Of a DNA stretch of 58,072 bases, positions 1 through 58,072 are shown one piece after another (the stretch's first letter is position 1; each line of letters begins with the position of its first letter). The notes beneath the pieces were generated by a model, which saw only the letters and a program-made list of their open reading frames with translations, was not told where the DNA came from and did not search any database. Origin of the DNA: Lachnospiraceae bacterium (GTDB taxonomy: Bacteria > Bacillota > Clostridia > Lachnospirales > Lachnospiraceae); the NCBI GenBank assembly GCA_017482485.1, contig JAFUMV010000129.1:1-58072 (forward strand). Direction: 5' to 3'. Made by a program: the position numbers and the translations under genes.

Positions 1-214
1 CAACGGCGCCGAGCGCGGCTGCCAAAAGGCAGCAGAACCCATGCGCGCGAGTGCGCATGGAGCTTCGAACATGAGCCGTCAGAACTTCTGGCGGCCTGTC
101 TTCGTTGTGTGCAAAGCGCACAACGGCGCCGAGCGCGGCTGCCAAAAGGCAGCAGAACCCATGCGCGCGAGTGCGCATGGAGCTTCGAACATGAGCCGTC
201 AGAATTTCTGACGG
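1..214. repeat. 120-bp tandem repeat, palindrome-rich (family R1, copy a)
   Basis: Bases 1-94 recur almost unchanged at 121-214, giving a direct repeat with a period of 120 bases; the second unit runs into the end of the CYTH gene. Each unit holds several small inverted repeats: GCTGCC/GGCAGC, ATGCGC/GCGCAT, and GTGTGC/GCGCAC between the units. The architecture and the shared GAGCGCGG and GTGTGC...GCGCAC pieces resemble, in reverse orientation, the intergenic palindrome clusters near 9.0, 45.8 and 57.9 kb. No gene is seen in 1-198. The left end is cut by the window edge, so more units could exist. Confidence 0.85.
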
Positions 215-226
215 CTCATGTTCGAA
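184..226 (-). terminator. Perfect 21-bp inverted repeat spanning the CYTH stop codon
   Basis: Arms 184-204 and 206-226 are perfectly complementary with a one-base centre. On the minus strand the first arm encodes the last residues of the CYTH protein (NSNMSRQ), and the stop codon lies in the second arm. No T-run follows, so function as an intrinsic terminator is uncertain; it may instead protect the 3' end or be a repeat-insertion scar. Confidence 0.55.
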
Positions 227-645
227 TTGTGGTAAGTCGGATCCTTTGTCACATCCTGATCAAACCAGGCAGGCGGCTGAAAATTTTGCGCTTCCTCTAT
301 GCTGGGAAATTCCACTTCTGCAATGACCAAAGGCGCAAATGGAGCTTCGAAAACATCAAGTTCGCTGGTGTAGGGTTCGCAGGGGATCAGATAGCGTCTT
401 TTGGAGATGAGATTGCCGTCCGCTTTTTCCTTTAAATGTTCGTAGGAGGGGCGGTTTAAGGGAAGGTTATATTCCTCTCTGGCAAGAAGTCCTTTCCCCT
501 TGTAGGTCATGTAATAATTGTCATCCTCCCTGCGAACACGCACAACCGGATCGGTGTTCAAATAAGCCTGTTCGATGATGTGGAAGGGAAATGCGGTCAG
601 ATTATCGGGCAGTTTTTTTATGGTAAATTTACGTTCGATTTCCAT
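199..645 (-). CDS. CYTH domain protein (triphosphate tunnel enzyme family)
   Basis: A 148-residue protein that opens with the EIERKF signature, the ExExK motif that binds triphosphate in the CYTH (CyaB-thiamine triphosphatase) superfamily. Later basic and acidic strands (VRVRRED, MTYKGKG, ELDVFE, IAEVEF) fit the eight-strand tunnel, and the whole protein is one domain of usual size. Members hydrolyse inorganic triphosphate or other organic triphosphates; the substrate here cannot be told. The ATG is preceded by AAGGAGG at ideal spacing. The gene is divergent from the DJ-1 family gene, and its last codons lie inside a perfect inverted repeat. A cytosolic enzyme is expected. Confidence 0.85.
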   Translation of the reverse strand: MEIERKFTIKKLPDNLTAFPFHIIEQAYLNTDPVVRVRREDDNYYMTYKGKGLLAREEYNLPLNRPSYEHLKEKADGNLISKRRYLIPCEPYTSELDVFEAPFAPLVIAEVEFPSIEEAQNFQPPAWFDQDVTKDPTYHNSNMSRQKF

Positions 646-676
646 GGGGCCTCCTTAAGATAGAATGATTGTGCTA

Positions 677-706
677 ATTGTATCATAAAATTAGTAAAAT
701 GGCCAA
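677..706 (-). promoter_or_regulatory. Candidate sigma-A promoter of the CYTH gene
   Basis: On the minus strand TTGGCC (706-701) and TACAAT (682-677) are separated by 18 bases, about 30 bases before the ribosome site of the CYTH gene. The boxes are recognisable but imperfect. Confidence 0.45.
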
Positions 707-755
707 ATCTTTAGAAATTATTCATATTTTCGCCCTTTAATGGACACATAATATC

Positions 756-764
756 TGCTATGAT
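756..764 (+). promoter_or_regulatory. Candidate extended -10 promoter of the DJ-1/CBS pair
   Basis: TGCTATGAT forms a TGn-extended -10 box upstream of the DJ-1 family gene; TTTAAT 17 bases earlier (736-741) is a weak -35. Confidence 0.4.
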
Positions 765-845
765 AGACATATGAAAAGGAGCGGCAGGAGAGGAATTTAA
801 CATCTATTGCTCCGGGCTTTGCTGCGTTGTGGAAAGGAGTTTGAT

Positions 846-1400
846 ATGGCAGAAATCGGTATTTTTTTTGCAGAAGGATATGAAGAAATAGAAGCGCTTA
901 CGGTGGTGGATCTTTGTAGGCGCGCCGGCATCGGTGTGACGATGATTTCCGTTGCCGGAAGTGAATTGGTAAAAGGTTCTCATGGGATTGCGGTGAAAAT
1001 GGATGCTGCACTGGCAGATGTGGATATGAATGGGTTTGACATGCTCGTGCTGCCGGGAGGAATGCCGGGCACTACGAATCTGGAGGCCTGCGGCAGGCTG
1101 ATGGAGGCGTTGGATCATCATTATCAGAATGGAAAATGGGTGGCAGCCATCTGTGCGGCGCCCAGCATTTTGGGACATCGGGGCTTTTTAAAAGGAAGAA
1201 AGGCAACCTGTTATCCGTCTTTTGAAACGCATCTGGAAGGGGCGAAGGTGACAGCTTCGGCAGTGGAAGCGGATGGAAATGTAATTACCGGCCGCGGTAT
1301 GGGCTGTGCGATTCCGTTCGGACTTAAAATTGTGGAGAAGCTTGTTTCACCGGATGCGGCAAATCAGCTTGCAGAAGGCATTGTATACGAAAGGCAGTAA
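846..1400 (+). CDS. DJ-1/PfpI (ThiJ/YajL) family protein
   Basis: A 184-residue protein of the DJ-1/ThiJ/PfpI superfamily. The nucleophile-elbow cysteine is Cys103 in AICAAPSILG, and the conserved acidic residue that stabilises it is in AEGYEEIE (about Glu16). Relatives act as glyoxalase III or deglycase-like enzymes or as oxidative-stress proteins; annotation as a 4-methyl-5(beta-hydroxyethyl)thiazole phosphate protein is historical. The reading frame is open further upstream (to 807), but the ATG at 846 has GGAAAGGAG seven bases ahead and starts at the family's usual MAEIGIF strand, so I chose it. The CBS gene follows 10 bases downstream, probably in the same transcript. Confidence 0.9.
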   Translation: MAEIGIFFAEGYEEIEALTVVDLCRRAGIGVTMISVAGSELVKGSHGIAVKMDAALADVDMNGFDMLVLPGGMPGTTNLEACGRLMEALDHHYQNGKWVAAICAAPSILGHRGFLKGRKATCYPSFETHLEGAKVTASAVEADGNVITGRGMGCAIPFGLKIVEKLVSPDAANQLAEGIVYERQ

Positions 1401-1410
1401 ATACGAAGGG

Positions 1411-1824
1411 ATGAATATATTATTTTTTCTGACACCCAAAAGCGAAGTCGCTTATGTGAGGGAAGATGACACGCTCAGACAGGCTTTGGAAAAGATGGAG
1501 CATCATGGATTTACAGCGGTTCCGCTGTTGTCTGTAGATGGCAGATATATCGGGACTCTTACCGATGGAGATGTGCTCTGGGGACTGAAAAACCGGGATT
1601 TTCCCGATCTTCGGAAAATGGAAAATATATCTGTGATGGAAGTTAAAAGGCTGCATGATAATAAGCCTGTACATATCAATGTCAATATGGAAGGATTATT
1701 GGAAAAAGTGACATCTCAGAACTTTGTGCCGGTCGTGGATGACGATAAGATCTTTATTGGTATCGTCACAAGGCGTGATGTAATTCATCATCTGGCAAAA
1801 CGGTCTGAATGGATTCCGTCATAA
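1411..1824 (+). CDS. CBS-pair domain protein
   Basis: A 137-residue protein made almost entirely of two CBS motifs. The first spans roughly residues 15-60 (DDTLRQALEKM, AVPLLSVDGRYIGTLTDGDVL) and the second residues 75-130 (PVHINVNMEGLLEKV, FVPVVDDDKIFIGIVTRRDVI). Stand-alone CBS pairs bind adenosyl nucleotides and act as energy or nucleotide sensors; no partner is fused here. The open frame reaches back to 1306 in another reading of the DJ-1 gene, but the ATG at 1411 gives the expected N-terminus (MNILFFLTPKSEVAY). Only a poorly spaced GAAGGG precedes it, so translation may be coupled to the upstream gene. Confidence 0.85.
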   Translation: MNILFFLTPKSEVAYVREDDTLRQALEKMEHHGFTAVPLLSVDGRYIGTLTDGDVLWGLKNRDFPDLRKMENISVMEVKRLHDNKPVHINVNMEGLLEKVTSQNFVPVVDDDKIFIGIVTRRDVIHHLAKRSEWIPS

Positions 1825-1857
1825 CTGAATAAGAATCTGTGCCCGATGGGCGCATTG

Positions 1858-1890
1858 AAAAAGGGGCCGCTGCGAAGATGCAACGACCCC
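1858..1890 (-). terminator. Intrinsic terminator of the spore protein gene
   Basis: On the minus strand an 11-bp stem (arms 1890-1880 and 1873-1863, with three G-U pairs) and a six-base loop are followed by five T residues. It sits 25 bases after the SASP stop codon. Confidence 0.8.
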
Positions 1891-1914
1891 TCCTTCATTT
1901 CTTTACAGAAAGAG

Positions 1915-2124
1915 TTATTTGTTCATTTCCTCTTCCTGCTTCTTGATCATTCTGCGAACCATTTCGCCACCGATGGAACCGGCTTCCTTAGAAGTCAGGT
2001 CACCGTTGTAACCTTCTTTTAAGTTCACACCCAGTTCAGAAGCAATCTCAGTTTTGAATCTGTCAAGAGCTGCTTTTGCTTCAGGAACCTCTACTCTATT
2101 AGATCTGCCAGAAGAACTTGCCAT
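1915..2124 (-). CDS. Alpha/beta-type small acid-soluble spore protein
   Basis: A 69-residue protein with the hallmarks of alpha/beta-type SASP: the germination-protease site TEIASELGV near residue 30, and the conserved C-terminal half NGDLTSKEAGSIGGEMVRRMI. In the family it coats spore DNA, holds it in an A-like form and protects it from UV and heat, and is then degraded on germination as an amino acid source. The N-terminal SSSGRSNRVEVPEAKAAL also fits. The ATG has GGAGGTG seven bases ahead. It stands alone between terminators, and late forespore (sigma-G) expression is expected, although I could not find a convincing sigma-G box. It is direct evidence that the organism sporulates. Confidence 0.95.
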   Translation of the reverse strand: MASSSGRSNRVEVPEAKAALDRFKTEIASELGVNLKEGYNGDLTSKEAGSIGGEMVRRMIKKQEEEMNK

Positions 2125-2359
2125 TTCTAATTCACCTCCGTAAATTGTCTGTTTGTTATTTTACCCGGTCGCTGACAAATATGTCGGCAGCCGCAAGATA
2201 AGCGCTTTGACCTTTCGCTTACCTTTTTGGCTCTGCAGCTGCCGTGTTCGGTTCGCGCTTTGTCATCACTTATCTTGACCTTAGTATGTTCGGCGGCGGG
2301 AGAATTATTATGGTAGTTACTGGTAAAAATAAATGGCAAATTTAAAAAGCGCTGACAGC

Positions 2360-2968
2360 TTATGAAATCAGAGAGATGATTTCAGCATCCAGCCGGGCAG
2401 CATCACGGCTGTCATGGGTGGAAACAAGCAGGGTGCGTCCGTTCCGGTATTTTTGGATTAACGCCACGGCTTTTTTTCTGGAGTCCTCATCCAGGCCGGA
2501 AAAGGGTTCATCCAAAAGCAACATATCGGAAGGGGTAAGCAGTGCGCGAAGCAGACAGACCTTCCTGCGCATGCCGCCGGAATATTCGGAGACGGATTTT
2601 TTGAAATCTGTTTCCGAAAGAAAATCTTTTATCAGCTTTTGGACTTCTTCTGCCGCAATGTTTTTTCCGGCACTGAACCGGATGTTTTCGATTGCGCTTA
2701 AGCCTTCCAGAAGGCGGTCTTCCTGAAAAACAACGGAAAAACGCAGATGTTCGGTTCCTGTAATCTGTCCGCAGTCCGGTTTTTCCAGACCGCAGAGGAT
2801 GCGCAAAAGCGTTGTTTTTCCGGTGCCCGAAGGCGCCATGATACAATAAGCATGTCCGGACAAAAAGGTTTGATTCAGATTTTGAAGCACTGTTTTTCCA
2901 GGATAGGATTTTGAAATATTTTTCAGGAGGATGTCCGGACATAAGGACTCACTGTTTCGTTTTGTCAT
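2360..2968 (-). CDS. ABC transporter ATP-binding protein (nitrate/sulfonate/taurine type)
   Basis: A 202-residue nucleotide-binding subunit. Walker A is APSGTGKTT (about residue 46), the signature is YSGGMRRKV, Walker B is LLLDEPFSGLD and the switch His is in STHD. It is most like SsuB/TauB-type ATPases but somewhat short. The ATG lies inside the 3' end of the permease gene, overlapping it by 20 bases, which suggests translational coupling. With the permease and lipoprotein upstream it completes an importer: lipoprotein, membrane subunit, ATPase. The substrate is unknown. Confidence 0.9.
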   Translation of the reverse strand: MTKRNSESLCPDILLKNISKSYPGKTVLQNLNQTFLSGHAYCIMAPSGTGKTTLLRILCGLEKPDCGQITGTEHLRFSVVFQEDRLLEGLSAIENIRFSAGKNIAAEEVQKLIKDFLSETDFKKSVSEYSGGMRRKVCLLRALLTPSDMLLLDEPFSGLDEDSRKKAVALIQKYRNGRTLLVSTHDSRDAARLDAEIISLIS

Positions 2969-3722
2969 GGCTTATCGCCCCCTTTCCGCTGCATTTTTTT
3001 AGTATAAATAACACAAGTTTTTCAAAAATCGTGCTGAGCAGAATGATGGTGAGCGTCCAGGAAAACAGTCCGGCGGTATCCAGATAGATTTTGGAACTGT
3101 AGAGACCTTCGCCGACGGAGCCGGAAGGGACGCCGATGACCTCGGCCGCAATGCCGGATTTCAGGCCCATGCCCAGGGCACTTTTGCAGGCGCTGTACAA
3201 ATGAGGGTAGAGCGCGGGGCGGTAGAGAAAGAAAATTTTTTTGTGAAAAGGAATTCCAAAAACCTGCGCCATTTCCAGAAGCTTCTGATCAGTGTTTTTC
3301 AGACCGGTCAGTGTGCTGATGTAAAGGATGGGATAAACCACAAGAAAAGAAATGAAAACGGAGAGATTTTTGGCACCCGTCCAGATCAGCGCCAGTATCA
3401 CGAAGGAAGCCACCGGAATGGACTTCATGAACTGGATGACAGGAGAGAGAAATTCATCAAACCAGTTCCATTTGCAGGAAACCGATGCGGTGAAAAGGCC
3501 GGCAAAAAAAGCAAGAAAAAAACCGAGACCGATTCTGCTGAAGGAAAACAGAACGGTCTGCCAGAATTTTAAAGTGACCGCCTGGCGAAAAAAGACTTTG
3601 AGTGTTTCCAGAGGGCCCGCAAGCAGGATTTTATTGTCGATCAAAAGATAAAGAATCTGCCAGACGCATAGCCAGAACAGCACAACAAAAGTCTTTTTGA
3701 ACCAGATCAGTATTTTTTTCAT
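2949..3722 (-). CDS. ABC transporter permease (BPD_transp_1, SsuC/TauC type)
   Basis: About 257 residues with a first membrane segment (VVLFWLCVWQILYLLI) and several more hydrophobic stretches. The central EAA-type loop that docks the ATPase can be read around DQKLLEMAQVFGIPFHKK. The reading frame is open to a TTG at 3740, but the ATG at 3722 has GAGGA five bases ahead, so I take that start. It lies 27 bases after the lipoprotein gene and overlaps the ATPase gene. The family imports small oxyanions, alkylsulfonates or thiamine-precursor-like molecules. Confidence 0.88.
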   Translation of the reverse strand: MKKILIWFKKTFVVLFWLCVWQILYLLIDNKILLAGPLETLKVFFRQAVTLKFWQTVLFSFSRIGLGFFLAFFAGLFTASVSCKWNWFDEFLSPVIQFMKSIPVASFVILALIWTGAKNLSVFISFLVVYPILYISTLTGLKNTDQKLLEMAQVFGIPFHKKIFFLYRPALYPHLYSACKSALGMGLKSGIAAEVIGVPSGSVGEGLYSSKIYLDTAGLFSWTLTIILLSTIFEKLVLFILKKCSGKGAISHDKTKQ

Positions 3723-3749
3723 GACAGTCCTCGTTTCCAAAGCGATTTA

Positions 3750-4841
3750 TCAGGGAATGTAATAAAATGCATCTTCAGGCAGAGCGCCGCCGACGGAGGC
3801 AGGATTTTGCTCCAGCAGAGTATTGAAATAGCCCTCCAGTGCCTCTTTCATTTCTTCTTTGTCCAGGTAGGCGATGTTGCAGGAAGGAAGCGCTTTCTGT
3901 GCGATGGGCGCTTTGGCAACAATGCCGGCCTCGGCAATCAGAGCAGCAGCGGTTTCGGGATCTTCTTTGGTGAATTGGATGGAAGCTTCGTGTTCCTCTA
4001 AGAAAATATCCACCAGATCCTGATGGGCATTCAAAAAGTCATTGGTCACAACGGTCACCCCTGTCACAAGCCGGCTGTCGGAATTCATGTCATCCCAGAT
4101 CGCAGAAAGATCGCCCACTACGTTTAGAGCTTCATTCTGGGAAAGGGCAACTGTAACAAAGGGCTGGGGCAGAAGTCCGATCGCAGAAGAGTCTGCCGCA
4201 AGAATGGAAGCGACTTCTGTAGCTTCCGATTTAAATTCCAGAGTCACGTCCTCTTCGGAAAGCCCCGACCGGGCAATCAGATAGCAAAGCGCATATTCGG
4301 GGGTGGTGCCTTTGCCGGGCAGATAAACGGTTTTTCCTTTTAAACTTTCGATGGAATTTTCTTCCAGAGAAGGATCTGCAGACACCAGATAGAGAACCCC
4401 CAGCGTATTGATGTCGATAACGGAAATATTCTGTTCGGTTTTCTGATAAAGCACTGCGGAAAGGTTGGCCGGCATCAGCGCGATATCCACTTTCCCGCCG
4501 GCTACTAAAGCGGTCAGCTCATCTGCCGCGGTGACCATGGTAAATTCGTACTGATTTTGGGAGTTTCCATTTTGGGCATCCTCCATCAGCTTGACAAGTC
4601 CCATGGTGGTGGGGCCCTTTAAGCCGCCGACACGGATGACGGTTTGCTCTGCGGCAGCGGTTTCTGACACCGCTGTTGATTCTGCGGCGGTCGTTTCCTC
4701 TGCAGGAGCTTTTACTGCCAGGGTTTCTTGTGCCGAAGTCTGTGCTCCGGTGCTTTCCGTTTCAGCAGCTGCGCTGCATCCTGTGACGGACAGCGTCAGA
4801 ATCACTGCCGCAATCAACATTGAGATTTTGTTCTTTTTCAT
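3750..4841 (-). CDS. ABC transporter substrate-binding lipoprotein
   Basis: A 363-residue lipoprotein. A signal peptide (MKKNKISMLIAAVILTL) ends in the lipobox SVTGC, so it should be anchored outside the membrane. A Glu/Ala/Thr-rich tether of about 45 residues (to about residue 68) precedes the binding domain. IRVGGLKGPTTMGLVKLME and later ALMPANLSAVLY and GLLPQPFVTVAL are typical of the nitrate/sulfonate/taurine (SsuA/ThiY-like, NMT1) fold. The ATG has GGAGGAATTATA ahead. It is the second gene of the operon begun by the TM1266-like protein, 14 bases downstream of it. The ligand is not predictable from what I can see. Confidence 0.9.
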   Translation of the reverse strand: MKKNKISMLIAAVILTLSVTGCSAAAETESTGAQTSAQETLAVKAPAEETTAAESTAVSETAAAEQTVIRVGGLKGPTTMGLVKLMEDAQNGNSQNQYEFTMVTAADELTALVAGGKVDIALMPANLSAVLYQKTEQNISVIDINTLGVLYLVSADPSLEENSIESLKGKTVYLPGKGTTPEYALCYLIARSGLSEEDVTLEFKSEATEVASILAADSSAIGLLPQPFVTVALSQNEALNVVGDLSAIWDDMNSDSRLVTGVTVVTNDFLNAHQDLVDIFLEEHEASIQFTKEDPETAAALIAEAGIVAKAPIAQKALPSCNIAYLDKEEMKEALEGYFNTLLEQNPASVGGALPEDAFYYIP

Positions 4842-4855
4842 TATAATTCCTCCGG

Positions 4856-5110
4856 TTATCTTTGTTTTGTATAAATGGTTTTGGTGCTGACACCATCGAG
4901 CATCCCGAGTTTACCGGAGAGAGAACTGATTTTGTCTATGGGAGCATCCAGCACAATACTGATAATGGACAGTTTCTTTTCACGATAAGGAATTCCCATG
5001 CGCCCGATGATATATTGACTGTAATCATGGAGAAGCTGATTCATCATCTCTACAGAATCCGGATTTTCGACCATAATTCCAATCAAAGCCACGCGTGTTT
5101 CCTGAAACAT
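4856..5110 (-). CDS. TM1266-like iron-only hydrogenase system regulator
   Basis: An 84-residue protein with the ACT/NikR-C-like pattern of the TM1266 family: strand RVALIGIMVEN, helix SVEMMNQLLHDYSQYIIGRMG, strand KLSIISIVLDAP, helix KISSLSGKLGML and a final strand GVSTKTIYTK. The family is named for frequent linkage to [FeFe]-hydrogenase maturation genes and is presumed regulatory; it has no DNA-binding domain. Here it is the first gene of an ABC importer operon instead. GGAGGTATTTTT precedes the ATG. I infer it senses or tunes the transported nutrient. Confidence 0.8.
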   Translation of the reverse strand: MFQETRVALIGIMVENPDSVEMMNQLLHDYSQYIIGRMGIPYREKKLSIISIVLDAPIDKISSLSGKLGMLDGVSTKTIYTKQR

Positions 5111-5243
5111 AAAAATACCTCCATTAGAAAAGCTGTTAAAACTGTCGTCATCATTTCAGATGCGGGAATGCATACAAAACCGCCTTCTCCCGCAGCAGAC
5201 ACAGGTCCCTTTGGGGTCAGCACGATGAAACGCCGTGAACAAT
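5111..5243 (-). promoter_or_regulatory. Structured 5' leader of the TM1266/ABC operon (candidate riboswitch)
   Basis: Between the minus-strand promoter and the TM1266-like gene lies a leader of about 130 bases. It contains a perfect 7-bp stem TGCGGGA...TCCCGCA (5184-5195 region pairing with about 5161-5168), whose loop holds GAAGGCGGTTTTG, preceded by GACCCCAAAGGGACC. The composition and ordered hairpins suggest a regulatory RNA. I cannot assign it to a known riboswitch class; a molybdenum/tungsten-cofactor-type leader is one unverified idea. Confidence 0.4.
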
Positions 5244-5249
5244 AACACA

Positions 5250-5278
5250 AACATAGCATAAACAAACAATGATGTCAA
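5250..5278 (-). promoter_or_regulatory. Sigma-A promoter of the TM1266/ABC operon
   Basis: On the minus strand a perfect TTGACA (5278-5273), a 17-base spacer and TATGTT (5255-5250) predict a transcript starting near 5243. Confidence 0.75.
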
Positions 5279-5306
5279 AATAAAACTGGTATTTTGGAAA
5301 CGTTTG

Positions 5307-5315
5307 TGTTATAAT
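5307..5315 (+). promoter_or_regulatory. Extended -10 promoter of tig
   Basis: TGTTATAAT is a TGn-extended consensus -10 box 135 bases before the trigger factor start. No strong -35 is visible. The divergent operon promoter is only 30 bases away. Confidence 0.5.
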
Positions 5316-5449
5316 CGTACAATGACTGTGGGTATGCCTTGTCGTGCGCTTTTTTTGACGGTTAAACGAACAATAAGAAACGACAGCAGCCGACAAATTC
5401 AAAATCAGAAAATTGTATGATGCAAAAGAAATACGAGGAGGATATCACA

Positions 5450-6736
5450 ATGAGTTTACAGGTTGAAAAACTCGAAAAGAACATGGCGAAACTGACCATC
5501 GAAGTTTCTGCTGAAGAATTTTCCAAGGCGGTGGAAGCTGCTTACCAGAAGAATAAGAGTAAGATTTCTGTTCCCGGTTTCCGCAAGGGCAAAGTGCCCA
5601 AGAAGATGATCGAGCAGATGTATGGTAAGGAAGTATTCTATGAAGAAGCTGCCAATTCCATCATTCCCGATGCATACGAAAAGGCTCTGGAAGAGTGCAC
5701 AGAAACAATCGTTTCTTCTCCCAAGGTAAATGTGACTCAGATCGAAGAAGGCAAGGCATTCATCTTCACCGCTGAAGTTGCATTAAAGCCTGAAGTTACT
5801 CTGGGCGCTTACAAGGGCGTTGAAGTAGAGAAGATTGATGTAACTGTTACAGATGAAGAAGTTGATGCTGATTTAAAACAGCAGGCTGAGAACAACGCAA
5901 GAACAGTTGCAGTAGAAGGAAGACCCGTTGCAGATGGTGACATCGCAGTGATCGACTTTGAAGGCTTTGTTGACGGTGTTGCATTTGAAGGAGGCAAGGG
6001 TGAGAACTACAGCCTGACCATCGGCTCTCATTCCTTTATTGACAACTTCGAAGAGCAGCTGATCGGCAAGAATGCAGGAGACGAGTGCGATGTAAACGTA
6101 ACTTTCCCTGAAGATTATCAGGCGGCAGAACTGGCTGGCAAGCCCGCTCTGTTTAAGGTTACAGTAAAGGAAATCAAGGAAAAGCAGCTGCCCGAACTGA
6201 ATGATGAGTTTGCAGGTGAAGTTTCCGAATTCGATACTCTGGACGAGTACAAAGCTGACATCAAAAAGAAACTGGTTGAGAAGAAGGAAGCTGATGCGAA
6301 GAACGCAAAAGAAGATGCTGTTATCGATGCGGTAATCGCAAACGCTCAGATGGAAATTCCGGATGCAATGGTTGAGACACAGCAGAGACAGATCGTGGAT
6401 GACTTTGCCCAGAGAATTCAGATGCAGGGTATTTCCATGGATCAGTATTTCCAGTTCACAGGTCTTACCTATGACAAAATGCTGGAGCAGGTGAAGCCTC
6501 AGGCTGACCGCAAGATCAAATCCAGACTGGTTCTGGAAGCTGTTGTAGCTGCTGAGAACATTGAAGCTTCCGAAGAAGACTTCGAAGAAGAAGTAAAGAG
6601 AATGGCTGAAATGTATCAGATGGAAGCTGATAAGGTGAAGGAAGTTCTGGGTGAGAACGGCAAGAAACAGGTCAAGGAAGATCTGGCAGTGAAGAAAGCT
6701 GCAGAATTCGTAGTGAAGGAAGCTGTAGAAAAATAA
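5450..6736 (+). CDS. tig: Trigger factor, ribosome-associated chaperone
   Basis: A 428-residue trigger factor of normal length. The N-terminal ribosome-docking loop is VPGFRKGKVPKKMIEQ (about residues 35-50). A central FKBP-type prolyl isomerase domain runs from about residue 150 (DGDIAVIDFEGFVDG) to 245, and a long helical C-terminal substrate cradle follows. It binds nascent chains at the ribosome exit. The frame is open from 5417, but GAGGAGGA seven bases before the ATG at 5450 and the family N-terminus MSLQVEKLEKN decide the start. tig-clpP-clpX-lon-ysxC is a conserved Firmicute protein-quality-control cluster. Confidence 0.97.
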   Translation: MSLQVEKLEKNMAKLTIEVSAEEFSKAVEAAYQKNKSKISVPGFRKGKVPKKMIEQMYGKEVFYEEAANSIIPDAYEKALEECTETIVSSPKVNVTQIEEGKAFIFTAEVALKPEVTLGAYKGVEVEKIDVTVTDEEVDADLKQQAENNARTVAVEGRPVADGDIAVIDFEGFVDGVAFEGGKGENYSLTIGSHSFIDNFEEQLIGKNAGDECDVNVTFPEDYQAAELAGKPALFKVTVKEIKEKQLPELNDEFAGEVSEFDTLDEYKADIKKKLVEKKEADAKNAKEDAVIDAVIANAQMEIPDAMVETQQRQIVDDFAQRIQMQGISMDQYFQFTGLTYDKMLEQVKPQADRKIKSRLVLEAVVAAENIEASEEDFEEEVKRMAEMYQMEADKVKEVLGENGKKQVKEDLAVKKAAEFVVKEAVEK

Positions 6737-6748
6737 ATGTTCATTGCT

Positions 6749-6777
6749 GCACCTGCCTGGCATATGCCGGCAGGTGC
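6749..6777 (+). terminator. Hairpin after tig
   Basis: GCACCTGCC pairs with GGCAGGTGC around an inner GGCAT/ATGCC. The stem is long, but only scattered T residues follow, so it may be a weak terminator or a processing site between tig and clpP. Confidence 0.5.
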
Positions 6778-6898
6778 AAGTATTAAATCTTTATGAATTC
6801 AGTCAGGGGCAGGTTGCAAAAGAGAACCGTGTGCGCTAAGATTGTAATAGTCGTTGCGTGATGGAACGTGACAGGTAATCATTACAGGCACTGTCCTG

Positions 6899-6904
6899 TA
6901 TAAT
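6899..6904 (+). promoter_or_regulatory. Candidate -10 box for clpP
   Basis: A consensus TATAAT lies 40 bases before the clpP start; the upstream TAATCA is a poor -35. clpP could also be read from tig. Confidence 0.35.
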
Positions 6905-6943
6905 AAGGCCGCTTTCAGGGCGGCAGAATCGAGGTTTTCTATT

Positions 6944-7543
6944 ATGAGTTTAGTTCCTTATGTCCTTGAACAGACAAGTCGTGGAGAACGTACCTACGAC
7001 ATTTATTCCAGACTGTTAAAAGAGAGAATTATTTTCCTGGGAGAGGAAGTTAATGATGTGACAGCCAGCCTTGTAGTGGCACAGCTGCTTTATCTGGAAT
7101 CAGAAGATCCGGATAAGGATATCCATCTGTATATTAACAGCCCCGGCGGTTCCATTTCCGCAGGCATGGCAATTTACGATACCATGAAATATATCAAATG
7201 TGATGTATCCACTATCTGTATCGGTATGGCAGCCAGCATGGGTGCATTTTTGCTTGCAGGCGGCACAAAGGGCAAGAGAATGGCTCTGCCCAATGCGGAG
7301 ATCATGATTCATCAGCCACTCGGCGGTGCGCAGGGGCAGGCGACTGACATTGAAATCAATGCCAGACATATTTTAAAAATAAAAGAACGTATGAATCGCA
7401 TCATGGCGGAGAATACTGGAAAAGACTATGAAGTAATCGCAGCCGATACGGAAAGAGATAACTGGAAGACCGCAGAGGAAGCGAAAGAATATGGTCTGAT
7501 CGACATGGTGATTTCCTCCCATGAGGATTCTTATAATAAATAA
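6944..7543 (+). CDS. clpP: ATP-dependent Clp protease proteolytic subunit
   Basis: A 199-residue ClpP with the complete serine protease triad: Ser98 in GMAASMGA, His123 in MIHQPLGG and Asp172 in TERDNW. The N-terminal [24 protein letters not shown] is typical, with only a very short propeptide. Fourteen subunits form the barrel that degrades proteins unfolded by ClpX, the next gene, or by ClpC. A GAGG sequence sits about ten bases before the ATG. It lies 90 bases upstream of clpX. Confidence 0.98.
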
Positions 7544-7633
7544 TGGAAAGTGCGCTCTGCGGACTTTTTATTGCCAGAATATTTGAAATAACCGCTTGAC
7601 GGTTATTCATGATGCGTTAGATAGGAGTGTAAA

Positions 7634-8908
7634 ATGGCAGGCAGAATTTCTGATGACCAGGTGAGATGCTCGTTTTGTCATAAAACACAGGATCAGGTGC
7701 GCAAGCTGATCGCAGGCCCCGACGGTGTATTTATCTGTGATGAGTGTGTGGACATCTGTGCTGAAATTATCGAAGAAGAGTATGAAGATGAGCCGGTTAA
7801 AGATGCTCTCGACATCAATCTTTTAAAGCCCGTACAGATCAAAGAGTTTCTGGATGATTATGTAATTGGTCAGGAGGAGGCCAAGAAGGTTCTTTCTGTT
7901 GCGGTGTATAATCATTACAAGCGTGTGATGGCAAAGGATGACAACGATGACGTAGAACTGCAGAAGTCTAACATTCTCATGCTGGGACCCACCGGCAGCG
8001 GTAAGACGTATCTTGCTCAGACACTTGCCAAAATCATTAACGTACCCTTTGCAATTGCGGATGCCACAACGCTGACGGAGGCTGGCTATGTGGGCGAGGA
8101 TGTGGAAAACATTCTGTTAAAGCTCATTCAGGCAGCTGATTATGATGTGGAACGAGCACAGCTGGGTATCGTATATATTGACGAAATTGATAAGATCACC
8201 AAGAAAAGTGAAAATGTTTCCATCACCAGAGATGTTTCCGGCGAGGGTGTACAGCAGGCTCTTTTGAAAATCGTGGAAGGAACCATGGCCAGCGTACCGC
8301 CTCAGGGTGGCCGTAAGCATCCCCAGCAGGAACTGATTCAGATTGATACAACCAATATTCTGTTTATTTGCGGCGGTGCTTTTGACGGCATTGACCGGAT
8401 TGTGGAGAGAAGACTGGATCGTAAGAGCATTGGCTTTAACACCCAGGTTGTTTCCAATAAGGAAAGAGAAATCGGGGAACTGTATGCGCAGGTGACACCT
8501 CAGGATTTGGTCAAATATGGTCTGATTCCCGAATTTGTGGGCCGTGTGCCGATCAATGTTGCGCTGCAGGGACTTGACCGCGAGGCATTGGTTCGGATTC
8601 TGACAGAACCCAAGAGCGCTTTGATCAAACAGTATCAGAAGCTGTTTGGCTATGATCATGTGAAGCTCACATTTGAGAAGGAAGCAATTGAAGCGATTGC
8701 GGACCTTGCCCTGGAGAGAAAGACCGGTGCGAGAGGACTGCGTTCCATCATGGAAAAGGCGATGATGGATATCATGTATCAGATTCCTTCCGATTCAAGC
8801 ATTACACAGTGTGTGATTACGAGAGAAGCTGTTGAAGGTACCAGCGGACCGATGGTGGTACGAAAAGAAAAGCAGGGACTTCTGGACGGTTTTAAGGAAG
8901 CAAAATAG
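7634..8908 (+). CDS. clpX: ATP-dependent Clp protease ATPase subunit ClpX
   Basis: A 424-residue AAA+ unfoldase. An N-terminal C4 zinc domain uses Cys12, Cys15, Cys35 and Cys38. It is followed by Walker A GPTGSGKT, the pore loop GYVGED, Walker [10 protein letters not shown] and the sensor region, then the alpha-helical C-domain ([14 protein letters not shown]). It recognises and unfolds substrates and feeds them to ClpP. TAGGAG precedes the ATG, and an intrinsic terminator follows at 8951. Length and all motifs are standard. Confidence 0.98.
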
Positions 8909-8950
8909 ATAATTGTAAAAGTACCAGACAGTTATCAAAATAGTTACGAT

Positions 8951-8984
8951 AACGCCGCCCATGTCGGGCGGCGTTTGCATTTTT
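8951..8984 (+). terminator. Intrinsic terminator after clpX
   Basis: AACGCCGCCC and GGGCGGCGTT form a perfect 10-bp stem around ATGTC, followed by TGCATTTTT. Confidence 0.8.
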
Positions 8985-8985
8985 G

Positions 8986-9120
8986 CACGACAGGAAACTT
9001 CCTTTCCTGCCGTATAAAAAAACACGAATATGCGTATTTGCAGCACCCCGGCAATCTGCGATTGCCGGAAATTGTCGCCTGCGTAAGTATGTCCGATGCA
9101 GAATGTGTGCAAAGCACACA
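8986..9120. repeat. Intergenic palindrome cluster (family R1, copy b)
   Basis: Three hairpins lie in a row: CAGGAAA/TTTCCTG (8991-9009), CCGGCAATC/GATTGCCGG (9048-9068) and GTGTGC/GCACAC (9105-9119). The stretch CAATCTGCGATTGCCGGAAA continues into ATTGTCGC and matches, with two changes, the copy at 57961-57985. It fills the gap between the clpX terminator and lon. Confidence 0.7.
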
Positions 9121-9168
9121 CTATTTTAAACATATGGGACGGGCCGCGGCCCGTTGGAGAGATTTTTT

Positions 9169-11493
9169 ATGGATAATTTGAAAAAAATTCCGGCAGTCGC
9201 TCTTCGGGGCATGACTATTCTGCCGGGAATGATGATACATTTTGATGTGAGCAGAGACAGATCCATTCAGGCGGTTGAAACTGCCATGGGAGCAGATCAG
9301 CAGATTTTTCTGATCGCTCAGAGAAAGGCGGATGTGGAGGAGCCCGAATTAAAGGATCTGTATACTACAGGCTGCGTTGCCCATATCAGACAGGTGACCA
9401 AGCTGCCGGACAATCTGGTGCGGGTCATGGTGGAAGGAAAGATACGAGGCAGGCTGGCAGAACTGGAAATTGCGCAGGATGCAGAGGATGAATATCTGCT
9501 GGCATCCGTGGAGGAAGAGGAAGTTGTTGTCACAGAAAGCAGTGTGGAAGAAACTGCCATGAATCGCAGCATTCAGGAACTTTTTTCCAAATACTGCTCC
9601 CTTTATCCCAGAACTGGAAGAACCCTTCTGCGCCACATGGGAGAAATACAGAATCTGGGACAGCTGCTGGACCAGATAATTGAAACAATGCCGGTGGATT
9701 ATTCGCTGAAACAGAAGGTATTGGAATGCTGGAATGTGAAGGAACGTTTTGAAGAACTTGCCGGCATTTTGTCCAACGAGATTGCGGTGGCGAAAATTCG
9801 CAGTGAGCTGGCGGAGAAAGTCAAAGAGCGGGTTGAGAAAAATCAGCGGGAATACATTTTGAGAGAGCAGCTTCACTACATTCAGCAGGAGCTTGGGGAT
9901 GACGAGGTTTCGGAAGCAAAACAGTTTGAAAATCAGTTGTCTAAGCTGAAAGCCTCCAAAGAAGTGAAAGAAAAGATTGCGAAGGAAATTGCCCGTTTCC
10001 GGAAAATGGGAAATAACAGTGCAGAAGCCGGCGTTCAGAGAACTTACGTGGAGACGCTTCTTGAAATGCCCTGGGATAAGGCATCCAAAGATAACAGCGA
10101 TATCAACCGGGCGGAGGAAATTCTGGAAAGAGATCACTATGGCCTGGAAAAGGTGAAGGAGAGAATTCTGGAGTTTTTATCGGTGAGAGCGCTGACAAAG
10201 GGCGGCGACAGTCCGATTCTTTGTCTGGTGGGACCTCCGGGAACCGGTAAAACCTCCATTGCCAGAAGTGTGGCGGAGGCGTTGAATAAAAAATATGTCC
10301 GCATCTGCCTGGGCGGTGTAAGAGATGAAGCGGAAATCCGGGGACACAGAAGAACCTATATCGGATCCATGCCGGGCAGAATTGCCACCGGTATCCGTCA
10401 GGCTGGCGTGAAAAATCCGCTGATGCTTCTGGATGAAATTGATAAGGTATCCAGCGATTATAAAGGAGATACTTCATCTGCGCTCCTGGAAGTTCTGGAT
10501 GGGGAACAGAATAATCGATTCAGAGATCATTACATTGAAATACCGCTGGATTTATCGGAAGTTTTGTTTATCGCAACCGCGAATACCACAGAGACCATTC
10601 CCAGGCCGCTGCTTGACAGAATGGAAATCATCGAGATAACCAGCTACACGGCTAATGAAAAGTTCCATATAGCCAAAGAGCATCTGCTGGACAAAGAACT
10701 GAAGAAAAACGGGATGGACGGCGGAAAGCTGTCGATCAGTGACGGCGCTTTGAGGGAAGTCATAGAATCCTATACCAGAGAGGCCGGTGTCAGAGGGCTG
10801 GAACGGAGAATCGGTGAGATTTGCAGGAAAGCTGCAAGAGAGCTTATGCAGCACAAAAAGAGTGCGGTAAAGGTTACCGGCAGAAATCTGGAGAACTATC
10901 TGGGCAAGAAAAAATATAATCCCATCAGAGCCAATAAGACGGACGAAATCGGCATAGTCAGAGGGCTCGCATGGACCAGTGTGGGCGGCGATACGCTGCA
11001 GATTGAAGTGAACATTATGCCCGGCAAGGGAGAAGTGAAGCTCACCGGACAGCTGGGGGATGTGATGAAGGAATCTGCGATGGCCGGAATCAGCTACATC
11101 CGCTCCGTTGCTCCCGAGTATGGCATAGCGGAAGACGTATTTAAAAACAGTGATTTCCACATCCATATTCCGGAGGGTGCAGTTCCCAAAGACGGACCCT
11201 CTGCCGGAATCACAATGGCCACAGCGCTTTTGAGCGCGCTGACCCATAGGCCGGTTCGTGCTGATGTGGCAATGACCGGTGAAATTACCTTAAGAGGCCG
11301 CGTACTCGCAATCGGCGGACTTAAGGAAAAGACGCTGGCGGCGAAAATGGCCGGCATCAAAACGGTACTGGTGCCTGCAAAAAACAGGCCGGATGTGGAA
11401 GAAATTCCGGGCGAGATCAAATCCGGGCTGGAAATTATATTTGTGGAAAATATGCGGGACGTGATTGCACACGCGTTCGCAGCAGAAGCATAA
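9169..11493 (+). CDS. lon: ATP-dependent protease Lon (LonA type)
   Basis: A 774-residue LonA protease. The N-terminal LON substrate domain (about 1-200) is followed by a coiled-coil stretch, the AAA+ module with Walker A GPPGTGKTS and Walker B LMLLDEIDKV, and the C-terminal protease domain. The catalytic dyad is Ser678 in PKDGPSAGI and Lys721 in GLKEKTLAA, 43 residues apart as in the family. It degrades damaged and regulatory proteins. The frame is open from a TTG at 9154, but GGAGAG seven bases ahead of the ATG at 9169 favours the latter. The next gene, ysxC, begins 19 bases downstream, a widespread arrangement. Confidence 0.97.
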   Translation: MDNLKKIPAVALRGMTILPGMMIHFDVSRDRSIQAVETAMGADQQIFLIAQRKADVEEPELKDLYTTGCVAHIRQVTKLPDNLVRVMVEGKIRGRLAELEIAQDAEDEYLLASVEEEEVVVTESSVEETAMNRSIQELFSKYCSLYPRTGRTLLRHMGEIQNLGQLLDQIIETMPVDYSLKQKVLECWNVKERFEELAGILSNEIAVAKIRSELAEKVKERVEKNQREYILREQLHYIQQELGDDEVSEAKQFENQLSKLKASKEVKEKIAKEIARFRKMGNNSAEAGVQRTYVETLLEMPWDKASKDNSDINRAEEILERDHYGLEKVKERILEFLSVRALTKGGDSPILCLVGPPGTGKTSIARSVAEALNKKYVRICLGGVRDEAEIRGHRRTYIGSMPGRIATGIRQAGVKNPLMLLDEIDKVSSDYKGDTSSALLEVLDGEQNNRFRDHYIEIPLDLSEVLFIATANTTETIPRPLLDRMEIIEITSYTANEKFHIAKEHLLDKELKKNGMDGGKLSISDGALREVIESYTREAGVRGLERRIGEICRKAARELMQHKKSAVKVTGRNLENYLGKKKYNPIRANKTDEIGIVRGLAWTSVGGDTLQIEVNIMPGKGEVKLTGQLGDVMKESAMAGISYIRSVAPEYGIAEDVFKNSDFHIHIPEGAVPKDGPSAGITMATALLSALTHRPVRADVAMTGEITLRGRVLAIGGLKEKTLAAKMAGIKTVLVPAKNRPDVEEIPGEIKSGLEIIFVENMRDVIAHAFAAEA

Positions 11494-11512
11494 AGAGAAA
11501 GGATATCTGCAG

Positions 11513-12124
11513 ATGATCATAAAAAATGTGAATCTGGAAACGGTGTGCGGCGTGACCAGCAAGCTGCCGGAAAATACACTGCCGGAAGTCGCTTTTGCCG
11601 GAAAAAGCAATGTGGGAAAATCATCCCTGATCAACGCGATCATGAACCGGAAAAGCCTTGCCCGCACTTCTTCCCAGCCGGGAAAAACGCAGACAATCAA
11701 TTTTTATAATGTAAATGATGCTTTTTACCTGGTGGACCTGCCGGGATATGGCTATGCAAAGGCCAATGAACAGGTGAAGGCCCAGTGGGGAAAGATGATT
11801 GAGCGATATCTGCACAACTCGAAGCAGCTCAAAGCAGTCTTTCTGCTCATTGATATCCGGCATGATCCTTCTGCAAATGACCGGGAAATGTACCAGTGGA
11901 TGCTGCATTACGGATACCATCCCATCATCATTGCAACCAAGCTTGATAAAATTAACCGCAGTCAGATTCAGAAACAGATCAAGGCGGTGAAGGTTGGCCT
12001 TCAGGCGGAAAAAGATACGATCGTCATCCCTTTTTCCGCTCAGACAAAACAGGGCAGAGAAGAAATTTATGACCTGCTTGACCGTCTGCTGATGGAGGAT
12101 GTGGAGAATGAGGGAACCTTATAG
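11513..12124 (+). CDS. ysxC: Ribosome biogenesis GTPase YsxC/EngB
   Basis: A 203-residue TRAFAC-class GTPase: G1 GKSNVGKSS near residue 31, the G2 Thr in SQPGKTQTINFY, G3 DLPGYGYAK, G4 TKLDK and G5 FSAQT. It assists late assembly of the 50S ribosomal subunit and is essential in Bacillus. The open frame extends into the lon gene, but the ATG at 11513 gives the standard N-terminus (MIIKNVNLETVCG), with AAAGGA nine bases ahead. The stop codon overlaps the next gene by 17 bases. Confidence 0.96.
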   Translation: MIIKNVNLETVCGVTSKLPENTLPEVAFAGKSNVGKSSLINAIMNRKSLARTSSQPGKTQTINFYNVNDAFYLVDLPGYGYAKANEQVKAQWGKMIERYLHNSKQLKAVFLLIDIRHDPSANDREMYQWMLHYGYHPIIIATKLDKINRSQIQKQIKAVKVGLQAEKDTIVIPFSAQTKQGREEIYDLLDRLLMEDVENEGTL

Positions 12125-13259
12125 AAAATATCTGAAAGTTATTTTGAACATCCTGACAGCGATTGTAATCCTGTTGCTGACAGTATTTTTACTGCCGAAG
12201 GTTCTTGGATTTTTCCTGCCCTTTGTGATCGGCTGGATTATTTCCATGATAGCAAACCCTCTGGTGCGTTTTCTGGATGAAAAAATCAGAATCCGCAGAA
12301 AGGCAGGCTCTGCAATCGTTATCGTTGCCGCCATTGCGCTGGTTATCGGCGGAGGATATTGGGGGATTTCTCTTCTTGTGCGGGAAATTTCCGGATTTGT
12401 GAGTGAACTGCCGGAACTTTGGAACTCCATGCAGTCTGATTTTTCCCATGCGGGAAAGCAGCTGGAAACCATTGCCGGTTATTTCCCTGCTCCGGTGCAG
12501 AATCAGGTGACGGCGCTGGTGAATGCGCTGGGCAGCTTTGCCAGCGGGATTGCCAACAATCTCAGCAGCCCGACAGTATCGGCCGTGGGGACTTTCGCGA
12601 AAAATATTCCGTCCGTATTTATCGGAATCATCATGATGCTGCTCTCTGCATATTTCTTTATTGCCGAGCGGGAAGAAATATTTGCAAATCTTCATAAATA
12701 CATACCGGAAGGGCTGCACCGCAAAGGCCGGATTTTATATGACAGCCTGATCGGAGCTGTGGGCGGCTATTTTAAGGCACAGTTCAAAATTGAAATATGG
12801 ATGTATGTGCTGCTGTTGATCGGTTTTCTGATTCTGAAAATCAAGCATGCCGCATTGATTTCGTTTGGAATCGCACTTCTGGATTTCTTTCCGGTATTCG
12901 GGACAGGAACGGTACTGCTTCCATGGGCCGTGATCAAAATTCTGGGCGGCAACTATAAAATGGCAATCGGTCTGCTCATCATCTGGGGCTTTGGACAGCT
13001 GGCAAGGCAGCTGATTCAGCCTAAAGTTGTGGGAGATTCTGTGGGGGTGCCTGCTCTTCCAACGCTGTTTTTGCTGTATATCGGTTATAAGCTGGGCGGT
13101 GTCGGCGGCATGATTATAGCGGTTCCTGTGGGCTTGATTATCATCAGAATGTATCAGGCAGGATTTTTTACAACCACAATTGACAGCGTTCGGATTTTAA
13201 TACACGGATTTAATCATTTCCGCCGATTGACGGATGAAGATAAAACAGATATCAGATAA
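12108..13259 (+). CDS. AI-2E family transporter (YtvI/PerM-like)
   Basis: A 383-residue integral membrane protein with about seven or eight hydrophobic helices: residues 14-40 (VILNILTAIVILLLTVF), 60-85, 190-205, and a dense C-terminal set (LLLIGFLILKI, IALLDFFPVFGTG, PTLFLLYIGYKLGG). The DFFPVFGTGTVLLPWA motif and the extracellular mid-domain fit the AI-2E/PerM (UPF0118) family, which includes putative autoinducer or ion exporters. In spore formers, YtvI-type members are common. I chose the ATG at 12108, with GGAGG nine bases ahead, over the one at 12099, which has no spacing. It overlaps the ysxC end. Confidence 0.87.
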   Translation: MREPYRKYLKVILNILTAIVILLLTVFLLPKVLGFFLPFVIGWIISMIANPLVRFLDEKIRIRRKAGSAIVIVAAIALVIGGGYWGISLLVREISGFVSELPELWNSMQSDFSHAGKQLETIAGYFPAPVQNQVTALVNALGSFASGIANNLSSPTVSAVGTFAKNIPSVFIGIIMMLLSAYFFIAEREEIFANLHKYIPEGLHRKGRILYDSLIGAVGGYFKAQFKIEIWMYVLLLIGFLILKIKHAALISFGIALLDFFPVFGTGTVLLPWAVIKILGGNYKMAIGLLIIWGFGQLARQLIQPKVVGDSVGVPALPTLFLLYIGYKLGGVGGMIIAVPVGLIIIRMYQAGFFTTTIDSVRILIHGFNHFRRLTDEDKTDIR

Positions 13260-13317
13260 ATTCGCTGCCGGCTGTGCAGCGATGTGATTTAAGCAATGCT
13301 GAGGGAGGAAAATTAAA

Positions 13318-14301
13318 ATGAAAGTAGCGGTATATAATCTGCGCCCTTTTGATGAGAAGGAATGGTTTGAACAATACAGCAAAGAGCTGGGTCTGCAGCT
13401 GGTTACCTGCAGCGATGCACCCGATCTTTCCAATGCAGAACTGACAAAGGGCTGTACCTGTGTGGATATCATCACATCCCCCATCAACAGAGAGCTGATG
13501 GAGGCTTTTGCGAAAAACGGGGTAAAATATCTGGTGACCAGAACAATCGGTTATGATCACATTGATCTGGATGCGGCCAGAGAGTTTGGCATTCATGTGG
13601 GCAATGCGCCTTATGGTCCAAACGGCGTGGCAGATTATGCTGTCATGCTGATATTGATGAGCATTCGGCGGATGAAGCGAATTATGCAGCGCACCAATAT
13701 GCAGGATTATACATTGCATGGCATTCAGGGCAGAGAATTGAAGGATCTGACCGTGGGTGTCATCGGAACGGGACGCATCGGACGGACAGTCATTTCTGAC
13801 CTATCCGGCTTTGGCTGTAAAATGATCGCCTATGACCTTTATGAAAATGAAGAGGTGAAAAAATACGCCTCCTATGTTTCTCTGGAGGATATCTGGGCAC
13901 AGGCGGATGTAATCACGCTGCATACGCCTCTGACAGAAGAAAATCATCATCTGATCAATGCGGAAACGATTGGAAAAATGAAAGACGGCGTGGTGATTGT
14001 CAATACCGCCAGAGGTGGATTAATCGACTCCGAAGCGCTGATTTCGGCCATCGAATGTGGAAAAGTGGGAGCCGCAGGCCTGGATGTTGTGGAAAAAGAG
14101 TTCGGACTTTACTATTATGACCACAAGAATGATATTCTGGACAATCGACAGCTGGCTATTTTAAGGAGCTTTCCCAATGTGACGGTATCTCATCATATGG
14201 CGTTTTATACGGATAATGAGGTAAAAACTGTAATCCGGGATTCTCTGACGGGCTGTAAGCTTTTTATGGAAGGAAAGAAAAATCCCTGGGAGGTTGCCTG
14301 A
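13318..14301 (+). CDS. D-isomer-specific 2-hydroxyacid dehydrogenase (D-lactate dehydrogenase type)
   Basis: A 327-residue NAD-dependent enzyme. The Rossmann motif GVIGTGRIGR lies near residue 146, and the catalytic residues appear in order as Arg (NTARGGLID), Glu (DVVEKE) and His (VSHHMAF). The overall pattern (TRTIGYDHIDLDAA, PYGPNGVADYAV) matches D-lactate dehydrogenases that reduce pyruvate to D-lactate to regenerate NAD+, although related enzymes act on other 2-oxoacids. GGGAGGAAAATTAAA precedes the ATG. Its stop codon abuts the truA start, indicating co-transcription. Confidence 0.88.
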   Translation: MKVAVYNLRPFDEKEWFEQYSKELGLQLVTCSDAPDLSNAELTKGCTCVDIITSPINRELMEAFAKNGVKYLVTRTIGYDHIDLDAAREFGIHVGNAPYGPNGVADYAVMLILMSIRRMKRIMQRTNMQDYTLHGIQGRELKDLTVGVIGTGRIGRTVISDLSGFGCKMIAYDLYENEEVKKYASYVSLEDIWAQADVITLHTPLTEENHHLINAETIGKMKDGVVIVNTARGGLIDSEALISAIECGKVGAAGLDVVEKEFGLYYYDHKNDILDNRQLAILRSFPNVTVSHHMAFYTDNEVKTVIRDSLTGCKLFMEGKKNPWEVA

Positions 14302-15039
14302 ATGCGCAATTTTAAAATTACGATTCAGTACGAAGGTACCAGGTATCAGGGCTGGCAGAAGCAGGGAAGCACCGATAATACCCTGCAGGGCAAATTTGAA
14401 GCGCTGCTGACCAGGATGGCGAAAGCTCCGGTGGAAATCGCGGCATCGGGCCGTACCGATGCAGGCGTACATGCCTGGGGACAGGTGGCGAATTTTCACA
14501 TGGATACCGAAATGATGCCTAAGGAGCTGATGGAAAAGATCAATTCCTATCTGCCGGAGGATGTGGCGGTCATATCCTGTGAGGAGGTGCCGGAGCGGTT
14601 TCACAGCCGATTAAATGCAAAGAAAAAGACTTATCGCTATCGTATTTTAAACAGCCCTGTGCCCAGCGTTTTTGACAGAAGATATGTCTGGCAGCTGCCT
14701 GATAGACTGGATGTGGAGGCGATGAAAAAGGCGTCCTGTTTTTTCCTCGGAACCCATGATTTTAAATCCTTCACTTCTGCCAAAAAGAGTAAAAAGTCAA
14801 CAGTGCGCAGCATACAATCCATTGAGATTGAACGTGTGGGAAATGAAGTGGTGCTTACGTTTACGGGAGATGGATTTTTGTTTCATATGGTCCGGATTCT
14901 GACGGGAACGCTTGTGGAAGTCGGACTTGGAAAGCGAAATGCAGAGGAGATGGAACAGCTTCTTTTGGCCTGTGACAGACAACTTGCCGGACCTTTGGCA
15001 CCCGCCTGCGGACTGGCGCTTATGAGGGTATATTATTGA
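14302..15039 (+). CDS. truA: tRNA pseudouridine(38-40) synthase TruA
   Basis: A 245-residue TruA of standard length. The catalytic aspartate lies in SGRTDAGVHAWGQ (about residue 53). N-terminal IQYEGTRYQGWQKQ, RLNAKKKTYRYRI, and GDGFLFHMVRILTGTLVEVG near the C-terminus complete the family pattern. It makes pseudouridine in the anticodon arm of tRNAs at positions 38-40. The ATG follows the preceding stop codon directly, with GGGAGG in the last codons of the dehydrogenase gene as ribosome site. It overlaps the next gene by one base (TGATG). Confidence 0.96.
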   Translation: MRNFKITIQYEGTRYQGWQKQGSTDNTLQGKFEALLTRMAKAPVEIAASGRTDAGVHAWGQVANFHMDTEMMPKELMEKINSYLPEDVAVISCEEVPERFHSRLNAKKKTYRYRILNSPVPSVFDRRYVWQLPDRLDVEAMKKASCFFLGTHDFKSFTSAKKSKKSTVRSIQSIEIERVGNEVVLTFTGDGFLFHMVRILTGTLVEVGLGKRNAEEMEQLLLACDRQLAGPLAPACGLALMRVYY

Positions 15040-15557
15040 TGAAAATCTGTGATGCTCTGAAACACTGTCTTCATTGCAGGGATGAAGAGGGGGGTAAGAC
15101 AAAGCGGATTCTCTGGGCAGTGTTTCTGATATATTTTCTGATTTTACTGAAAGTGATCGTGTTTAAGCCTTCGCTCTCCCAGTTGATTGAGATCACCCGC
15201 AGCTGGGAAAAAGGGGTCATTCTGGAAGGGCTGGATACAGCAAACTTTACTTTGTTTAAAACGATAAAAATGTACATTCGATATTGGGGACGGCTGAACA
15301 GTTTTGAAAATCTGTTTGGAAATGTGCTGTGTTTTGTCCCCCTTGGATTTTTGTTGCCTTTTTTTCAGAAGGAAAGCAGGCATTGGTGGGTGATGCTGAT
15401 TAATGCCTTTCTGCTGGTTTGCGGGATAGAAGTGTTTCAGCTCATCACCGCTTACGGTGCATTTGATGTAGACGATATACTCCTGAACTGTCTGGGTGCC
15501 ATGATAGGGCATCTGGCCTTTATTCTTGTTTTTTTTCGATCGAAAGAGTATACTTAG
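15039..15557 (+). CDS. VanZ-like membrane protein
   Basis: A 172-residue protein with four predicted membrane segments: about 25-42 (ILWAVFLIYFLILLKVIVF), 88-107 (LFGNVLCFVPLGFLLPF), 115-135 (WVMLINAFLLVCGIEVFQL) and 147-168. The FENLFGNVLCFVPLGFLLP and EVFQL pieces are VanZ-family signatures. VanZ in the teicoplanin-resistance cluster lowers drug susceptibility, but the many chromosomal homologues have no assigned job, and there are no other van genes here. The ATG overlaps the truA stop. Confidence 0.85.
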   Translation: MKICDALKHCLHCRDEEGGKTKRILWAVFLIYFLILLKVIVFKPSLSQLIEITRSWEKGVILEGLDTANFTLFKTIKMYIRYWGRLNSFENLFGNVLCFVPLGFLLPFFQKESRHWWVMLINAFLLVCGIEVFQLITAYGAFDVDDILLNCLGAMIGHLAFILVFFRSKEYT

Positions 15558-15614
15558 TACAAGAGTGGATGCGAAACGCGCATGAGGGGACCAAATCTGA
15601 GAGGAGAGTAAGAT

Positions 15615-16490
15615 ATGCGAATGTATACAATTAAAAACAGCGATCTTGCGGTTATGGTTACGGCGCATGGTGCCGAACTTCGTTCTTTGAAAGACTGCAG
15701 GACAAGGCAGGAATATTTGTGGAATGCCAATCCGCTGTATTGGAAAAGAACATCACCTGTGCTGTTTCCGCTGGTAGGTAATTATAAGAATAAGGAAGTG
15801 CGTTATAACGGACGGGTTTACAGTCTGCCTCAGCACGGCTTTGCCAGAGATATGGAGTTTGATTTAATCTCCCTGACTCAGAATGAAGTATGGTTTGGCT
15901 TAAATTCCAATGCAGAGACCTTGAGCAAGTACCCCTTCCCTTTCCGTCTGGAAATCGGATATCGGCTGGAGGGCAGAAAGGTAAATGTATACTGGAAAGT
16001 AATCAACACTGGAAAAGAGACCATGTACTTTTCCATTGGAGGTCATCCTGCATTTTTATGTCCTATCAAAAATGAGGACAGGCAGGAAGAATATTATATC
16101 GCTTTCGATGCAAAAGATCAGGTGGTGAGCCGCATGCTGGGAGACGGAGGTCTGGCCACTGATGAAATGAAAACCTATCCGCTAAAAGACGGCATGCTCA
16201 GGATTACAAAAGATCTGTTTGATAATGATGCACTTGTGGTTGAGAAGCATCAGGCACAGCAGGTCAGTCTCTGCACGCCGGATAAGAAGCCTTATGTTAC
16301 CGTGACATTTGATGCGCCGTTGTTCGGCATATGGTCCGTGCCGCACAAGGAAGCGCCTTTTATCTGTATTGAACCCTGGTATGGCAGATGTGATCATGAG
16401 GATTTTAAGGGCACTCTGGAAGAAAGAGAATGGGGCAATGCCCTGGCCGCATCAGACCAGTTCGAAGCCAGGTATACAATTGAAATCTGA
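15615..16490 (+). CDS. Aldose 1-epimerase family protein (LacX-like)
   Basis: A 291-residue galactose-mutarotase-fold protein. TAHGAELRSLKD near the start, LFPLVGNYKN, LPQHGFARDMEF (the conserved substrate-binding His/Arg), SIGGHPAFLCP (His) and CIEPWYGRCDHE (with the Glu likely the base) follow in family order. Members interconvert the anomers of aldoses. The sequence is closest to the LacX subgroup rather than to classic GalM. AGGAG precedes the ATG by eight bases. An intrinsic terminator lies 56 bases after the stop. Confidence 0.9.
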   Translation: MRMYTIKNSDLAVMVTAHGAELRSLKDCRTRQEYLWNANPLYWKRTSPVLFPLVGNYKNKEVRYNGRVYSLPQHGFARDMEFDLISLTQNEVWFGLNSNAETLSKYPFPFRLEIGYRLEGRKVNVYWKVINTGKETMYFSIGGHPAFLCPIKNEDRQEEYYIAFDAKDQVVSRMLGDGGLATDEMKTYPLKDGMLRITKDLFDNDALVVEKHQAQQVSLCTPDKKPYVTVTFDAPLFGIWSVPHKEAPFICIEPWYGRCDHEDFKGTLEEREWGNALAASDQFEARYTIEI

Positions 16491-16546
16491 AGCAGTATTT
16501 CGGTGGATGAAACAGTGCTCTGAGCGGTACAAAACGGTTTATAATG

Positions 16547-16569
16547 GGGCGGCGCAAAGCCGCCCTTTT
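16547..16569 (+). terminator. Intrinsic terminator after the aldose epimerase gene
   Basis: GGGCGGC and GCCGCCC form a perfect 7-bp stem with loop GCAAA, followed by TTTT. Confidence 0.75.
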
Positions 16570-16574
16570 GAGTC

Positions 16575-16740
16575 CGGTGGATGGGGGATTCTCTGACATC
16601 GGATATCCGGGGGGCTGTCAATGCAGGAATTGACAGCTGCTGGTTTAATCCGGACGGCATAGAAAACCGTACCGGGCCTGTGCCGGACTATGAAATTCGT
16701 TCTCTGTTGGAATTGAAAGAGATATTAAGTGACTTTAAGG
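16575..16740 (+). pseudogene. C-terminal remnant of a HAD-family hydrolase (YjjG-like)
   Basis: The frame beginning just before 16581 reads WMGDSLTSDIRGAVNAGIDS and continues CWFNPDG...VPDYEIRSLLELKEIL. This is the motif-IV region and C-terminus of YjjG-type HAD phosphatases (nucleotide 5'-phosphatases), where GDSLTSDI supplies the Mg-binding aspartates. The nucleophile (DxDxT) domain, some 150 residues, is absent: upstream lies the epimerase terminator, six bases away. No ribosome site precedes the internal ATG. I read this as a decayed gene whose 5' part was deleted; the frame runs on past 16740 into the exporter gene. Confidence 0.7.
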
Positions 16741-16749
16741 AGAAGCAAA

Positions 16750-18516
16750 ATGAAAAAACTGCTCAAATATCTGAAAGGATATGAAAAAGAAACCGTTCTT
16801 GCTCCGCTTTTTAAAATGCTGGAAGCGCTGTTTGAACTGTTTGTGCCGTTGGTTATGGCGGCGATCATCGATACCGGCATTGCAAATCAGGATCGGGGAT
16901 ATGTATTTAAGATGAGCGCGATTCTGATCGCTCTTGCGATGATCGGTCTGGTGTGTTCCATTACAGCACAGTTTTTTGCCGCAAAGGCGGCAACGGGATT
17001 CTCCACGAAGTTAAGACATGCGCTTTTTGAGCACATTCAGAGCCTGTCCTATACGGAAATGGATACTGTGGGAACCTCTACGCTGATTACCCGGATGACC
17101 AGCGATATCAATCAGGTGCAGTCCGGCGTGAATCTGGTGCTCCGCCTTTTTCTGCGGTCACCTTTCATCGTATTCGGTGCGATGATCATGGCTTTTACCG
17201 TGGATGTGAAAGCCGCATGGACCTTTGTGGTGACAATTCCTCTTTTGTCCATCGTGGTTTTCGGCATCATGCTGTGGACCATGCCCATGTATAAAAAGGT
17301 GCAGGCAGCGCTGGATAAGGTGCTGGGCCTGACCCGGGAAAATCTGACCGGTGTACGGGTCATCCGCGCATTTAACAAAGAAGAGGAGGAGTGGAATCAT
17401 TTTCAGAAAGAAAATGAGACCTTGACCGACCTTCAGAAGTTTGTCGGCAGAATTTCCGGCCTCATGAATCCTGTTACATATGTGATTGTAAACTGTGCCA
17501 TCGTGGTGCTGTTATATACCGGTGCCATCCGGGTGGATTTTGGCGTGCTGACTCAGGGGCAGGTGGTGGCTCTGGTAAACTATATGTCCCAGATTCTGGT
17601 GGAACTGGTGAAGCTGGCCAATCTGATCATCACCGTGACCAAGGCGATCGCCTGCGGCAATCGCATTCAGAATGTTATGGAAATGGAAAACAGCCTGATA
17701 GGGGGCGTGCAGGATGTTGCAGGAGAATGTTCGGTAGAGTTTGATCATGTTGGCCTCACTTACGCAGGAGCGGGACAGGAATCTCTGACGGATATCAGCT
17801 TTCAGGCAAAAGCAGGGCAGACAATCGGCATCATCGGAGGAACAGGTTCCGGAAAGTCAAGCCTTGTGAATTTGATTCCCCGTTTTTATGATGTCACAAA
17901 AGGCAGTGTTTTGATCAACGGCAAAAATGTAAAAGAATACGATGTGGAGAAGCTGCGTGAGAAGATCGGTATTGTACCGCAGAAAGCGGTGCTCTTTGCC
18001 GGAACGGTAGCGGATAACCTGCGCTGGGGAAAAGAGGATGCCACGGAGGAAGAAATGTGGAAGGCGCTCGAAATTTCCCAGGCAAAAGAGTTTGTGGAAA
18101 AGAAGGATGGCAGGCTGCAGTTTAAAATCGCTCAGGGCGGCAAGAATCTTTCCGGCGGTCAGAGACAGCGCCTTACCATTGCTAGAGCCCTGACCCGCAG
18201 GCCGGAAATTCTGATTTTGGATGACAGTGCATCCGCGCTGGATTTCGCAACGGATGCGGCGCTTCGCCGGGCACTTCGGGAAATGGAAGATAGCCCCATC
18301 ATTTTTATCGTATCCCAGAGGACTTCATCCATTCAGCATGCGGATCAGATTGTGGTGCTGGATGACGGAAATGTAGCAGGGTTGGGCACCCATCAGGAGC
18401 TGCTTGACAGCTGTCCTGTTTATCAGGAAATTTATTATTCCCAGTTTGAACAAAGCAAAGCGGATGGCGATGGAACTGCAAAACATAATGCAAACGGAAG
18501 AAAGGAGGCAAAATAA
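16750..18516 (+). CDS. ABC exporter half-transporter, degenerate-site subunit
   Basis: A 588-residue type IV ABC exporter subunit: six membrane helices in about the first 310 residues, then the nucleotide-binding domain with Walker A GGTGSGKSS, signature LSGGQRQRL and Walker B ILILDDSASALD. The catalytic Glu after Walker B is Asp, and the switch His is Gln (IVSQRTSS), as in the non-catalytic half of TM287/288- or BmrCD-type heterodimers. AAGGAG precedes the ATG at 16750; the open frame upstream is spurious. Its stop is directly followed by the partner gene. It likely exports drugs, lipids or peptides. Confidence 0.9.
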   Translation: MKKLLKYLKGYEKETVLAPLFKMLEALFELFVPLVMAAIIDTGIANQDRGYVFKMSAILIALAMIGLVCSITAQFFAAKAATGFSTKLRHALFEHIQSLSYTEMDTVGTSTLITRMTSDINQVQSGVNLVLRLFLRSPFIVFGAMIMAFTVDVKAAWTFVVTIPLLSIVVFGIMLWTMPMYKKVQAALDKVLGLTRENLTGVRVIRAFNKEEEEWNHFQKENETLTDLQKFVGRISGLMNPVTYVIVNCAIVVLLYTGAIRVDFGVLTQGQVVALVNYMSQILVELVKLANLIITVTKAIACGNRIQNVMEMENSLIGGVQDVAGECSVEFDHVGLTYAGAGQESLTDISFQAKAGQTIGIIGGTGSGKSSLVNLIPRFYDVTKGSVLINGKNVKEYDVEKLREKIGIVPQKAVLFAGTVADNLRWGKEDATEEEMWKALEISQAKEFVEKKDGRLQFKIAQGGKNLSGGQRQRLTIARALTRRPEILILDDSASALDFATDAALRRALREMEDSPIIFIVSQRTSSIQHADQIVVLDDGNVAGLGTHQELLDSCPVYQEIYYSQFEQSKADGDGTAKHNANGRKEAK

Positions 18517-20271
18517 ATGGCGAAAAAAATGGATTCCAAACAGATGCAGACGCTCAAAAAAGTGCTGCGCTATATGAAGCCTTATCGGTTTTTGCTCATT
18601 CTTTCCGTACTGCTTGCAACGGTAACGGTAGCTTCCACGCTGTATTTTCCGCTGCTGACCGGTGATGCGGTGGATTATATTCTGGGCCCTGGAAAAGTGG
18701 ACTTTACGTCTCTGTATTCCATTCTGAAAAAAATGGGGCTGGTGATCGCCGTTACCGCGCTGGCACAGTGGCTCATGAACGTGATCAATAACAAGATGAC
18801 ATATCAGATTGTACGTGACATCCGGAATGAAGCTTTCAAAAAGATCGAGATTCTGCCGTTGAAATATATTGACGGGCGTTCTCACGGTGAAATTGTCAGC
18901 CGTGTGATCGCCGATGTGGACCAGTTTGCGGACGGCCTTCTGATGGGCTTTACCCAGCTGTTTTCGGGTGTGATTACCATTCTGGGAACGCTGTGCTTTA
19001 TGCTCAGCATCAACGTGGCGATCACAATGGTGGTGCTCTTTGTAACACCGGTTTCTTTATTTGTAGCCTCCTTCATTGCAAAAAAGACCTTCACCATGTT
19101 CAAACTCCAGTCGGAAGCCAGAGGAGAGCAGACCGGTTTGATCGATGAAATGATCGGAAATCAGAAGGTGGTTCAGGCTTTTTCTCATGAGGATGAGGCG
19201 CTGGAAAAATTTGATGAAATCAATGGAAGACTGCAGAAATATTCCCTGCAGGCGATTTTCTTTTCATCCATCACCAATCCTGCCACCCGTTTCGTCAACA
19301 GTCTGGTATATGCAGGCGTGGGAATCACCGGTGCCCTGGCAGCGATCAGCGGGCATCTGAGCGTGGGACAGCTGTCCTGTTTTTTAAGTTATGCAAACCA
19401 GTACACCAAGCCCTTTAATGAAATTTCCGGTGTCGTGACAGAACTGCAGAATGCCATTGCCTGTGCGGGCCGGGTCTTTGAGCTGATTGAAGAAACACCT
19501 CAGACGCCGGAGGCAGAGAATGCAGTAGTCCTTAACAACATCAAAGGACAGGTGGAACTGGAAAACGTGGACTTCTCTTATACGAAACAGCAGAGGCTGA
19601 TTGAGAATTTCAATCTTTCCGTAAAGCCCGGCCAGCGGGTTGCCATTGTAGGCCCCACCGGCTGTGGAAAAACCACAATAATCAATCTGCTGATGCGTTT
19701 TTACGATGTCAATTCCGGCGCCGTGAAGGTAGAAGATGTGGATATCCGGGAATTGACCCGAAAAAGCCTGCGGGCCGGCTACGGCATGGTACTTCAGGAA
19801 ACCTGGCTGCGTGCCGGAACCATTCGGGAAAATATCGTAATCGGCAAACCGGATGCTACGGACGAAGAGGTGATTGCAGCGGCAAAGGCCTGTCACGCTC
19901 ACAGTTTTATCAAACGACTGCCCCACGGCTATGACACCGTGATCGGAGAAGACGGCGGCAGCCTCTCTCAGGGACAGAAACAGCTTCTGTGCATCACCCG
20001 ACTGATGCTGTGCAGACCGCCTATGCTGATTCTGGACGAAGCAACGTCCTCCATTGATACCCGAACGGAAATCAAGATACAGAATGCATTTGCCAAACTG
20101 ATGGAGGGCCGCACAAGCTTCATCGTAGCGCACCGACTTTCTACCATCCGCAGCGCTGATATCATTCTTGTCATGAAAGACGGACATATTATCGAGCAGG
20201 GCAATCATGAAACACTTTTAAAACAAAACGGTTTTTATGCGCAGCTGTATAACAGTCAGTATTCCTATTGA
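18517..20271 (+). CDS. ABC exporter half-transporter, catalytic subunit
   Basis: A 584-residue partner of the preceding protein. Six membrane helices are followed by a nucleotide-binding domain with Walker A GPTGCGKTT, Walker B MLILDEATSSID (Glu intact) and switch His in IVAHRLSTI. Its own signature is LSQGQKQLL instead of LSGGQ. That is the expected complement: this altered signature faces the degenerate Walker B of subunit one, leaving one canonical ATP site in the heterodimer. AAAGGAGG overlaps the end of the first gene. A 14-bp palindrome follows the stop. Confidence 0.9.
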   Translation: MAKKMDSKQMQTLKKVLRYMKPYRFLLILSVLLATVTVASTLYFPLLTGDAVDYILGPGKVDFTSLYSILKKMGLVIAVTALAQWLMNVINNKMTYQIVRDIRNEAFKKIEILPLKYIDGRSHGEIVSRVIADVDQFADGLLMGFTQLFSGVITILGTLCFMLSINVAITMVVLFVTPVSLFVASFIAKKTFTMFKLQSEARGEQTGLIDEMIGNQKVVQAFSHEDEALEKFDEINGRLQKYSLQAIFFSSITNPATRFVNSLVYAGVGITGALAAISGHLSVGQLSCFLSYANQYTKPFNEISGVVTELQNAIACAGRVFELIEETPQTPEAENAVVLNNIKGQVELENVDFSYTKQQRLIENFNLSVKPGQRVAIVGPTGCGKTTIINLLMRFYDVNSGAVKVEDVDIRELTRKSLRAGYGMVLQETWLRAGTIRENIVIGKPDATDEEVIAAAKACHAHSFIKRLPHGYDTVIGEDGGSLSQGQKQLLCITRLMLCRPPMLILDEATSSIDTRTEIKIQNAFAKLMEGRTSFIVAHRLSTIRSADIILVMKDGHIIEQGNHETLLKQNGFYAQLYNSQYSY

Positions 20272-20292
20272 GAAAAGCTGTACAACATGAAA

Positions 20293-20321
20293 GAGGCACA
20301 GGAATTAAATTCCTGTGCCTC
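20293..20321. terminator. Palindrome between convergent genes, likely bidirectional terminator
   Basis: GAGGCACAGGAATT and its exact complement are separated by one base. It lies between the exporter gene and the convergent pfp gene. Flanking T-runs are short on both strands. Confidence 0.6.
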
Positions 20322-20354
20322 AAAAATATTTACCCTGATTTTTGATAGGACAAT

Positions 20355-22016
20355 TTATTTTGCCTGCTCAAGAGCAAGAGTTACAGTTGTGAGATCACAA
20401 ACTTCTGCAGGGCCGTAGTACTGAATTGCACCCGGATATACGAAGCAGGTGTCAACTGCCCACTCTTCACGGTGAGCTTCGAAGAATTTGAAAGGCTTTC
20501 CTTCCAGTTCAACGAGAGCTTTTTTGATAACCGGCTTATCTTCGCCATGTCTTCTTTCGATGTTCATCATCTTGGTGATGGGCATACCGCCTGCAACCCA
20601 TTCGCTTGCCGGCTGAGACAGGTTGGAGATCTTGGACAGATAACCATTGTAACCATACTGAATCAGCATGAATGCATTGTATCCTAAGGAGTAGCAGTAG
20701 TCAGCATCGAAGTTGGAAGGGAAAGCGCATCTTCCTTCATATCCTAAGAAGTGATGAAGTGCACTGAATTTACCCTTATATGTGCCTGCTGCTTTTCTTG
20801 CTGCCAGCTTGTCTTTTACAAGAGCAGAGAATAATTTCTCAGACTCAATCAGAGAAACCTGTACGTTTCCGTGAGGATCTCTTTCCAGGAATAACTGCTG
20901 CTGAATTGCTTCAGGAAGGATTGCGAATACATCCATGGACTCTTTGGTTAAACCGTTTTCAATGAATGCGTATTTTTCTTTCCAGGTAGGAAGTGCATTG
21001 AAAGCATCCGCTTTGCTTCCTGCAAGGAGTTCGTTGATCTCCTGAATTAATACGGAGAATTCGGGAACGAATTCAACAACACCTTCGGGGATGATTGCAA
21101 CACCGAAGTTCATTCCGTTAGCGGCTCTCTTTTCTACAGAATCTGCGATGTAATCAGCGATCTGAGAAAGAGACATTTTCTTTTCTGCAACTTCTTCAGA
21201 AATCAGGCAGATGTTGGGCTGTGTCTCAAGCGCACATTCCAGAGCTACGTGAGAAGCGCTGCGTCCCATAACCTTAACAAAGTGCCAGTATTTCTTAGCG
21301 GAGTTTGCATCTCTTTCGATGTTTCCGATAATTTCGCTGTAGGTCTTTGTTGCGGTATCGAAACCGAAAGAACATTCGATATCTTCGTTCTTTAAGTCGC
21401 CATCGATTGTTTTAGGGCATCCGATTACCTGAACACCTGTGTTGTGAGCTGCAAAGTATTCTGCAAGAACAGCAGCGTTGGTATTGGAGTCATCACCGCC
21501 GATGATAACGATTGCTGTAATGCCATGTTTCTTACATACTTCAGCAACGATAGCGAACTGTTCGTTTGTTTCAAGCTTTGTTCTGCCGGAGCCGATAATG
21601 TCAAAGCCGCCTGTATTTCTGTACTGGTCGATATATTCGTCATCAAAAATGATGTAATCATCTTCGATCAGTCCGCTGGGGCCGCCCTTGAAACCGTAAA
21701 GAACGTTTTCTTTGTTTGTTGCTTTTAAAGCATCATATAATCCACAGATAACGTTGTGTCCGCCGGGAGCCTGTCCGCCGGAAAGGATAACACCTACCAC
21801 CTGCTTTTTCGCCTCGGAAGTGTTCTGCCCTTTCTGGAAAGTGATTTCCTTTTTACCATAAGTATTGGGAAAAAGAGCTTTGATTTTTTCCTGATCAGCT
21901 ACACTCTGAGTTTCTGCACCTTCATTAACACAAATATCTGCAATGCCGTTTCTCAGCATTCCAGGAAGTTTTGGTGTATACTCATATCTGGCTTTCTGTA
22001 ATGATGAAATTTTCAT
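20355..22016 (-). CDS. pfp: Diphosphate--fructose-6-phosphate 1-phosphotransferase
   Basis: A 553-residue long-form (plant beta-like) PPi-dependent phosphofructokinase. Signs of PPi rather than ATP use are the GGDDS motif (Asp where ATP enzymes have Gly) and PKTIDGDL (Lys where ATP enzymes have Gly). [10 protein letters not shown] and [12 protein letters not shown] complete the active-site set. It reversibly interconverts fructose 6-phosphate and fructose 1,6-bisphosphate using pyrophosphate, saving ATP in glycolysis; this is common in anaerobes. AAAGGAG precedes the ATG. The codon choice is strongly biased, suggesting high expression. Confidence 0.95.
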
Positions 22017-22089
22017 AACTACATCTCCTTTAAAAATTTTTTCAGCATCATTTTAATATATTTTGTTCATAAAGTAAACCGTTGTGATG

Positions 22090-22120
22090 GAAAAATCGTG
22101 CTTTCATAAAGTGATTTTTC
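22090..22120. repeat. Inverted repeat upstream of pfp
   Basis: GAAAAATC and GATTTTTC are exact complements 15 bases apart, about 75 bases upstream of the pfp start. It could be an operator or an RNA hairpin; no partner is known. Confidence 0.35.
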
Positions 22121-22267
22121 AATTTCACGGTGCTGTGATGCCCTGAATTTAAGGTTTTACAGAGTATTTTTGCGCTTTCGGCTCATAAAAGCCGGGCAAG
22201 CAGCACCAGAGGTCGCTTCCCACGTTCATAAAGAAACTGAAAAACAATAATTCAGAATACACACGTA

Positions 22268-22688
22268 CTGCCCGGGTAACAGCTTCAGCCTTTTGTTTGG
22301 CCAGTTTAACTGCCGGGGTATATACGATTGAAACTGCCGAAAATACCCCGATTTCCTTTAAATATCATTAAATAATACAGGGATGAGGGTATATGGAAGC
22401 GAATATTCCGAAAATACCCCGGAAAGCGTGTAAATACGGGGCAATTCTGAGAAGTTTGAACCTATATACCCCCAGAAGCCATCGAATCCTGGCAAAACAC
22501 GCTATTTGGGGGTATTTTAGAAGAAAAAATCTGTATATGCCCTGGGACTGGCAATTATAATAGTACCCCATATACCGGACTCCCCAAGTTTTTTATAACC
22601 GGGAAGGATGAATCATATTTGCCGGTAATTTCTGTGGAACCTGCCCGAAATCATAGAAGGTGAAATTGTTGCCTGCCCGGGTAACAGC
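22268..22688. repeat. Noncoding 0.7-kb gap with a 16-base direct repeat flanking an inserted element
   Basis: The stretch 22017-22712 holds no convincing gene. CTGCCCGGGTAACAGC occurs at 22268-22283 and again at 22673-22688. Between them are many GGTATAT/ACCCC blocks in alternating orientation and the R2 element. The direct repeats could be target or recombination sites, or binding sites for a regulator of the surface gene that starts downstream. Confidence 0.5.
22384..22583. repeat. 200-bp interspersed element R2, copy A
   Basis: It begins GAGGGTATATGG and ends CCATATACCGGACTCC; GGTATATGG (22388-22396) and CCATATACC (22568-22576) are exact inverted ends 189 bases apart. A second copy with the same ends and spacing lies at 57421-57619, sharing the 20-base 3' end. 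No open frame suggests a transposase, so it behaves like a small MITE or structured RNA element. Confidence 0.65.
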
Positions 22689-22712
22689 AGTGAAATTCCT
22701 TATGTACGGATC

Positions 22713-22740
22713 TTGACATTAAAAATACATGTATTATACT
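22713..22740 (+). promoter_or_regulatory. Sigma-A promoter of the first giant surface protein
   Basis: TTGACA (22713-22718), a 16-base spacer and TATACT (22735-22740). The promoter shows that a possible upstream TTG start at 22713 is not the real start. Confidence 0.7.
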
Positions 22741-22791
22741 TTGAAAAAGAACATATTTATTGTAATCATATGCCGCTGGGTGAGATATATC

Positions 22792-22806
22792 ATCCGGCTT
22801 TTAGTG
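22792..22806 (+). promoter_or_regulatory. Leader motif shared by the three giant surface genes (copy 1)
   Basis: ATCCGGCTTTTAGTG lies in the leader 36 bases before the start codon. It recurs 41 bases before the other two giant genes, while the surrounding leaders differ. Confidence 0.6.
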
Positions 22807-22841
22807 CTGGAATTGGATGGAGTTTGCAGGAGGATATGAAC

Positions 22842-25800
22842 GTGCTGCCAAATGAAGTGAAATCACAGAAAAGAAAGAAACACAGCTGGAAAGGAATAGC
22901 TGCCGGATTAATGGCATCGGTTCTGATTTTTTTAAACAGTGCGCCGACGCAGCCGGTGTCTGCGATGGGACAGGGCGTGCAGGCAATAGAACAGGATGTA
23001 TCCGAGATAGATCAGGCGGTGCTGTGCGGCTATACGGAACACATACATGATGACAGCTGCTACAGTACAAAAGAGAGCCAAACATGCGAAGTGAGCGGCG
23101 ATGTGCTGCATACTCATGATGAACTCTGTTTTGATGAGGCAGGGCAGCTTCGCTGCACGCTGGAAGAAAAGGAAGAACATATACACACAGAGGCCTGTTA
23201 TGAGATTAGAAAAGACACTAACGAAGACAGAGAAAATCAGTCCGCCTCTGAACAGGAAGCTTCGCAGTCTGAAAGCTTTCCGGAAAGCGAAAGTACTCCG
23301 GAAAGCATAGGCGCGTCGGAAAGCGGAAGTACTCCGGAAAGCACAGGTGCGCCGGAAAACGAAAGTGCTCCGGAAAGCGCAGGCGCGCCGGAAAACGAAA
23401 GTGCTCCGGAAAGCACAGCCTCTTCGGAAAGCGAAAGTATCCCCTCGCCGGAAAGCTCCCATGCGCACACGGCGGATTGCTATGGGGTGGATTACGATGT
23501 TTTGAACTGTGAGTTAGAGGAAGCAGAAGGCCACACGCACAGCGATGACTGTTATGGAAAGAAGCTGATTTGCCAACAGGAAGCAGAAGCCCAGTCAGAA
23601 GGCAATGCATTCTTTTCTGATGAACAGCAAAAACTGCCGGAAAGCAGTGAAGAACAGCCAGGCGAAGAAGAAAGCCTGCCGGAAAGCAGCGAAGAACAGC
23701 CAAGTGAGAATGAAAGCCTGCCGGAAAGCGAAGAAAAAATTCTGATCTGCGGCAAAGAAGAGATCATTGCGCATGAACATACGAAAGACTGCTATGAGGG
23801 GGAAATGCTGATCTGCGAGCAGACCGAAATCATAACCCATCAGCATGAGGAATCCTGCTTTTCGAGCAAAAAACTGACCTGTGAGCTTAAAGAACATACC
23901 CACAGTGCAGAGTGCTATCTGGGAAGAGAACTCACCGAAGAGGAACACAAGCAAATCGATGAGGTGATTGACTTAATTGATGCCCTTCCCGCCAGTGAGG
24001 AAATCGAAGCGAGGATTGCAGAATATGAGGATGCCGAGGATGAAGACGGCCTGACCGAATATCTGACTCAGGTAAAAAAGCAGACGGTCAAAGCGTGGAA
24101 AGCGTATGATAAGCTGGGCAAGATCCTGCAGCTGAATGTGACCAATTCCGATAAGCTGATGGAATTGGAATGGCTCTGGAGCAGTGCAGCGCTGGAGGAA
24201 GAGGAGAATGATGCATCTGTCATAAAAGAGTCTCTGGACGGTGATTACGCTTATCTGCGCGATGTACAGATCAAAACAGTTTCAGGAAAATCTGCGATCA
24301 AGACGGGAACCTCTCCTTTTGATGCAACAGAAGGCGCAGGAAATGATACCTCTGCGGATGATTTGATTCTGCGCACCTTTGACACGGCAACTTATACAAT
24401 TGAATATTATACGAGCCTGCGCCAGGAAGTTATTGACCAGAACATTTCCGGATACAAACAGGGCCGGGTTTATTTTGAATTCATCCTGCCTCTTTCGGAA
24501 GAAGAAGCGCAGTTTGAAACCGGCAGCATGCTCTGGCTGGAATCTTCCCAGGAAATCAAGTGGGAGAAAAAAACGGTTGATAAGGTGGGACAGGTGCTTC
24601 GGGGCAGCTTTCTGCTGGTGCCAAATGAAGATAACCCGGCGGCTATCGGCGCCAGTCAGAATGAACTCAGCGTTGTGATTCGCGCTCTGCGGATGCAGAA
24701 TGAAGAAAAAATGGTGCCCAAGTTCACGCTTTGGCTGGAATATAATGATGTGGGAACCACCTATGCAGACGGAATCCCTCAGTCTATTGTCACAGACAGC
24801 AAACACAGCTGCACCGGAAAAGATACAGATGAAACGGAGCACGGACAGGAATACAGCACCATAACCGCGCCGGATATTACAATTTCCGCCGCGCCTCTTT
24901 ACAACGTTGCAGTCGTGGAATGCAAAAATGCGCAGAATACGGTGATCGGAACCTATGATTTTAATACCGGCAGCGCAAATGCTGTTAACTACGGAATGGG
25001 CTCACAGTATGGACGCCTCACAGCCAGCGGACTTCTGGTTGAAATCAGAGGAAAGTCGGGCCAGGGACTGCGGGGAGTGGAGCTGCCTTCCACAAAGCAT
25101 CCCATCAAGTTTACCCTGAAATTATCTTCCTATTATAAACCCGCGACCGGGACAACAGACCCCGAAATTGATAAAAACTATCAGGCGCTGCTTTACAGTG
25201 CAGGGGGAAACAGCAGCGGAAACGGTGACAACCCTGACGGACGTAAGGTGGACGCTTACAACAAGTCTGCATTGATGGTTCCATACAACAAACTGGTTGC
25301 CAATTCGGCTTACAAAAGCTGCGCGGACGGCGGCAGCTGGAGCTTTGAGGCAGTGAGCGGTCAGCCGGGAACCTATCAGGTTACGGTTAAGGATTTTAAG
25401 ATTGATACATCCCAGTTCCCGCAGACTTATGTAGACGGCACCACCAGCAGCACGCTGTATTACAATCCGGGTAAGGTCGATAACTGGTGGGATATTGAAA
25501 GAGCGGTATTTTCTGCGGCCGAGCTGTGGGTGGTTCAGCCCTATAACAGCACGGGCGAAGACAAAAACTATATAGTGAATGCCTATGGAGTGGAAGGACA
25601 GTTCTTCACCGAAATCAGTATTTCTGATTTTTCCATGACTTCCGAAAGCGGCACTTCTGTCACCACCCAGACGATTACGACAGATGACAGCGAAAGCTTC
25701 GGTAAATATGTGAAAAATCCGGGTTCCATAGATGCTTATATCGCCTATTTGAAAAACAAACCGGCTTCCTGGGATGATGCGCTGACCGAAGGCGCCGCCA

Positions 25801-28800
25801 GAACGGATAATGACTGGGCAACAGCCGGTCAGGGCGTTACCATCCGTACACACACCGCGTATCGGGATAACGATGGAGAATATCTGGCGGTTGGCTTTGA
25901 TACCCTTGTCAAGTTTGATGACGAGTTTTTTGAACCTGACGGAGACGGAAGTAGCGTTGGATATAAGTTCAATAATACCAGTTATCTGATCAATGGAAGT
26001 TCATGGAGGCTTCTGTGGGCGGCAAAGCCGGATAAGACCGGCTGGACGAATGACGAAGAAATGAAAAAGGCCACAGAGGATGACCTGGTCTATTATACAA
26101 CGCTGGAAGACTTAAAGAATGCGGGCGCGGTTTGTGTCGGTGCGCTGGCGGAATGGCGAGGAGTACAAAGACCCGGCGGTCATAATGTCATGCTTTATCT
26201 TTACGGCCATATCAAAAAGGACTGTCCGCCGAATCAGGTTTACATGACAACCCAGTGCAATTATGCATGGCGCAAAAAAGACGTGCAGAATCTGGTGGCT
26301 GCATATTATAAAACCTCAGCAGAGCAGCTGACGGATTCCCAGTATCTGGAGTATATGACAAAAGTTTTTCCCTCCCGTCAGACGCAAAGTCAGACGATGC
26401 TGGATGGAGAGCATCTTTTTACAGAAGACTATCCTCAGCCCTTCTGGCGCCATGACTACTATTGTACCAACGGCACCGGCAAGATTACGGACACGGGAAG
26501 GGAATATCTGGAAGATACCGGCGGCAGCAGAACCTGCAGTAAAGCAACCTATGATGAAAACGGTTATCATCCCGGAACAGGCGCGAATGCCTACCAGGAC
26601 TCCTGTCTGGTAGTTCCTTATGAAACAACGATTACCAAATCAACGGCGCAGAAAGAAAAAGGGGCCTCCACCGCGAAAAAGGTTTATGACATGAACCAGA
26701 ATCAGAGAACGGTAGACTTTGTTCTCTACCCGAAGATTTCCAGAACGCTGGGAGAAGGTGTATCCGGCGCCGGAACGCTGGAAACGGTGGTTCACGTGGA
26801 AGATACGCTGCCCAAAGGACTGACCTATATCAACGGTTCCGCCTACCTGGGCGGAAGCTATGAACAGGATCCTCTGCATCAGAAGCAGGGAACCATAACC
26901 GGCGGTATTCAGGAACGGGATGGGAAAGACGCAGAAGGAAATTATCTGTTGCAGGAAGAGCTGACAGTCAATGAGGATGGAACGACTACGATACGCTGGA
27001 GTTTTCCTGTCACTGTGAATGCCAACACCCCGGAATGGACAGAGCCGATTCGATTTTCCTGTACCATCGGTACGCCGGGAGATGAAACGACAGACGTGCA
27101 GCACCAGCAGCTTTTGACCAACACGGTAAAAGTATGGTCTGACGGGGAAGCAAAGCGGGAATTTAAGACGGAATACGGAAATGTGGCACAATATGGAATT
27201 CAGATTCAGAAATCCGGCGCGCTGTCATTGTCAAAGCTTGCGGATCAGCTGCTGGTGAACTGGTGGGATCCTATGGGATTCACCATGAATATCGGCAACA
27301 ACTCCAGCACTACCAAAGAAAATGCGGTGATTGTGGAATCAATCCCATGCAATGGAGTCAACGGAACCGCTTTCCATGGAGCGTTGAGGATTACGGAATT
27401 TTCAGCAGGAACGCTGGACTCTGACGCAAACTCGGATACGCTGCTTGCTGATTTTCAATTTTATTATACCAGCGATGAAGCCTATAAAGGCTGTTCCAGT
27501 GCGAGCCTGATTGCCGCCAAAACGGATTTTGCAAACAATGACAAATGGAAAGAACTGATACTGTCTGACGGTGCAAATACGGAAAGCGGACGGCCCTATG
27601 GTTTGTTTAAAACCACAGGGGGAAAAGCCTTTCCGGCAGAAGTGGATCAGACCAGTCAGATTACAGCCATTGTTGCAGTGGGAGATCTGCCGGAAAATAA
27701 GACTCTGAAAATGCATATCACGTTTGCGCTTGCTGAGGGTGAGGCCCAGGATAAGCTGGTCAACTACCTGTCTCAGGAATCTCTGGTTTCTTCTGCCCAG
27801 ACCCAGGTGGTGAACCGCACGCTGGAAGGCCTGGCCTGGAATGATGTGAATGCCAATGGAAAACAGGAGGACAGAGAAAGCAGAATTTCCGGCATTTCGG
27901 TATCTCTGTGGAAGCTGAAAACAAATGGTGATTCATCCAAGGCAGAGGACTATGAGGCATATTGCTATCCGAATTCTCAGACGCAGATCATCATTGAGAC
28001 CGGAAAACAGATCAGCGTTCAGGCGCAGAACAGCACCGCTGCTGCAGATTATGAAGCAGGACGGTACCGGTTTACAGACCTGCCTGCGGGAACCTATGCG
28101 GTGAAATTTACAGGCGGCACCAAGGCAATTAAGGACTATATGGCATCGCCTGCAAACAACATCTTAGATGATTCGCTGGATTCAGACGGAATTGCGGTTT
28201 ATACGGATAATGCGGATCTTGAATGCACCATGATCCGGGGAATTGTTCTAAAAGAAGCAAAAGAGCTGACTTCAGGAACCGGAGAATCCAAGTATCATGA
28301 CAGCGGCTTTTATGATGCGGTTTATGACCTGACTGTCAGCAAAACGGTGGAGGGCAACCTGGGAGACCGAAATCAGGCCTTTGCCTTTGTGATTACACTT
28401 ACGGACAGTAAGAATGCTCCCCTGACAGGAACATTCACCTATACCGGTTCCAGTATGATAGATGGAAAGGAAGATACGGATGGCGGAGCGATTTCTCTGA
28501 ATACGCAGGGAGAAGCGACCGTTTACCTCAAACATGGACAGTCAATCACAATAAAAGGTCTGCCCAAGTACTGTTCTTATAAGGTTGAGGAATCTGACTA
28601 TACCAGCGAGGGGTATGTGACTTCAAAAACAGGTGAGGATGCGTGCACTGGTGTGAAAAGTAATCACGAGGTAAAATTTACCAATATACGACAGGCAACC
28701 CCGCCCACCGGTATCATCGTGGATGTATTACCCTATGCGTTGATGGCCCTGCTTGTCCTTCTGACCGGCGGAACATGGATTTTCTTTTCCGTGAAAAAGA

Positions 28801-28817
28801 AACGCCGCAGATCGTAA
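22842..28817 (+). CDS. Giant Cys/His-repeat surface protein, Cpa-like pilus tip candidate (paralogue 1)
   Basis: A 1991-residue wall protein. After a signal peptide (to about residue 46) come eight C...HxHx3C[YF] motifs between about 60 and 358, interrupted by a Pro/Glu/Ser-rich stretch (ESAPESAGAPENESAPES). A conserved helical segment follows (GRELTEEE to LEWLWSSA, about 363-448). A long beta-rich body contains VEDTLPKGLTYINGSAYLGG. An SdrD_B-like domain (RTLEGLAWNDVNANGKQ) begins near 1658. A Spy0128 C-domain-like module (YDLTVSKTVEGNLGDRN) starts near 1826, and the sorting signal TPPTG with hydrophobic segment and KKKRRR tail is at 1953. I chose GTG 22842, eight bases after AGGAGG; ATG 22836 is the alternative. 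It stands alone on its own promoter. Confidence 0.85.
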   Translation: MLPNEVKSQKRKKHSWKGIAAGLMASVLIFLNSAPTQPVSAMGQGVQAIEQDVSEIDQAVLCGYTEHIHDDSCYSTKESQTCEVSGDVLHTHDELCFDEAGQLRCTLEEKEEHIHTEACYEIRKDTNEDRENQSASEQEASQSESFPESESTPESIGASESGSTPESTGAPENESAPESAGAPENESAPESTASSESESIPSPESSHAHTADCYGVDYDVLNCELEEAEGHTHSDDCYGKKLICQQEAEAQSEGNAFFSDEQQKLPESSEEQPGEEESLPESSEEQPSENESLPESEEKILICGKEEIIAHEHTKDCYEGEMLICEQTEIITHQHEESCFSSKKLTCELKEHTHSAECYLGRELTEEEHKQIDEVIDLIDALPASEEIEARIAEYEDAEDEDGLTEYLTQVKKQTVKAWKAYDKLGKILQLNVTNSDKLMELEWLWSSAALEEEENDASVIKESLDGDYAYLRDVQIKTVSGKSAIKTGTSPFDATEGAGNDTSADDLILRTFDTATYTIEYYTSLRQEVIDQNISGYKQGRVYFEFILPLSEEEAQFETGSMLWLESSQEIKWEKKTVDKVGQVLRGSFLLVPNEDNPAAIGASQNELSVVIRALRMQNEEKMVPKFTLWLEYNDVGTTYADGIPQSIVTDSKHSCTGKDTDETEHGQEYSTITAPDITISAAPLYNVAVVECKNAQNTVIGTYDFNTGSANAVNYGMGSQYGRLTASGLLVEIRGKSGQGLRGVELPSTKHPIKFTLKLSSYYKPATGTTDPEIDKNYQALLYSAGGNSSGNGDNPDGRKVDAYNKSALMVPYNKLVANSAYKSCADGGSWSFEAVSGQPGTYQVTVKDFKIDTSQFPQTYVDGTTSSTLYYNPGKVDNWWDIERAVFSAAELWVVQPYNSTGEDKNYIVNAYGVEGQFFTEISISDFSMTSESGTSVTTQTITTDDSESFGKYVKNPGSIDAYIAYLKNKPASWDDALTEGAARTDNDWATAGQGVTIRTHTAYRDNDGEYLAVGFDTLVKFDDEFFEPDGDGSSVGYKFNNTSYLINGSSWRLLWAAKPDKTGWTNDEEMKKATEDDLVYYTTLEDLKNAGAVCVGALAEWRGVQRPGGHNVMLYLYGHIKKDCPPNQVYMTTQCNYAWRKKDVQNLVAAYYKTSAEQLTDSQYLEYMTKVFPSRQTQSQTMLDGEHLFTEDYPQPFWRHDYYCTNGTGKITDTGREYLEDTGGSRTCSKATYDENGYHPGTGANAYQDSCLVVPYETTITKSTAQKEKGASTAKKVYDMNQNQRTVDFVLYPKISRTLGEGVSGAGTLETVVHVEDTLPKGLTYINGSAYLGGSYEQDPLHQKQGTITGGIQERDGKDAEGNYLLQEELTVNEDGTTTIRWSFPVTVNANTPEWTEPIRFSCTIGTPGDETTDVQHQQLLTNTVKVWSDGEAKREFKTEYGNVAQYGIQIQKSGALSLSKLADQLLVNWWDPMGFTMNIGNNSSTTKENAVIVESIPCNGVNGTAFHGALRITEFSAGTLDSDANSDTLLADFQFYYTSDEAYKGCSSASLIAAKTDFANNDKWKELILSDGANTESGRPYGLFKTTGGKAFPAEVDQTSQITAIVAVGDLPENKTLKMHITFALAEGEAQDKLVNYLSQESLVSSAQTQVVNRTLEGLAWNDVNANGKQEDRESRISGISVSLWKLKTNGDSSKAEDYEAYCYPNSQTQIIIETGKQISVQAQNSTAAADYEAGRYRFTDLPAGTYAVKFTGGTKAIKDYMASPANNILDDSLDSDGIAVYTDNADLECTMIRGIVLKEAKELTSGTGESKYHDSGFYDAVYDLTVSKTVEGNLGDRNQAFAFVITLTDSKNAPLTGTFTYTGSSMIDGKEDTDGGAISLNTQGEATVYLKHGQSITIKGLPKYCSYKVEESDYTSEGYVTSKTGEDACTGVKSNHEVKFTNIRQATPPTGIIVDVLPYALMALLVLLTGGTWIFFSVKKKRRRS

Positions 28818-28881
28818 TGGAAACAGTAACATAAAGGTAAAAGGAGAAGACCTGCCGGTTTGTTGGGTAGTCATAAAACAG

Positions 28882-29343
28882 TTAAATCCAAGCTGCATCT
28901 TGCAGCTTGGATTTTATCGTTGTAAGCACTACATAGCAGAATGCTATGATTGCAGCTTCCAGTGCTGCTTCCTTGCTTCCATACCATTCAACAACTTTTG
29001 CAAAACTCTTTTGAACCTTTTCGGAAACGGCATTTTTTAAGAAGTGTTCCTTAAATGCGTCTAAGCTGCCGTAACGCTCAATAAATATTTTCTTCTGTTC
29101 ATCATTCATATTTTCCATCATGCTGTCATACATGGTATGAATTTCCGTTTCATCAAATAACGTAAAGTCCATCCTATTGTCTCCTTTCAGAATTTCATCA
29201 ATACTGGCAATCAAACGCTCCATGCGCTCTTTTTTTACCACTAACATTTTTCTCTGCATTTGCAGAATTTGGTTTCTGTCAAGGTCTGGATTCTCCATAA
29301 CAGCTTTGATTTGTATCTTATCACACGAAAGCATATTATACAA
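28882..29343 (-). pseudogene. Truncated MerR-family regulator (TipAS-like C-terminal part)
   Basis: The 153-residue frame reads like the second half of a MerR/TipA-type activator: end of the coupling helix (QIKAVMENPDLDRNQILQMQ), then a coil (KERMERLIASIDEIL) and a TipAS-like domain (FDETEIHTMYDSMMENMNDEQKKIFIERYGS...FAKVVEWYGSKEAALEAA). The N-terminal DNA-binding winged helix, about 70 residues, is missing. The final residues (IIAFCYVVLTTIKSKL) do not look like the family. No ribosome site precedes it. I read it as a remnant between two surface genes; its tail overlaps a palindrome. Confidence 0.65.
28884..28914. terminator. Palindromic terminator between paralogue 1 and the MerR remnant
   Basis: AAATCCAAGCTGCA and its exact complement are separated by TCT (14-bp stem). 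On the plus strand the second arm ends in TTTTA. It can serve the giant gene, and it also spans the last codons of the minus-strand remnant. Confidence 0.65.
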
Positions 29344-29452
29344 GAATCGTCACTGCTGAACAAACTGCTGTGACGGTTTACTTTACCTGAATCACATTGA
29401 AAGGACAGACCGGTACAATTAGCACGAAATTCGTAAGAATTTTCACTACAGA

Positions 29453-29482
29453 TTGCTTGATTTTTTATAGAGAGCGTATTAT
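29453..29482 (+). promoter_or_regulatory. Promoter of the pilus operon
   Basis: TTGCTT (29453-29458), an 18-base spacer and TATTAT (29477-29482). The third giant gene has the same boxes, the same spacing and a closely similar spacer (GATTTTTT...GAGAG), showing common descent of the two promoters. Confidence 0.65.
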
Positions 29483-29567
29483 CCTGAAAAAGAAGAAGTT
29501 TTTGTTATACATAAGCTATAAAGTCGGTACAAAGGAAGAGGAGAAAAACAGCTGGATAGAGAAATAT

Positions 29568-29582
29568 ATCCGGCTTTTAGTG
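29568..29582 (+). promoter_or_regulatory. Leader motif shared by the giant surface genes (copy 2)
   Basis: ATCCGGCTTTTAGTG lies 41 bases before the start codon, preceded by CAGCTGGATA as in copy 3. Confidence 0.6.
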
Positions 29583-29622
29583 GTGTATTAAATGTAACGG
29601 AGATTGAAAGGAGCGTTAAACA

Positions 29623-32600
29623 GTGCAGCATAAGTTATTGAAACAGCAGGCTGTAAGGAAAAACAGAAAATACAATTGGAAAAGCGTAGTGGCGACAGCT
29701 GTCGCGGCAGTTTTAATTATTACAAACTGTGCGCCGCTGCAGTCCGCAATTGCGATGGGAACAGAAGAAAAGAAAGTATTTTGCGGACTTGTTGAACATG
29801 AGCATACACAGGACTGCTTCGACCCGACCGTGGATGAGGCAGTGAGAGGAACCTTATGTTCTTTGGAAAATCTCGGTGTCCATGAGCATGAAGAGGGCTG
29901 TTATGACGAGAGCGGAAATGTGATTTGCGGGCTGGCAGATTATGTGCTGCATACACATACGGAAATCTGTTATGACAGTGATGGAGAACTTCGCTGTACG
30001 CTGACGGAGCGGCAGGGGCATGTTCATACAGAGGAATGTTATGAAGCTGCTGAGTCGGACTCTAACGAAGACGAAGAAAAAGAAGATGCAGAAAGCAGAG
30101 AATCCGAAGAAAGTCAAGCGGCAGAAAGTTCGCAATCCGAAGAGACACATGTCCATACAGATGCCTGCTACGAGGAAGGGCCGGGAGAACTCATCTGTGA
30201 GATGGAAGAAAATCATCATCATGGAGAAGAATGCTATGTAGTCTCCGGCGAAAAGCTGATCTGTGGAAAAGCGGAGACAGAGGGACATACGCATACAGAA
30301 GGCTGTTTTAAAGATAAGCTGATCTGTGGGCTGGAGGAAACCGAGGGCCATATCCATGATGATGCCTGCTATGTATCGGACCAGATTCTGGAATGCACTC
30401 TGGAAGAAAAAGCAGGCCATGCGCATGAAGACAACTGTTATACCACAGAGAAATCTTTGACCTGTGCGCTGGAAGAGAATGAAGAACATTCTCATGATGA
30501 TGGCTGCTACACAGAAGAACAGAAACTGACCTGCACTCTGGAGGCCAGCGAGGGTCATACCCACTCGGAAGGCTGCTACAGGACACAACAGCGGCTGATC
30601 TGTGAAGAGAAAGAGGCCGAAGCGCACAGTCATACGGAAGAATGTTATGTCAAAGAAACAGAACCTTCCTGTGGGCTGGAGGAAAGCGAAGGCCATACCC
30701 ATGATAAAAGCTGTTACGAAGAAAACAGAGAACTGATATGTGAATTGGAAGAAGATCACGTTCATAGTGACAGCTGTTATGCAAAGAAGCTGATTTGCGA
30801 AGACACAAATCAGGAGGAATCCGGTGAAGAAAGTGATGCAGCGGATGAATCGAAAGAATCGGAATCTTCAGGGGAAGAAGGATCCGAAGAAGAGATAAAA
30901 GAGTCGGAATCTGCTCCGGAACCCGATCAGGAACGCAAACTGGTCTGTGAACTGGCAGAAGAAGCCGCACACGAACATGGCGAGAACTGTTATGACGGTG
31001 AAATTCTGATCTGTGGACAACTGGCCGCAGCAGAGCATGTTCATACCGAAGACTGCTTTAAGCCCCTTGGTATTCTCTGCGGTCTGGAAGAGCATAAACA
31101 TACTGCAGAATGCTATCTGGGAAGAGAGCTGACCGCAGAAGAGCAGGAGCAGATCAAAGAAGTGATTGACCTGATCGATGCCCTTCCTACAAGTGAAGAA
31201 ATTGAAGCAAAGATTGCAGAATATGAGGATGCCGAAGATGAAGACGGCCTGACCGAATATTTGACTCAGGTAAAAAAGCAGGCGGTCAAAGCCTGGAAAG
31301 CTTATGACAAGCTGGGAGAAATCCTGCAGCTGAATGTGACCAATGCAGAGAAGCTGATGGATCTGGAGTGGCTGTGGAGCGCTGCTGATCTGGGAGAGAA
31401 TGTAGGGGATTTCCCGGCAATGACATCGGATGAGGCGTATGTCTCAGCTTTAACAATTGCTGGCTGGTCGACCGGTACATCGCCGTGGGATGAAGATAAT
31501 GAGCCTGGAAATGATAAAGATGAAAATAATAACATTGTACGCACTTTTGATACCGTAACATATAACTTCAATGTGACGATGGAGGCTTATGACAGCCAGC
31601 ATTTCAGCGAAGCTCGGGTAAAACTGGAATTTGTACTGCCTTTAACCAAAGATCAGGCGGAATTTGATACCGGTGCTATGGGGTGGATGGATACGGCATC
31701 CGGATACAAGTGGTCAGTCACAACGGAGAACCGAACGATTGATGAAAAGACAGTATCCTGTCAGGTATTAACCTGCTACAAACATTTGCTGCCCGCTGAA
31801 AATAACAAGATTGTGGTTCCGGGTGAATTCGGTGAAAACGTAACCATCAAAATCAAGGGAATGAAAAATGGGGATACCTTGTCTCCCGTTTTCAGCGCTG
31901 CGATGGAATATGGTACCTGGGATGGTGAATGCAGTGAACATAACAGAACAGAAAAGAAAAGTATTACTCCGGACAGGGTGACGGTCAGCGCTGCGCCGAA
32001 ATATAACGTAAAGCTGACAAAAGGCAACAACGTTCAGGTAAAAATGAATTTCGATTTTGACGGCACGGGGAATGCGCTGGCGCTGAATAAAGCAGCGAAA
32101 GATGTGGAAGGTCGCAGTACCTCCTATGGAATTACGTTACAGCTTTATAATGACAGTGCAGAAAAAAAGCTGAAAGGAATCGAATATCCTCAGGGGGATA
32201 TTACTTTTGACATAAAGCTGACTTCAAAATTCACGCCAAACAGCGGAAGCACCAAAGGAACACAAACTGACGTGACACAGGATTACACACCGCTGGTGTG
32301 GAGCTTTGATGCGCATAAGAGCGGATCAACGCAGCAGGATGGCCGCAATGTTGCCATGACTACTTATACCGATGCATTTGGCAGCAAAACGCCTCATAAT
32401 AAGCTTGGAAATCCCGACAGCAGTTGCTATAACGGCGGTACCTGGAAAGCAACGCAGGAAGGAAATGTGATCCATGTCACTGTATCGGGATATCTGTTTA
32501 ACGGGGAATTCCCCTGTGTAGGCTCATCGGAAAGCACAAGTGAGGCGACTTTTTACAATAAAGAAGCCGGAATCAGGAATATCGGATGTTTTTCTGCCGG

Positions 32601-35600
32601 CGAACTTCATCTTGTGCAGCCTTTTTCTAATAGTAAAACAGGAAAAAGTGTTTTAGATGATTTTTCAAAAGACGGTGCCTATGAACAGTTTGATTCTGCA
32701 GATGATGGTTCTTTTGAAATGAAAGCGGAGGTCGTGAATCTGCGGGCAACCTCTGTCAGCAATCAGTCTTTGAAAATTGTGGAGGATAATTCAAACCAGG
32801 GATGTACAACGGATGATAAACCTACTACAACAATTAATATAAAACGGCCGGGCGGTTATCAGAACAGACTGCTTTACAGTAATCCTGGTTCTTGTTCCAT
32901 GACTGATGTAAGGGGCATCGGGGAAGGAACTGCAGGAACGATGGCAATGAATGGTGATGACTGGGCTGTTCTTGGACAGAAAATACGCCTTACCCTTGGG
33001 GGCTATGCAATTACCGGCGGGGATGACGGAAATAAAATGTGCGCTGCAAAATGGCTTCTGAAATTTGAACCGGAAGCGATTGAACTGGAGGAACAGACAG
33101 CTGCCAATGATATGTCCAAAAACAATTACAGTTATACGTTCGCTTATGCAGTGAAACCTGATGGAAGCGGATGGACGAATGATGAAGAACTGCTCCGTAC
33201 CAATATGTTTGCGCTGAAATATTACAGGACGATCACGGAGGCGAAGCAGCACGGAGAAATTGTGGGTATTCTGGTGGAGGCTGAGCCCAAAACCACTGTG
33301 GAAGCTCTTCCTTTTGGCAATATTACAACTTATTTTTCGCAAAATGCAAAAGTAAAGGCAGATGCTTCTCTGGCGGGAAGAACTTTCATCATCACGGAGG
33401 AATCCAGAATCTGGACGGTGAATGATTATAATGAAACAATTGAAGAATATAATAAAATTCCCTCCATGCTTGAGAATGATCCGACAAATGGAGAACTGGA
33501 AAACAAACTGGAAGCCTGCAGAACTCATAGGGTGAACAGTCCATCCACATACCAGCCGAAAGTATACAATACAGATGGAACAACGCAGAAAGAGCATACC
33601 GGCAGCTATACTTTGGGAGACACTTTGCTGGTGCTGGATTATAAAGCGCGCATCAATAAGTATCTGGAACAGAAAGATTCGGAAGAAAACACAAAAACTA
33701 CCTTTAATCTGGATGCGGATCAGCGCTTTGTGGATTTTACACTGGAACCGATACTGAAATATGCAGAAGGTTATAAACCTGATGAGCTGAATCAGAAAAC
33801 CACTGTGAAAATTGTGGATATCCTGCCGAAACATCTGACCTATGTGCCAGGCTCCTGCTATTTTGGAGGAACCTATCAGCAGACATCTGTAAATGGCGGC
33901 ACAAAGGGAACCATCACCGACGGAAAAAAGGTGGAACCAAACAGTGTGGAGAAGAATCAGACGACAGGCGAAACTACTTTAACCTGGATCATTGAAAATG
34001 CGACGGTTGGCGGCACGGTGGATCTGATTCATTATTCCGTGGAAATCGGAGATAAGGGAAATGAAGCAAATGATGTAAAGATAGGAACCACAAATTTTAC
34101 AAATAAAGTTGAGATCACAACAACGGAAGATTTTCGCACTCCCACCGCAAAAGACGGCAATTATGCTGAAGTGGGACTGGTTGCCACAAGAGGCAGGGCG
34201 AGTGCCTACGGAAAATATGTAAAACAGAGTCTGGTAGAGCCGGATGGAGAGATTGATTACACCATCTATTATGACAACAATTCTCAGGCACAGATTCCCC
34301 AAATCGTGCTGCTTGACACAATGCCTCAGAATAATGACGGAAATACTTCCGGCAGCAGCTTTAATGCGACTTATAAAATTACAAGCTGGAAACTGAATGT
34401 AAGCAAATACTGCGGAAGCGGACAGAGCGCTGCAAATAGAGTTCCGGGCAACTTAAAACTGTATTACACGACAGATGCCAAATATAAAGGGCTGGTAATG
34501 CAGGAAAATTCGCAGGGAACCACAAATCATACCGGGGTGATAACCCGAAGTGAGATTAGTTCATGGACGAAAGTGGAGATTGCGTCAGACGGAACCGCAT
34601 CGGGAATTGTGGGGCAGATGCCCACTGCATGGGCTGTTCTGGGACCTTTGGATAACGGCAGAAGCATCAATATCGACATGACAATCAAACTGACGCCGAA
34701 TGCGGATACTTCTTTTACAGCAGAGACTGCAAAATATGTGAACATCCTTTCCAATGAGGATTTTACTACCTCCACACTGGTACAGAGTGTGCGGCGGACT
34801 CTGGAAGGAATTGCCTGGCTGGATACAAATGCAGATGGTCAGCAGAACGATGGTAATACCGGGATAAACGGTATCAAAGTGATTTTATATAAGGATAACA
34901 AAAAAGTATGTGAAGTGGAAACCGGAAAACAGATCAGTATTTTGGGCGGTGAGGCTGTTGTATATGAAAATGGACGTTACCGTTTCACCGATTTGCTCCC
35001 CGGGACATACAAAGTTCAATTCGAGGGCGGAAGCACCGGGATTAATGATTACTTTGCGTCTACAGCGAATAAAACAGGTGTCGCGGATGAAGTTGATTCC
35101 GATGGTATTCCCTCATATGCGCAGGATGGAAAAGTCCTGGAGAAAACGATAATTTCCGGTATTAATATGAAGACTGCCCAGGAACTTGGTGTGACCGTAT
35201 ATGAGTCTAAATACAATGACAGTGGTTTTTATCCTGCAGTGTATGATCTTACGGTAAGTAAGCAGGTTACAGGAAACATGGGAGACCGAAATAAAGAATT
35301 TACCTTTGAGATTCTTTTGAAAGAATCGAAAGAACAGGATGCAAAACCTCTTACGGAAACCTACAGTTACACCAGAGAAAACTCAGTTTCAGGGGCATCG
35401 GAAAAGGGAAAACTCACAGCGGATTCAAACGGTAAAATAACGTTTCAATTAAAGCACGGAGATGCATTGACGTTGAAAGGTCTTCCCAAACACTGCACCT
35501 ATGAGGTTTCGGAAACGAACGATTCAGTCAAGGGATACAGGTGCAGCTGGTCCGGGAATCGAAAATGTGATGATCTGCAAAGCGATAAAGCAATTGTGTG

Positions 35601-35757
35601 CACAAATCATGCGGAAAGCACCCCGCCCACCGGCATTATCGTGGATGTTCTTCCGTATGTGCTGATCGCACTGCTGGTACTTCTGGCAGGCGGCGCATGG
35701 ATTTTCTTCTCTGTAAAAAAGAAACGTCGCAGGAAACAGAGCGATGATGAAAAATAG
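29623..35757 (+). CDS. Giant Cys/His-repeat surface protein, Cpa-like pilus tip candidate (paralogue 2, pilus operon)
   Basis: A 2044-residue wall protein that opens the pilus operon. A signal peptide (ends near SAIAMG, residue 46) is followed by seventeen C...HxHx3C[YF] motifs between about residues 52 and 497, nearly continuous apart from two acidic Glu/Ser stretches. Then come the conserved helical segment (about 500-586), a long beta-rich body with VDILPKHLTYVPGSCYFGG, an SdrD_B-like domain near 1725 (RTLEGIAWLDTNADGQQ), a Spy0128 C-domain-like module near 1874, and sorting signal TPPTG at about 2000 with a KKKRRRK tail. The PPTG signal mirrors streptococcal Cpa (VPPTG). Start is GTG with AAAGGAG eight bases ahead. 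The signal-peptidase-like gene follows after 10 bases. Confidence 0.88.
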   Translation: MQHKLLKQQAVRKNRKYNWKSVVATAVAAVLIITNCAPLQSAIAMGTEEKKVFCGLVEHEHTQDCFDPTVDEAVRGTLCSLENLGVHEHEEGCYDESGNVICGLADYVLHTHTEICYDSDGELRCTLTERQGHVHTEECYEAAESDSNEDEEKEDAESRESEESQAAESSQSEETHVHTDACYEEGPGELICEMEENHHHGEECYVVSGEKLICGKAETEGHTHTEGCFKDKLICGLEETEGHIHDDACYVSDQILECTLEEKAGHAHEDNCYTTEKSLTCALEENEEHSHDDGCYTEEQKLTCTLEASEGHTHSEGCYRTQQRLICEEKEAEAHSHTEECYVKETEPSCGLEESEGHTHDKSCYEENRELICELEEDHVHSDSCYAKKLICEDTNQEESGEESDAADESKESESSGEEGSEEEIKESESAPEPDQERKLVCELAEEAAHEHGENCYDGEILICGQLAAAEHVHTEDCFKPLGILCGLEEHKHTAECYLGRELTAEEQEQIKEVIDLIDALPTSEEIEAKIAEYEDAEDEDGLTEYLTQVKKQAVKAWKAYDKLGEILQLNVTNAEKLMDLEWLWSAADLGENVGDFPAMTSDEAYVSALTIAGWSTGTSPWDEDNEPGNDKDENNNIVRTFDTVTYNFNVTMEAYDSQHFSEARVKLEFVLPLTKDQAEFDTGAMGWMDTASGYKWSVTTENRTIDEKTVSCQVLTCYKHLLPAENNKIVVPGEFGENVTIKIKGMKNGDTLSPVFSAAMEYGTWDGECSEHNRTEKKSITPDRVTVSAAPKYNVKLTKGNNVQVKMNFDFDGTGNALALNKAAKDVEGRSTSYGITLQLYNDSAEKKLKGIEYPQGDITFDIKLTSKFTPNSGSTKGTQTDVTQDYTPLVWSFDAHKSGSTQQDGRNVAMTTYTDAFGSKTPHNKLGNPDSSCYNGGTWKATQEGNVIHVTVSGYLFNGEFPCVGSSESTSEATFYNKEAGIRNIGCFSAGELHLVQPFSNSKTGKSVLDDFSKDGAYEQFDSADDGSFEMKAEVVNLRATSVSNQSLKIVEDNSNQGCTTDDKPTTTINIKRPGGYQNRLLYSNPGSCSMTDVRGIGEGTAGTMAMNGDDWAVLGQKIRLTLGGYAITGGDDGNKMCAAKWLLKFEPEAIELEEQTAANDMSKNNYSYTFAYAVKPDGSGWTNDEELLRTNMFALKYYRTITEAKQHGEIVGILVEAEPKTTVEALPFGNITTYFSQNAKVKADASLAGRTFIITEESRIWTVNDYNETIEEYNKIPSMLENDPTNGELENKLEACRTHRVNSPSTYQPKVYNTDGTTQKEHTGSYTLGDTLLVLDYKARINKYLEQKDSEENTKTTFNLDADQRFVDFTLEPILKYAEGYKPDELNQKTTVKIVDILPKHLTYVPGSCYFGGTYQQTSVNGGTKGTITDGKKVEPNSVEKNQTTGETTLTWIIENATVGGTVDLIHYSVEIGDKGNEANDVKIGTTNFTNKVEITTTEDFRTPTAKDGNYAEVGLVATRGRASAYGKYVKQSLVEPDGEIDYTIYYDNNSQAQIPQIVLLDTMPQNNDGNTSGSSFNATYKITSWKLNVSKYCGSGQSAANRVPGNLKLYYTTDAKYKGLVMQENSQGTTNHTGVITRSEISSWTKVEIASDGTASGIVGQMPTAWAVLGPLDNGRSINIDMTIKLTPNADTSFTAETAKYVNILSNEDFTTSTLVQSVRRTLEGIAWLDTNADGQQNDGNTGINGIKVILYKDNKKVCEVETGKQISILGGEAVVYENGRYRFTDLLPGTYKVQFEGGSTGINDYFASTANKTGVADEVDSDGIPSYAQDGKVLEKTIISGINMKTAQELGVTVYESKYNDSGFYPAVYDLTVSKQVTGNMGDRNKEFTFEILLKESKEQDAKPLTETYSYTRENSVSGASEKGKLTADSNGKITFQLKHGDALTLKGLPKHCTYEVSETNDSVKGYRCSWSGNRKCDDLQSDKAIVCTNHAESTPPTGIIVDVLPYVLIALLVLLAGGAWIFFSVKKKRRRKQSDDEK

Positions 35758-35767
35758 AGGAGGAAAG

Positions 35768-36340
35768 ATGCCTAAGAAAAATAAACCGCAAAACACACAA
35801 ATAAGCCCGGAAAAGGCAGAAATTAAAAAAAGCCGCGCTCCGGAAACCAGAGAGCTTCTTTTAAGCTTTCGGGATCTTCTGGTGAAACTGCTTGTGATAA
35901 TCATCGCATTGTGGCTGATTTTTACACAGCTGTTCGGCATGGCGGTCATGCGCGGAGAATCCATGTATCCGCGCATGAGAGACGGTGATCTGATGATTTT
36001 TTATCGACTGGAAAAGGAGTATCACATCGGTGATGTGGTGACTTTTCAAAAGGATGGAGAACGTTATACGGCACGGATTGTTGCCGCCGGCGGCGATCTT
36101 GTAAGTTTCAGTGAAAACGGGGAGCTTCTGGTGAACGGAAATATCCAGCAGGAAGAAATTTTCTATCCCACCACAGGAGAAACTCTGGAAATTGAAGTTC
36201 CATATACCGTAGGGGCGGACAGCTATTTTCTGCTCTGCGATTTCCGTACCAATGCAAAAGACAGCCGCCAGTACGGGGCAGTCTCAAAACAAAATCTGGA
36301 TGGCAAAGTGATCACAATTCTTCGAAGACGGGGAATATAA
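35768..36340 (+). CDS. Signal-peptidase-I-like protein of the pilus operon (SipA-like)
   Basis: A 190-residue type I signal peptidase homologue with one N-terminal membrane anchor (LLVKLLVIIIALWLIFTQLF). The nucleophile Ser65 is kept in RGESMYPRM, but where active enzymes have Lys in YxKRVxGxPGD this protein reads YTARIVAAGGD, with Ala102 in the Lys position and Arg103 next. In S. pyogenes, SipA next to fctA also lacks catalytic residues and acts as a pilus assembly factor rather than a peptidase. AGGAGG precedes the ATG at 35768; an in-frame ATG at 35744 inside the previous gene is less likely. The pilin gene follows. Confidence 0.88.
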   Translation: MPKKNKPQNTQISPEKAEIKKSRAPETRELLLSFRDLLVKLLVIIIALWLIFTQLFGMAVMRGESMYPRMRDGDLMIFYRLEKEYHIGDVVTFQKDGERYTARIVAAGGDLVSFSENGELLVNGNIQQEEIFYPTTGETLEIEVPYTVGADSYFLLCDFRTNAKDSRQYGAVSKQNLDGKVITILRRRGI

Positions 36341-36370
36341 CCAATTTTTTATGAGGCAGGAAAGGGAAAG

Positions 36371-37522
36371 ATGATGAAAACAAATTTGAAAAAAGTATGG
36401 AAAGCATTATCAATGATGCTGGCAGTGGTGCTTTTGGTTGGAACTGTTGGGCTGCAGGCGTTGGCGGAGGAAGATGAATCTGGAACGAATGGAACAGGCA
36501 GCAGTAATACGGTGACGCTGTATAAGTATCTGACAATGGACAAAAATGCCAATGTGCCAAATGCAACGTTTAAATTTAGTATTGCGCAGGGAACTGCGAT
36601 TGATGCTACAAATAGCACTCCGAAGGTGGAGCGGGGCGTCATTGAAGCTGTTAAATTTATCGGTGCCAATAGTGATGGAACGGTCAATATTACATTTGGA
36701 CCTGGGGACAACACTGAAGAGATTGCTTCAACGAATCAAAAAAAAGCCAAAAAGGAAATTAAGGTTGAAATCGATGTAACAAAGTTTTCTGCGCCTGGCA
36801 TTTATCGTTATGTAGTGACTGAGACAGATACCAACAATCAGGGTGTTACCAATGATGGCCCGAAAGATAGAGTTTTGGATGTCTATATTAAAAGCGATGA
36901 TGCTGGTGTATTATCTTTTCAGAGTGCCGTTTTACATAAAGGAACAGAGATTAAAGATGGAGAAAATGAAACTTATGGGGATAACAAGTCAAATAGCTTT
37001 ACCAATGAGTATAAAACTGCTGATCTGACAATTTCCAAGACTGTTACAGGTAATCAGGGATTCAGAAGTAAATATTTCCAATTTACAGTAAATATTACTG
37101 GTGCAGTTGCCGGAACTATTTATACAGTAGATTTAAGCAACGCAGCAGCTTCTGTAAACGGAAATCAAAATCCCTCTGCTTTGACTGTAGGGACTAATGG
37201 AAGTGTTACCGGTAACTTTTATCTGAAACATGGTGACAGTATTGTTATTCAGGGGTTAACTGAAAACACACAATATGTAGTAAGCGAAGATAATGAAGAT
37301 TATAAAGCGAGCTGTCAGATCGGAACTGCTGCGGCGGTAGACAAAAATACCACAGATACGCAAACAATGGGCAATACTGACGTAACCGTATCCTTCACCA
37401 ACCACCGTGAAGGCACCGTCCCCACCGGCATCCTCGTTGACGTTGCTCCTTACATCCTGATCTTCCTGCTTGCAGGTGCAGGCTTCGTCGTGCTGTTTGG
37501 CAGAAAGCGTCGCAAAGCGTGA
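36371..37522 (+). CDS. Major pilin, FctA/Spy0128-like
   Basis: A 383-residue two-domain pilin. The signal peptide ends at about ALA32. Domain one has Lys52 in TVTLYKYL and the E-box Glu151 in YRYVVTE, the partners expected for an intramolecular isopeptide bond. Domain two (LTISKTVTGNQGFRSKYFQF...LKHGDSIVIQGL...YVVSEDNEDY) matches the C-domain of Spy0128. The sorting signal TVPTG (350-353) is followed by VDVAPYI and a basic tail, close to Spy0128's EVPTG...VAPYI. The sortase downstream should polymerise it. The body is AT-rich while the last 150 bases are C-rich. GTG of the sortase gene overlaps the stop. Confidence 0.9.
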   Translation: MMKTNLKKVWKALSMMLAVVLLVGTVGLQALAEEDESGTNGTGSSNTVTLYKYLTMDKNANVPNATFKFSIAQGTAIDATNSTPKVERGVIEAVKFIGANSDGTVNITFGPGDNTEEIASTNQKKAKKEIKVEIDVTKFSAPGIYRYVVTETDTNNQGVTNDGPKDRVLDVYIKSDDAGVLSFQSAVLHKGTEIKDGENETYGDNKSNSFTNEYKTADLTISKTVTGNQGFRSKYFQFTVNITGAVAGTIYTVDLSNAAASVNGNQNPSALTVGTNGSVTGNFYLKHGDSIVIQGLTENTQYVVSEDNEDYKASCQIGTAAAVDKNTTDTQTMGNTDVTVSFTNHREGTVPTGILVDVAPYILIFLLAGAGFVVLFGRKRRKA

Positions 37523-38328
37523 CAGATAAAACGAAGACTTCAAAAAAAGGAATAAAGATTGCGCAGGCGGCTGTCGATCTGGCAGACAGAATTCTGACAG
37601 CTGCCGTGGCGCTCATGCTGATTCTTTCACTGTGTTACAGCGGGTATGCGCTGTGGGATACCTGGCAGATCTATGAAGGGGCCGGCGTGGACGAAAATAT
37701 TCTGGCTTATAAGCCTCAGCTGGATGGTGGCGAGGCAGAAATGACATTTTCGGAGATTCTGGAAATTAATCCGGATGTACGCTGCTGGCTGACAATAGAT
37801 GATACAAAAATTGATTACCCCGTAGTTCAGGGAAGCGATAATGTAAAATATGTCAACACCAACATTTACGGAGAGTTTTCCCTGTCAGGAAGCCTATTTC
37901 TGGATTACAGGAATGCATCTGACTTTTCGGATTTCTATTCCTTAATTTACGGACATCATATGGAAGCGGATGCGATGTTTGGAGAACTGATGCATTTTGT
38001 GGAGGCAGATTACTTTAACGAACACCAAACCGGAGAACTTCTGCTTCCGGGAAATGGATATGAACTGGAAATTTTCGCCTGCCTGCAGACCGATGCCTAT
38101 GATACGAAGGTATTTTATCCGAATATCTCAGAGGAAACAGAAAAAGAAGATTTGCTGAACTATTTAAAAGAAGAAGCAGTCCAATACCGCGATATTGGTG
38201 TAACGACAGCCGATCAGATTGTTGGATTGTCAACCTGTTCTGATGCGTCCACGAATGCGAGGACCGTTGTATATGCCCGCATGAAAGAAGTATCAGAAGA
38301 AAATGAGGAGGTGCCAAAAGCATCATGA
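37519..38328 (+). CDS. Class B sortase (pilin polymerase)
   Basis: A 269-residue sortase with one N-terminal membrane helix (ILTAAVALMLILSLCYSGY). The catalytic residues are His146 or His147 in YGHHM, Cys240 in LSTCSD and Arg248 in NARTVVYAR, in the order and context of class B enzymes (TLSTC-like motif, long N-terminal region). Located between an FctA-like and an FctB-like pilin, it most resembles the pilus sortase SrtC of FCT-3 streptococci, itself class B, which joins VPTG/VPPTG signals to pilin lysines. GTG start overlaps the pilin stop; the stop overlaps the next ATG. Confidence 0.92.
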   Translation: MTDKTKTSKKGIKIAQAAVDLADRILTAAVALMLILSLCYSGYALWDTWQIYEGAGVDENILAYKPQLDGGEAEMTFSEILEINPDVRCWLTIDDTKIDYPVVQGSDNVKYVNTNIYGEFSLSGSLFLDYRNASDFSDFYSLIYGHHMEADAMFGELMHFVEADYFNEHQTGELLLPGNGYELEIFACLQTDAYDTKVFYPNISEETEKEDLLNYLKEEAVQYRDIGVTTADQIVGLSTCSDASTNARTVVYARMKEVSEENEEVPKAS

Positions 38329-39191
38329 AAAAATGGAAAAATTGTATTCTTTTGCTGACTTTGCTCCTTTTTCCGTTGTTTTTTAGTGTGCAGAGCAAAG
38401 CAGCTCAACAGCTGCCGACCGTTGCGATAAACATTCCGGTAGAAAAGAAGCTGACAGGTGATAAGCCGCCGTCTGTAGAGAACTTTATTTTTATTTTAAA
38501 AGGGGAAGATGCAACCACTCCCATGCCGGCATCTGATTCGAACGATATGGATTCGTTGGGAGTGACAGCTACATTGACAATTGCCGGAACCGGAACCGGT
38601 TCATTCGGGACGATTGTTTATGCAGAGCCCAATGATTATCATTACACGATAACGGAAGAGCAGGGCAGCGCGGAAAATTACACCTATGATTCCACAGTGT
38701 ATAACGTAACCGTGCAGATTACATCAGATGATAATGGTGCTCTTTCTGCGCAGGTTTCGATGTCGAAGGACGGCGAAACAGGAAAAACAGACCGTGCCGT
38801 ATTTCATAACAGCTATAAGGAGCCGGAACCGGAATCCTCAGAACCGTCCTCAGAACCGGAAACGGACCCGTCCGAGCCGGAGTCCACACCGTCCGGAGAA
38901 CCCGAATCCACACCTGCCGGCGAGCCGGAATCGACTTCTGCCGGAGAACCCGAATCAGAAACTGAAAAACCGATTCCCACCATCAGCAGCGATACGCCCA
39001 TGGATTCCGGAATTTTTGACAGCATAGGCGGTGTTCTTGGTTCCATGCGAGGTGTTCTCGGTTCTCGTGTAAGAACCGGAGACGACTCCATGACATTTGC
39101 AATTGGATATATTTTGCTGGTAATTGCCATGGTCGGACTGATTGCTTTTGTAGTGATCAGAAGAAGAAAACATTCCCGGAAAGAAAAATAA
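38325..39191 (+). CDS. FctB-like minor pilin / base pilin with Pro/Glu/Ser stalk
   Basis: A 288-residue wall protein. A signal peptide ends near SKA (27). One FctA-type domain follows (about 30-165: VAINIPVEKKLTG...FIFILKGED...YTITEEQG), with VEKKLTG Lys and TITEE Glu as isopeptide candidates. About 55 residues of ESTPSGEP/ESTPAGEP-like repeats form a stalk. The C-terminus RVRTGDDS, hydrophobic helix and RRRKHSRKEK make a sorting signal unlike the PTG signals of its neighbours. Place, size and proline-rich tail match FctB, the wall-linked base pilin that a housekeeping sortase anchors. ATGA overlap with the sortase gene and GAGGAGG support the start; it is last in the operon. Confidence 0.85.
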   Translation: MKKWKNCILLLTLLLFPLFFSVQSKAAQQLPTVAINIPVEKKLTGDKPPSVENFIFILKGEDATTPMPASDSNDMDSLGVTATLTIAGTGTGSFGTIVYAEPNDYHYTITEEQGSAENYTYDSTVYNVTVQITSDDNGALSAQVSMSKDGETGKTDRAVFHNSYKEPEPESSEPSSEPETDPSEPESTPSGEPESTPAGEPESTSAGEPESETEKPIPTISSDTPMDSGIFDSIGGVLGSMRGVLGSRVRTGDDSMTFAIGYILLVIAMVGLIAFVVIRRRKHSRKEK

Positions 39192-39245
39192 AAAACATGT
39201 GACAGGCTGCTGCACCGGTCGAAAAGCACGCCTGCGGTAAAAACG

Positions 39246-39285
39246 GAACGAAATGTACACTATTGTATGTTTCGTTCTTTTTTTT
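39246..39285 (+). terminator. Strong intrinsic terminator of the pilus operon
   Basis: A 14-bp stem (39246-39259 with 39264-39277, two G-U pairs) and a four-base loop are followed by eight T residues. It separates the operon from the third giant gene. Confidence 0.92.
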
Positions 39286-39351
39286 GAACACGTACAGTTA
39301 CCCTCCGTGTACAGTAGCGCCGTTTAAGGAGAGACGCTGAGGGGTGCGGTT

Positions 39352-39381
39352 TTGCTTGATTTTTTGATAAGAGAGTATTAT
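39352..39381 (+). promoter_or_regulatory. Promoter of the third giant surface gene
   Basis: TTGCTT (39352-39357), 18-base spacer, TATTAT (39376-39381); a near copy of the pilus operon promoter at 29453. Confidence 0.65.
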
Positions 39382-39422
39382 TCTAAAATCAATACGAAAG
39401 GAAAGCAGCTGGATAAATTCAT

Positions 39423-39437
39423 ATCCGGCTTTTAGTA
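39423..39437 (+). promoter_or_regulatory. Leader motif shared by the giant surface genes (copy 3)
   Basis: ATCCGGCTTTTAGT lies 41 bases before the ATG of the third giant gene. Confidence 0.6.
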
Positions 39438-39477
39438 GTGTAATAAATGTTTCCAGGTTTGGGAGGAGAACAGATTA

Positions 39478-42400
39478 ATGCAGAAAAAGTTTTTTCAGTA
39501 TCATACCGAAAAGAGATTCGGTAAATACAATTGGAAAAGCATTGTTGCGTCCGCTACCGCTGCGGTGCTTATTGTTACAAACTGTGCACCTCTGCCGTCT
39601 GCAGCGGCAATGGAAAACGGAAGAGAGGTGTTATGCGGTTATACAGAGCATACCCATACGGAGGCTTGTTATGATGAGAGCACGGAAATGATTTGTGGAG
39701 CGGATGATTCTGTGCTGCATACGCATGGGGAGATATGCTATGACCGAAACGGTGAACTGCGCTGCACATTGACAGAGCGAATAGGGCATACGCATACAGA
39801 AGAGTGCTATGAAATCACAAAACAGGACTCTAACGCAGATGGAGAAAATCAGGAAGGCAGTGAGGAAAGTGCCGAGAGCGTCAATCCCAACAGTGCCAAT
39901 CCGGACAGTACCAATTCCGACAGTACCAATTCCGAAGGCGGCGAAGTGGCGCATGTTCATACGGATGCCTGTTATGAAGAAGAACTGATCTGCAGGATGG
40001 AAGAAAATCACGTTCATGGGGAGGAGTGTTACGAGAACTCTTCTGTGTTGATTTGTGAGTCTGCGGAAAATCAGGAAGATCATATCCATGGGGAAGAATG
40101 CTACGAAGAAGCAAAAGAACTGATTTGTGAACTGGAAGAAAATCATGTCCATGGAGAGAACTGTTATGAACGAAACCTGATCTGTGAAAAGACTGAGCAG
40201 GATGATAACGTACCGGAAAATGCAGAACCAAACGAACAACCGGAGTCGGATAAAGCGTCCGAATCAGCCGATGCAGCAGAGTATGAACCGGGGGATTCTT
40301 CTGAATCAGCCGATACACCGGAAGAAAACGGCGAACCTTCTGAAACGCGCAAACTGATCTGCAGCCTCCGGGAGGAAACGTTCCACGAACATGATGAAAA
40401 CTGTTACAACGGGGAAGAGCTGATCTGTACCCGGCCGGTTCTGACAGCGCATGTACATACCGAAGAATGTTTTCAGACAGTTGGACTGATCTGCGGGCTG
40501 GAAGAGCACACGCACAGTGCCAAATGTTATCTTGGAAGAGAATTGACAGACAAAGAGCAGGAGCAGCTCAGCGAGGTGATTGCGCTGATTGAAGCGCTCC
40601 CTTCCAATGAAGAAATTGAGAAAAAGGTTGCGGAATTTGAGGAAGCCGAAGATATGGACGGCCTGGAGGCTTATCTGGCAGAAATCAGGCGCCAGGCACT
40701 AGCTGCGCAGGAAGCTTATGAAAAGCTTGGAGAGATTCTGCAGATGGATGTGCTCAATGCAGAAAAGCTGATGGACCTGGAGTGGCTCTGGAGCATGATT
40801 ACATTGGAGGAACCTCCGGAAATAAAAGTATTGGAGGGGGATGAAGCCTATATCAAAGCCTTTCGTGTCAACAGCTATCTGACCGGGACCTCGCCATGGG
40901 ATGATGATGACGAAGCCGGCAATGACAAAAGCGAAAACAATGATGTTGTCCGTTCTTTTGATACCATATCCTATGTTCTGGAACTGAAAATGGACAGCTA
41001 TAATGAGGATTCTTCCGCCAGCACCAGTTTTTCAAGGGCCAGAGCATGCTTTGCGTTTGTGCTTCCGGTAACAAAGGATAAAGCGGAATTCGCGGTGGAC
41101 AGTATGGCCTGGATGGACACGACATCAGGATATGAGTACCGGATCGCAGAAGAAAACGGAAAACAGATCCTTTACTGCAGCCGTCTGATGACACCGGCGG
41201 ATGACGACAGCTATGTGATTCCGGGAACCAAGACGGTCAATGTGAATATCTATGTGAAGGGCATGCATCAGGGGGAAATAGTACAGCCTGAGTTCTATGC
41301 CTGGCTGGAAGGAAATGATGTTCATTCTGATAACTGGTCAGCAGAAGCGGGGGTTTACAGCGATGTTGTTTTGGATGATTCCCGTGTCTGTGATGCACAT
41401 CAGCAATATGCTGTAAATCACGGTAAAGAAATGTGGAAAGCTGTAAGTGCCGAAATCGCAGTTTCTGCCAAAATGAAATTGAACGTGATGCTTACCGGCA
41501 TAACGGATAACGGCGTGGGGACCTGGGACTTTTCATCCGGAAATGAAAAAGCGGTCAATAAATCTTATGGAAAGATTGACGGCAAGGCCTTCCAGATCGG
41601 CATTGCGCTTCAGCTGTACAATGATGCCGGAAAAGGACTCAAAGGACTGGCCTATCCGGACGGAGAACCCATAACAGTTGATCTGGCGATCGATACAGCC
41701 TTTTTTGTGGTGGAAGGTAATAAGAACAAAGAGCTGTCGCTCACCGCAGACACCTATGATTTTACCCCGCTTTTGTATACTTATGGGGAAAGTACAGGTG
41801 CCTATAAAAATGGAGATGGCAGAAACATTCAGGGGCTGTATCAGGGATATCCCTATAACGCCGGAGGAGAAAACAACACATACTGTTGTCATGACGGCGG
41901 AACCTGGAGTGCTGTCCAAAATGGAAATGTGATTTCTCTGACAATCAAAGACTATAAGTTCAGCGGAAAATTCCCCATCACTTATCCCAGTGCATCGGAC
42001 AAATCGCTTCGGACCATCGGGGAAAACATCGGTTATTTTTCGGTGGGAAGACTGGGATTCGTTCTGCCCTACTACAATGTGAGAAAAGGCGGGACAAATG
42101 GTGAGAGCAGCGATTACATCGGCAAGCTGGTCAGCGAAAGCGGAACGTTCCAGATTGACATTCGGGACAGAAATCTGGCAGCAAAATCTGCGGACAAAAC
42201 AGCGCTTGAGGCGGCCCCGACAGACAATGCCAACCAGATGGAAAAAGGCGATGACAACAGATCAATGAGATCGAGGCTGGATCCTCCCGGGACATATTCC
42301 AATGTCATTATGTACGGCAAGCGTGACATCTACAATCAAATGCAGCCCCTGACAAAGGACTGCGCCTACAATGGCCGTGACTGGACTTATGCCGGGACAA

Positions 42401-45390
42401 AGATCGGTATTCTTGCCGGCGTCTGGCAGGTTAAAAATATGGGTGTTTCGGACAACAACATCATCGCTTATGATGATTTTGTAAAATTCGATGCGGACGC
42501 GATCGAACTGGCAGATGAATACATCGGTTCGTCAATGGAGCAGACGAAGGGGCTGATTTATCAGACAACGGAATCTAAAAAAACGTATGCGGACGGATAT
42601 CAGGAAGGCGCTGATGACATTGCGGATTATTATCTGTCACAGATCTATCCTTTTGACAATGATAATCAGTGTTCCCTTTTGTATGCGGTAAAATCTGACG
42701 GGAAAAACTGGGACAGTGAAGATCAGATGCGCGCTGCAACCCAGGAATCGGACTACCTGACCTTTTACGACAGGCTGTCAGAGGCCAACGCAAAAGGAAA
42801 AATTGTAGGTGTGCTGATTCAGGTACGCGGAGAAATCAGGCAGTCTTATCCCCGTGCGGGCCTGTATGCAAAGGTTCTTGGAAATGCAAATCAGGATACG
42901 ACCTACATGATCACAGATACTTTGCGCGTCTGGTCATGGCGCAGCCTGGAAACCTTAAATAACAGTCTTCCGGCAGGCGGTGAGAAAATCACGGAGATTC
43001 CCATGCGGACGGAGAGCAATTTGGGTTACAGCAAGACAGATACGCTGAATGCATATCTGGAGGCGGCCGTTTATAAGCATCATCCCTCTTATGAGAAACT
43101 GGTATATAATGCGGACGGTTCTTACAGCGGAGATAAACAGAGCGGCATTGCTTATGGAGATTCCCTGCTTGTTTTGGGCTACACAACCGGCATTTCATTG
43201 GATGTGGTAAACAGGGAAGCAGACAGTGAAGGAAAATATACTTATGACATGGATGCGGGGGAGACCTATGTTGACTTCCAGGCGCAGCCCACAATTCAGC
43301 TGTCCAAAACCATGGAAGAGGTTACCTTTGATACGGACGCAAAAACAACGGTCACTGCAAAGATCACATTGCCCGATGGATTGGCTTATATCGACGGCTC
43401 TTCCTATTGGGGCGGTACTTACAAAGTAGCGGCGAAGGCCGGACGGCAGGGAACGGTGGAAGGCGGCCTTAAGCTGAGCGAAACAGAATCTGTAGAGCAT
43501 ACTTACACCTATAAGGACGGTACCGGTGCAGAAAAAAAAGCTACAATCACCATTTCCCTGCAGAGAGTACAGCAAACGGATGGTACCACAGTTTTAACCT
43601 ATATTTTTAAGGATGTTCCGCTGCAGGACAGCAGCTTTTCAGAAGGCGGCCTGCAGAATCTGCTTTACTTTTCCACTTCCATCGAAAGTAAGGGAGCGCT
43701 GCAGTGGTCTCTGGAGGAAAAAGCGGTGATCAGCGGTGAGGGGGATCGTCGCGTGCAGTCAATTGATAACGGAAATCTGGCAAAGACTTCCATCATCGTG
43801 ACCCAGTCGGCTGCTTCCGGAATCGCAGAAAAGGTGGAACAGCTGTACAATGAGCTGAACGCCGAGCTGGGATGGCTGATCACTTACAGCAACAATGCGA
43901 GCAACGATGTGGAGAACGCGGTTTTATTATCTGTGCTTCCATATACGGGCTATCGAGGCACCTATACCATGACGGGCTGGGCGCTGAATGTTGACCGGAT
44001 TCAGAATTATGCGGATGGAGATCTGGAATTATATTTTACAACGGATGAAAGTGTGCAGGGAACCGATGCAGGCTCCTATAACGCAGAAAGCATCAAAAAG
44101 AACTGGAAAAAGATCGATCTGCCCAAAGCAGCCACAAAAAGTGCAGACGGTTATATTTGTCTGTCTGCCGAAGAGATTCAGAAGGCAGGTGCACAAAATG
44201 CGACTGCCTGGGTGGTGATCGGGAAGCTGAACAAGAACAGTGCCATTGTGGTAAAACAGAATATCTTACCGGCGGGAAACCGTGCCGGAGATGCCTACCA
44301 GAATGTGGCATCCTTTAGAACTTCCGATGATCTTGCACTGGCTTCTTATGCGACTGCCTATATTGTGTCCCGTACGCTGGAGGGTGTAACCTGGCTGGAT
44401 GAAAATAAAGACGGTTTCAGGGATGCCCAGGAAAAACTGATTTCCGGCGTGGATGTGACCCTTTATCAGAAAGTGGACAACAGCTATCAGGTGTACATGG
44501 TAAACGGAAAAACGGCAAAGGTGACAACCGGATATCAGCTGGATACGGTTACCGGTGAAGAAAAGCAGTGCAGCGCGGGAGAATATCGCTTCACCAGTCT
44601 GCCGGAAGGGGATTTCAAGGTTGTATTTAACGGAAGCATTGATGGAAAAGCCTTTGCCGAATATACAGCATCGCCTGTGGATGCCGGAAAAAGCGGCCCG
44701 AATGATACCAATACCAAAGACGATCGTGATGATGTGGATTCGGATGGTGTGCCATACTATGATACCAATGAGGATCTGGTTTCTGCACAAATAGAGCGGA
44801 TCAGCATGCCTTCCACCGCCGCCATTACCTCAGGCGTTTTTGCTTCCTCCCATCATGATTTCGGTTTTTATCCTGCGGTATACAGCCTGACGGTGAGCAA
44901 GGAAGTGACGGGCAGCCTTGGCGATCGGAACAGGGATTTCTCCTTCACCATAACGCTGTATGAGAAGGAGGACGGCAGTGTACTGACCGGGACCTATACA
45001 GCTTCCGGCAGCGCAGCACTGACCGGACCATCGGCAACGGACACGGCCTTTTCCCTGACGGAAGCGGATAAAGGTAAGGTTACATTTACATTAAAACATG
45101 GTCAGTCGATGACGATACAGGGGCTGCCAAAGCACTGTTATTATTCTGTAGAGGAGGTCGATTATTCCCGTGAGGGTTACATCTCCAGCGCCGATGGTGA
45201 AACGGAGTGTAAAGATATGAAGGGGGATAAATCCGTCAAATTCACAAACAGCGCAGATGCAGCCCCTCCGACGGGCATTGATCTGGACGTTTTGCCCCAT
45301 GCGCTTTTGCTGCTTCTGATTCTGTTATTTGGCGGAACCTGGGTTTTCCTGGATTTAAAGAAACGTCAGCGGATACCGCAAAAGCAGTAG
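39478..45390 (+). CDS. Giant Cys/His-repeat surface protein, Cpa-like pilus tip candidate (paralogue 3)
   Basis: A 1970-residue paralogue of the two proteins upstream. After a signal peptide nearly identical in its core to paralogue 2 (GKYNWKSIVAS, VLIVTNCAPLPSA) it has ten C...HxHx3C[YF] motifs between about residues 52 and 351, with Asn/Ser/Asp-rich and Glu-rich inserts. The helical segment (352-441), beta-rich body, SdrD_B-like domain (RTLEGVTWLDENKDGFRD, about 1631), Spy0128 C-like module (about 1801) and sorting signal APPTG (about 1930) follow in the same order. The cell-wall tail (DLKKRQRIPQKQ) is less basic. AGGAG precedes the ATG. It has its own promoter after the operon terminator, so it is expressed separately. 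Confidence 0.87.
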   Translation: MQKKFFQYHTEKRFGKYNWKSIVASATAAVLIVTNCAPLPSAAAMENGREVLCGYTEHTHTEACYDESTEMICGADDSVLHTHGEICYDRNGELRCTLTERIGHTHTEECYEITKQDSNADGENQEGSEESAESVNPNSANPDSTNSDSTNSEGGEVAHVHTDACYEEELICRMEENHVHGEECYENSSVLICESAENQEDHIHGEECYEEAKELICELEENHVHGENCYERNLICEKTEQDDNVPENAEPNEQPESDKASESADAAEYEPGDSSESADTPEENGEPSETRKLICSLREETFHEHDENCYNGEELICTRPVLTAHVHTEECFQTVGLICGLEEHTHSAKCYLGRELTDKEQEQLSEVIALIEALPSNEEIEKKVAEFEEAEDMDGLEAYLAEIRRQALAAQEAYEKLGEILQMDVLNAEKLMDLEWLWSMITLEEPPEIKVLEGDEAYIKAFRVNSYLTGTSPWDDDDEAGNDKSENNDVVRSFDTISYVLELKMDSYNEDSSASTSFSRARACFAFVLPVTKDKAEFAVDSMAWMDTTSGYEYRIAEENGKQILYCSRLMTPADDDSYVIPGTKTVNVNIYVKGMHQGEIVQPEFYAWLEGNDVHSDNWSAEAGVYSDVVLDDSRVCDAHQQYAVNHGKEMWKAVSAEIAVSAKMKLNVMLTGITDNGVGTWDFSSGNEKAVNKSYGKIDGKAFQIGIALQLYNDAGKGLKGLAYPDGEPITVDLAIDTAFFVVEGNKNKELSLTADTYDFTPLLYTYGESTGAYKNGDGRNIQGLYQGYPYNAGGENNTYCCHDGGTWSAVQNGNVISLTIKDYKFSGKFPITYPSASDKSLRTIGENIGYFSVGRLGFVLPYYNVRKGGTNGESSDYIGKLVSESGTFQIDIRDRNLAAKSADKTALEAAPTDNANQMEKGDDNRSMRSRLDPPGTYSNVIMYGKRDIYNQMQPLTKDCAYNGRDWTYAGTKIGILAGVWQVKNMGVSDNNIIAYDDFVKFDADAIELADEYIGSSMEQTKGLIYQTTESKKTYADGYQEGADDIADYYLSQIYPFDNDNQCSLLYAVKSDGKNWDSEDQMRAATQESDYLTFYDRLSEANAKGKIVGVLIQVRGEIRQSYPRAGLYAKVLGNANQDTTYMITDTLRVWSWRSLETLNNSLPAGGEKITEIPMRTESNLGYSKTDTLNAYLEAAVYKHHPSYEKLVYNADGSYSGDKQSGIAYGDSLLVLGYTTGISLDVVNREADSEGKYTYDMDAGETYVDFQAQPTIQLSKTMEEVTFDTDAKTTVTAKITLPDGLAYIDGSSYWGGTYKVAAKAGRQGTVEGGLKLSETESVEHTYTYKDGTGAEKKATITISLQRVQQTDGTTVLTYIFKDVPLQDSSFSEGGLQNLLYFSTSIESKGALQWSLEEKAVISGEGDRRVQSIDNGNLAKTSIIVTQSAASGIAEKVEQLYNELNAELGWLITYSNNASNDVENAVLLSVLPYTGYRGTYTMTGWALNVDRIQNYADGDLELYFTTDESVQGTDAGSYNAESIKKNWKKIDLPKAATKSADGYICLSAEEIQKAGAQNATAWVVIGKLNKNSAIVVKQNILPAGNRAGDAYQNVASFRTSDDLALASYATAYIVSRTLEGVTWLDENKDGFRDAQEKLISGVDVTLYQKVDNSYQVYMVNGKTAKVTTGYQLDTVTGEEKQCSAGEYRFTSLPEGDFKVVFNGSIDGKAFAEYTASPVDAGKSGPNDTNTKDDRDDVDSDGVPYYDTNEDLVSAQIERISMPSTAAITSGVFASSHHDFGFYPAVYSLTVSKEVTGSLGDRNRDFSFTITLYEKEDGSVLTGTYTASGSAALTGPSATDTAFSLTEADKGKVTFTLKHGQSMTIQGLPKHCYYSVEEVDYSREGYISSADGETECKDMKGDKSVKFTNSADAAPPTGIDLDVLPHALLLLLILLFGGTWVFLDLKKRQRIPQKQ

Positions 45391-45433
45391 AAACGAGCCG
45401 TTACAAAAAAATAAATTTGCTGCTGATTCACCC

Positions 45434-45462
45434 TTGACTTTTTTACTGCATAGTAGTAAATT
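45434..45462 (+). promoter_or_regulatory. Promoter of the T-box operon
   Basis: TTGACT (45434-45439), 17-base spacer, TAAATT (45457-45462), predicting a start near 45469 just ahead of T-box stem I. Confidence 0.6.
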
Positions 45463-45469
45463 ATAGGAA

Positions 45470-45736
45470 ACAGAGAGAAACCGATGAGGAAGAGGAGTAC
45501 TCACTTGGGAACATCACAGAGAGCCGCAGGCGGTGGGATTGCGGTATGGGAACAAATGACGAATGGACTTCCGAGGCTGATTCCGAACTTACAGTAGGCA
45601 TTGGCGGGAAACCGGACCCGTTATCCATCCGGCATGTATGATAGTACATGAAATGAGTGGACTATATTTAGTCAATTTGAGTGGCACCGCGGAATGATAA
45701 CCGTCTCAAGCAGTTATGCTTGAGGCGGTTTTTTGC
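45470..45736 (+). promoter_or_regulatory. T-box riboswitch, probably Trp-specific
   Basis: The T-box bulge sequence TGGCACCGCGG (45682-45692) is unmistakable. It is followed by a terminator of a 14-bp stem (45699-45712 with 45717-45730) and a T-run. Stem I features (AGAGAGCC, then an apical GGCGGTGGGATTGCGG region) precede. In the 3' side of stem I, GAA-TGG-ACTTCC places TGG (45564-45566) as the specifier, the codon for tryptophan. Uncharged tRNA-Trp should favour the antiterminator and switch on the ABC importer downstream. Confidence 0.9.
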
Positions 45737-45865
45737 TCTACAGGAATTTTCACCGAAAATTCCTGTAGAGCAAAAATGCGCTTCGCGCAACGATGCGTAC
45801 TCGCGCGCGGTGAAATTGTCGCTTCGCGACCGCACTCAACGCGGAGTGTGCGCTATTGCGCACAC
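45735..45865. repeat. Intergenic palindrome cluster (family R1, copy c)
   Basis: It starts with a perfect 17-bp hairpin (45735-45751 with 45755-45771, loop ACC), then TGCGCTTCGCGCA, GTCGCTTCGCGAC and an AGTGTGCGC...GCGCACAC hairpin. The first 62 bases and the last 54 match copy d at 57883-58030 with about three changes each. It sits between the T-box terminator and the importer gene, so it is part of the mRNA leader. Confidence 0.85.
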
Positions 45866-45919
45866 TTCTTTAGTTCGGGAAAGTTCCAAGATTAATTTTT
45901 TAAAAAGGAGAACACAGTT

Positions 45920-47029
45920 ATGAAGAAGAGAACAATCGCACTGACAATGGCAGCACTTTTTACCGCAGCATCCCTGATGGCAGGATGTGGGCAGAATGCG
46001 GATACCGCAGCAACAGCACAGACACAGGAAGCAAAGACCGAAGCGCAGACTGCAGATACTACAGAAAGCACTCAGACAGCAGAGAGCGAAGCAGCAACTG
46101 CAGCGGCAGGTGAAACTTATGTGATCGGTATTTCTCAGTTCGCAGAGCACGGCTCGCTGGATAACTGTAAGGAAGGCTTCCTGGAAGGATTAAAAGAAGC
46201 AGGAATTGAAGAGGGCGTGAATCTGGAAGTGCTTTTTGATAATGCGCAGGCGGATACTTCTACGGCGGGCATGATTTCTGACAGCTATGTTTCTCAGGGC
46301 GTGGATATGATCTGTGCCATTGCGACACCCAGTGCCATGAGCGCATATAATTCCTGTCTGAACACTGATATTCCCGTGATTTTCACTGCAGTATCCGATC
46401 CGGTCGGCGCAGGTCTTGCAGCAGAGGACGGTACACCGGAAGGCAACATCACAGGTACAGCAGATACCCTTCCTGTAGCAGCACAGCTTCAGATGATCCG
46501 CGAGGTGCTTCCGGAAGCGAAGACAATCGGTATTCTTTACACTACCAGCGAAGCGAATTCTGTCAGCACCATCGAGACTTATAAAGAGCTTGCCGGTGAA
46601 TACGGATTTGAAATTGTGGAAACAGGCATCACCGCACTTGCTGATGTGGATATGGCAGCAGCCGATATCGTGACTAAGGTTGACTGCATTTCCAACCTGA
46701 CAGACAACACCGTTGTTCAGGGACTTCAGACTGTACTGGCAAAGGCTAATGCAGCTGGCATTCCGGTATTCGGATCCGAAGTGGAGCAGGTAAAAAACGG
46801 CTGTCTTGCATCCGAAGGTATTGACTATATCGCGCTTGGAAAGCAGACCGGCGCAATGGCTGCAAAGGTTTTAAAAGGCGAAGCAAAAGCATCTGAGATC
46901 AGCTTTGAAAAGTGTGAGGGTGCAAACCTTTATATCAACACAAAGGTAGCCGCTGATCTGGGCATTACACTGCCGGAAAATTATGCTTCTGATGCGACAG
47001 AAGTATTTGATGAAATCGTTGTAGATTAA
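45920..47029 (+). CDS. trpX: ABC transporter substrate-binding lipoprotein (TrpX-like)
   Basis: A 369-residue lipoprotein with lipobox SLMAGC and an Ala/Thr/Glu-rich tether to about residue 60. The binding domain (ETYVIGISQFAEHGSLDNCKEGFLEGLKEAGIEEGVNLEVLFDNAQAD...DMICAIATPSAMSAYN) is of the ABC_sub_bind (PF04392) family, which includes TrpX of streptococcal TrpXYZ tryptophan importers. The upstream T-box with a TGG specifier supports tryptophan or a precursor as ligand. AAAGGAGAAC precedes the ATG. The permease follows 81 bases later. The symbol is an inference from family and regulation. Confidence 0.85.
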   Translation: MKKRTIALTMAALFTAASLMAGCGQNADTAATAQTQEAKTEAQTADTTESTQTAESEAATAAAGETYVIGISQFAEHGSLDNCKEGFLEGLKEAGIEEGVNLEVLFDNAQADTSTAGMISDSYVSQGVDMICAIATPSAMSAYNSCLNTDIPVIFTAVSDPVGAGLAAEDGTPEGNITGTADTLPVAAQLQMIREVLPEAKTIGILYTTSEANSVSTIETYKELAGEYGFEIVETGITALADVDMAAADIVTKVDCISNLTDNTVVQGLQTVLAKANAAGIPVFGSEVEQVKNGCLASEGIDYIALGKQTGAMAAKVLKGEAKASEISFEKCEGANLYINTKVAADLGITLPENYASDATEVFDEIVVD

Positions 47030-47110
47030 CGATCGGCTGCAGCCGGTAAATGGAGATTTTTATTTTAAGAAACAAAATTCCATGAAAATGGAAGCGGGAG
47101 GCAATTTAAA

Positions 47111-48031
47111 ATGGGACTGTTAATCAGCGTGCTGGAGCAGGGCATGATCTATGCGATTATGGCGCTTGGCATCTATATCACATACAAAATACTGGATTTT
47201 CCGGATTTGACAGTGGATGGCAGCTTTCCGATGGGAGCGGCGATCACTGCAATCATGATCACAAACGGATGTCCGGCGATTCTGTCGCTGCCTGCAGCCT
47301 TTGCTGTCGGCGCGCTGACAGGCATCCTGACCGGTCTGATTCATGTAAAGCTGAAGGTGACGGACCTTTTGTCAGGAATCATTATGATGACAGCCCTTTA
47401 TACCGTGAATCTGCGGATTGCCGGCCGTGCCAATCTTCCTTTTTATAAAGAGGAAACGGTCTTTGAAAATGCATTGACGAATTCTGTTTTTACCGGTTCT
47501 CTGGGAAGCTTTAAAACGGTGATTGTCATGCTTGTGATTCTGCTGGTGGTGAAGCTTCTGTTGGATGCCTACCTTCAGACCGGTTCCGGCTTCCTTTTGA
47601 GAGCTGTTGGCGATAATGCTTCCATTGTTACCGCAATGGGTGAGGACAGGGGAAAAATGAAAATTCTTGGTCTGGCCATCGCAAACGGTCTGGTGTCTTT
47701 AAGCGGCTGCCTGCTTGCGCAGCAGCAGCGCTTTTTCGAAATCTCCATGGGAACCGGTACGATGGTGATTGGCCTTGCCAGTGTCATCATCGGCACCAGC
47801 CTGTATCAGAAGCTTGACAGCATGGGAAAAATGCCTGCTATCCTTCACAAGGTGCGGGTTGGAATCATCACCGCCAGCGTGATTCTGGGGTCGATTGTCT
47901 ATAAAGCCTGTGTGGCAATCGCCATCAGACTGGGCCTGAAAACCCAGGACTTAAAACTGGTGACAGCCGTATTGTTTCTGATGATTTTAGTACTCAGTAT
48001 GGAGAAAAAGAGGACGAAAAAAGATGCTTGA
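47111..48031 (+). CDS. trpY: ABC transporter permease (TrpY-like)
   Basis: A 306-residue permease of the branched-chain-amino-acid/LivH superfamily in the subgroup that partners ABC_sub_bind proteins. It has about eight or nine hydrophobic segments, beginning LISVLEQGMIYAIMALGIYITYKIL and DFPDLTVDGSFPMGAAITAIM, with GFLLRAVGDNASIVTAMGED as the ATPase-facing loop. GGGAGG precedes the ATG. Its end overlaps the ATPase gene by eight bases. Confidence 0.87.
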   Translation: MGLLISVLEQGMIYAIMALGIYITYKILDFPDLTVDGSFPMGAAITAIMITNGCPAILSLPAAFAVGALTGILTGLIHVKLKVTDLLSGIIMMTALYTVNLRIAGRANLPFYKEETVFENALTNSVFTGSLGSFKTVIVMLVILLVVKLLLDAYLQTGSGFLLRAVGDNASIVTAMGEDRGKMKILGLAIANGLVSLSGCLLAQQQRFFEISMGTGTMVIGLASVIIGTSLYQKLDSMGKMPAILHKVRVGIITASVILGSIVYKACVAIAIRLGLKTQDLKLVTAVLFLMILVLSMEKKRTKKDA

Positions 48032-48797
48032 ACTTTCACATATCAACAAATATTATAATCCCGGTTCGGTCAACGAAATGTGCCTGTTTCAGGATTTTAA
48101 CATTCAAATTGAAGAGGGTGAATTTGTTTCCGTGGTGGGATCCAACGGTTCCGGCAAAACCTCCATGCTGAATCTGATATGCGGAAGTATTTTTGCAGAT
48201 TCCGGAAAAATCACTGTAAACGGCAAAGATATCACCGGACAAAAGGAGTATCTGCGACATAAAAACATTGGCCGGGTTTATCAGAATCCGGCAGCAGGAA
48301 CCTGTCCCGGCATGACGATTCTGGAAAATATGTCCATAGCTGACCGCAAAGGAAAAGGCTTTGGTCTGGGGCGATGCGTGCGGAAAAACCGGATCGAAGA
48401 ATATCGTTCCATGTTAAAAGAACTGGATTTGGGGCTTGAGGATAAGCTGGAAACAAAAGTGGGCTCTCTGTCCGGCGGACAGCGCCAGGTGCTGGCTCTT
48501 TTGATGGCAACCATGACACCGATTGATTTTCTGATTCTGGATGAGCATACTGCAGCGCTGGATCCCAGAACTGCGGAAATGGTCATGAAGCTGACAGAAA
48601 AAATTGTCCGGGAAAAGAAGATGACCACCATCATGGTTACCCACAATCTGCGCTATGCGGTGGAATACGGTGACCGCCTGGTGATGATGCATCAGGGCAA
48701 GATTGTTTTAGATAAAAAAGGCGAGGAAAAGAAAGCGCTGAAAACGGAAGAAATCATGGGGATTTTCAACCGGATCAGTGTGGAATGCGGAAACTGA
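48024..48797 (+). CDS. trpZ: ABC transporter ATP-binding protein (TrpZ-like)
   Basis: A 257-residue ATPase: Walker A GSNGSGKTS, signature LSGGQRQVL, Walker B FLILDEHTAALD and switch His in VTHNL. It completes the three-part importer with the lipoprotein and permease. The Walker B context DEHTAALDP (His where most have Pro or Ala) is typical of this subgroup. Overlap with the permease gene implies coupled translation. A hairpin terminator lies 62 bases downstream. Confidence 0.9.
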   Translation: MLELSHINKYYNPGSVNEMCLFQDFNIQIEEGEFVSVVGSNGSGKTSMLNLICGSIFADSGKITVNGKDITGQKEYLRHKNIGRVYQNPAAGTCPGMTILENMSIADRKGKGFGLGRCVRKNRIEEYRSMLKELDLGLEDKLETKVGSLSGGQRQVLALLMATMTPIDFLILDEHTAALDPRTAEMVMKLTEKIVREKKMTTIMVTHNLRYAVEYGDRLVMMHQGKIVLDKKGEEKKALKTEEIMGIFNRISVECGN

Positions 48798-48859
48798 AAT
48801 CAACATCGGTTAACGGCGCATTCAATAGCATCACCGATGCTGACAAATATCGAATATGG

Positions 48860-48916
48860 GAGCGCGGAAAGGACGGCTGATACACAAAACGCAGCGGATT
48901 TCCGCGCTCATTTTTG
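48860..48916 (+). terminator. Terminator of the T-box importer operon
   Basis: GAGCGCGGAAA (48860-48870) and TTTCCGCGCTC (48899-48909) pair over 11 bp around a 28-base loop, followed by ATTTTTGTTTT. Confidence 0.7.
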
Positions 48917-48925
48917 TTTTGGGAA

Positions 48926-48954
48926 TTGACCAAAGCTCTGCGAGGCAGTATAAT
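48926..48954 (+). promoter_or_regulatory. Sigma-A promoter of the phosphatase/kinase operon
   Basis: TTGACC (48926-48931), a 17-base spacer and TATAAT (48949-48954), close to consensus. The transcript leader to the phosphatase start would be about 185 bases. Confidence 0.75.
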
Positions 48955-49148
48955 GTTTTCACGGAGAAAATCTTATGAATCGTAATCAGAAGTCGTTCTG
49001 ATATTTGCTGATATTCTGTCAGCAGAGATTCCAGAAGAAACGGGAATGTATGAAACATTGCGGGAAAATGGGGAGTTTGCCGCAGAAGCTGTTTTTTACA
49101 AAAGGAAAGGCATATTTTGTTCCGTGCCCCGGAGGGGCAGGAGGAAAT

Positions 49149-49892
49149 ATGGCGGATAAGCTGTCCTGGTATTGGGACAAAGGAAATTTTCGGAAGAAAA
49201 ATGAGGATTCATTCACAGCGCAGAAAGTGAGACTGAACGGACGCAGTATTCCCAAGAGGTGTCTTTTGGGTGAAAAAGGGACGGAAGCTGCGCTGCTGGC
49301 AGTCTGTGACGGAATCGGAGGGCTGCCGGAAGGAGAGTGCGCCAGCGGGTTTGTGGCTGAAGAATTGACGGAATGGTTTTATCAGGAAGGAATACAGAAC
49401 ATGAACCGATTTTTCTGGCGCAAAAACACTGTGCAGAGTGCGTGCAGTGCGTTCGAAAAGATACAGCAGAAGCTGGAACGGATAGAAAAGGAGGAGAATA
49501 TTTGCTGCGGAACGACCTGTACGATGGCATTGCTCAAAAACGGCCGGTATCTGATTTTGCATACCGGTGACAGCAGGGCCTATCGGATCGGGCGAAGGGA
49601 GAGGCTTTTGACAAAGGACCATCACCAAGGGGGGGCTCTGCGGCGCTGTCTGGGAGCGTTCGGTTTTCATGCGCCGGATGTACTGCAGGGACGATTGCAT
49701 CGGGGAGAAATGCTGCTGCTTTGTACGGACGGTTTTTGCCGGCTGGCGGCGGACGGATTTTTTCAGGGATGTCTGCCGGGGGAGGAAGACGATGTGGCGG
49801 AGTATTATAAGAGGCTGAAAGGTGCCGCCAGCTTTTTAAAGGCACAGGGGGAAAAGGATAATCTGACGGCGGTGCTGTATGTGCGGCAGTGA
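49149..49892 (+). CDS. PP2C-family Ser/Thr protein phosphatase
   Basis: A 247-residue PPM-family phosphatase. The metal-binding aspartates are in NEDSF, VCDGIGG, CTDGF and the final KDNLTAVL; HTGDSRAYR is the central motif. Such enzymes reverse phosphorylation by the Hanks-type kinase encoded next to them. The frame extends to 49005, but AGGAGG just before the ATG at 49149, and the usual opening SWYWDKGNFRKKNED, decide the start. Unlike the stp-prkC pair of other Firmicutes, these genes are not next to cell-wall or ribosome GTPase genes. Confidence 0.9.
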   Translation: MADKLSWYWDKGNFRKKNEDSFTAQKVRLNGRSIPKRCLLGEKGTEAALLAVCDGIGGLPEGECASGFVAEELTEWFYQEGIQNMNRFFWRKNTVQSACSAFEKIQQKLERIEKEENICCGTTCTMALLKNGRYLILHTGDSRAYRIGRRERLLTKDHHQGGALRRCLGAFGFHAPDVLQGRLHRGEMLLLCTDGFCRLAADGFFQGCLPGEEDDVAEYYKRLKGAASFLKAQGEKDNLTAVLYVRQ

Positions 49893-49913
49893 ATGGAAAA
49901 GGGAGGAACTTTG

Positions 49914-50684
49914 ATGCAAACAAAAAAAAGCCGCCCTAAAATCGGCGGAAAATATCTGGTGGAGGAAGAGCTGGGAAAAGGCGGTGCAGGAACCGTTTTC
50001 CGGGTGTATGATGAGCGGCTGGACAAAGTCTGGGCCGCCAAGAAAGTGAAAAGGACATCAGTCAAAACGGAGGAGCGGCTGCTGGGAAAAGTGGACGGCA
50101 GTTTGTTTCCCCGAATTGTGGATGTGGTGGAACAGGCGGATGGAAAATATCTGATTATGGACTGGATTGAGGGAGAAACGCTGCAGCAGCGGCTTGCAAA
50201 AAGCGGTCCTTTTTTGCCGGATGAGGCGGTGCGCATTGGTCTGATGCTCTGCAGGGCATTGAAGGCGCTGCATCAGATGCAGCCGCCCTGCCTTTATCTG
50301 GATTGCAAACCCTCCAATGTGATGCTGGATAAAGACGGCAGACTGTGGCTGATTGATTTCGGAAGCGCGGTGGAACTGGGCGGATATGAAGCGATTCCGC
50401 TGTCGGCCAGTCCCGGCTATGGGGCGCCGGAACAGTTTATTCTGGATGAGAAGCTGCGTCGGGTAGATGTCCGCAGCGATGTGTTCGGACTGGGGATGAC
50501 GTTGTATGCCCTCCTGGGCGGATTGAATCCGGCAAAGCCTCCTTACGGTGCCTGCCGCCTTTCGCAGTGCAGACCCGATGTGCCTGAAAAGCTGCAGGAA
50601 ATTGTAGAAAAATGTATTTGCAAAAATCCAGCAGAGCGTTATCAGACAATCGGCGCGCTGGAAAGGCGCTGGAAGATATTTTAA
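49914..50684 (+). CDS. Hanks-type Ser/Thr protein kinase
   Basis: A 256-residue kinase domain: glycine loop LGKGGAGTVF, ATP-binding Lys in WAAKKVK, catalytic loop YLDCKPSNVM (the usual HRD is YLD, Asp kept), DFG in LIDFGSA, and APE in YGAPEQF. No PASTA repeats or membrane helix lie in this frame. AGGAAC seven bases ahead favours the ATG at 49914. The frame ends right after RYQTIGALER, where homologues usually continue; a second frame (50612-51253) starts inside and carries on with ALEDILTEKKK and a membrane segment. A frameshift, natural or mutational, is likely. Confidence 0.87.
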   Translation: MQTKKSRPKIGGKYLVEEELGKGGAGTVFRVYDERLDKVWAAKKVKRTSVKTEERLLGKVDGSLFPRIVDVVEQADGKYLIMDWIEGETLQQRLAKSGPFLPDEAVRIGLMLCRALKALHQMQPPCLYLDCKPSNVMLDKDGRLWLIDFGSAVELGGYEAIPLSASPGYGAPEQFILDEKLRRVDVRSDVFGLGMTLYALLGGLNPAKPPYGACRLSQCRPDVPEKLQEIVEKCICKNPAERYQTIGALERRWKIF

Positions 50685-51253
50685 CGGAAAAGAAAAAGAT
50701 TCCGCTTGTAAGATATGCAGTTTATGCAGGAACTGCTGTTATGATCGGAATGCTGATCTGGCGGGCGGGGGTATTTTTTTGTGCGGTACAGGATGTGGGA
50801 GCAGATATTCGGGAAAAAATCAGCGCTTTTGCAATTCTGGTAGTGACAGCTTTCCTTTCTGTGCTTTGGGAACGCGCGGCCGCCTTTTTTCAGGGAAAAG
50901 CGGTGCCCGTCTACGAGCCGCTTCAGAGCGTGCTTCGCACGGAAAAAAGACCGGGAAAGTGGATGTTTATGACACTGATTTTTCTGCTGTTCCTGGGAAG
51001 CTTTCGCCCAGCGGCATCTGTAGAAGCATCGGAAGCAACATGCAGTGGTTCACCGGTGATTTTACGGGACGCCAATATGCGTAAACTTCTTGTGAAAAAA
51101 GGGACAGCCTTAAGAACATCAGAACCTGTCTATCTGGAGATTTCCCCGGAACTTTTTACGGGAGAGGAAGAGCTGAATTTCTGCGTGACCGCCACCGGGG
51201 CGGACAGCGGCAGAAAATATGTGTATGAGCTGCGGTACTGTCCGGGGGAGTGA
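50612..51253 (+). CDS. Membrane protein, possibly the frame-shifted C-terminal half of the kinase
   Basis: An unrecognised 213-residue frame overlapping the kinase by 73 bases. It has three hydrophobic segments (VRYAVYAGTAVMIGMLIW, ISAFAILVVTAFLSVLW and WMFMTLIFLLFLGS) and an outer tail of about 80 residues with three Cys. Only a distant AGGA precedes the first ATG; an ATG at 50741 is another option. From about 50665 this frame supplies the ALEDIL ending expected for a kinase domain, so a -1 shift near GGAAAGG (50660-50666) would yield a membrane-anchored kinase. No homology to a named family was seen in the tail. Confidence 0.6.
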   Translation: MYLQKSSRALSDNRRAGKALEDILTEKKKIPLVRYAVYAGTAVMIGMLIWRAGVFFCAVQDVGADIREKISAFAILVVTAFLSVLWERAAAFFQGKAVPVYEPLQSVLRTEKRPGKWMFMTLIFLLFLGSFRPAASVEASEATCSGSPVILRDANMRKLLVKKGTALRTSEPVYLEISPELFTGEEELNFCVTATGADSGRKYVYELRYCPGE

Positions 51254-51312
51254 AGGTGTAAAAAGCAATCAAAATCTCTGTATTCGAAATACTTTTTCTT
51301 TCCCTGCCTTTA

Positions 51313-51321
51313 TGCTATACT
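51313..51321 (+). promoter_or_regulatory. Candidate extended -10 promoter of ispG
   Basis: TGCTATACT is a TGn-extended -10 box 100 bases upstream of ispG; a second TATAAT lies at 51325-51330. No good -35 is present for either. Confidence 0.4.
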
Positions 51322-51420
51322 TATTATAATTGGCGATTTGACCCTGCATGGAAAAAAGAGTATTCCAACGCTGAGCAGGGCACAGGCAGCAGTAAAAGTG
51401 CGGTGTTAAGGAGGTATTTT

Positions 51421-52479
51421 ATGTACAGAGATCATACAAGAGTGGTAAAAATCGGTGACAGAGCAATCGGCGGCGGCAATCCGATCCTGATTCAGTCCAT
51501 GACAAATACGCTCACGGAGGACGTGGCGGCAACCGTAGCGCAGATTCACAGACTGGAAGCGGTGGGCTGTGAGATCATCCGCTGCACCGTGCCGAATATG
51601 GAAGCGGCAAAGGCGATCGCAGAGATTAAAAAACAGATTTCCATTCCGCTGGTTGCGGATATCCATTTTGATTATAAGATGGCGATTGCCGCCATGGAAA
51701 ACGGCGCGGACAAAATCCGCATCAACCCCGGAAATATCGGCGGTCCGGACAAGGTGGCAGCAGTTGTGAAGGTGGCCAAAGAGAGAAATATTCCCATTCG
51801 CGTGGGCGTCAACAGCGGTTCTCTGGAGCGCAGTCTGGTGGAAAAATATGGCGGCGTGACGGCGGAGGGAATTGTGGAGAGCGCACTGGATAAGGTCCGC
51901 ATGATCGAAGATCTGGACTATCAGAATCTGGTCATCAGCATCAAATCTTCTGATGTTATGATGTGCGTAAAGGCCCATGAACTGCTTGCTCCGAAGACAG
52001 ATTATCCTCTGCATGTGGGCATTACGGAATCCGGCACGGTGCTTTCCGGCAATATCAAATCCGGCATCGGTCTGGGGCTGATTTTAAATCAGGGGATCGG
52101 CGATACCATCCGTGTTTCTCTGACAGGTGACGTGGTGGAAGAGATCAAATCCGCGAAGATTATTCTGCGCACCCTGGGACTGCGAAAAGGCGGTATTGAA
52201 GTGGTGAGCTGTCCGACCTGCGGCAGAACAAAGATCGATCAGATCAGTCTGGCAAATCAGGTGGAAACCATGGTGGCAGAGTTTTCGCATTTGGATCTCA
52301 AGGTTGCGGTGATGGGATGCGCGGTGAACGGCCCCGGTGAGGCGAAAGAAGCGGATCTTGGCATTGCAGGCGGCGTAGGGGAAGGACTTTTGATTAAAAA
52401 AGGCGAAATCATCCGAAAAGTGCCGGAAGCGGAGTTTATTTCCACACTGCGCTATGAACTGGAACACTGGAATGAGTAA
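51421..52479 (+). CDS. ispG: 4-hydroxy-3-methylbut-2-en-1-yl diphosphate synthase IspG
   Basis: A 352-residue IspG (GcpE) of the MEP isoprenoid pathway; it converts MEcPP to HMBPP. The iron-sulfur cluster ligands are the two Cys of SCPTCGRTK and the Cys of MGCAVNGPGEAKEAD, with the nearby conserved Glu. The TIM-barrel half shows IQSMTNTLTEDVAATVAQI and VADIHFDYKMA. AAGGAGG six bases before the ATG at 51421 sets the start. This is the bacterial form without the large insert. polC lies 79 bases downstream. Confidence 0.97.
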   Translation: MYRDHTRVVKIGDRAIGGGNPILIQSMTNTLTEDVAATVAQIHRLEAVGCEIIRCTVPNMEAAKAIAEIKKQISIPLVADIHFDYKMAIAAMENGADKIRINPGNIGGPDKVAAVVKVAKERNIPIRVGVNSGSLERSLVEKYGGVTAEGIVESALDKVRMIEDLDYQNLVISIKSSDVMMCVKAHELLAPKTDYPLHVGITESGTVLSGNIKSGIGLGLILNQGIGDTIRVSLTGDVVEEIKSAKIILRTLGLRKGGIEVVSCPTCGRTKIDQISLANQVETMVAEFSHLDLKVAVMGCAVNGPGEAKEADLGIAGGVGEGLLIKKGEIIRKVPEAEFISTLRYELEHWNE

Positions 52480-52484
52480 TTTGG

Positions 52485-52533
52485 CAACGGTTCAGTCAAC
52501 GCGCCGGCTGATAAATGGCATGGCTGAACCGTT
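52485..52533 (+). terminator. Hairpin between ispG and polC
   Basis: CAACGGTTCAG and CTGAACCGTTG are exact complements with a 27-base loop. No T-run follows, so it may tune read-through into polC rather than end transcription. Confidence 0.4.
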
Positions 52534-52558
52534 GTGTAATTTGAGGTGAAGGATAATA

Positions 52559-55500
52559 ATGGCAAAACGGTTTCTTGACGTTTTTCCGGGTTTACAGCTT
52601 AGTGACAATATTCGAGGTCTGTTTGAAAAGGTGACCGTGGAACGGGTGACCGCCACCAGACAGAAAGATTTTATCAGAGTTTATATAAGCTGTGAGAGAC
52701 TGATTTTAAAAGAAATGATCTTCGATATGGAAGAGGAGATCAGAAAGCAGCTTTTTCCAAACTGTAATATCACTGTAAAAATTTACGAGAGATTTCATCT
52801 TTCCGCACAGTATAATCCGCAGAAGCTTCTGGACGTGTATTATGACAGCATTCTTCTGGAGCTGAAAGAATGCAGCCCGGTGGAATACAGCATTTTCAAA
52901 AATGCGCAGATCACTTTTCAGGAAGAAAAAAGGATGTGTCTGGCGGTGCCGGATACGGTAATCGCTCATGAAAAGTGTCCGGAGCTGGTTCGGATTCTGG
53001 AAAAAATCTGCTGCGAGCGCTGCGGCATTCCCGTGGAAGTGGTGATGGACTATCAGCAGCCCAAAGAAAATAAGAAAAAGGCGGAAGAGGAGTTGATTGT
53101 GGCCCGCAAGGTGGCCGAGATTGCAGCAAAAGCAGGTGCCAGACCGGTGGCCAGCGATTATGGACTTTCCGGTTCTCAGATGGCGGATGCCATGAGCGGC
53201 GGTTATAACGAACAGCGTATGCGGGATCAGATGGCGCAGGAAGCAGCCGGTGCTGCCGGCATAGGCAGTCAGGACAGCGGTATGGATGCCGGTTATGAAG
53301 CTTATCTGGCGAGCATGGGACAGGCGGCAGCCGATGAAGTGCCCTTTGTGGGCGGTACTGTGGTGCCGGGTGCAGCCGGACCTGAGGCCGGCCAATATGC
53401 GGCAGGTGCAGGAGCAGCCGCTGGTCAGGGGGCAGGACAGACCGGCGCTGCAAAAGAGCGCATTCCTGCCCAGGGCGGCGGAACGACTGCGAAAAAAGGC
53501 GGTTCATATGGCGCAGCAGGCGGCGAAGGGTCTAAATACGGCAAAGGCAAATTTAACCGTAGCGAAGGTCGGGGGGATTTCCGGCGTGCGGTGAAAAAGA
53601 GTGATAATCCCGATGTACTTTACGGTCGTGATTTTGATGAGGAAGCCATCCCTATTGAGGACATCATCGGTGAGATGGGTGAAGTGGTCATCCGCGGCAA
53701 AATCCTGAACATGGACAAACGCGAGATTAAGAATGAAAGAACCATTCTGATTTTTGATGTGACGGATTTTTCCGATACCATGACCATTAAGATTTTCACA
53801 TTAAATGAGCAGGTGGCAGAGGTGACGGAAGGCATAAAACCCGGTGCATTTGTGAAAATCAAGGGTATGACCATGGTGGATAAGTTCGATGGAGAGCTGA
53901 CTGTCGGCTCCATCGTGGGAATCAAGAAAATCAATGATTTTACAAGCATCCGGATGGATCATTCCGTGCACAAGCGTGTAGAACTTCATTGCCATACAAA
54001 AATGAGCGATATGGACGGTGTATCCGAAGTCAAGGATATTGTAAAGCGCGCTTACAAGTGGGGGCATCCTGCCATCGCCATTACGGATCACGGTGTGGTG
54101 CAGTCCTTTCCGGATGCCAATCATCTGATCGATGATCTGTGGAAAGAGGAAAAGGCAAAGCGCAAGGAAGCCGGCGATGAAAATCCGGATAAGAATGACT
54201 TCTTCAAAGTGATTTACGGCTGCGAAGGCTATCTGGTGGATGATTTAAAAGAAATTGTTACAGGAGATAAAGGTCAGCCGCTGCGGGATTCCTATGTGGT
54301 TTTTGATATCGAGACAACGGGATTTTCTCCTGTCAAAAATAAAATTATTGAAATCGGCGCGGTCAAAGTGGTGGACGGAAAAATTGTGGACCGTTTTTCC
54401 ACCTTTGTAAATCCCGGCGTGCCGATTCCTTTCAGAATCGAGCAGCTGACCGGAATCAATGACGATATGGTGATCGATGCACCGCCGATTGAAGAGGTGC
54501 TGCCCCGGTTTCTGGCATTTTGCGAGGGCACGATTTTCGTTGCGCACAATGCCAATTTCGACATGAGCTTCATTATGGAAAATGCAAAGCAGCAGGGCAT
54601 AGAGCTAAAGCCTACATATGTGGATACGGTGGGCATTGCCCGGGTGCTTTTACCGAATCAGGCAAAGCATACGCTGGATGCGGTGGCAAAGACCATGGGG
54701 GTTTCGCTGGAAAATCATCATCGCGCGGTGGATGATGCGGAGGCTACTGCGGAAATTTTTGTGAAATTTATTCCGCTTTTGGAGGAAAAAAACTGCCACA
54801 CGCTGGCGGAGGTAAATCGGCTGGGAGAATCCAGTCCGGACATTATAAAAAGGCTGCCTTCCTATCATGTAATTTTTCTGGCAAAAAATGATATCGGCAG
54901 AGTGAATCTGTATACGCTGGTGTCGGAATCCCATCTGACCTATTATCACAAGGCCCCCCGTGTGCCCAAGAGCCTTCTGATGAAACATCGGGAAGGCCTG
55001 ATTGTGGGAAGTGCCTGCGAGGCGGGAGAACTTTACCGGGCCCTTCTGGATGAAAAATCCGATGCGGATATTGCCCGGATTGTGAATTTTTATGATTATC
55101 TGGAAATACAGCCCACAGGCAACAACATGTTTATGATTGCTTCGGATAAGATCGAGAACATTAATTCTGTAGAGGATATTCAGAACATGAACCGCAGGAT
55201 CGTGCATCTGGGTGAACAGTTTGGAAAGCCTGTGGTGGCGACCTGTGACGTGCACTTTTTAGACCCGGCAGATGAGGTTTACCGCCGGATTATCATGGCT
55301 GGCAAGGGCTTTAAGGATGCGGACGAACAGGCGCCTCTGTACCTGCGCACCACGGAAGAAATGCTGGAAGAATTCCAGTATCTGGGCAGCGAAAAGGCGG
55401 AAGAGGTAGTCATCACAAATACCAATTTTATCGCCGATCAGATTGAGACCATGGCGCCGGTGCGCCCGGACAAATGTGCTCCGGTCATTCCGGACAGTGA

Positions 55501-57376
55501 CAAGACGTTGACGGACATCTGTTATCGAAAGGCCCATGAGCTTTATGGAGAGGATCTGCCCCAGATCGTGGTGGATCGTCTGGAAAAGGAACTCAATTCC
55601 ATCATCAAAAACGGTTTCGCGGTTATGTACATCATTGCCCAGAAGCTGGTTTGGAAATCGGTGGAGGATGGGTATCTGGTAGGCTCCCGTGGTTCGGTAG
55701 GATCTTCGCTGGTGGCGTTCATGGCGGGAATTACGGAAGTGAATTCTTTGAGCGCTCACTATCGCTGTCCCAACTGTCACTATTACGATTTTGATTCGCC
55801 GGAGGTAAAAGCTTTCTCCGGTAACGGCGGCTGCGACATGCCGGACAAGAATTGCCCCGTCTGCGGTCAGCCCCTGGTGAAGGACGGTTTTGATATTCCT
55901 TTTGAAACATTCCTGGGGTTTAAGGGAGACAAAGAGCCTGATATCGACCTGAATTTTTCCGGAGAATATCAGAGTAAGGCGCATAAATATACAGAAGTTA
56001 TTTTCGGCGCCGGTCAGACCTTCCGTGCCGGCACCATCGGCACCCTGGCGGATAAAACTGCCTTTGGCTATGTAAAAAATTATTTTGAAGAGCGCGGAAA
56101 AAAGAAACGTGTCTGTGAGATTAACCGCATCGTACAGGGCTGTACCGGCATTCGCCGAAGCACGGGCCAGCATCCCGGCGGCATCGTAGTACTGCCGGTG
56201 GGAGAGGACATCAATTCCTTTACCCCCACCCAGCATCCGGCAAACGATATGACCACGGATACGGTAACCACTCATTTTGACTATCACTCCATCGACCATA
56301 ACCTGTTGAAGCTCGATATTCTGGGGCACGATGATCCGACCATGATCCGAATGCTGCAGGATTTGACCGGCATTGATCCCACCAAGATTCCGCTGGATGA
56401 TCCTCAGGTCATGAGTCTGTTTCAGAATACCTCTGCACTGGGCATTACCCCGGAACAGATCGACGGCTGTCCGGTAGGCTCTCTGGGCATTCCGGAGTTC
56501 GGAACCGATTTCGTTATTCAGATGCTGCTGGATACAAAGCCGCAGTGTTTTTCGGACCTGATTCGTATCGCCGGACTGGGACATGGTACAGACGTATGGC
56601 TGGGCAATGCCCAGACGCTGATTCAGGAGGGGAAGGCTACCATTTCTACGGCCATCTGTTGTCGTGACGATATCATGATCTACCTGATCAACAAGGGAAT
56701 GGACCCCAGTCTGTCCTTTACCACCATGGAAAGCGTGCGTAAGGGAAAAGGATTAAAGCCTGAAATGGAAGAGGCCATGATTGCGGCCGGTGTGCCGGAC
56801 TGGTACATCTGGTCCTGCAAAAAGATCAAGTACATGTTCCCGAAGGCCCATGCGGCAGCTTATGTCATGATGGCATGGCGAATCGCCTACTGTAAGGTGA
56901 ACTATCCGCTGGCTTATTATGCGGCTTATTTTTCCATCCGCGCGTCAGCCTTTTCTTATGAAATCATGTGCCAGGGCCAGCAGCATCTGGAAACGGTAAT
57001 GGCAGATTATAAACGCCGTTCCGATACGCTGTCTCAGAAAGAACAGGCATCCTTAAAGGATATGAAGCTGGTGCAGGAAATGTATGCCCGGGGATTTGAA
57101 TTCATTCCCATCGATCTGTTTAAGGCTCATTCCCGCAATTTCCAGATCATGGATGGCAAAATCATGCCTTCCTTAAACAGTATCGACGGATTGGGTGAAA
57201 AAGCGGCGGATGCCATCGTGGAAGCGGCCAAAGACGGCCCGTTCCTGAGCAAGGACGATTTCCGCGAACGCTCCAAAGCCAGCAAAACCATTGTGGAACT
57301 CTTAGATCAGCTGGGTATTCTGGGGGATCTGCCGGAGTCCAACCAGATCAGCCTGTTTGATTTTATGGCGATATAA
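52559..57376 (+). CDS. polC: DNA polymerase III alpha subunit, PolC type
   Basis: A 1605-residue Gram-positive replicase. Order: an N-terminal domain (1-190); an unusual Ala/Gly/Gln-rich linker (about 195-350, GAAAGQGAGQTGAA); an OB domain (VVIRGKILNMDKREI); a PHP domain from about 474 (ELHCHTKMSDMDG), split by the 3'-5' exonuclease from about 581 (VFDIETTGFSP, AHNANFDMSF, HRAVDDAEAT); then the polymerase palm and fingers with the zinc site CPNCHYYDF...CPVCGQ near 1071, and YLVGSRGSVGSS. The linker makes it longer than the Bacillus enzyme (about 1437). It copies chromosomal DNA. GAGGTGAAGG precedes the ATG. Confidence 0.97.
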   Translation: MAKRFLDVFPGLQLSDNIRGLFEKVTVERVTATRQKDFIRVYISCERLILKEMIFDMEEEIRKQLFPNCNITVKIYERFHLSAQYNPQKLLDVYYDSILLELKECSPVEYSIFKNAQITFQEEKRMCLAVPDTVIAHEKCPELVRILEKICCERCGIPVEVVMDYQQPKENKKKAEEELIVARKVAEIAAKAGARPVASDYGLSGSQMADAMSGGYNEQRMRDQMAQEAAGAAGIGSQDSGMDAGYEAYLASMGQAAADEVPFVGGTVVPGAAGPEAGQYAAGAGAAAGQGAGQTGAAKERIPAQGGGTTAKKGGSYGAAGGEGSKYGKGKFNRSEGRGDFRRAVKKSDNPDVLYGRDFDEEAIPIEDIIGEMGEVVIRGKILNMDKREIKNERTILIFDVTDFSDTMTIKIFTLNEQVAEVTEGIKPGAFVKIKGMTMVDKFDGELTVGSIVGIKKINDFTSIRMDHSVHKRVELHCHTKMSDMDGVSEVKDIVKRAYKWGHPAIAITDHGVVQSFPDANHLIDDLWKEEKAKRKEAGDENPDKNDFFKVIYGCEGYLVDDLKEIVTGDKGQPLRDSYVVFDIETTGFSPVKNKIIEIGAVKVVDGKIVDRFSTFVNPGVPIPFRIEQLTGINDDMVIDAPPIEEVLPRFLAFCEGTIFVAHNANFDMSFIMENAKQQGIELKPTYVDTVGIARVLLPNQAKHTLDAVAKTMGVSLENHHRAVDDAEATAEIFVKFIPLLEEKNCHTLAEVNRLGESSPDIIKRLPSYHVIFLAKNDIGRVNLYTLVSESHLTYYHKAPRVPKSLLMKHREGLIVGSACEAGELYRALLDEKSDADIARIVNFYDYLEIQPTGNNMFMIASDKIENINSVEDIQNMNRRIVHLGEQFGKPVVATCDVHFLDPADEVYRRIIMAGKGFKDADEQAPLYLRTTEEMLEEFQYLGSEKAEEVVITNTNFIADQIETMAPVRPDKCAPVIPDSDKTLTDICYRKAHELYGEDLPQIVVDRLEKELNSIIKNGFAVMYIIAQKLVWKSVEDGYLVGSRGSVGSSLVAFMAGITEVNSLSAHYRCPNCHYYDFDSPEVKAFSGNGGCDMPDKNCPVCGQPLVKDGFDIPFETFLGFKGDKEPDIDLNFSGEYQSKAHKYTEVIFGAGQTFRAGTIGTLADKTAFGYVKNYFEERGKKKRVCEINRIVQGCTGIRRSTGQHPGGIVVLPVGEDINSFTPTQHPANDMTTDTVTTHFDYHSIDHNLLKLDILGHDDPTMIRMLQDLTGIDPTKIPLDDPQVMSLFQNTSALGITPEQIDGCPVGSLGIPEFGTDFVIQMLLDTKPQCFSDLIRIAGLGHGTDVWLGNAQTLIQEGKATISTAICCRDDIMIYLINKGMDPSLSFTTMESVRKGKGLKPEMEEAMIAAGVPDWYIWSCKKIKYMFPKAHAAAYVMMAWRIAYCKVNYPLAYYAAYFSIRASAFSYEIMCQGQQHLETVMADYKRRSDTLSQKEQASLKDMKLVQEMYARGFEFIPIDLFKAHSRNFQIMDGKIMPSLNSIDGLGEKAADAIVEAAKDGPFLSKDDFRERSKASKTIVELLDQLGILGDLPESNQISLFDFMAI

Positions 57377-57420
57377 AAACGGGCAGCCATGGGAACGCCC
57401 GGTGCTTATAGATCTTACGG

Positions 57421-57619
57421 GAGGGGTATATGGACAAAAAGAATGCTCCAATGCCCCATTTACTGCCCTAAGAACCTGATATTCTGCATTAAAAGGGTAT
57501 ATAAGAGTAAGAAACGCTCAAAATGCCCCGCAATTCGGAGAACTGCGGGGCAATAGGGAGAATTTTGCGTCCATATACCCTTTTTACGTTATTATAATCT
57601 ACCCCATATACCGGACTCC
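57421..57619. repeat. 200-bp interspersed element R2, copy B
   Basis: It starts GAGGGGTATATGG and ends CCATATACCGGACTCC, with exact inverted ends GGTATATGG (57425-57433) and CCATATACC (57604-57612). Internal hairpins include TGCCCCGCA...TGCGGGGCA near 57520-57553. The ends and length match copy A at 22384. The region 57377-57743 between polC and the tRNA holds no protein gene. Confidence 0.65.
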
Positions 57620-57675
57620 GAAAAAGTCTCCAAAAAACTTTCCGAAAAAGTTTTTGGAAAAAATAAAAAAAGTGC

Positions 57676-57704
57676 TTGCATTTTATCTGGAGATGTAGTA
57701 CTAT
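57676..57704 (+). promoter_or_regulatory. Promoter of tRNA-Glu
   Basis: TTGCAT (57676-57681), a 17-base spacer and TACTAT (57699-57704), about 40 bases upstream of the tRNA. Confidence 0.6.
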
Positions 57705-57743
57705 AAACAGGCGCTGAGCGATATAGCTTACAGAATGCAGCAT

Positions 57744-57815
57744 GGCCAGTTGGTCAAGCGGTCAAGACGTCGCCCTCTCACGGCGAAAACACGGGTTCGA
57801 TTCCCGTACTGGCTG
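57744..57815 (+). tRNA. tRNA-Glu (anticodon CTC)
   Basis: A complete 72-base cloverleaf: acceptor GGCCAGT/ACTGGCT, D-stem GTC/GAC, anticodon stem TCGCC/GGCGA with loop CTCTCAC (anticodon CTC, reading GAG), T-arm ACGGG-TTCGATT-CCCGT, and discriminator G. CCA is not encoded (CTA follows). G1-U72 is a wobble pair. Confidence 0.93.
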
Positions 57816-57853
57816 CTAACTGTTATGTATGTAACAGCCCAACCCAGAAGATG

Positions 57854-57880
57854 TCACAGTGAAAGCTGTGATATTTTTTT
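57854..57880 (+). terminator. Terminator after tRNA-Glu
   Basis: TCACAG and CTGTGA form a stem around TGAAAG, followed by TATTTTTTT. Confidence 0.7.
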
Positions 57881-57882
57881 AT

Positions 57883-58030
57883 TCTACAGGAATTTTCTCC
57901 GAAAATTCCTGTAGAGCAAAAATGCGCTTCGCGCACCGATGCGCACACGCAGCGCCCAGGCAATCTACGATTGTCGGAAATTGTCGCTTCGCGACCGCGC
58001 TCAACGCGGAGTGTGCGCACTTGCGCACAC
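57883..58030. repeat. Intergenic palindrome cluster (family R1, copy d)
   Basis: It opens with a 15-bp hairpin (57883-57897 with 57901-57915), then TGCGCTTCGCGCA, CAATC...GATTG, GTCGCTTCGCGAC and GTGTGCGCAC...GCGCACAC. It is nearly identical to copy c in its first 62 and last 54 bases, and in its middle shares CAATCTACGATTGTCGGAAA (two changes) with copy b. Confidence 0.85.
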
Positions 58031-58072
58031 GTCACCGGTGAACGGTAACGGTGGAGCCTCTTTTTTTAAAGC

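What the first reader, a model, noticed from the sequence alone, without database searches (positions are those of the whole stretch)
29775..31120. Expanded C...HxHx3C[YF] repeat arrays at the N-termini of the giant surface proteins
Seen: the motif [IL]xC-x(5-10)-HxHx3C[YF] occurs 8, 17 and 10 times in the three paralogues (from about 23.02, 29.78 and 39.63 kb). Each unit has two Cys and two His, separated by acidic spacers such as ELEENHVHGEECY. Extracellular Cys is rare in anaerobic Firmicutes, so dozens in one exported protein are notable. Inference: each unit could chelate a metal (Zn, Cu, Ni) or heme iron, or make a chain of small disulfide loops, giving a metal-scavenging or stiff pilus tip. 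I know of no characterised function for this array.
Basis: partly seen in the sequence, partly recalled or inferred. Interest (0 to 1): 0.85.

Follow-up and report, generated by a model that had tools for sequence, protein, structure and literature searches.

The report
Cys2His2 repeat array on pilus tips
Three giant pilus-tip-like proteins of a bacterium probably related to gut Clostridia begin with chains of small two-cysteine, two-histidine units that look like metal-binding beads; the same chains recur on surface proteins of many gut bacteria, and no description of them was found.

Summary
In detail: HxHx3C[YF] occurs 8, 17 and 10 times in the three paralogues (shuffles at most 1), with about two Cys and two His per unit. 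Arrays recur in many Clostridia and one Atopobiaceae MAG, mostly directly after the signal peptide of sorted surface proteins. Inside arrays, 529 of 536 C[YFW] carry both His. Spacings are quantised and array ends favour a short x4 unit, as in a capped repeat fold. The window arrays sit in a SipA/FctA-like pilus island; a fourth, in the same genome, in a different pilus operon. No Pfam, NCBIfam or PDB match covers the array. Best reading: a chain of Cys2His2 metal sites, probably zinc, at the pilus tip. VKOR and DsbA were not found in this genome, which speaks against enzyme-made disulfides. AlphaFold was locally confident in part of a three-unit stretch and failed on the long block. Metal binding and adhesion are inferred, not shown.

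The parts
29782..31116 (+). 17-motif array of the middle paralogue (protein 29623-35757): block 1 29782-30042, block 2 30148-30798, block 3 30946-31116, divided by S/E-rich spacers
   Evidence: block borders read from the translation
23025..23918 (+). 8-motif array of the first paralogue (protein in frame 22713-28817)
39634..40530 (+). 10-motif array of the third paralogue (protein 39478-45390)
29623..35757 (+). giant pilus-tip-like protein: signal segment, array, helical-looking segment, large body, SdrD_B, DUF7601, PPTG sorting signal
   Evidence: signal segment, helix and sorting signal by eye
35744..36340 (+). Peptidase_S26 signal-peptidase-like protein; the Lys of the usual KR[VI]I box is Ala (YTARIVAAGGD), so SipA-like
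36371..37522 (+). pilin with FctA and DUF7601 domains and VPTG motif, probable backbone
37519..38328 (+). sortase (class not tested)
38325..39191 (+). FctA-domain pilin, probable accessory or base subunit

Best explanation
The array is a capped chain of small Cys2His2 metal-binding units, each C-x4/7-H-x-H-x3-C-[YF], at the outer (N-terminal) end of sortase-assembled pilus-tip and related surface proteins. Proposed mechanism: after export and signal-peptide cleavage, the two thiolates and two imidazoles of each unit close around one metal ion, most likely Zn2+. A short beta bridge between the C-Y strand and the next L-x-C strand holds neighbouring units in register. The metal-stapled chain forms the exposed head of the pilus and takes part in attachment, directly or by metal-bridged contacts. 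Shown: the repeat, the joint upkeep of His and Cys, the spacing rules, the place in the protein, the gene context. Inferred: tip position, metal binding, which metal, and adhesion.
For: His and Cys behave as one unit: 529 of 536 interior C[YFW] have both His, and 586 of 594 interior HxH have the Cys. Spacing peaks: C to H 4 (256) and 7 (397) of 783 units; C2 to next Cys 8 (359) and 6 (106) of 662 (662 is my sum of its list). In 86 proteins with at least 4 motifs the first unit is x4 in 66 of 73 and the last in 50 of 75, against 100 of 534 interior units; all six array ends of the window proteins are x4. AlphaFold on three units puts a helical turn at each x3C and single bridge residues at the Tyr of CY and the Leu of LxC, with mean pLDDT 82-85 for residues 41-60. 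VKOR 0 of 54 genomes; DsbA 6 of 54, absent from this genome. Among 12 of the 17 units of the middle paralogue, DNA identity averages 52% with third codon positions at 41%, so the units look old and kept by selection. Gene context: pilus islands in the window and on contig C99, and a backbone-pilin and/or sortase match downstream in 14 of 32 named loci with room there (hand count from the rows).
Against: No metal was seen or modelled, and no coordinates were available to check ligand geometry. The ten-unit block modelled at mean pLDDT 39.3, pTM 0.20, the three-unit stretch at 65.4, pTM 0.44. No solved relative by sequence or fold. Only 96 of 153 blocks have exactly two Cys per motif and 99 exactly two His; the 0.989 correlation of Cys and His counts there is partly trivial, as both grow with the number of motifs. 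The 17-sequence alignment in which all twelve ligands are invariant was picked with a pattern that demands them, so it is no independent proof. Three of 35 window units lack their own upstream Cys. VKOR is missing from array-free genomes too, and DsbB, SdbA-like and other oxidants were not searched; 4 of 34 array-bearing genomes have a DsbA-like gene.
Confidence: 0.5

Rival explanations
1. A chain of small disulfide loops: C1 and C2 of each unit (or C2 and the next L-x-C) pair covalently, and the His pair serves another role such as pH-dependent binding.
For: Cys are even in number in 104 of 153 blocks; quantised Cys-Cys spacing; DsbA-like genes in 4 of 34 array-bearing genomes.
Against: His is kept as strictly as Cys, which a disulfide does not need. 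No VKOR in 54 of 54 genomes and no DsbA in this one. Obligate anaerobes tend to exclude Cys from exported proteins, though some make a few disulfides with DsbA-like proteins (PMC12453122, passages seen).
Confidence: 0.22
2. A metal-scavenging antenna: the tip collects zinc, iron, copper or nickel from the gut lumen and passes it to the cell, or sequesters it.
For: Up to 23 motifs per protein; acidic surroundings (E 17.6%, D 6.4% of array residues). In the own genome a P-type ATPase with heavy-metal HMA domains lies 4.4 kb upstream of the fourth array, with other genes between.
Against: A pilus tip is far from the membrane; no metal importer was seen among the 10 neighbouring proteins scanned (other window genes not scanned, and an ABC transporter of unknown substrate does follow the third array gene); blocks of only three units are the commonest C-first kind (19 of 67 at gap 20).
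Confidence: 0.13
3. A thiol-reactive adhesive: reduced Cys, activated by the neighbouring His, bond covalently with disulfide-rich mucins.
For: N-terminal place on sorted pilus-tip-like proteins, dozens of Cys, and many sources from gut and rumen by record title.
Against: The strict His-Cys linkage and spacing rules are more than a thiol brush needs. No direct evidence.
Confidence: 0.08

Closest known systems
FCT-type pilus islands of Streptococcus pyogenes (Cpa tip, FctA backbone, SipA, class B sortase; Cpa as tip partly recalled)
   Same: Giant tip-like proteins with a C-terminal stretch of about 160 residues matching NCBIfam pilus_ancill_1, FctA pilins, sortase, and a signal-peptidase-like protein lacking the catalytic Lys (SipA described in PMC4049620, passages seen)
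   Different: Three tip-like genes instead of one, each opening with the Cys2His2 array; the tip matches stay far below the family cut-off (63-72 of 600 bits)
Aap/SasG G5 B-repeats (zinc-dependent homophilic adhesion of Aap: PMC9802226, abstract seen; SasG recalled)
   Same: Long repeat region of a sorted surface protein with a metal-dependent role (proposed here, known for Aap)
   Different: [quoted passage not shown] here the unit is about 20-23 residues with four ligands of its own
Classical C2H2 zinc fingers (pattern recalled)
   Same: Two Cys and two His per short unit
   Different: Order and spacing differ (C-x4/7-HxH-x3-C); the classical pattern is absent from the window arrays; the proteins are extracellular

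Membership tests
Sortase-sorted Gram-positive pilus-tip/surface protein | N-terminal signal segment and C-terminal sorting motif, membrane helix and basic tail | tested here: met
   Window proteins read PPTG, hydrophobic stretch, basic tail (by eye); LPxTG-like motif in 24 of 30 homologous frames complete at the 3' end and over 700 aa
Sortase-sorted Gram-positive pilus-tip/surface protein | Pilin-type domains and gene neighbours (pilin, sortase, signal peptidase) | tested here: met
   in other loci pilin/sortase matches downstream in 14 of 32 (hand count)
Sortase-sorted Gram-positive pilus-tip/surface protein | Polymerised into a pilus with this subunit at the tip | not testable with these tools
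   needs electron microscopy and Western ladders
NCBIfam pilus ancillary protein 1 (NF033396) | Whole-protein score over the curated cut-off of 600 bits | tested here: not met
   72.3, 62.8 and 69.8 bits, C-terminal part only
SipA-like pseudo signal peptidase (gene 35744-36340) | S26 fold without the Ser-Lys dyad | tested here: inconclusive
   S26 match 76.2 bits; Lys replaced by Ala, but the Ser of the S-M-x-P box is still there
Classical C2H2 zinc finger | C-x2-4-C-x12-H-x3-5-H | tested here: not met
   0 in the three window arrays
c-type heme protein | CxxCH | tested here: not met
   0 in the three window arrays; 0 of 117 arrays with at least 3 motifs, window included
Rieske Cys2His2 iron-sulfur protein | CxH, 10-20 residues, CxxH | tested here: not met
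   0 in the three window arrays
Metal-binding Cys2His2 repeat | Stoichiometric bound metal | not testable with these tools
   needs purified protein

The most novel reading that the evidence does not exclude
A new extracellular metal-knuckle repeat: sortase pili of gut anaerobes carry heads made of chains of Cys2His2 metal sites with their own end caps, giving a zinc- and redox-switchable pilus tip in bacteria that otherwise avoid exported cysteine.
Probability: 0.37. Interest if true: 0.85.

Novelty: new variant of a known kind. Interest (0 to 1): 0.68.

Why it matters
Sortase pili are one way in which gut bacteria touch their host and each other. If their tips are built of metal-stapled beads, zinc availability and redox state in the gut would directly set adhesion. 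It would also explain how anaerobes with little oxidative folding make stable Cys-rich surface domains. The module is not rare (34 of 298 genomes of the window's own family, own genome included), yet has no name in the libraries searched.

Tried and rejected
Heme, Rieske and classical zinc-finger readings were tested by pattern and rejected. A viral origin found no support: 0 matches of the motif pattern in viral contigs. Recent slippage as the whole cause is unlikely, since 12 window units average 52% DNA identity; near-identical units do occur in L105. The alternative unit HxHx3CY-LxC was considered. At gap 20, blocks with a single motif are C-first/H-last in 11, C..C in 6, H-first/C-last in 1 and H..H in 1, so C-x4/7-HxHx3C is preferred, although the middle block of the window arrays starts with HxH. 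In the same blocks were irregular against 99 alternating, with 15 at fragment edges set aside; part of the irregular ones begin with Cys that seem to lie in the signal peptide (by eye).

Limits. It is rich in MAGs and not corrected for kinship, and many proteins are cut by the stretch ends. Of the 121 open frames, 5 were dropped before the unit counts (second L105 frame, L084, L026, L089, L044), and 3 window proteins and 8 earlier proteins were added (127). Frames with X were left out. The signal-peptidase profile was built from hits in the same loci. The L027 (Methanobrevibacter MAG) and L084 (Anaerospora) genomes had no array match. Whether the signal-peptidase pairing is special to arrays or common to such surface proteins was not controlled. 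One of the 8 matching relatives (G024) is a weak match in a frame with stops. NCBIfam gave one chance-level match inside an array (E 0.17).

Papers: searches; none gave a paper on this array, but only an open-access library is held. Seen: passages of PMC12453122 and PMC4049620, abstract and outline of PMC9802226; the rest as search listings.

Full report
Observation. The three giant proteins at 22713-28817, 29623-35757 and 39478-45390 carry 8, 17 and 10 HxHx3C[YF] motifs. No other frame of the window has one, and 2000 shuffles never gave more than one per protein. Array Cys/His counts are 16/16, 34/35 and 20/20. Each array has three blocks: a first block of three or four units that starts with Cys and ends with CY, a middle block that starts with HxH and ends with LIC, and a last block of three units that starts with Cys, ends with CY and runs into a helical-looking segment (LGRELTxxE). 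S/E/P-rich spacers separate them.

Context in the window. The array proteins match SdrD_B (the third one just under its cut-off) and DUF7601 near the C-terminus and end in a PPTG sorting signal. Between the second and third lie a signal-peptidase-like gene, an FctA/DUF7601 pilin, a sortase and a second FctA pilin. The signal-peptidase-like protein has Ala where the catalytic Lys is expected, but keeps the Ser. S. pyogenes SipA lacks both and is needed for pilus polymerisation (PMC4049620, passages). I read this as a SipA/FctA-like pilus island with three tip-like genes.

A second pilus in the same genome. Besides the window, the array query matched only contig C99 of this genome, which is about 90% complete. 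There the order is S26 signal peptidase, 1826-aa array protein (12 motifs by the looser pattern), GramPos_pilinBB backbone pilin, sortase. The same N-terminal array is thus used on tip-like proteins of two different pilus loci, which points to a function of the tip itself (inference).

Distribution. With the two-unit profile A1, 34 of 298 genomes of the window's family match, against 4 of 299 drawn evenly over the phylum, own genome included in both. With the 451-aa window array as query, 8 of 61 match, own genome included and one of them weak. A pattern scan of named genomes stopped at its limit with 119 stretches; the 80 listed are mostly titled as Clostridia (Lachnospiraceae, Oscillospiraceae, Ruminococcus and others), many from gut or rumen samples by title. 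An Atopobiaceae MAG has a true array. Of 90 homologous frames with at least 3 motifs and a closed 5' end, 86 have the first motif within 110 residues of the frame start (median 69), and motifs run from 3 to 23, median 7. Five complete homologues scanned carry DUF7601, SpaA, Cna_B, SdrD_B, CHAP or Gram_pos_anchor matches. A signal peptidase frame lies on the same strand within 600 bases upstream in 53 of 94 loci that have 700 bases there. A backbone-pilin and/or sortase match lies downstream on the same strand in 14 of 32 loci with 1200 bases there (hand count; in other loci such matches lay upstream or inside the array protein). In 44 of the 46 signal peptidases whose Lys box could be read (of 59, window included) the Lys is present; the two exceptions are the window gene and L119.

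What the repeat is. Over 127 proteins and 877 units, the Cys-to-His gap peaks at 4 (256) and 7 (397) of the 783 units with one Cys before them, and the gap from the CY Cys to the next Cys peaks at 8 (359) and 6 (106) of 662. Steps of three in one loop and two in the other suggest a helical turn and a beta hairpin (inference). Interior units are mostly longer than x4, but the first is x4 in 66 of 73 and the last in 50 of 75 arrays, against 100 of 534 interior units (86 proteins), like end caps of a folded repeat. Of 536 interior C[YFW], 529 have both His, and of 594 interior HxH, 586 have the Cys; several exceptions are one-residue insertions. Blocks are less tidy when cut by a fixed margin: exactly two Cys per motif in 96 and two His in 99 of 153. 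In the 17-sequence alignment A3 the invariant columns are the twelve ligands of three units plus G, D, L and two Y, but the sequences were picked by a pattern that requires the ligands, so only the extra five columns are news. Twelve units of the middle paralogue average 52% DNA identity with third codon positions at 41%, so selection, not recent copying, seems to keep the ligands.

Metal or disulfide. His would be free to change in disulfide loops; it is not. VKOR is absent from 54 of 54 genomes tested (34 with arrays, 20 without) and DsbA from 48 of 54 (present in 4 of 34 with arrays and 2 of 20 without; absent here). The absence is shared by array-free genomes, so it shows a reducing background, not an association. 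Obligate anaerobes tend to exclude Cys from exported proteins (PMC12453122, passages). c-type heme, Rieske and classical zinc-finger patterns are absent from the window arrays. Zinc is the most likely metal on general chemical grounds (recalled), but iron, copper or nickel are open.

Structure. AlphaFold on the block-1 triplet gave mean pLDDT 65.4, pTM 0.44, with 82-85 for residues 41-60, a helical turn at each x3C and single bridge residues at the Tyr of CY and the Leu of LxC (bridge partners are not given). Foldseek against the PDB found nothing at E 0.001 or better. The long middle block gave pLDDT 39.3, pTM 0.20 with 12 aligned sequences: no support for a defined long fold from this model. 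No coordinates were available, so metal geometry was not checked.

Verdict. A widespread and apparently unnamed Cys2His2 repeat, kept by selection, at the N-terminal heads of pilus-tip-like and other sorted proteins of gut-type bacteria. Metal binding is the best reading at about 0.5; its role in attachment is inferred from position only.

Noticed in passing
L020 9663-18229 (own genome, contig C99): Second, different pilus operon (signal peptidase, array tip protein, GramPos_pilinBB backbone, sortase) with the same N-terminal array.
   Followed up: yes
window about 53150-53560: The gene at 52559, which reads as a PolC-type DNA polymerase III (by eye, not scanned), has a long Ala/Gly-rich insert in its N-terminal part.
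   Followed up: no
L129, L133, L009: Related Cys/His-rich stretches of another type (CxHxHxxxC with CGY and PC[TN]) in other surface proteins; perhaps a sister repeat.
   Followed up: partly
L135 about 2.1-2.6 kb: An array is split over two reading frames within the repeat; assembly error or frameshift, not resolved.
   Followed up: no
L037, L072, L088, L130 and others: Array followed by a CHAP-type amidase domain or a look-alike (VAxSQLG); Pfam showed CHAP in L037, the only one of these four scanned.
   Followed up: partly
window 38325-39191: The accessory FctA pilin has an S/E/P repeat stalk (ESTPSGEPESTPAGEP...).
   Followed up: no
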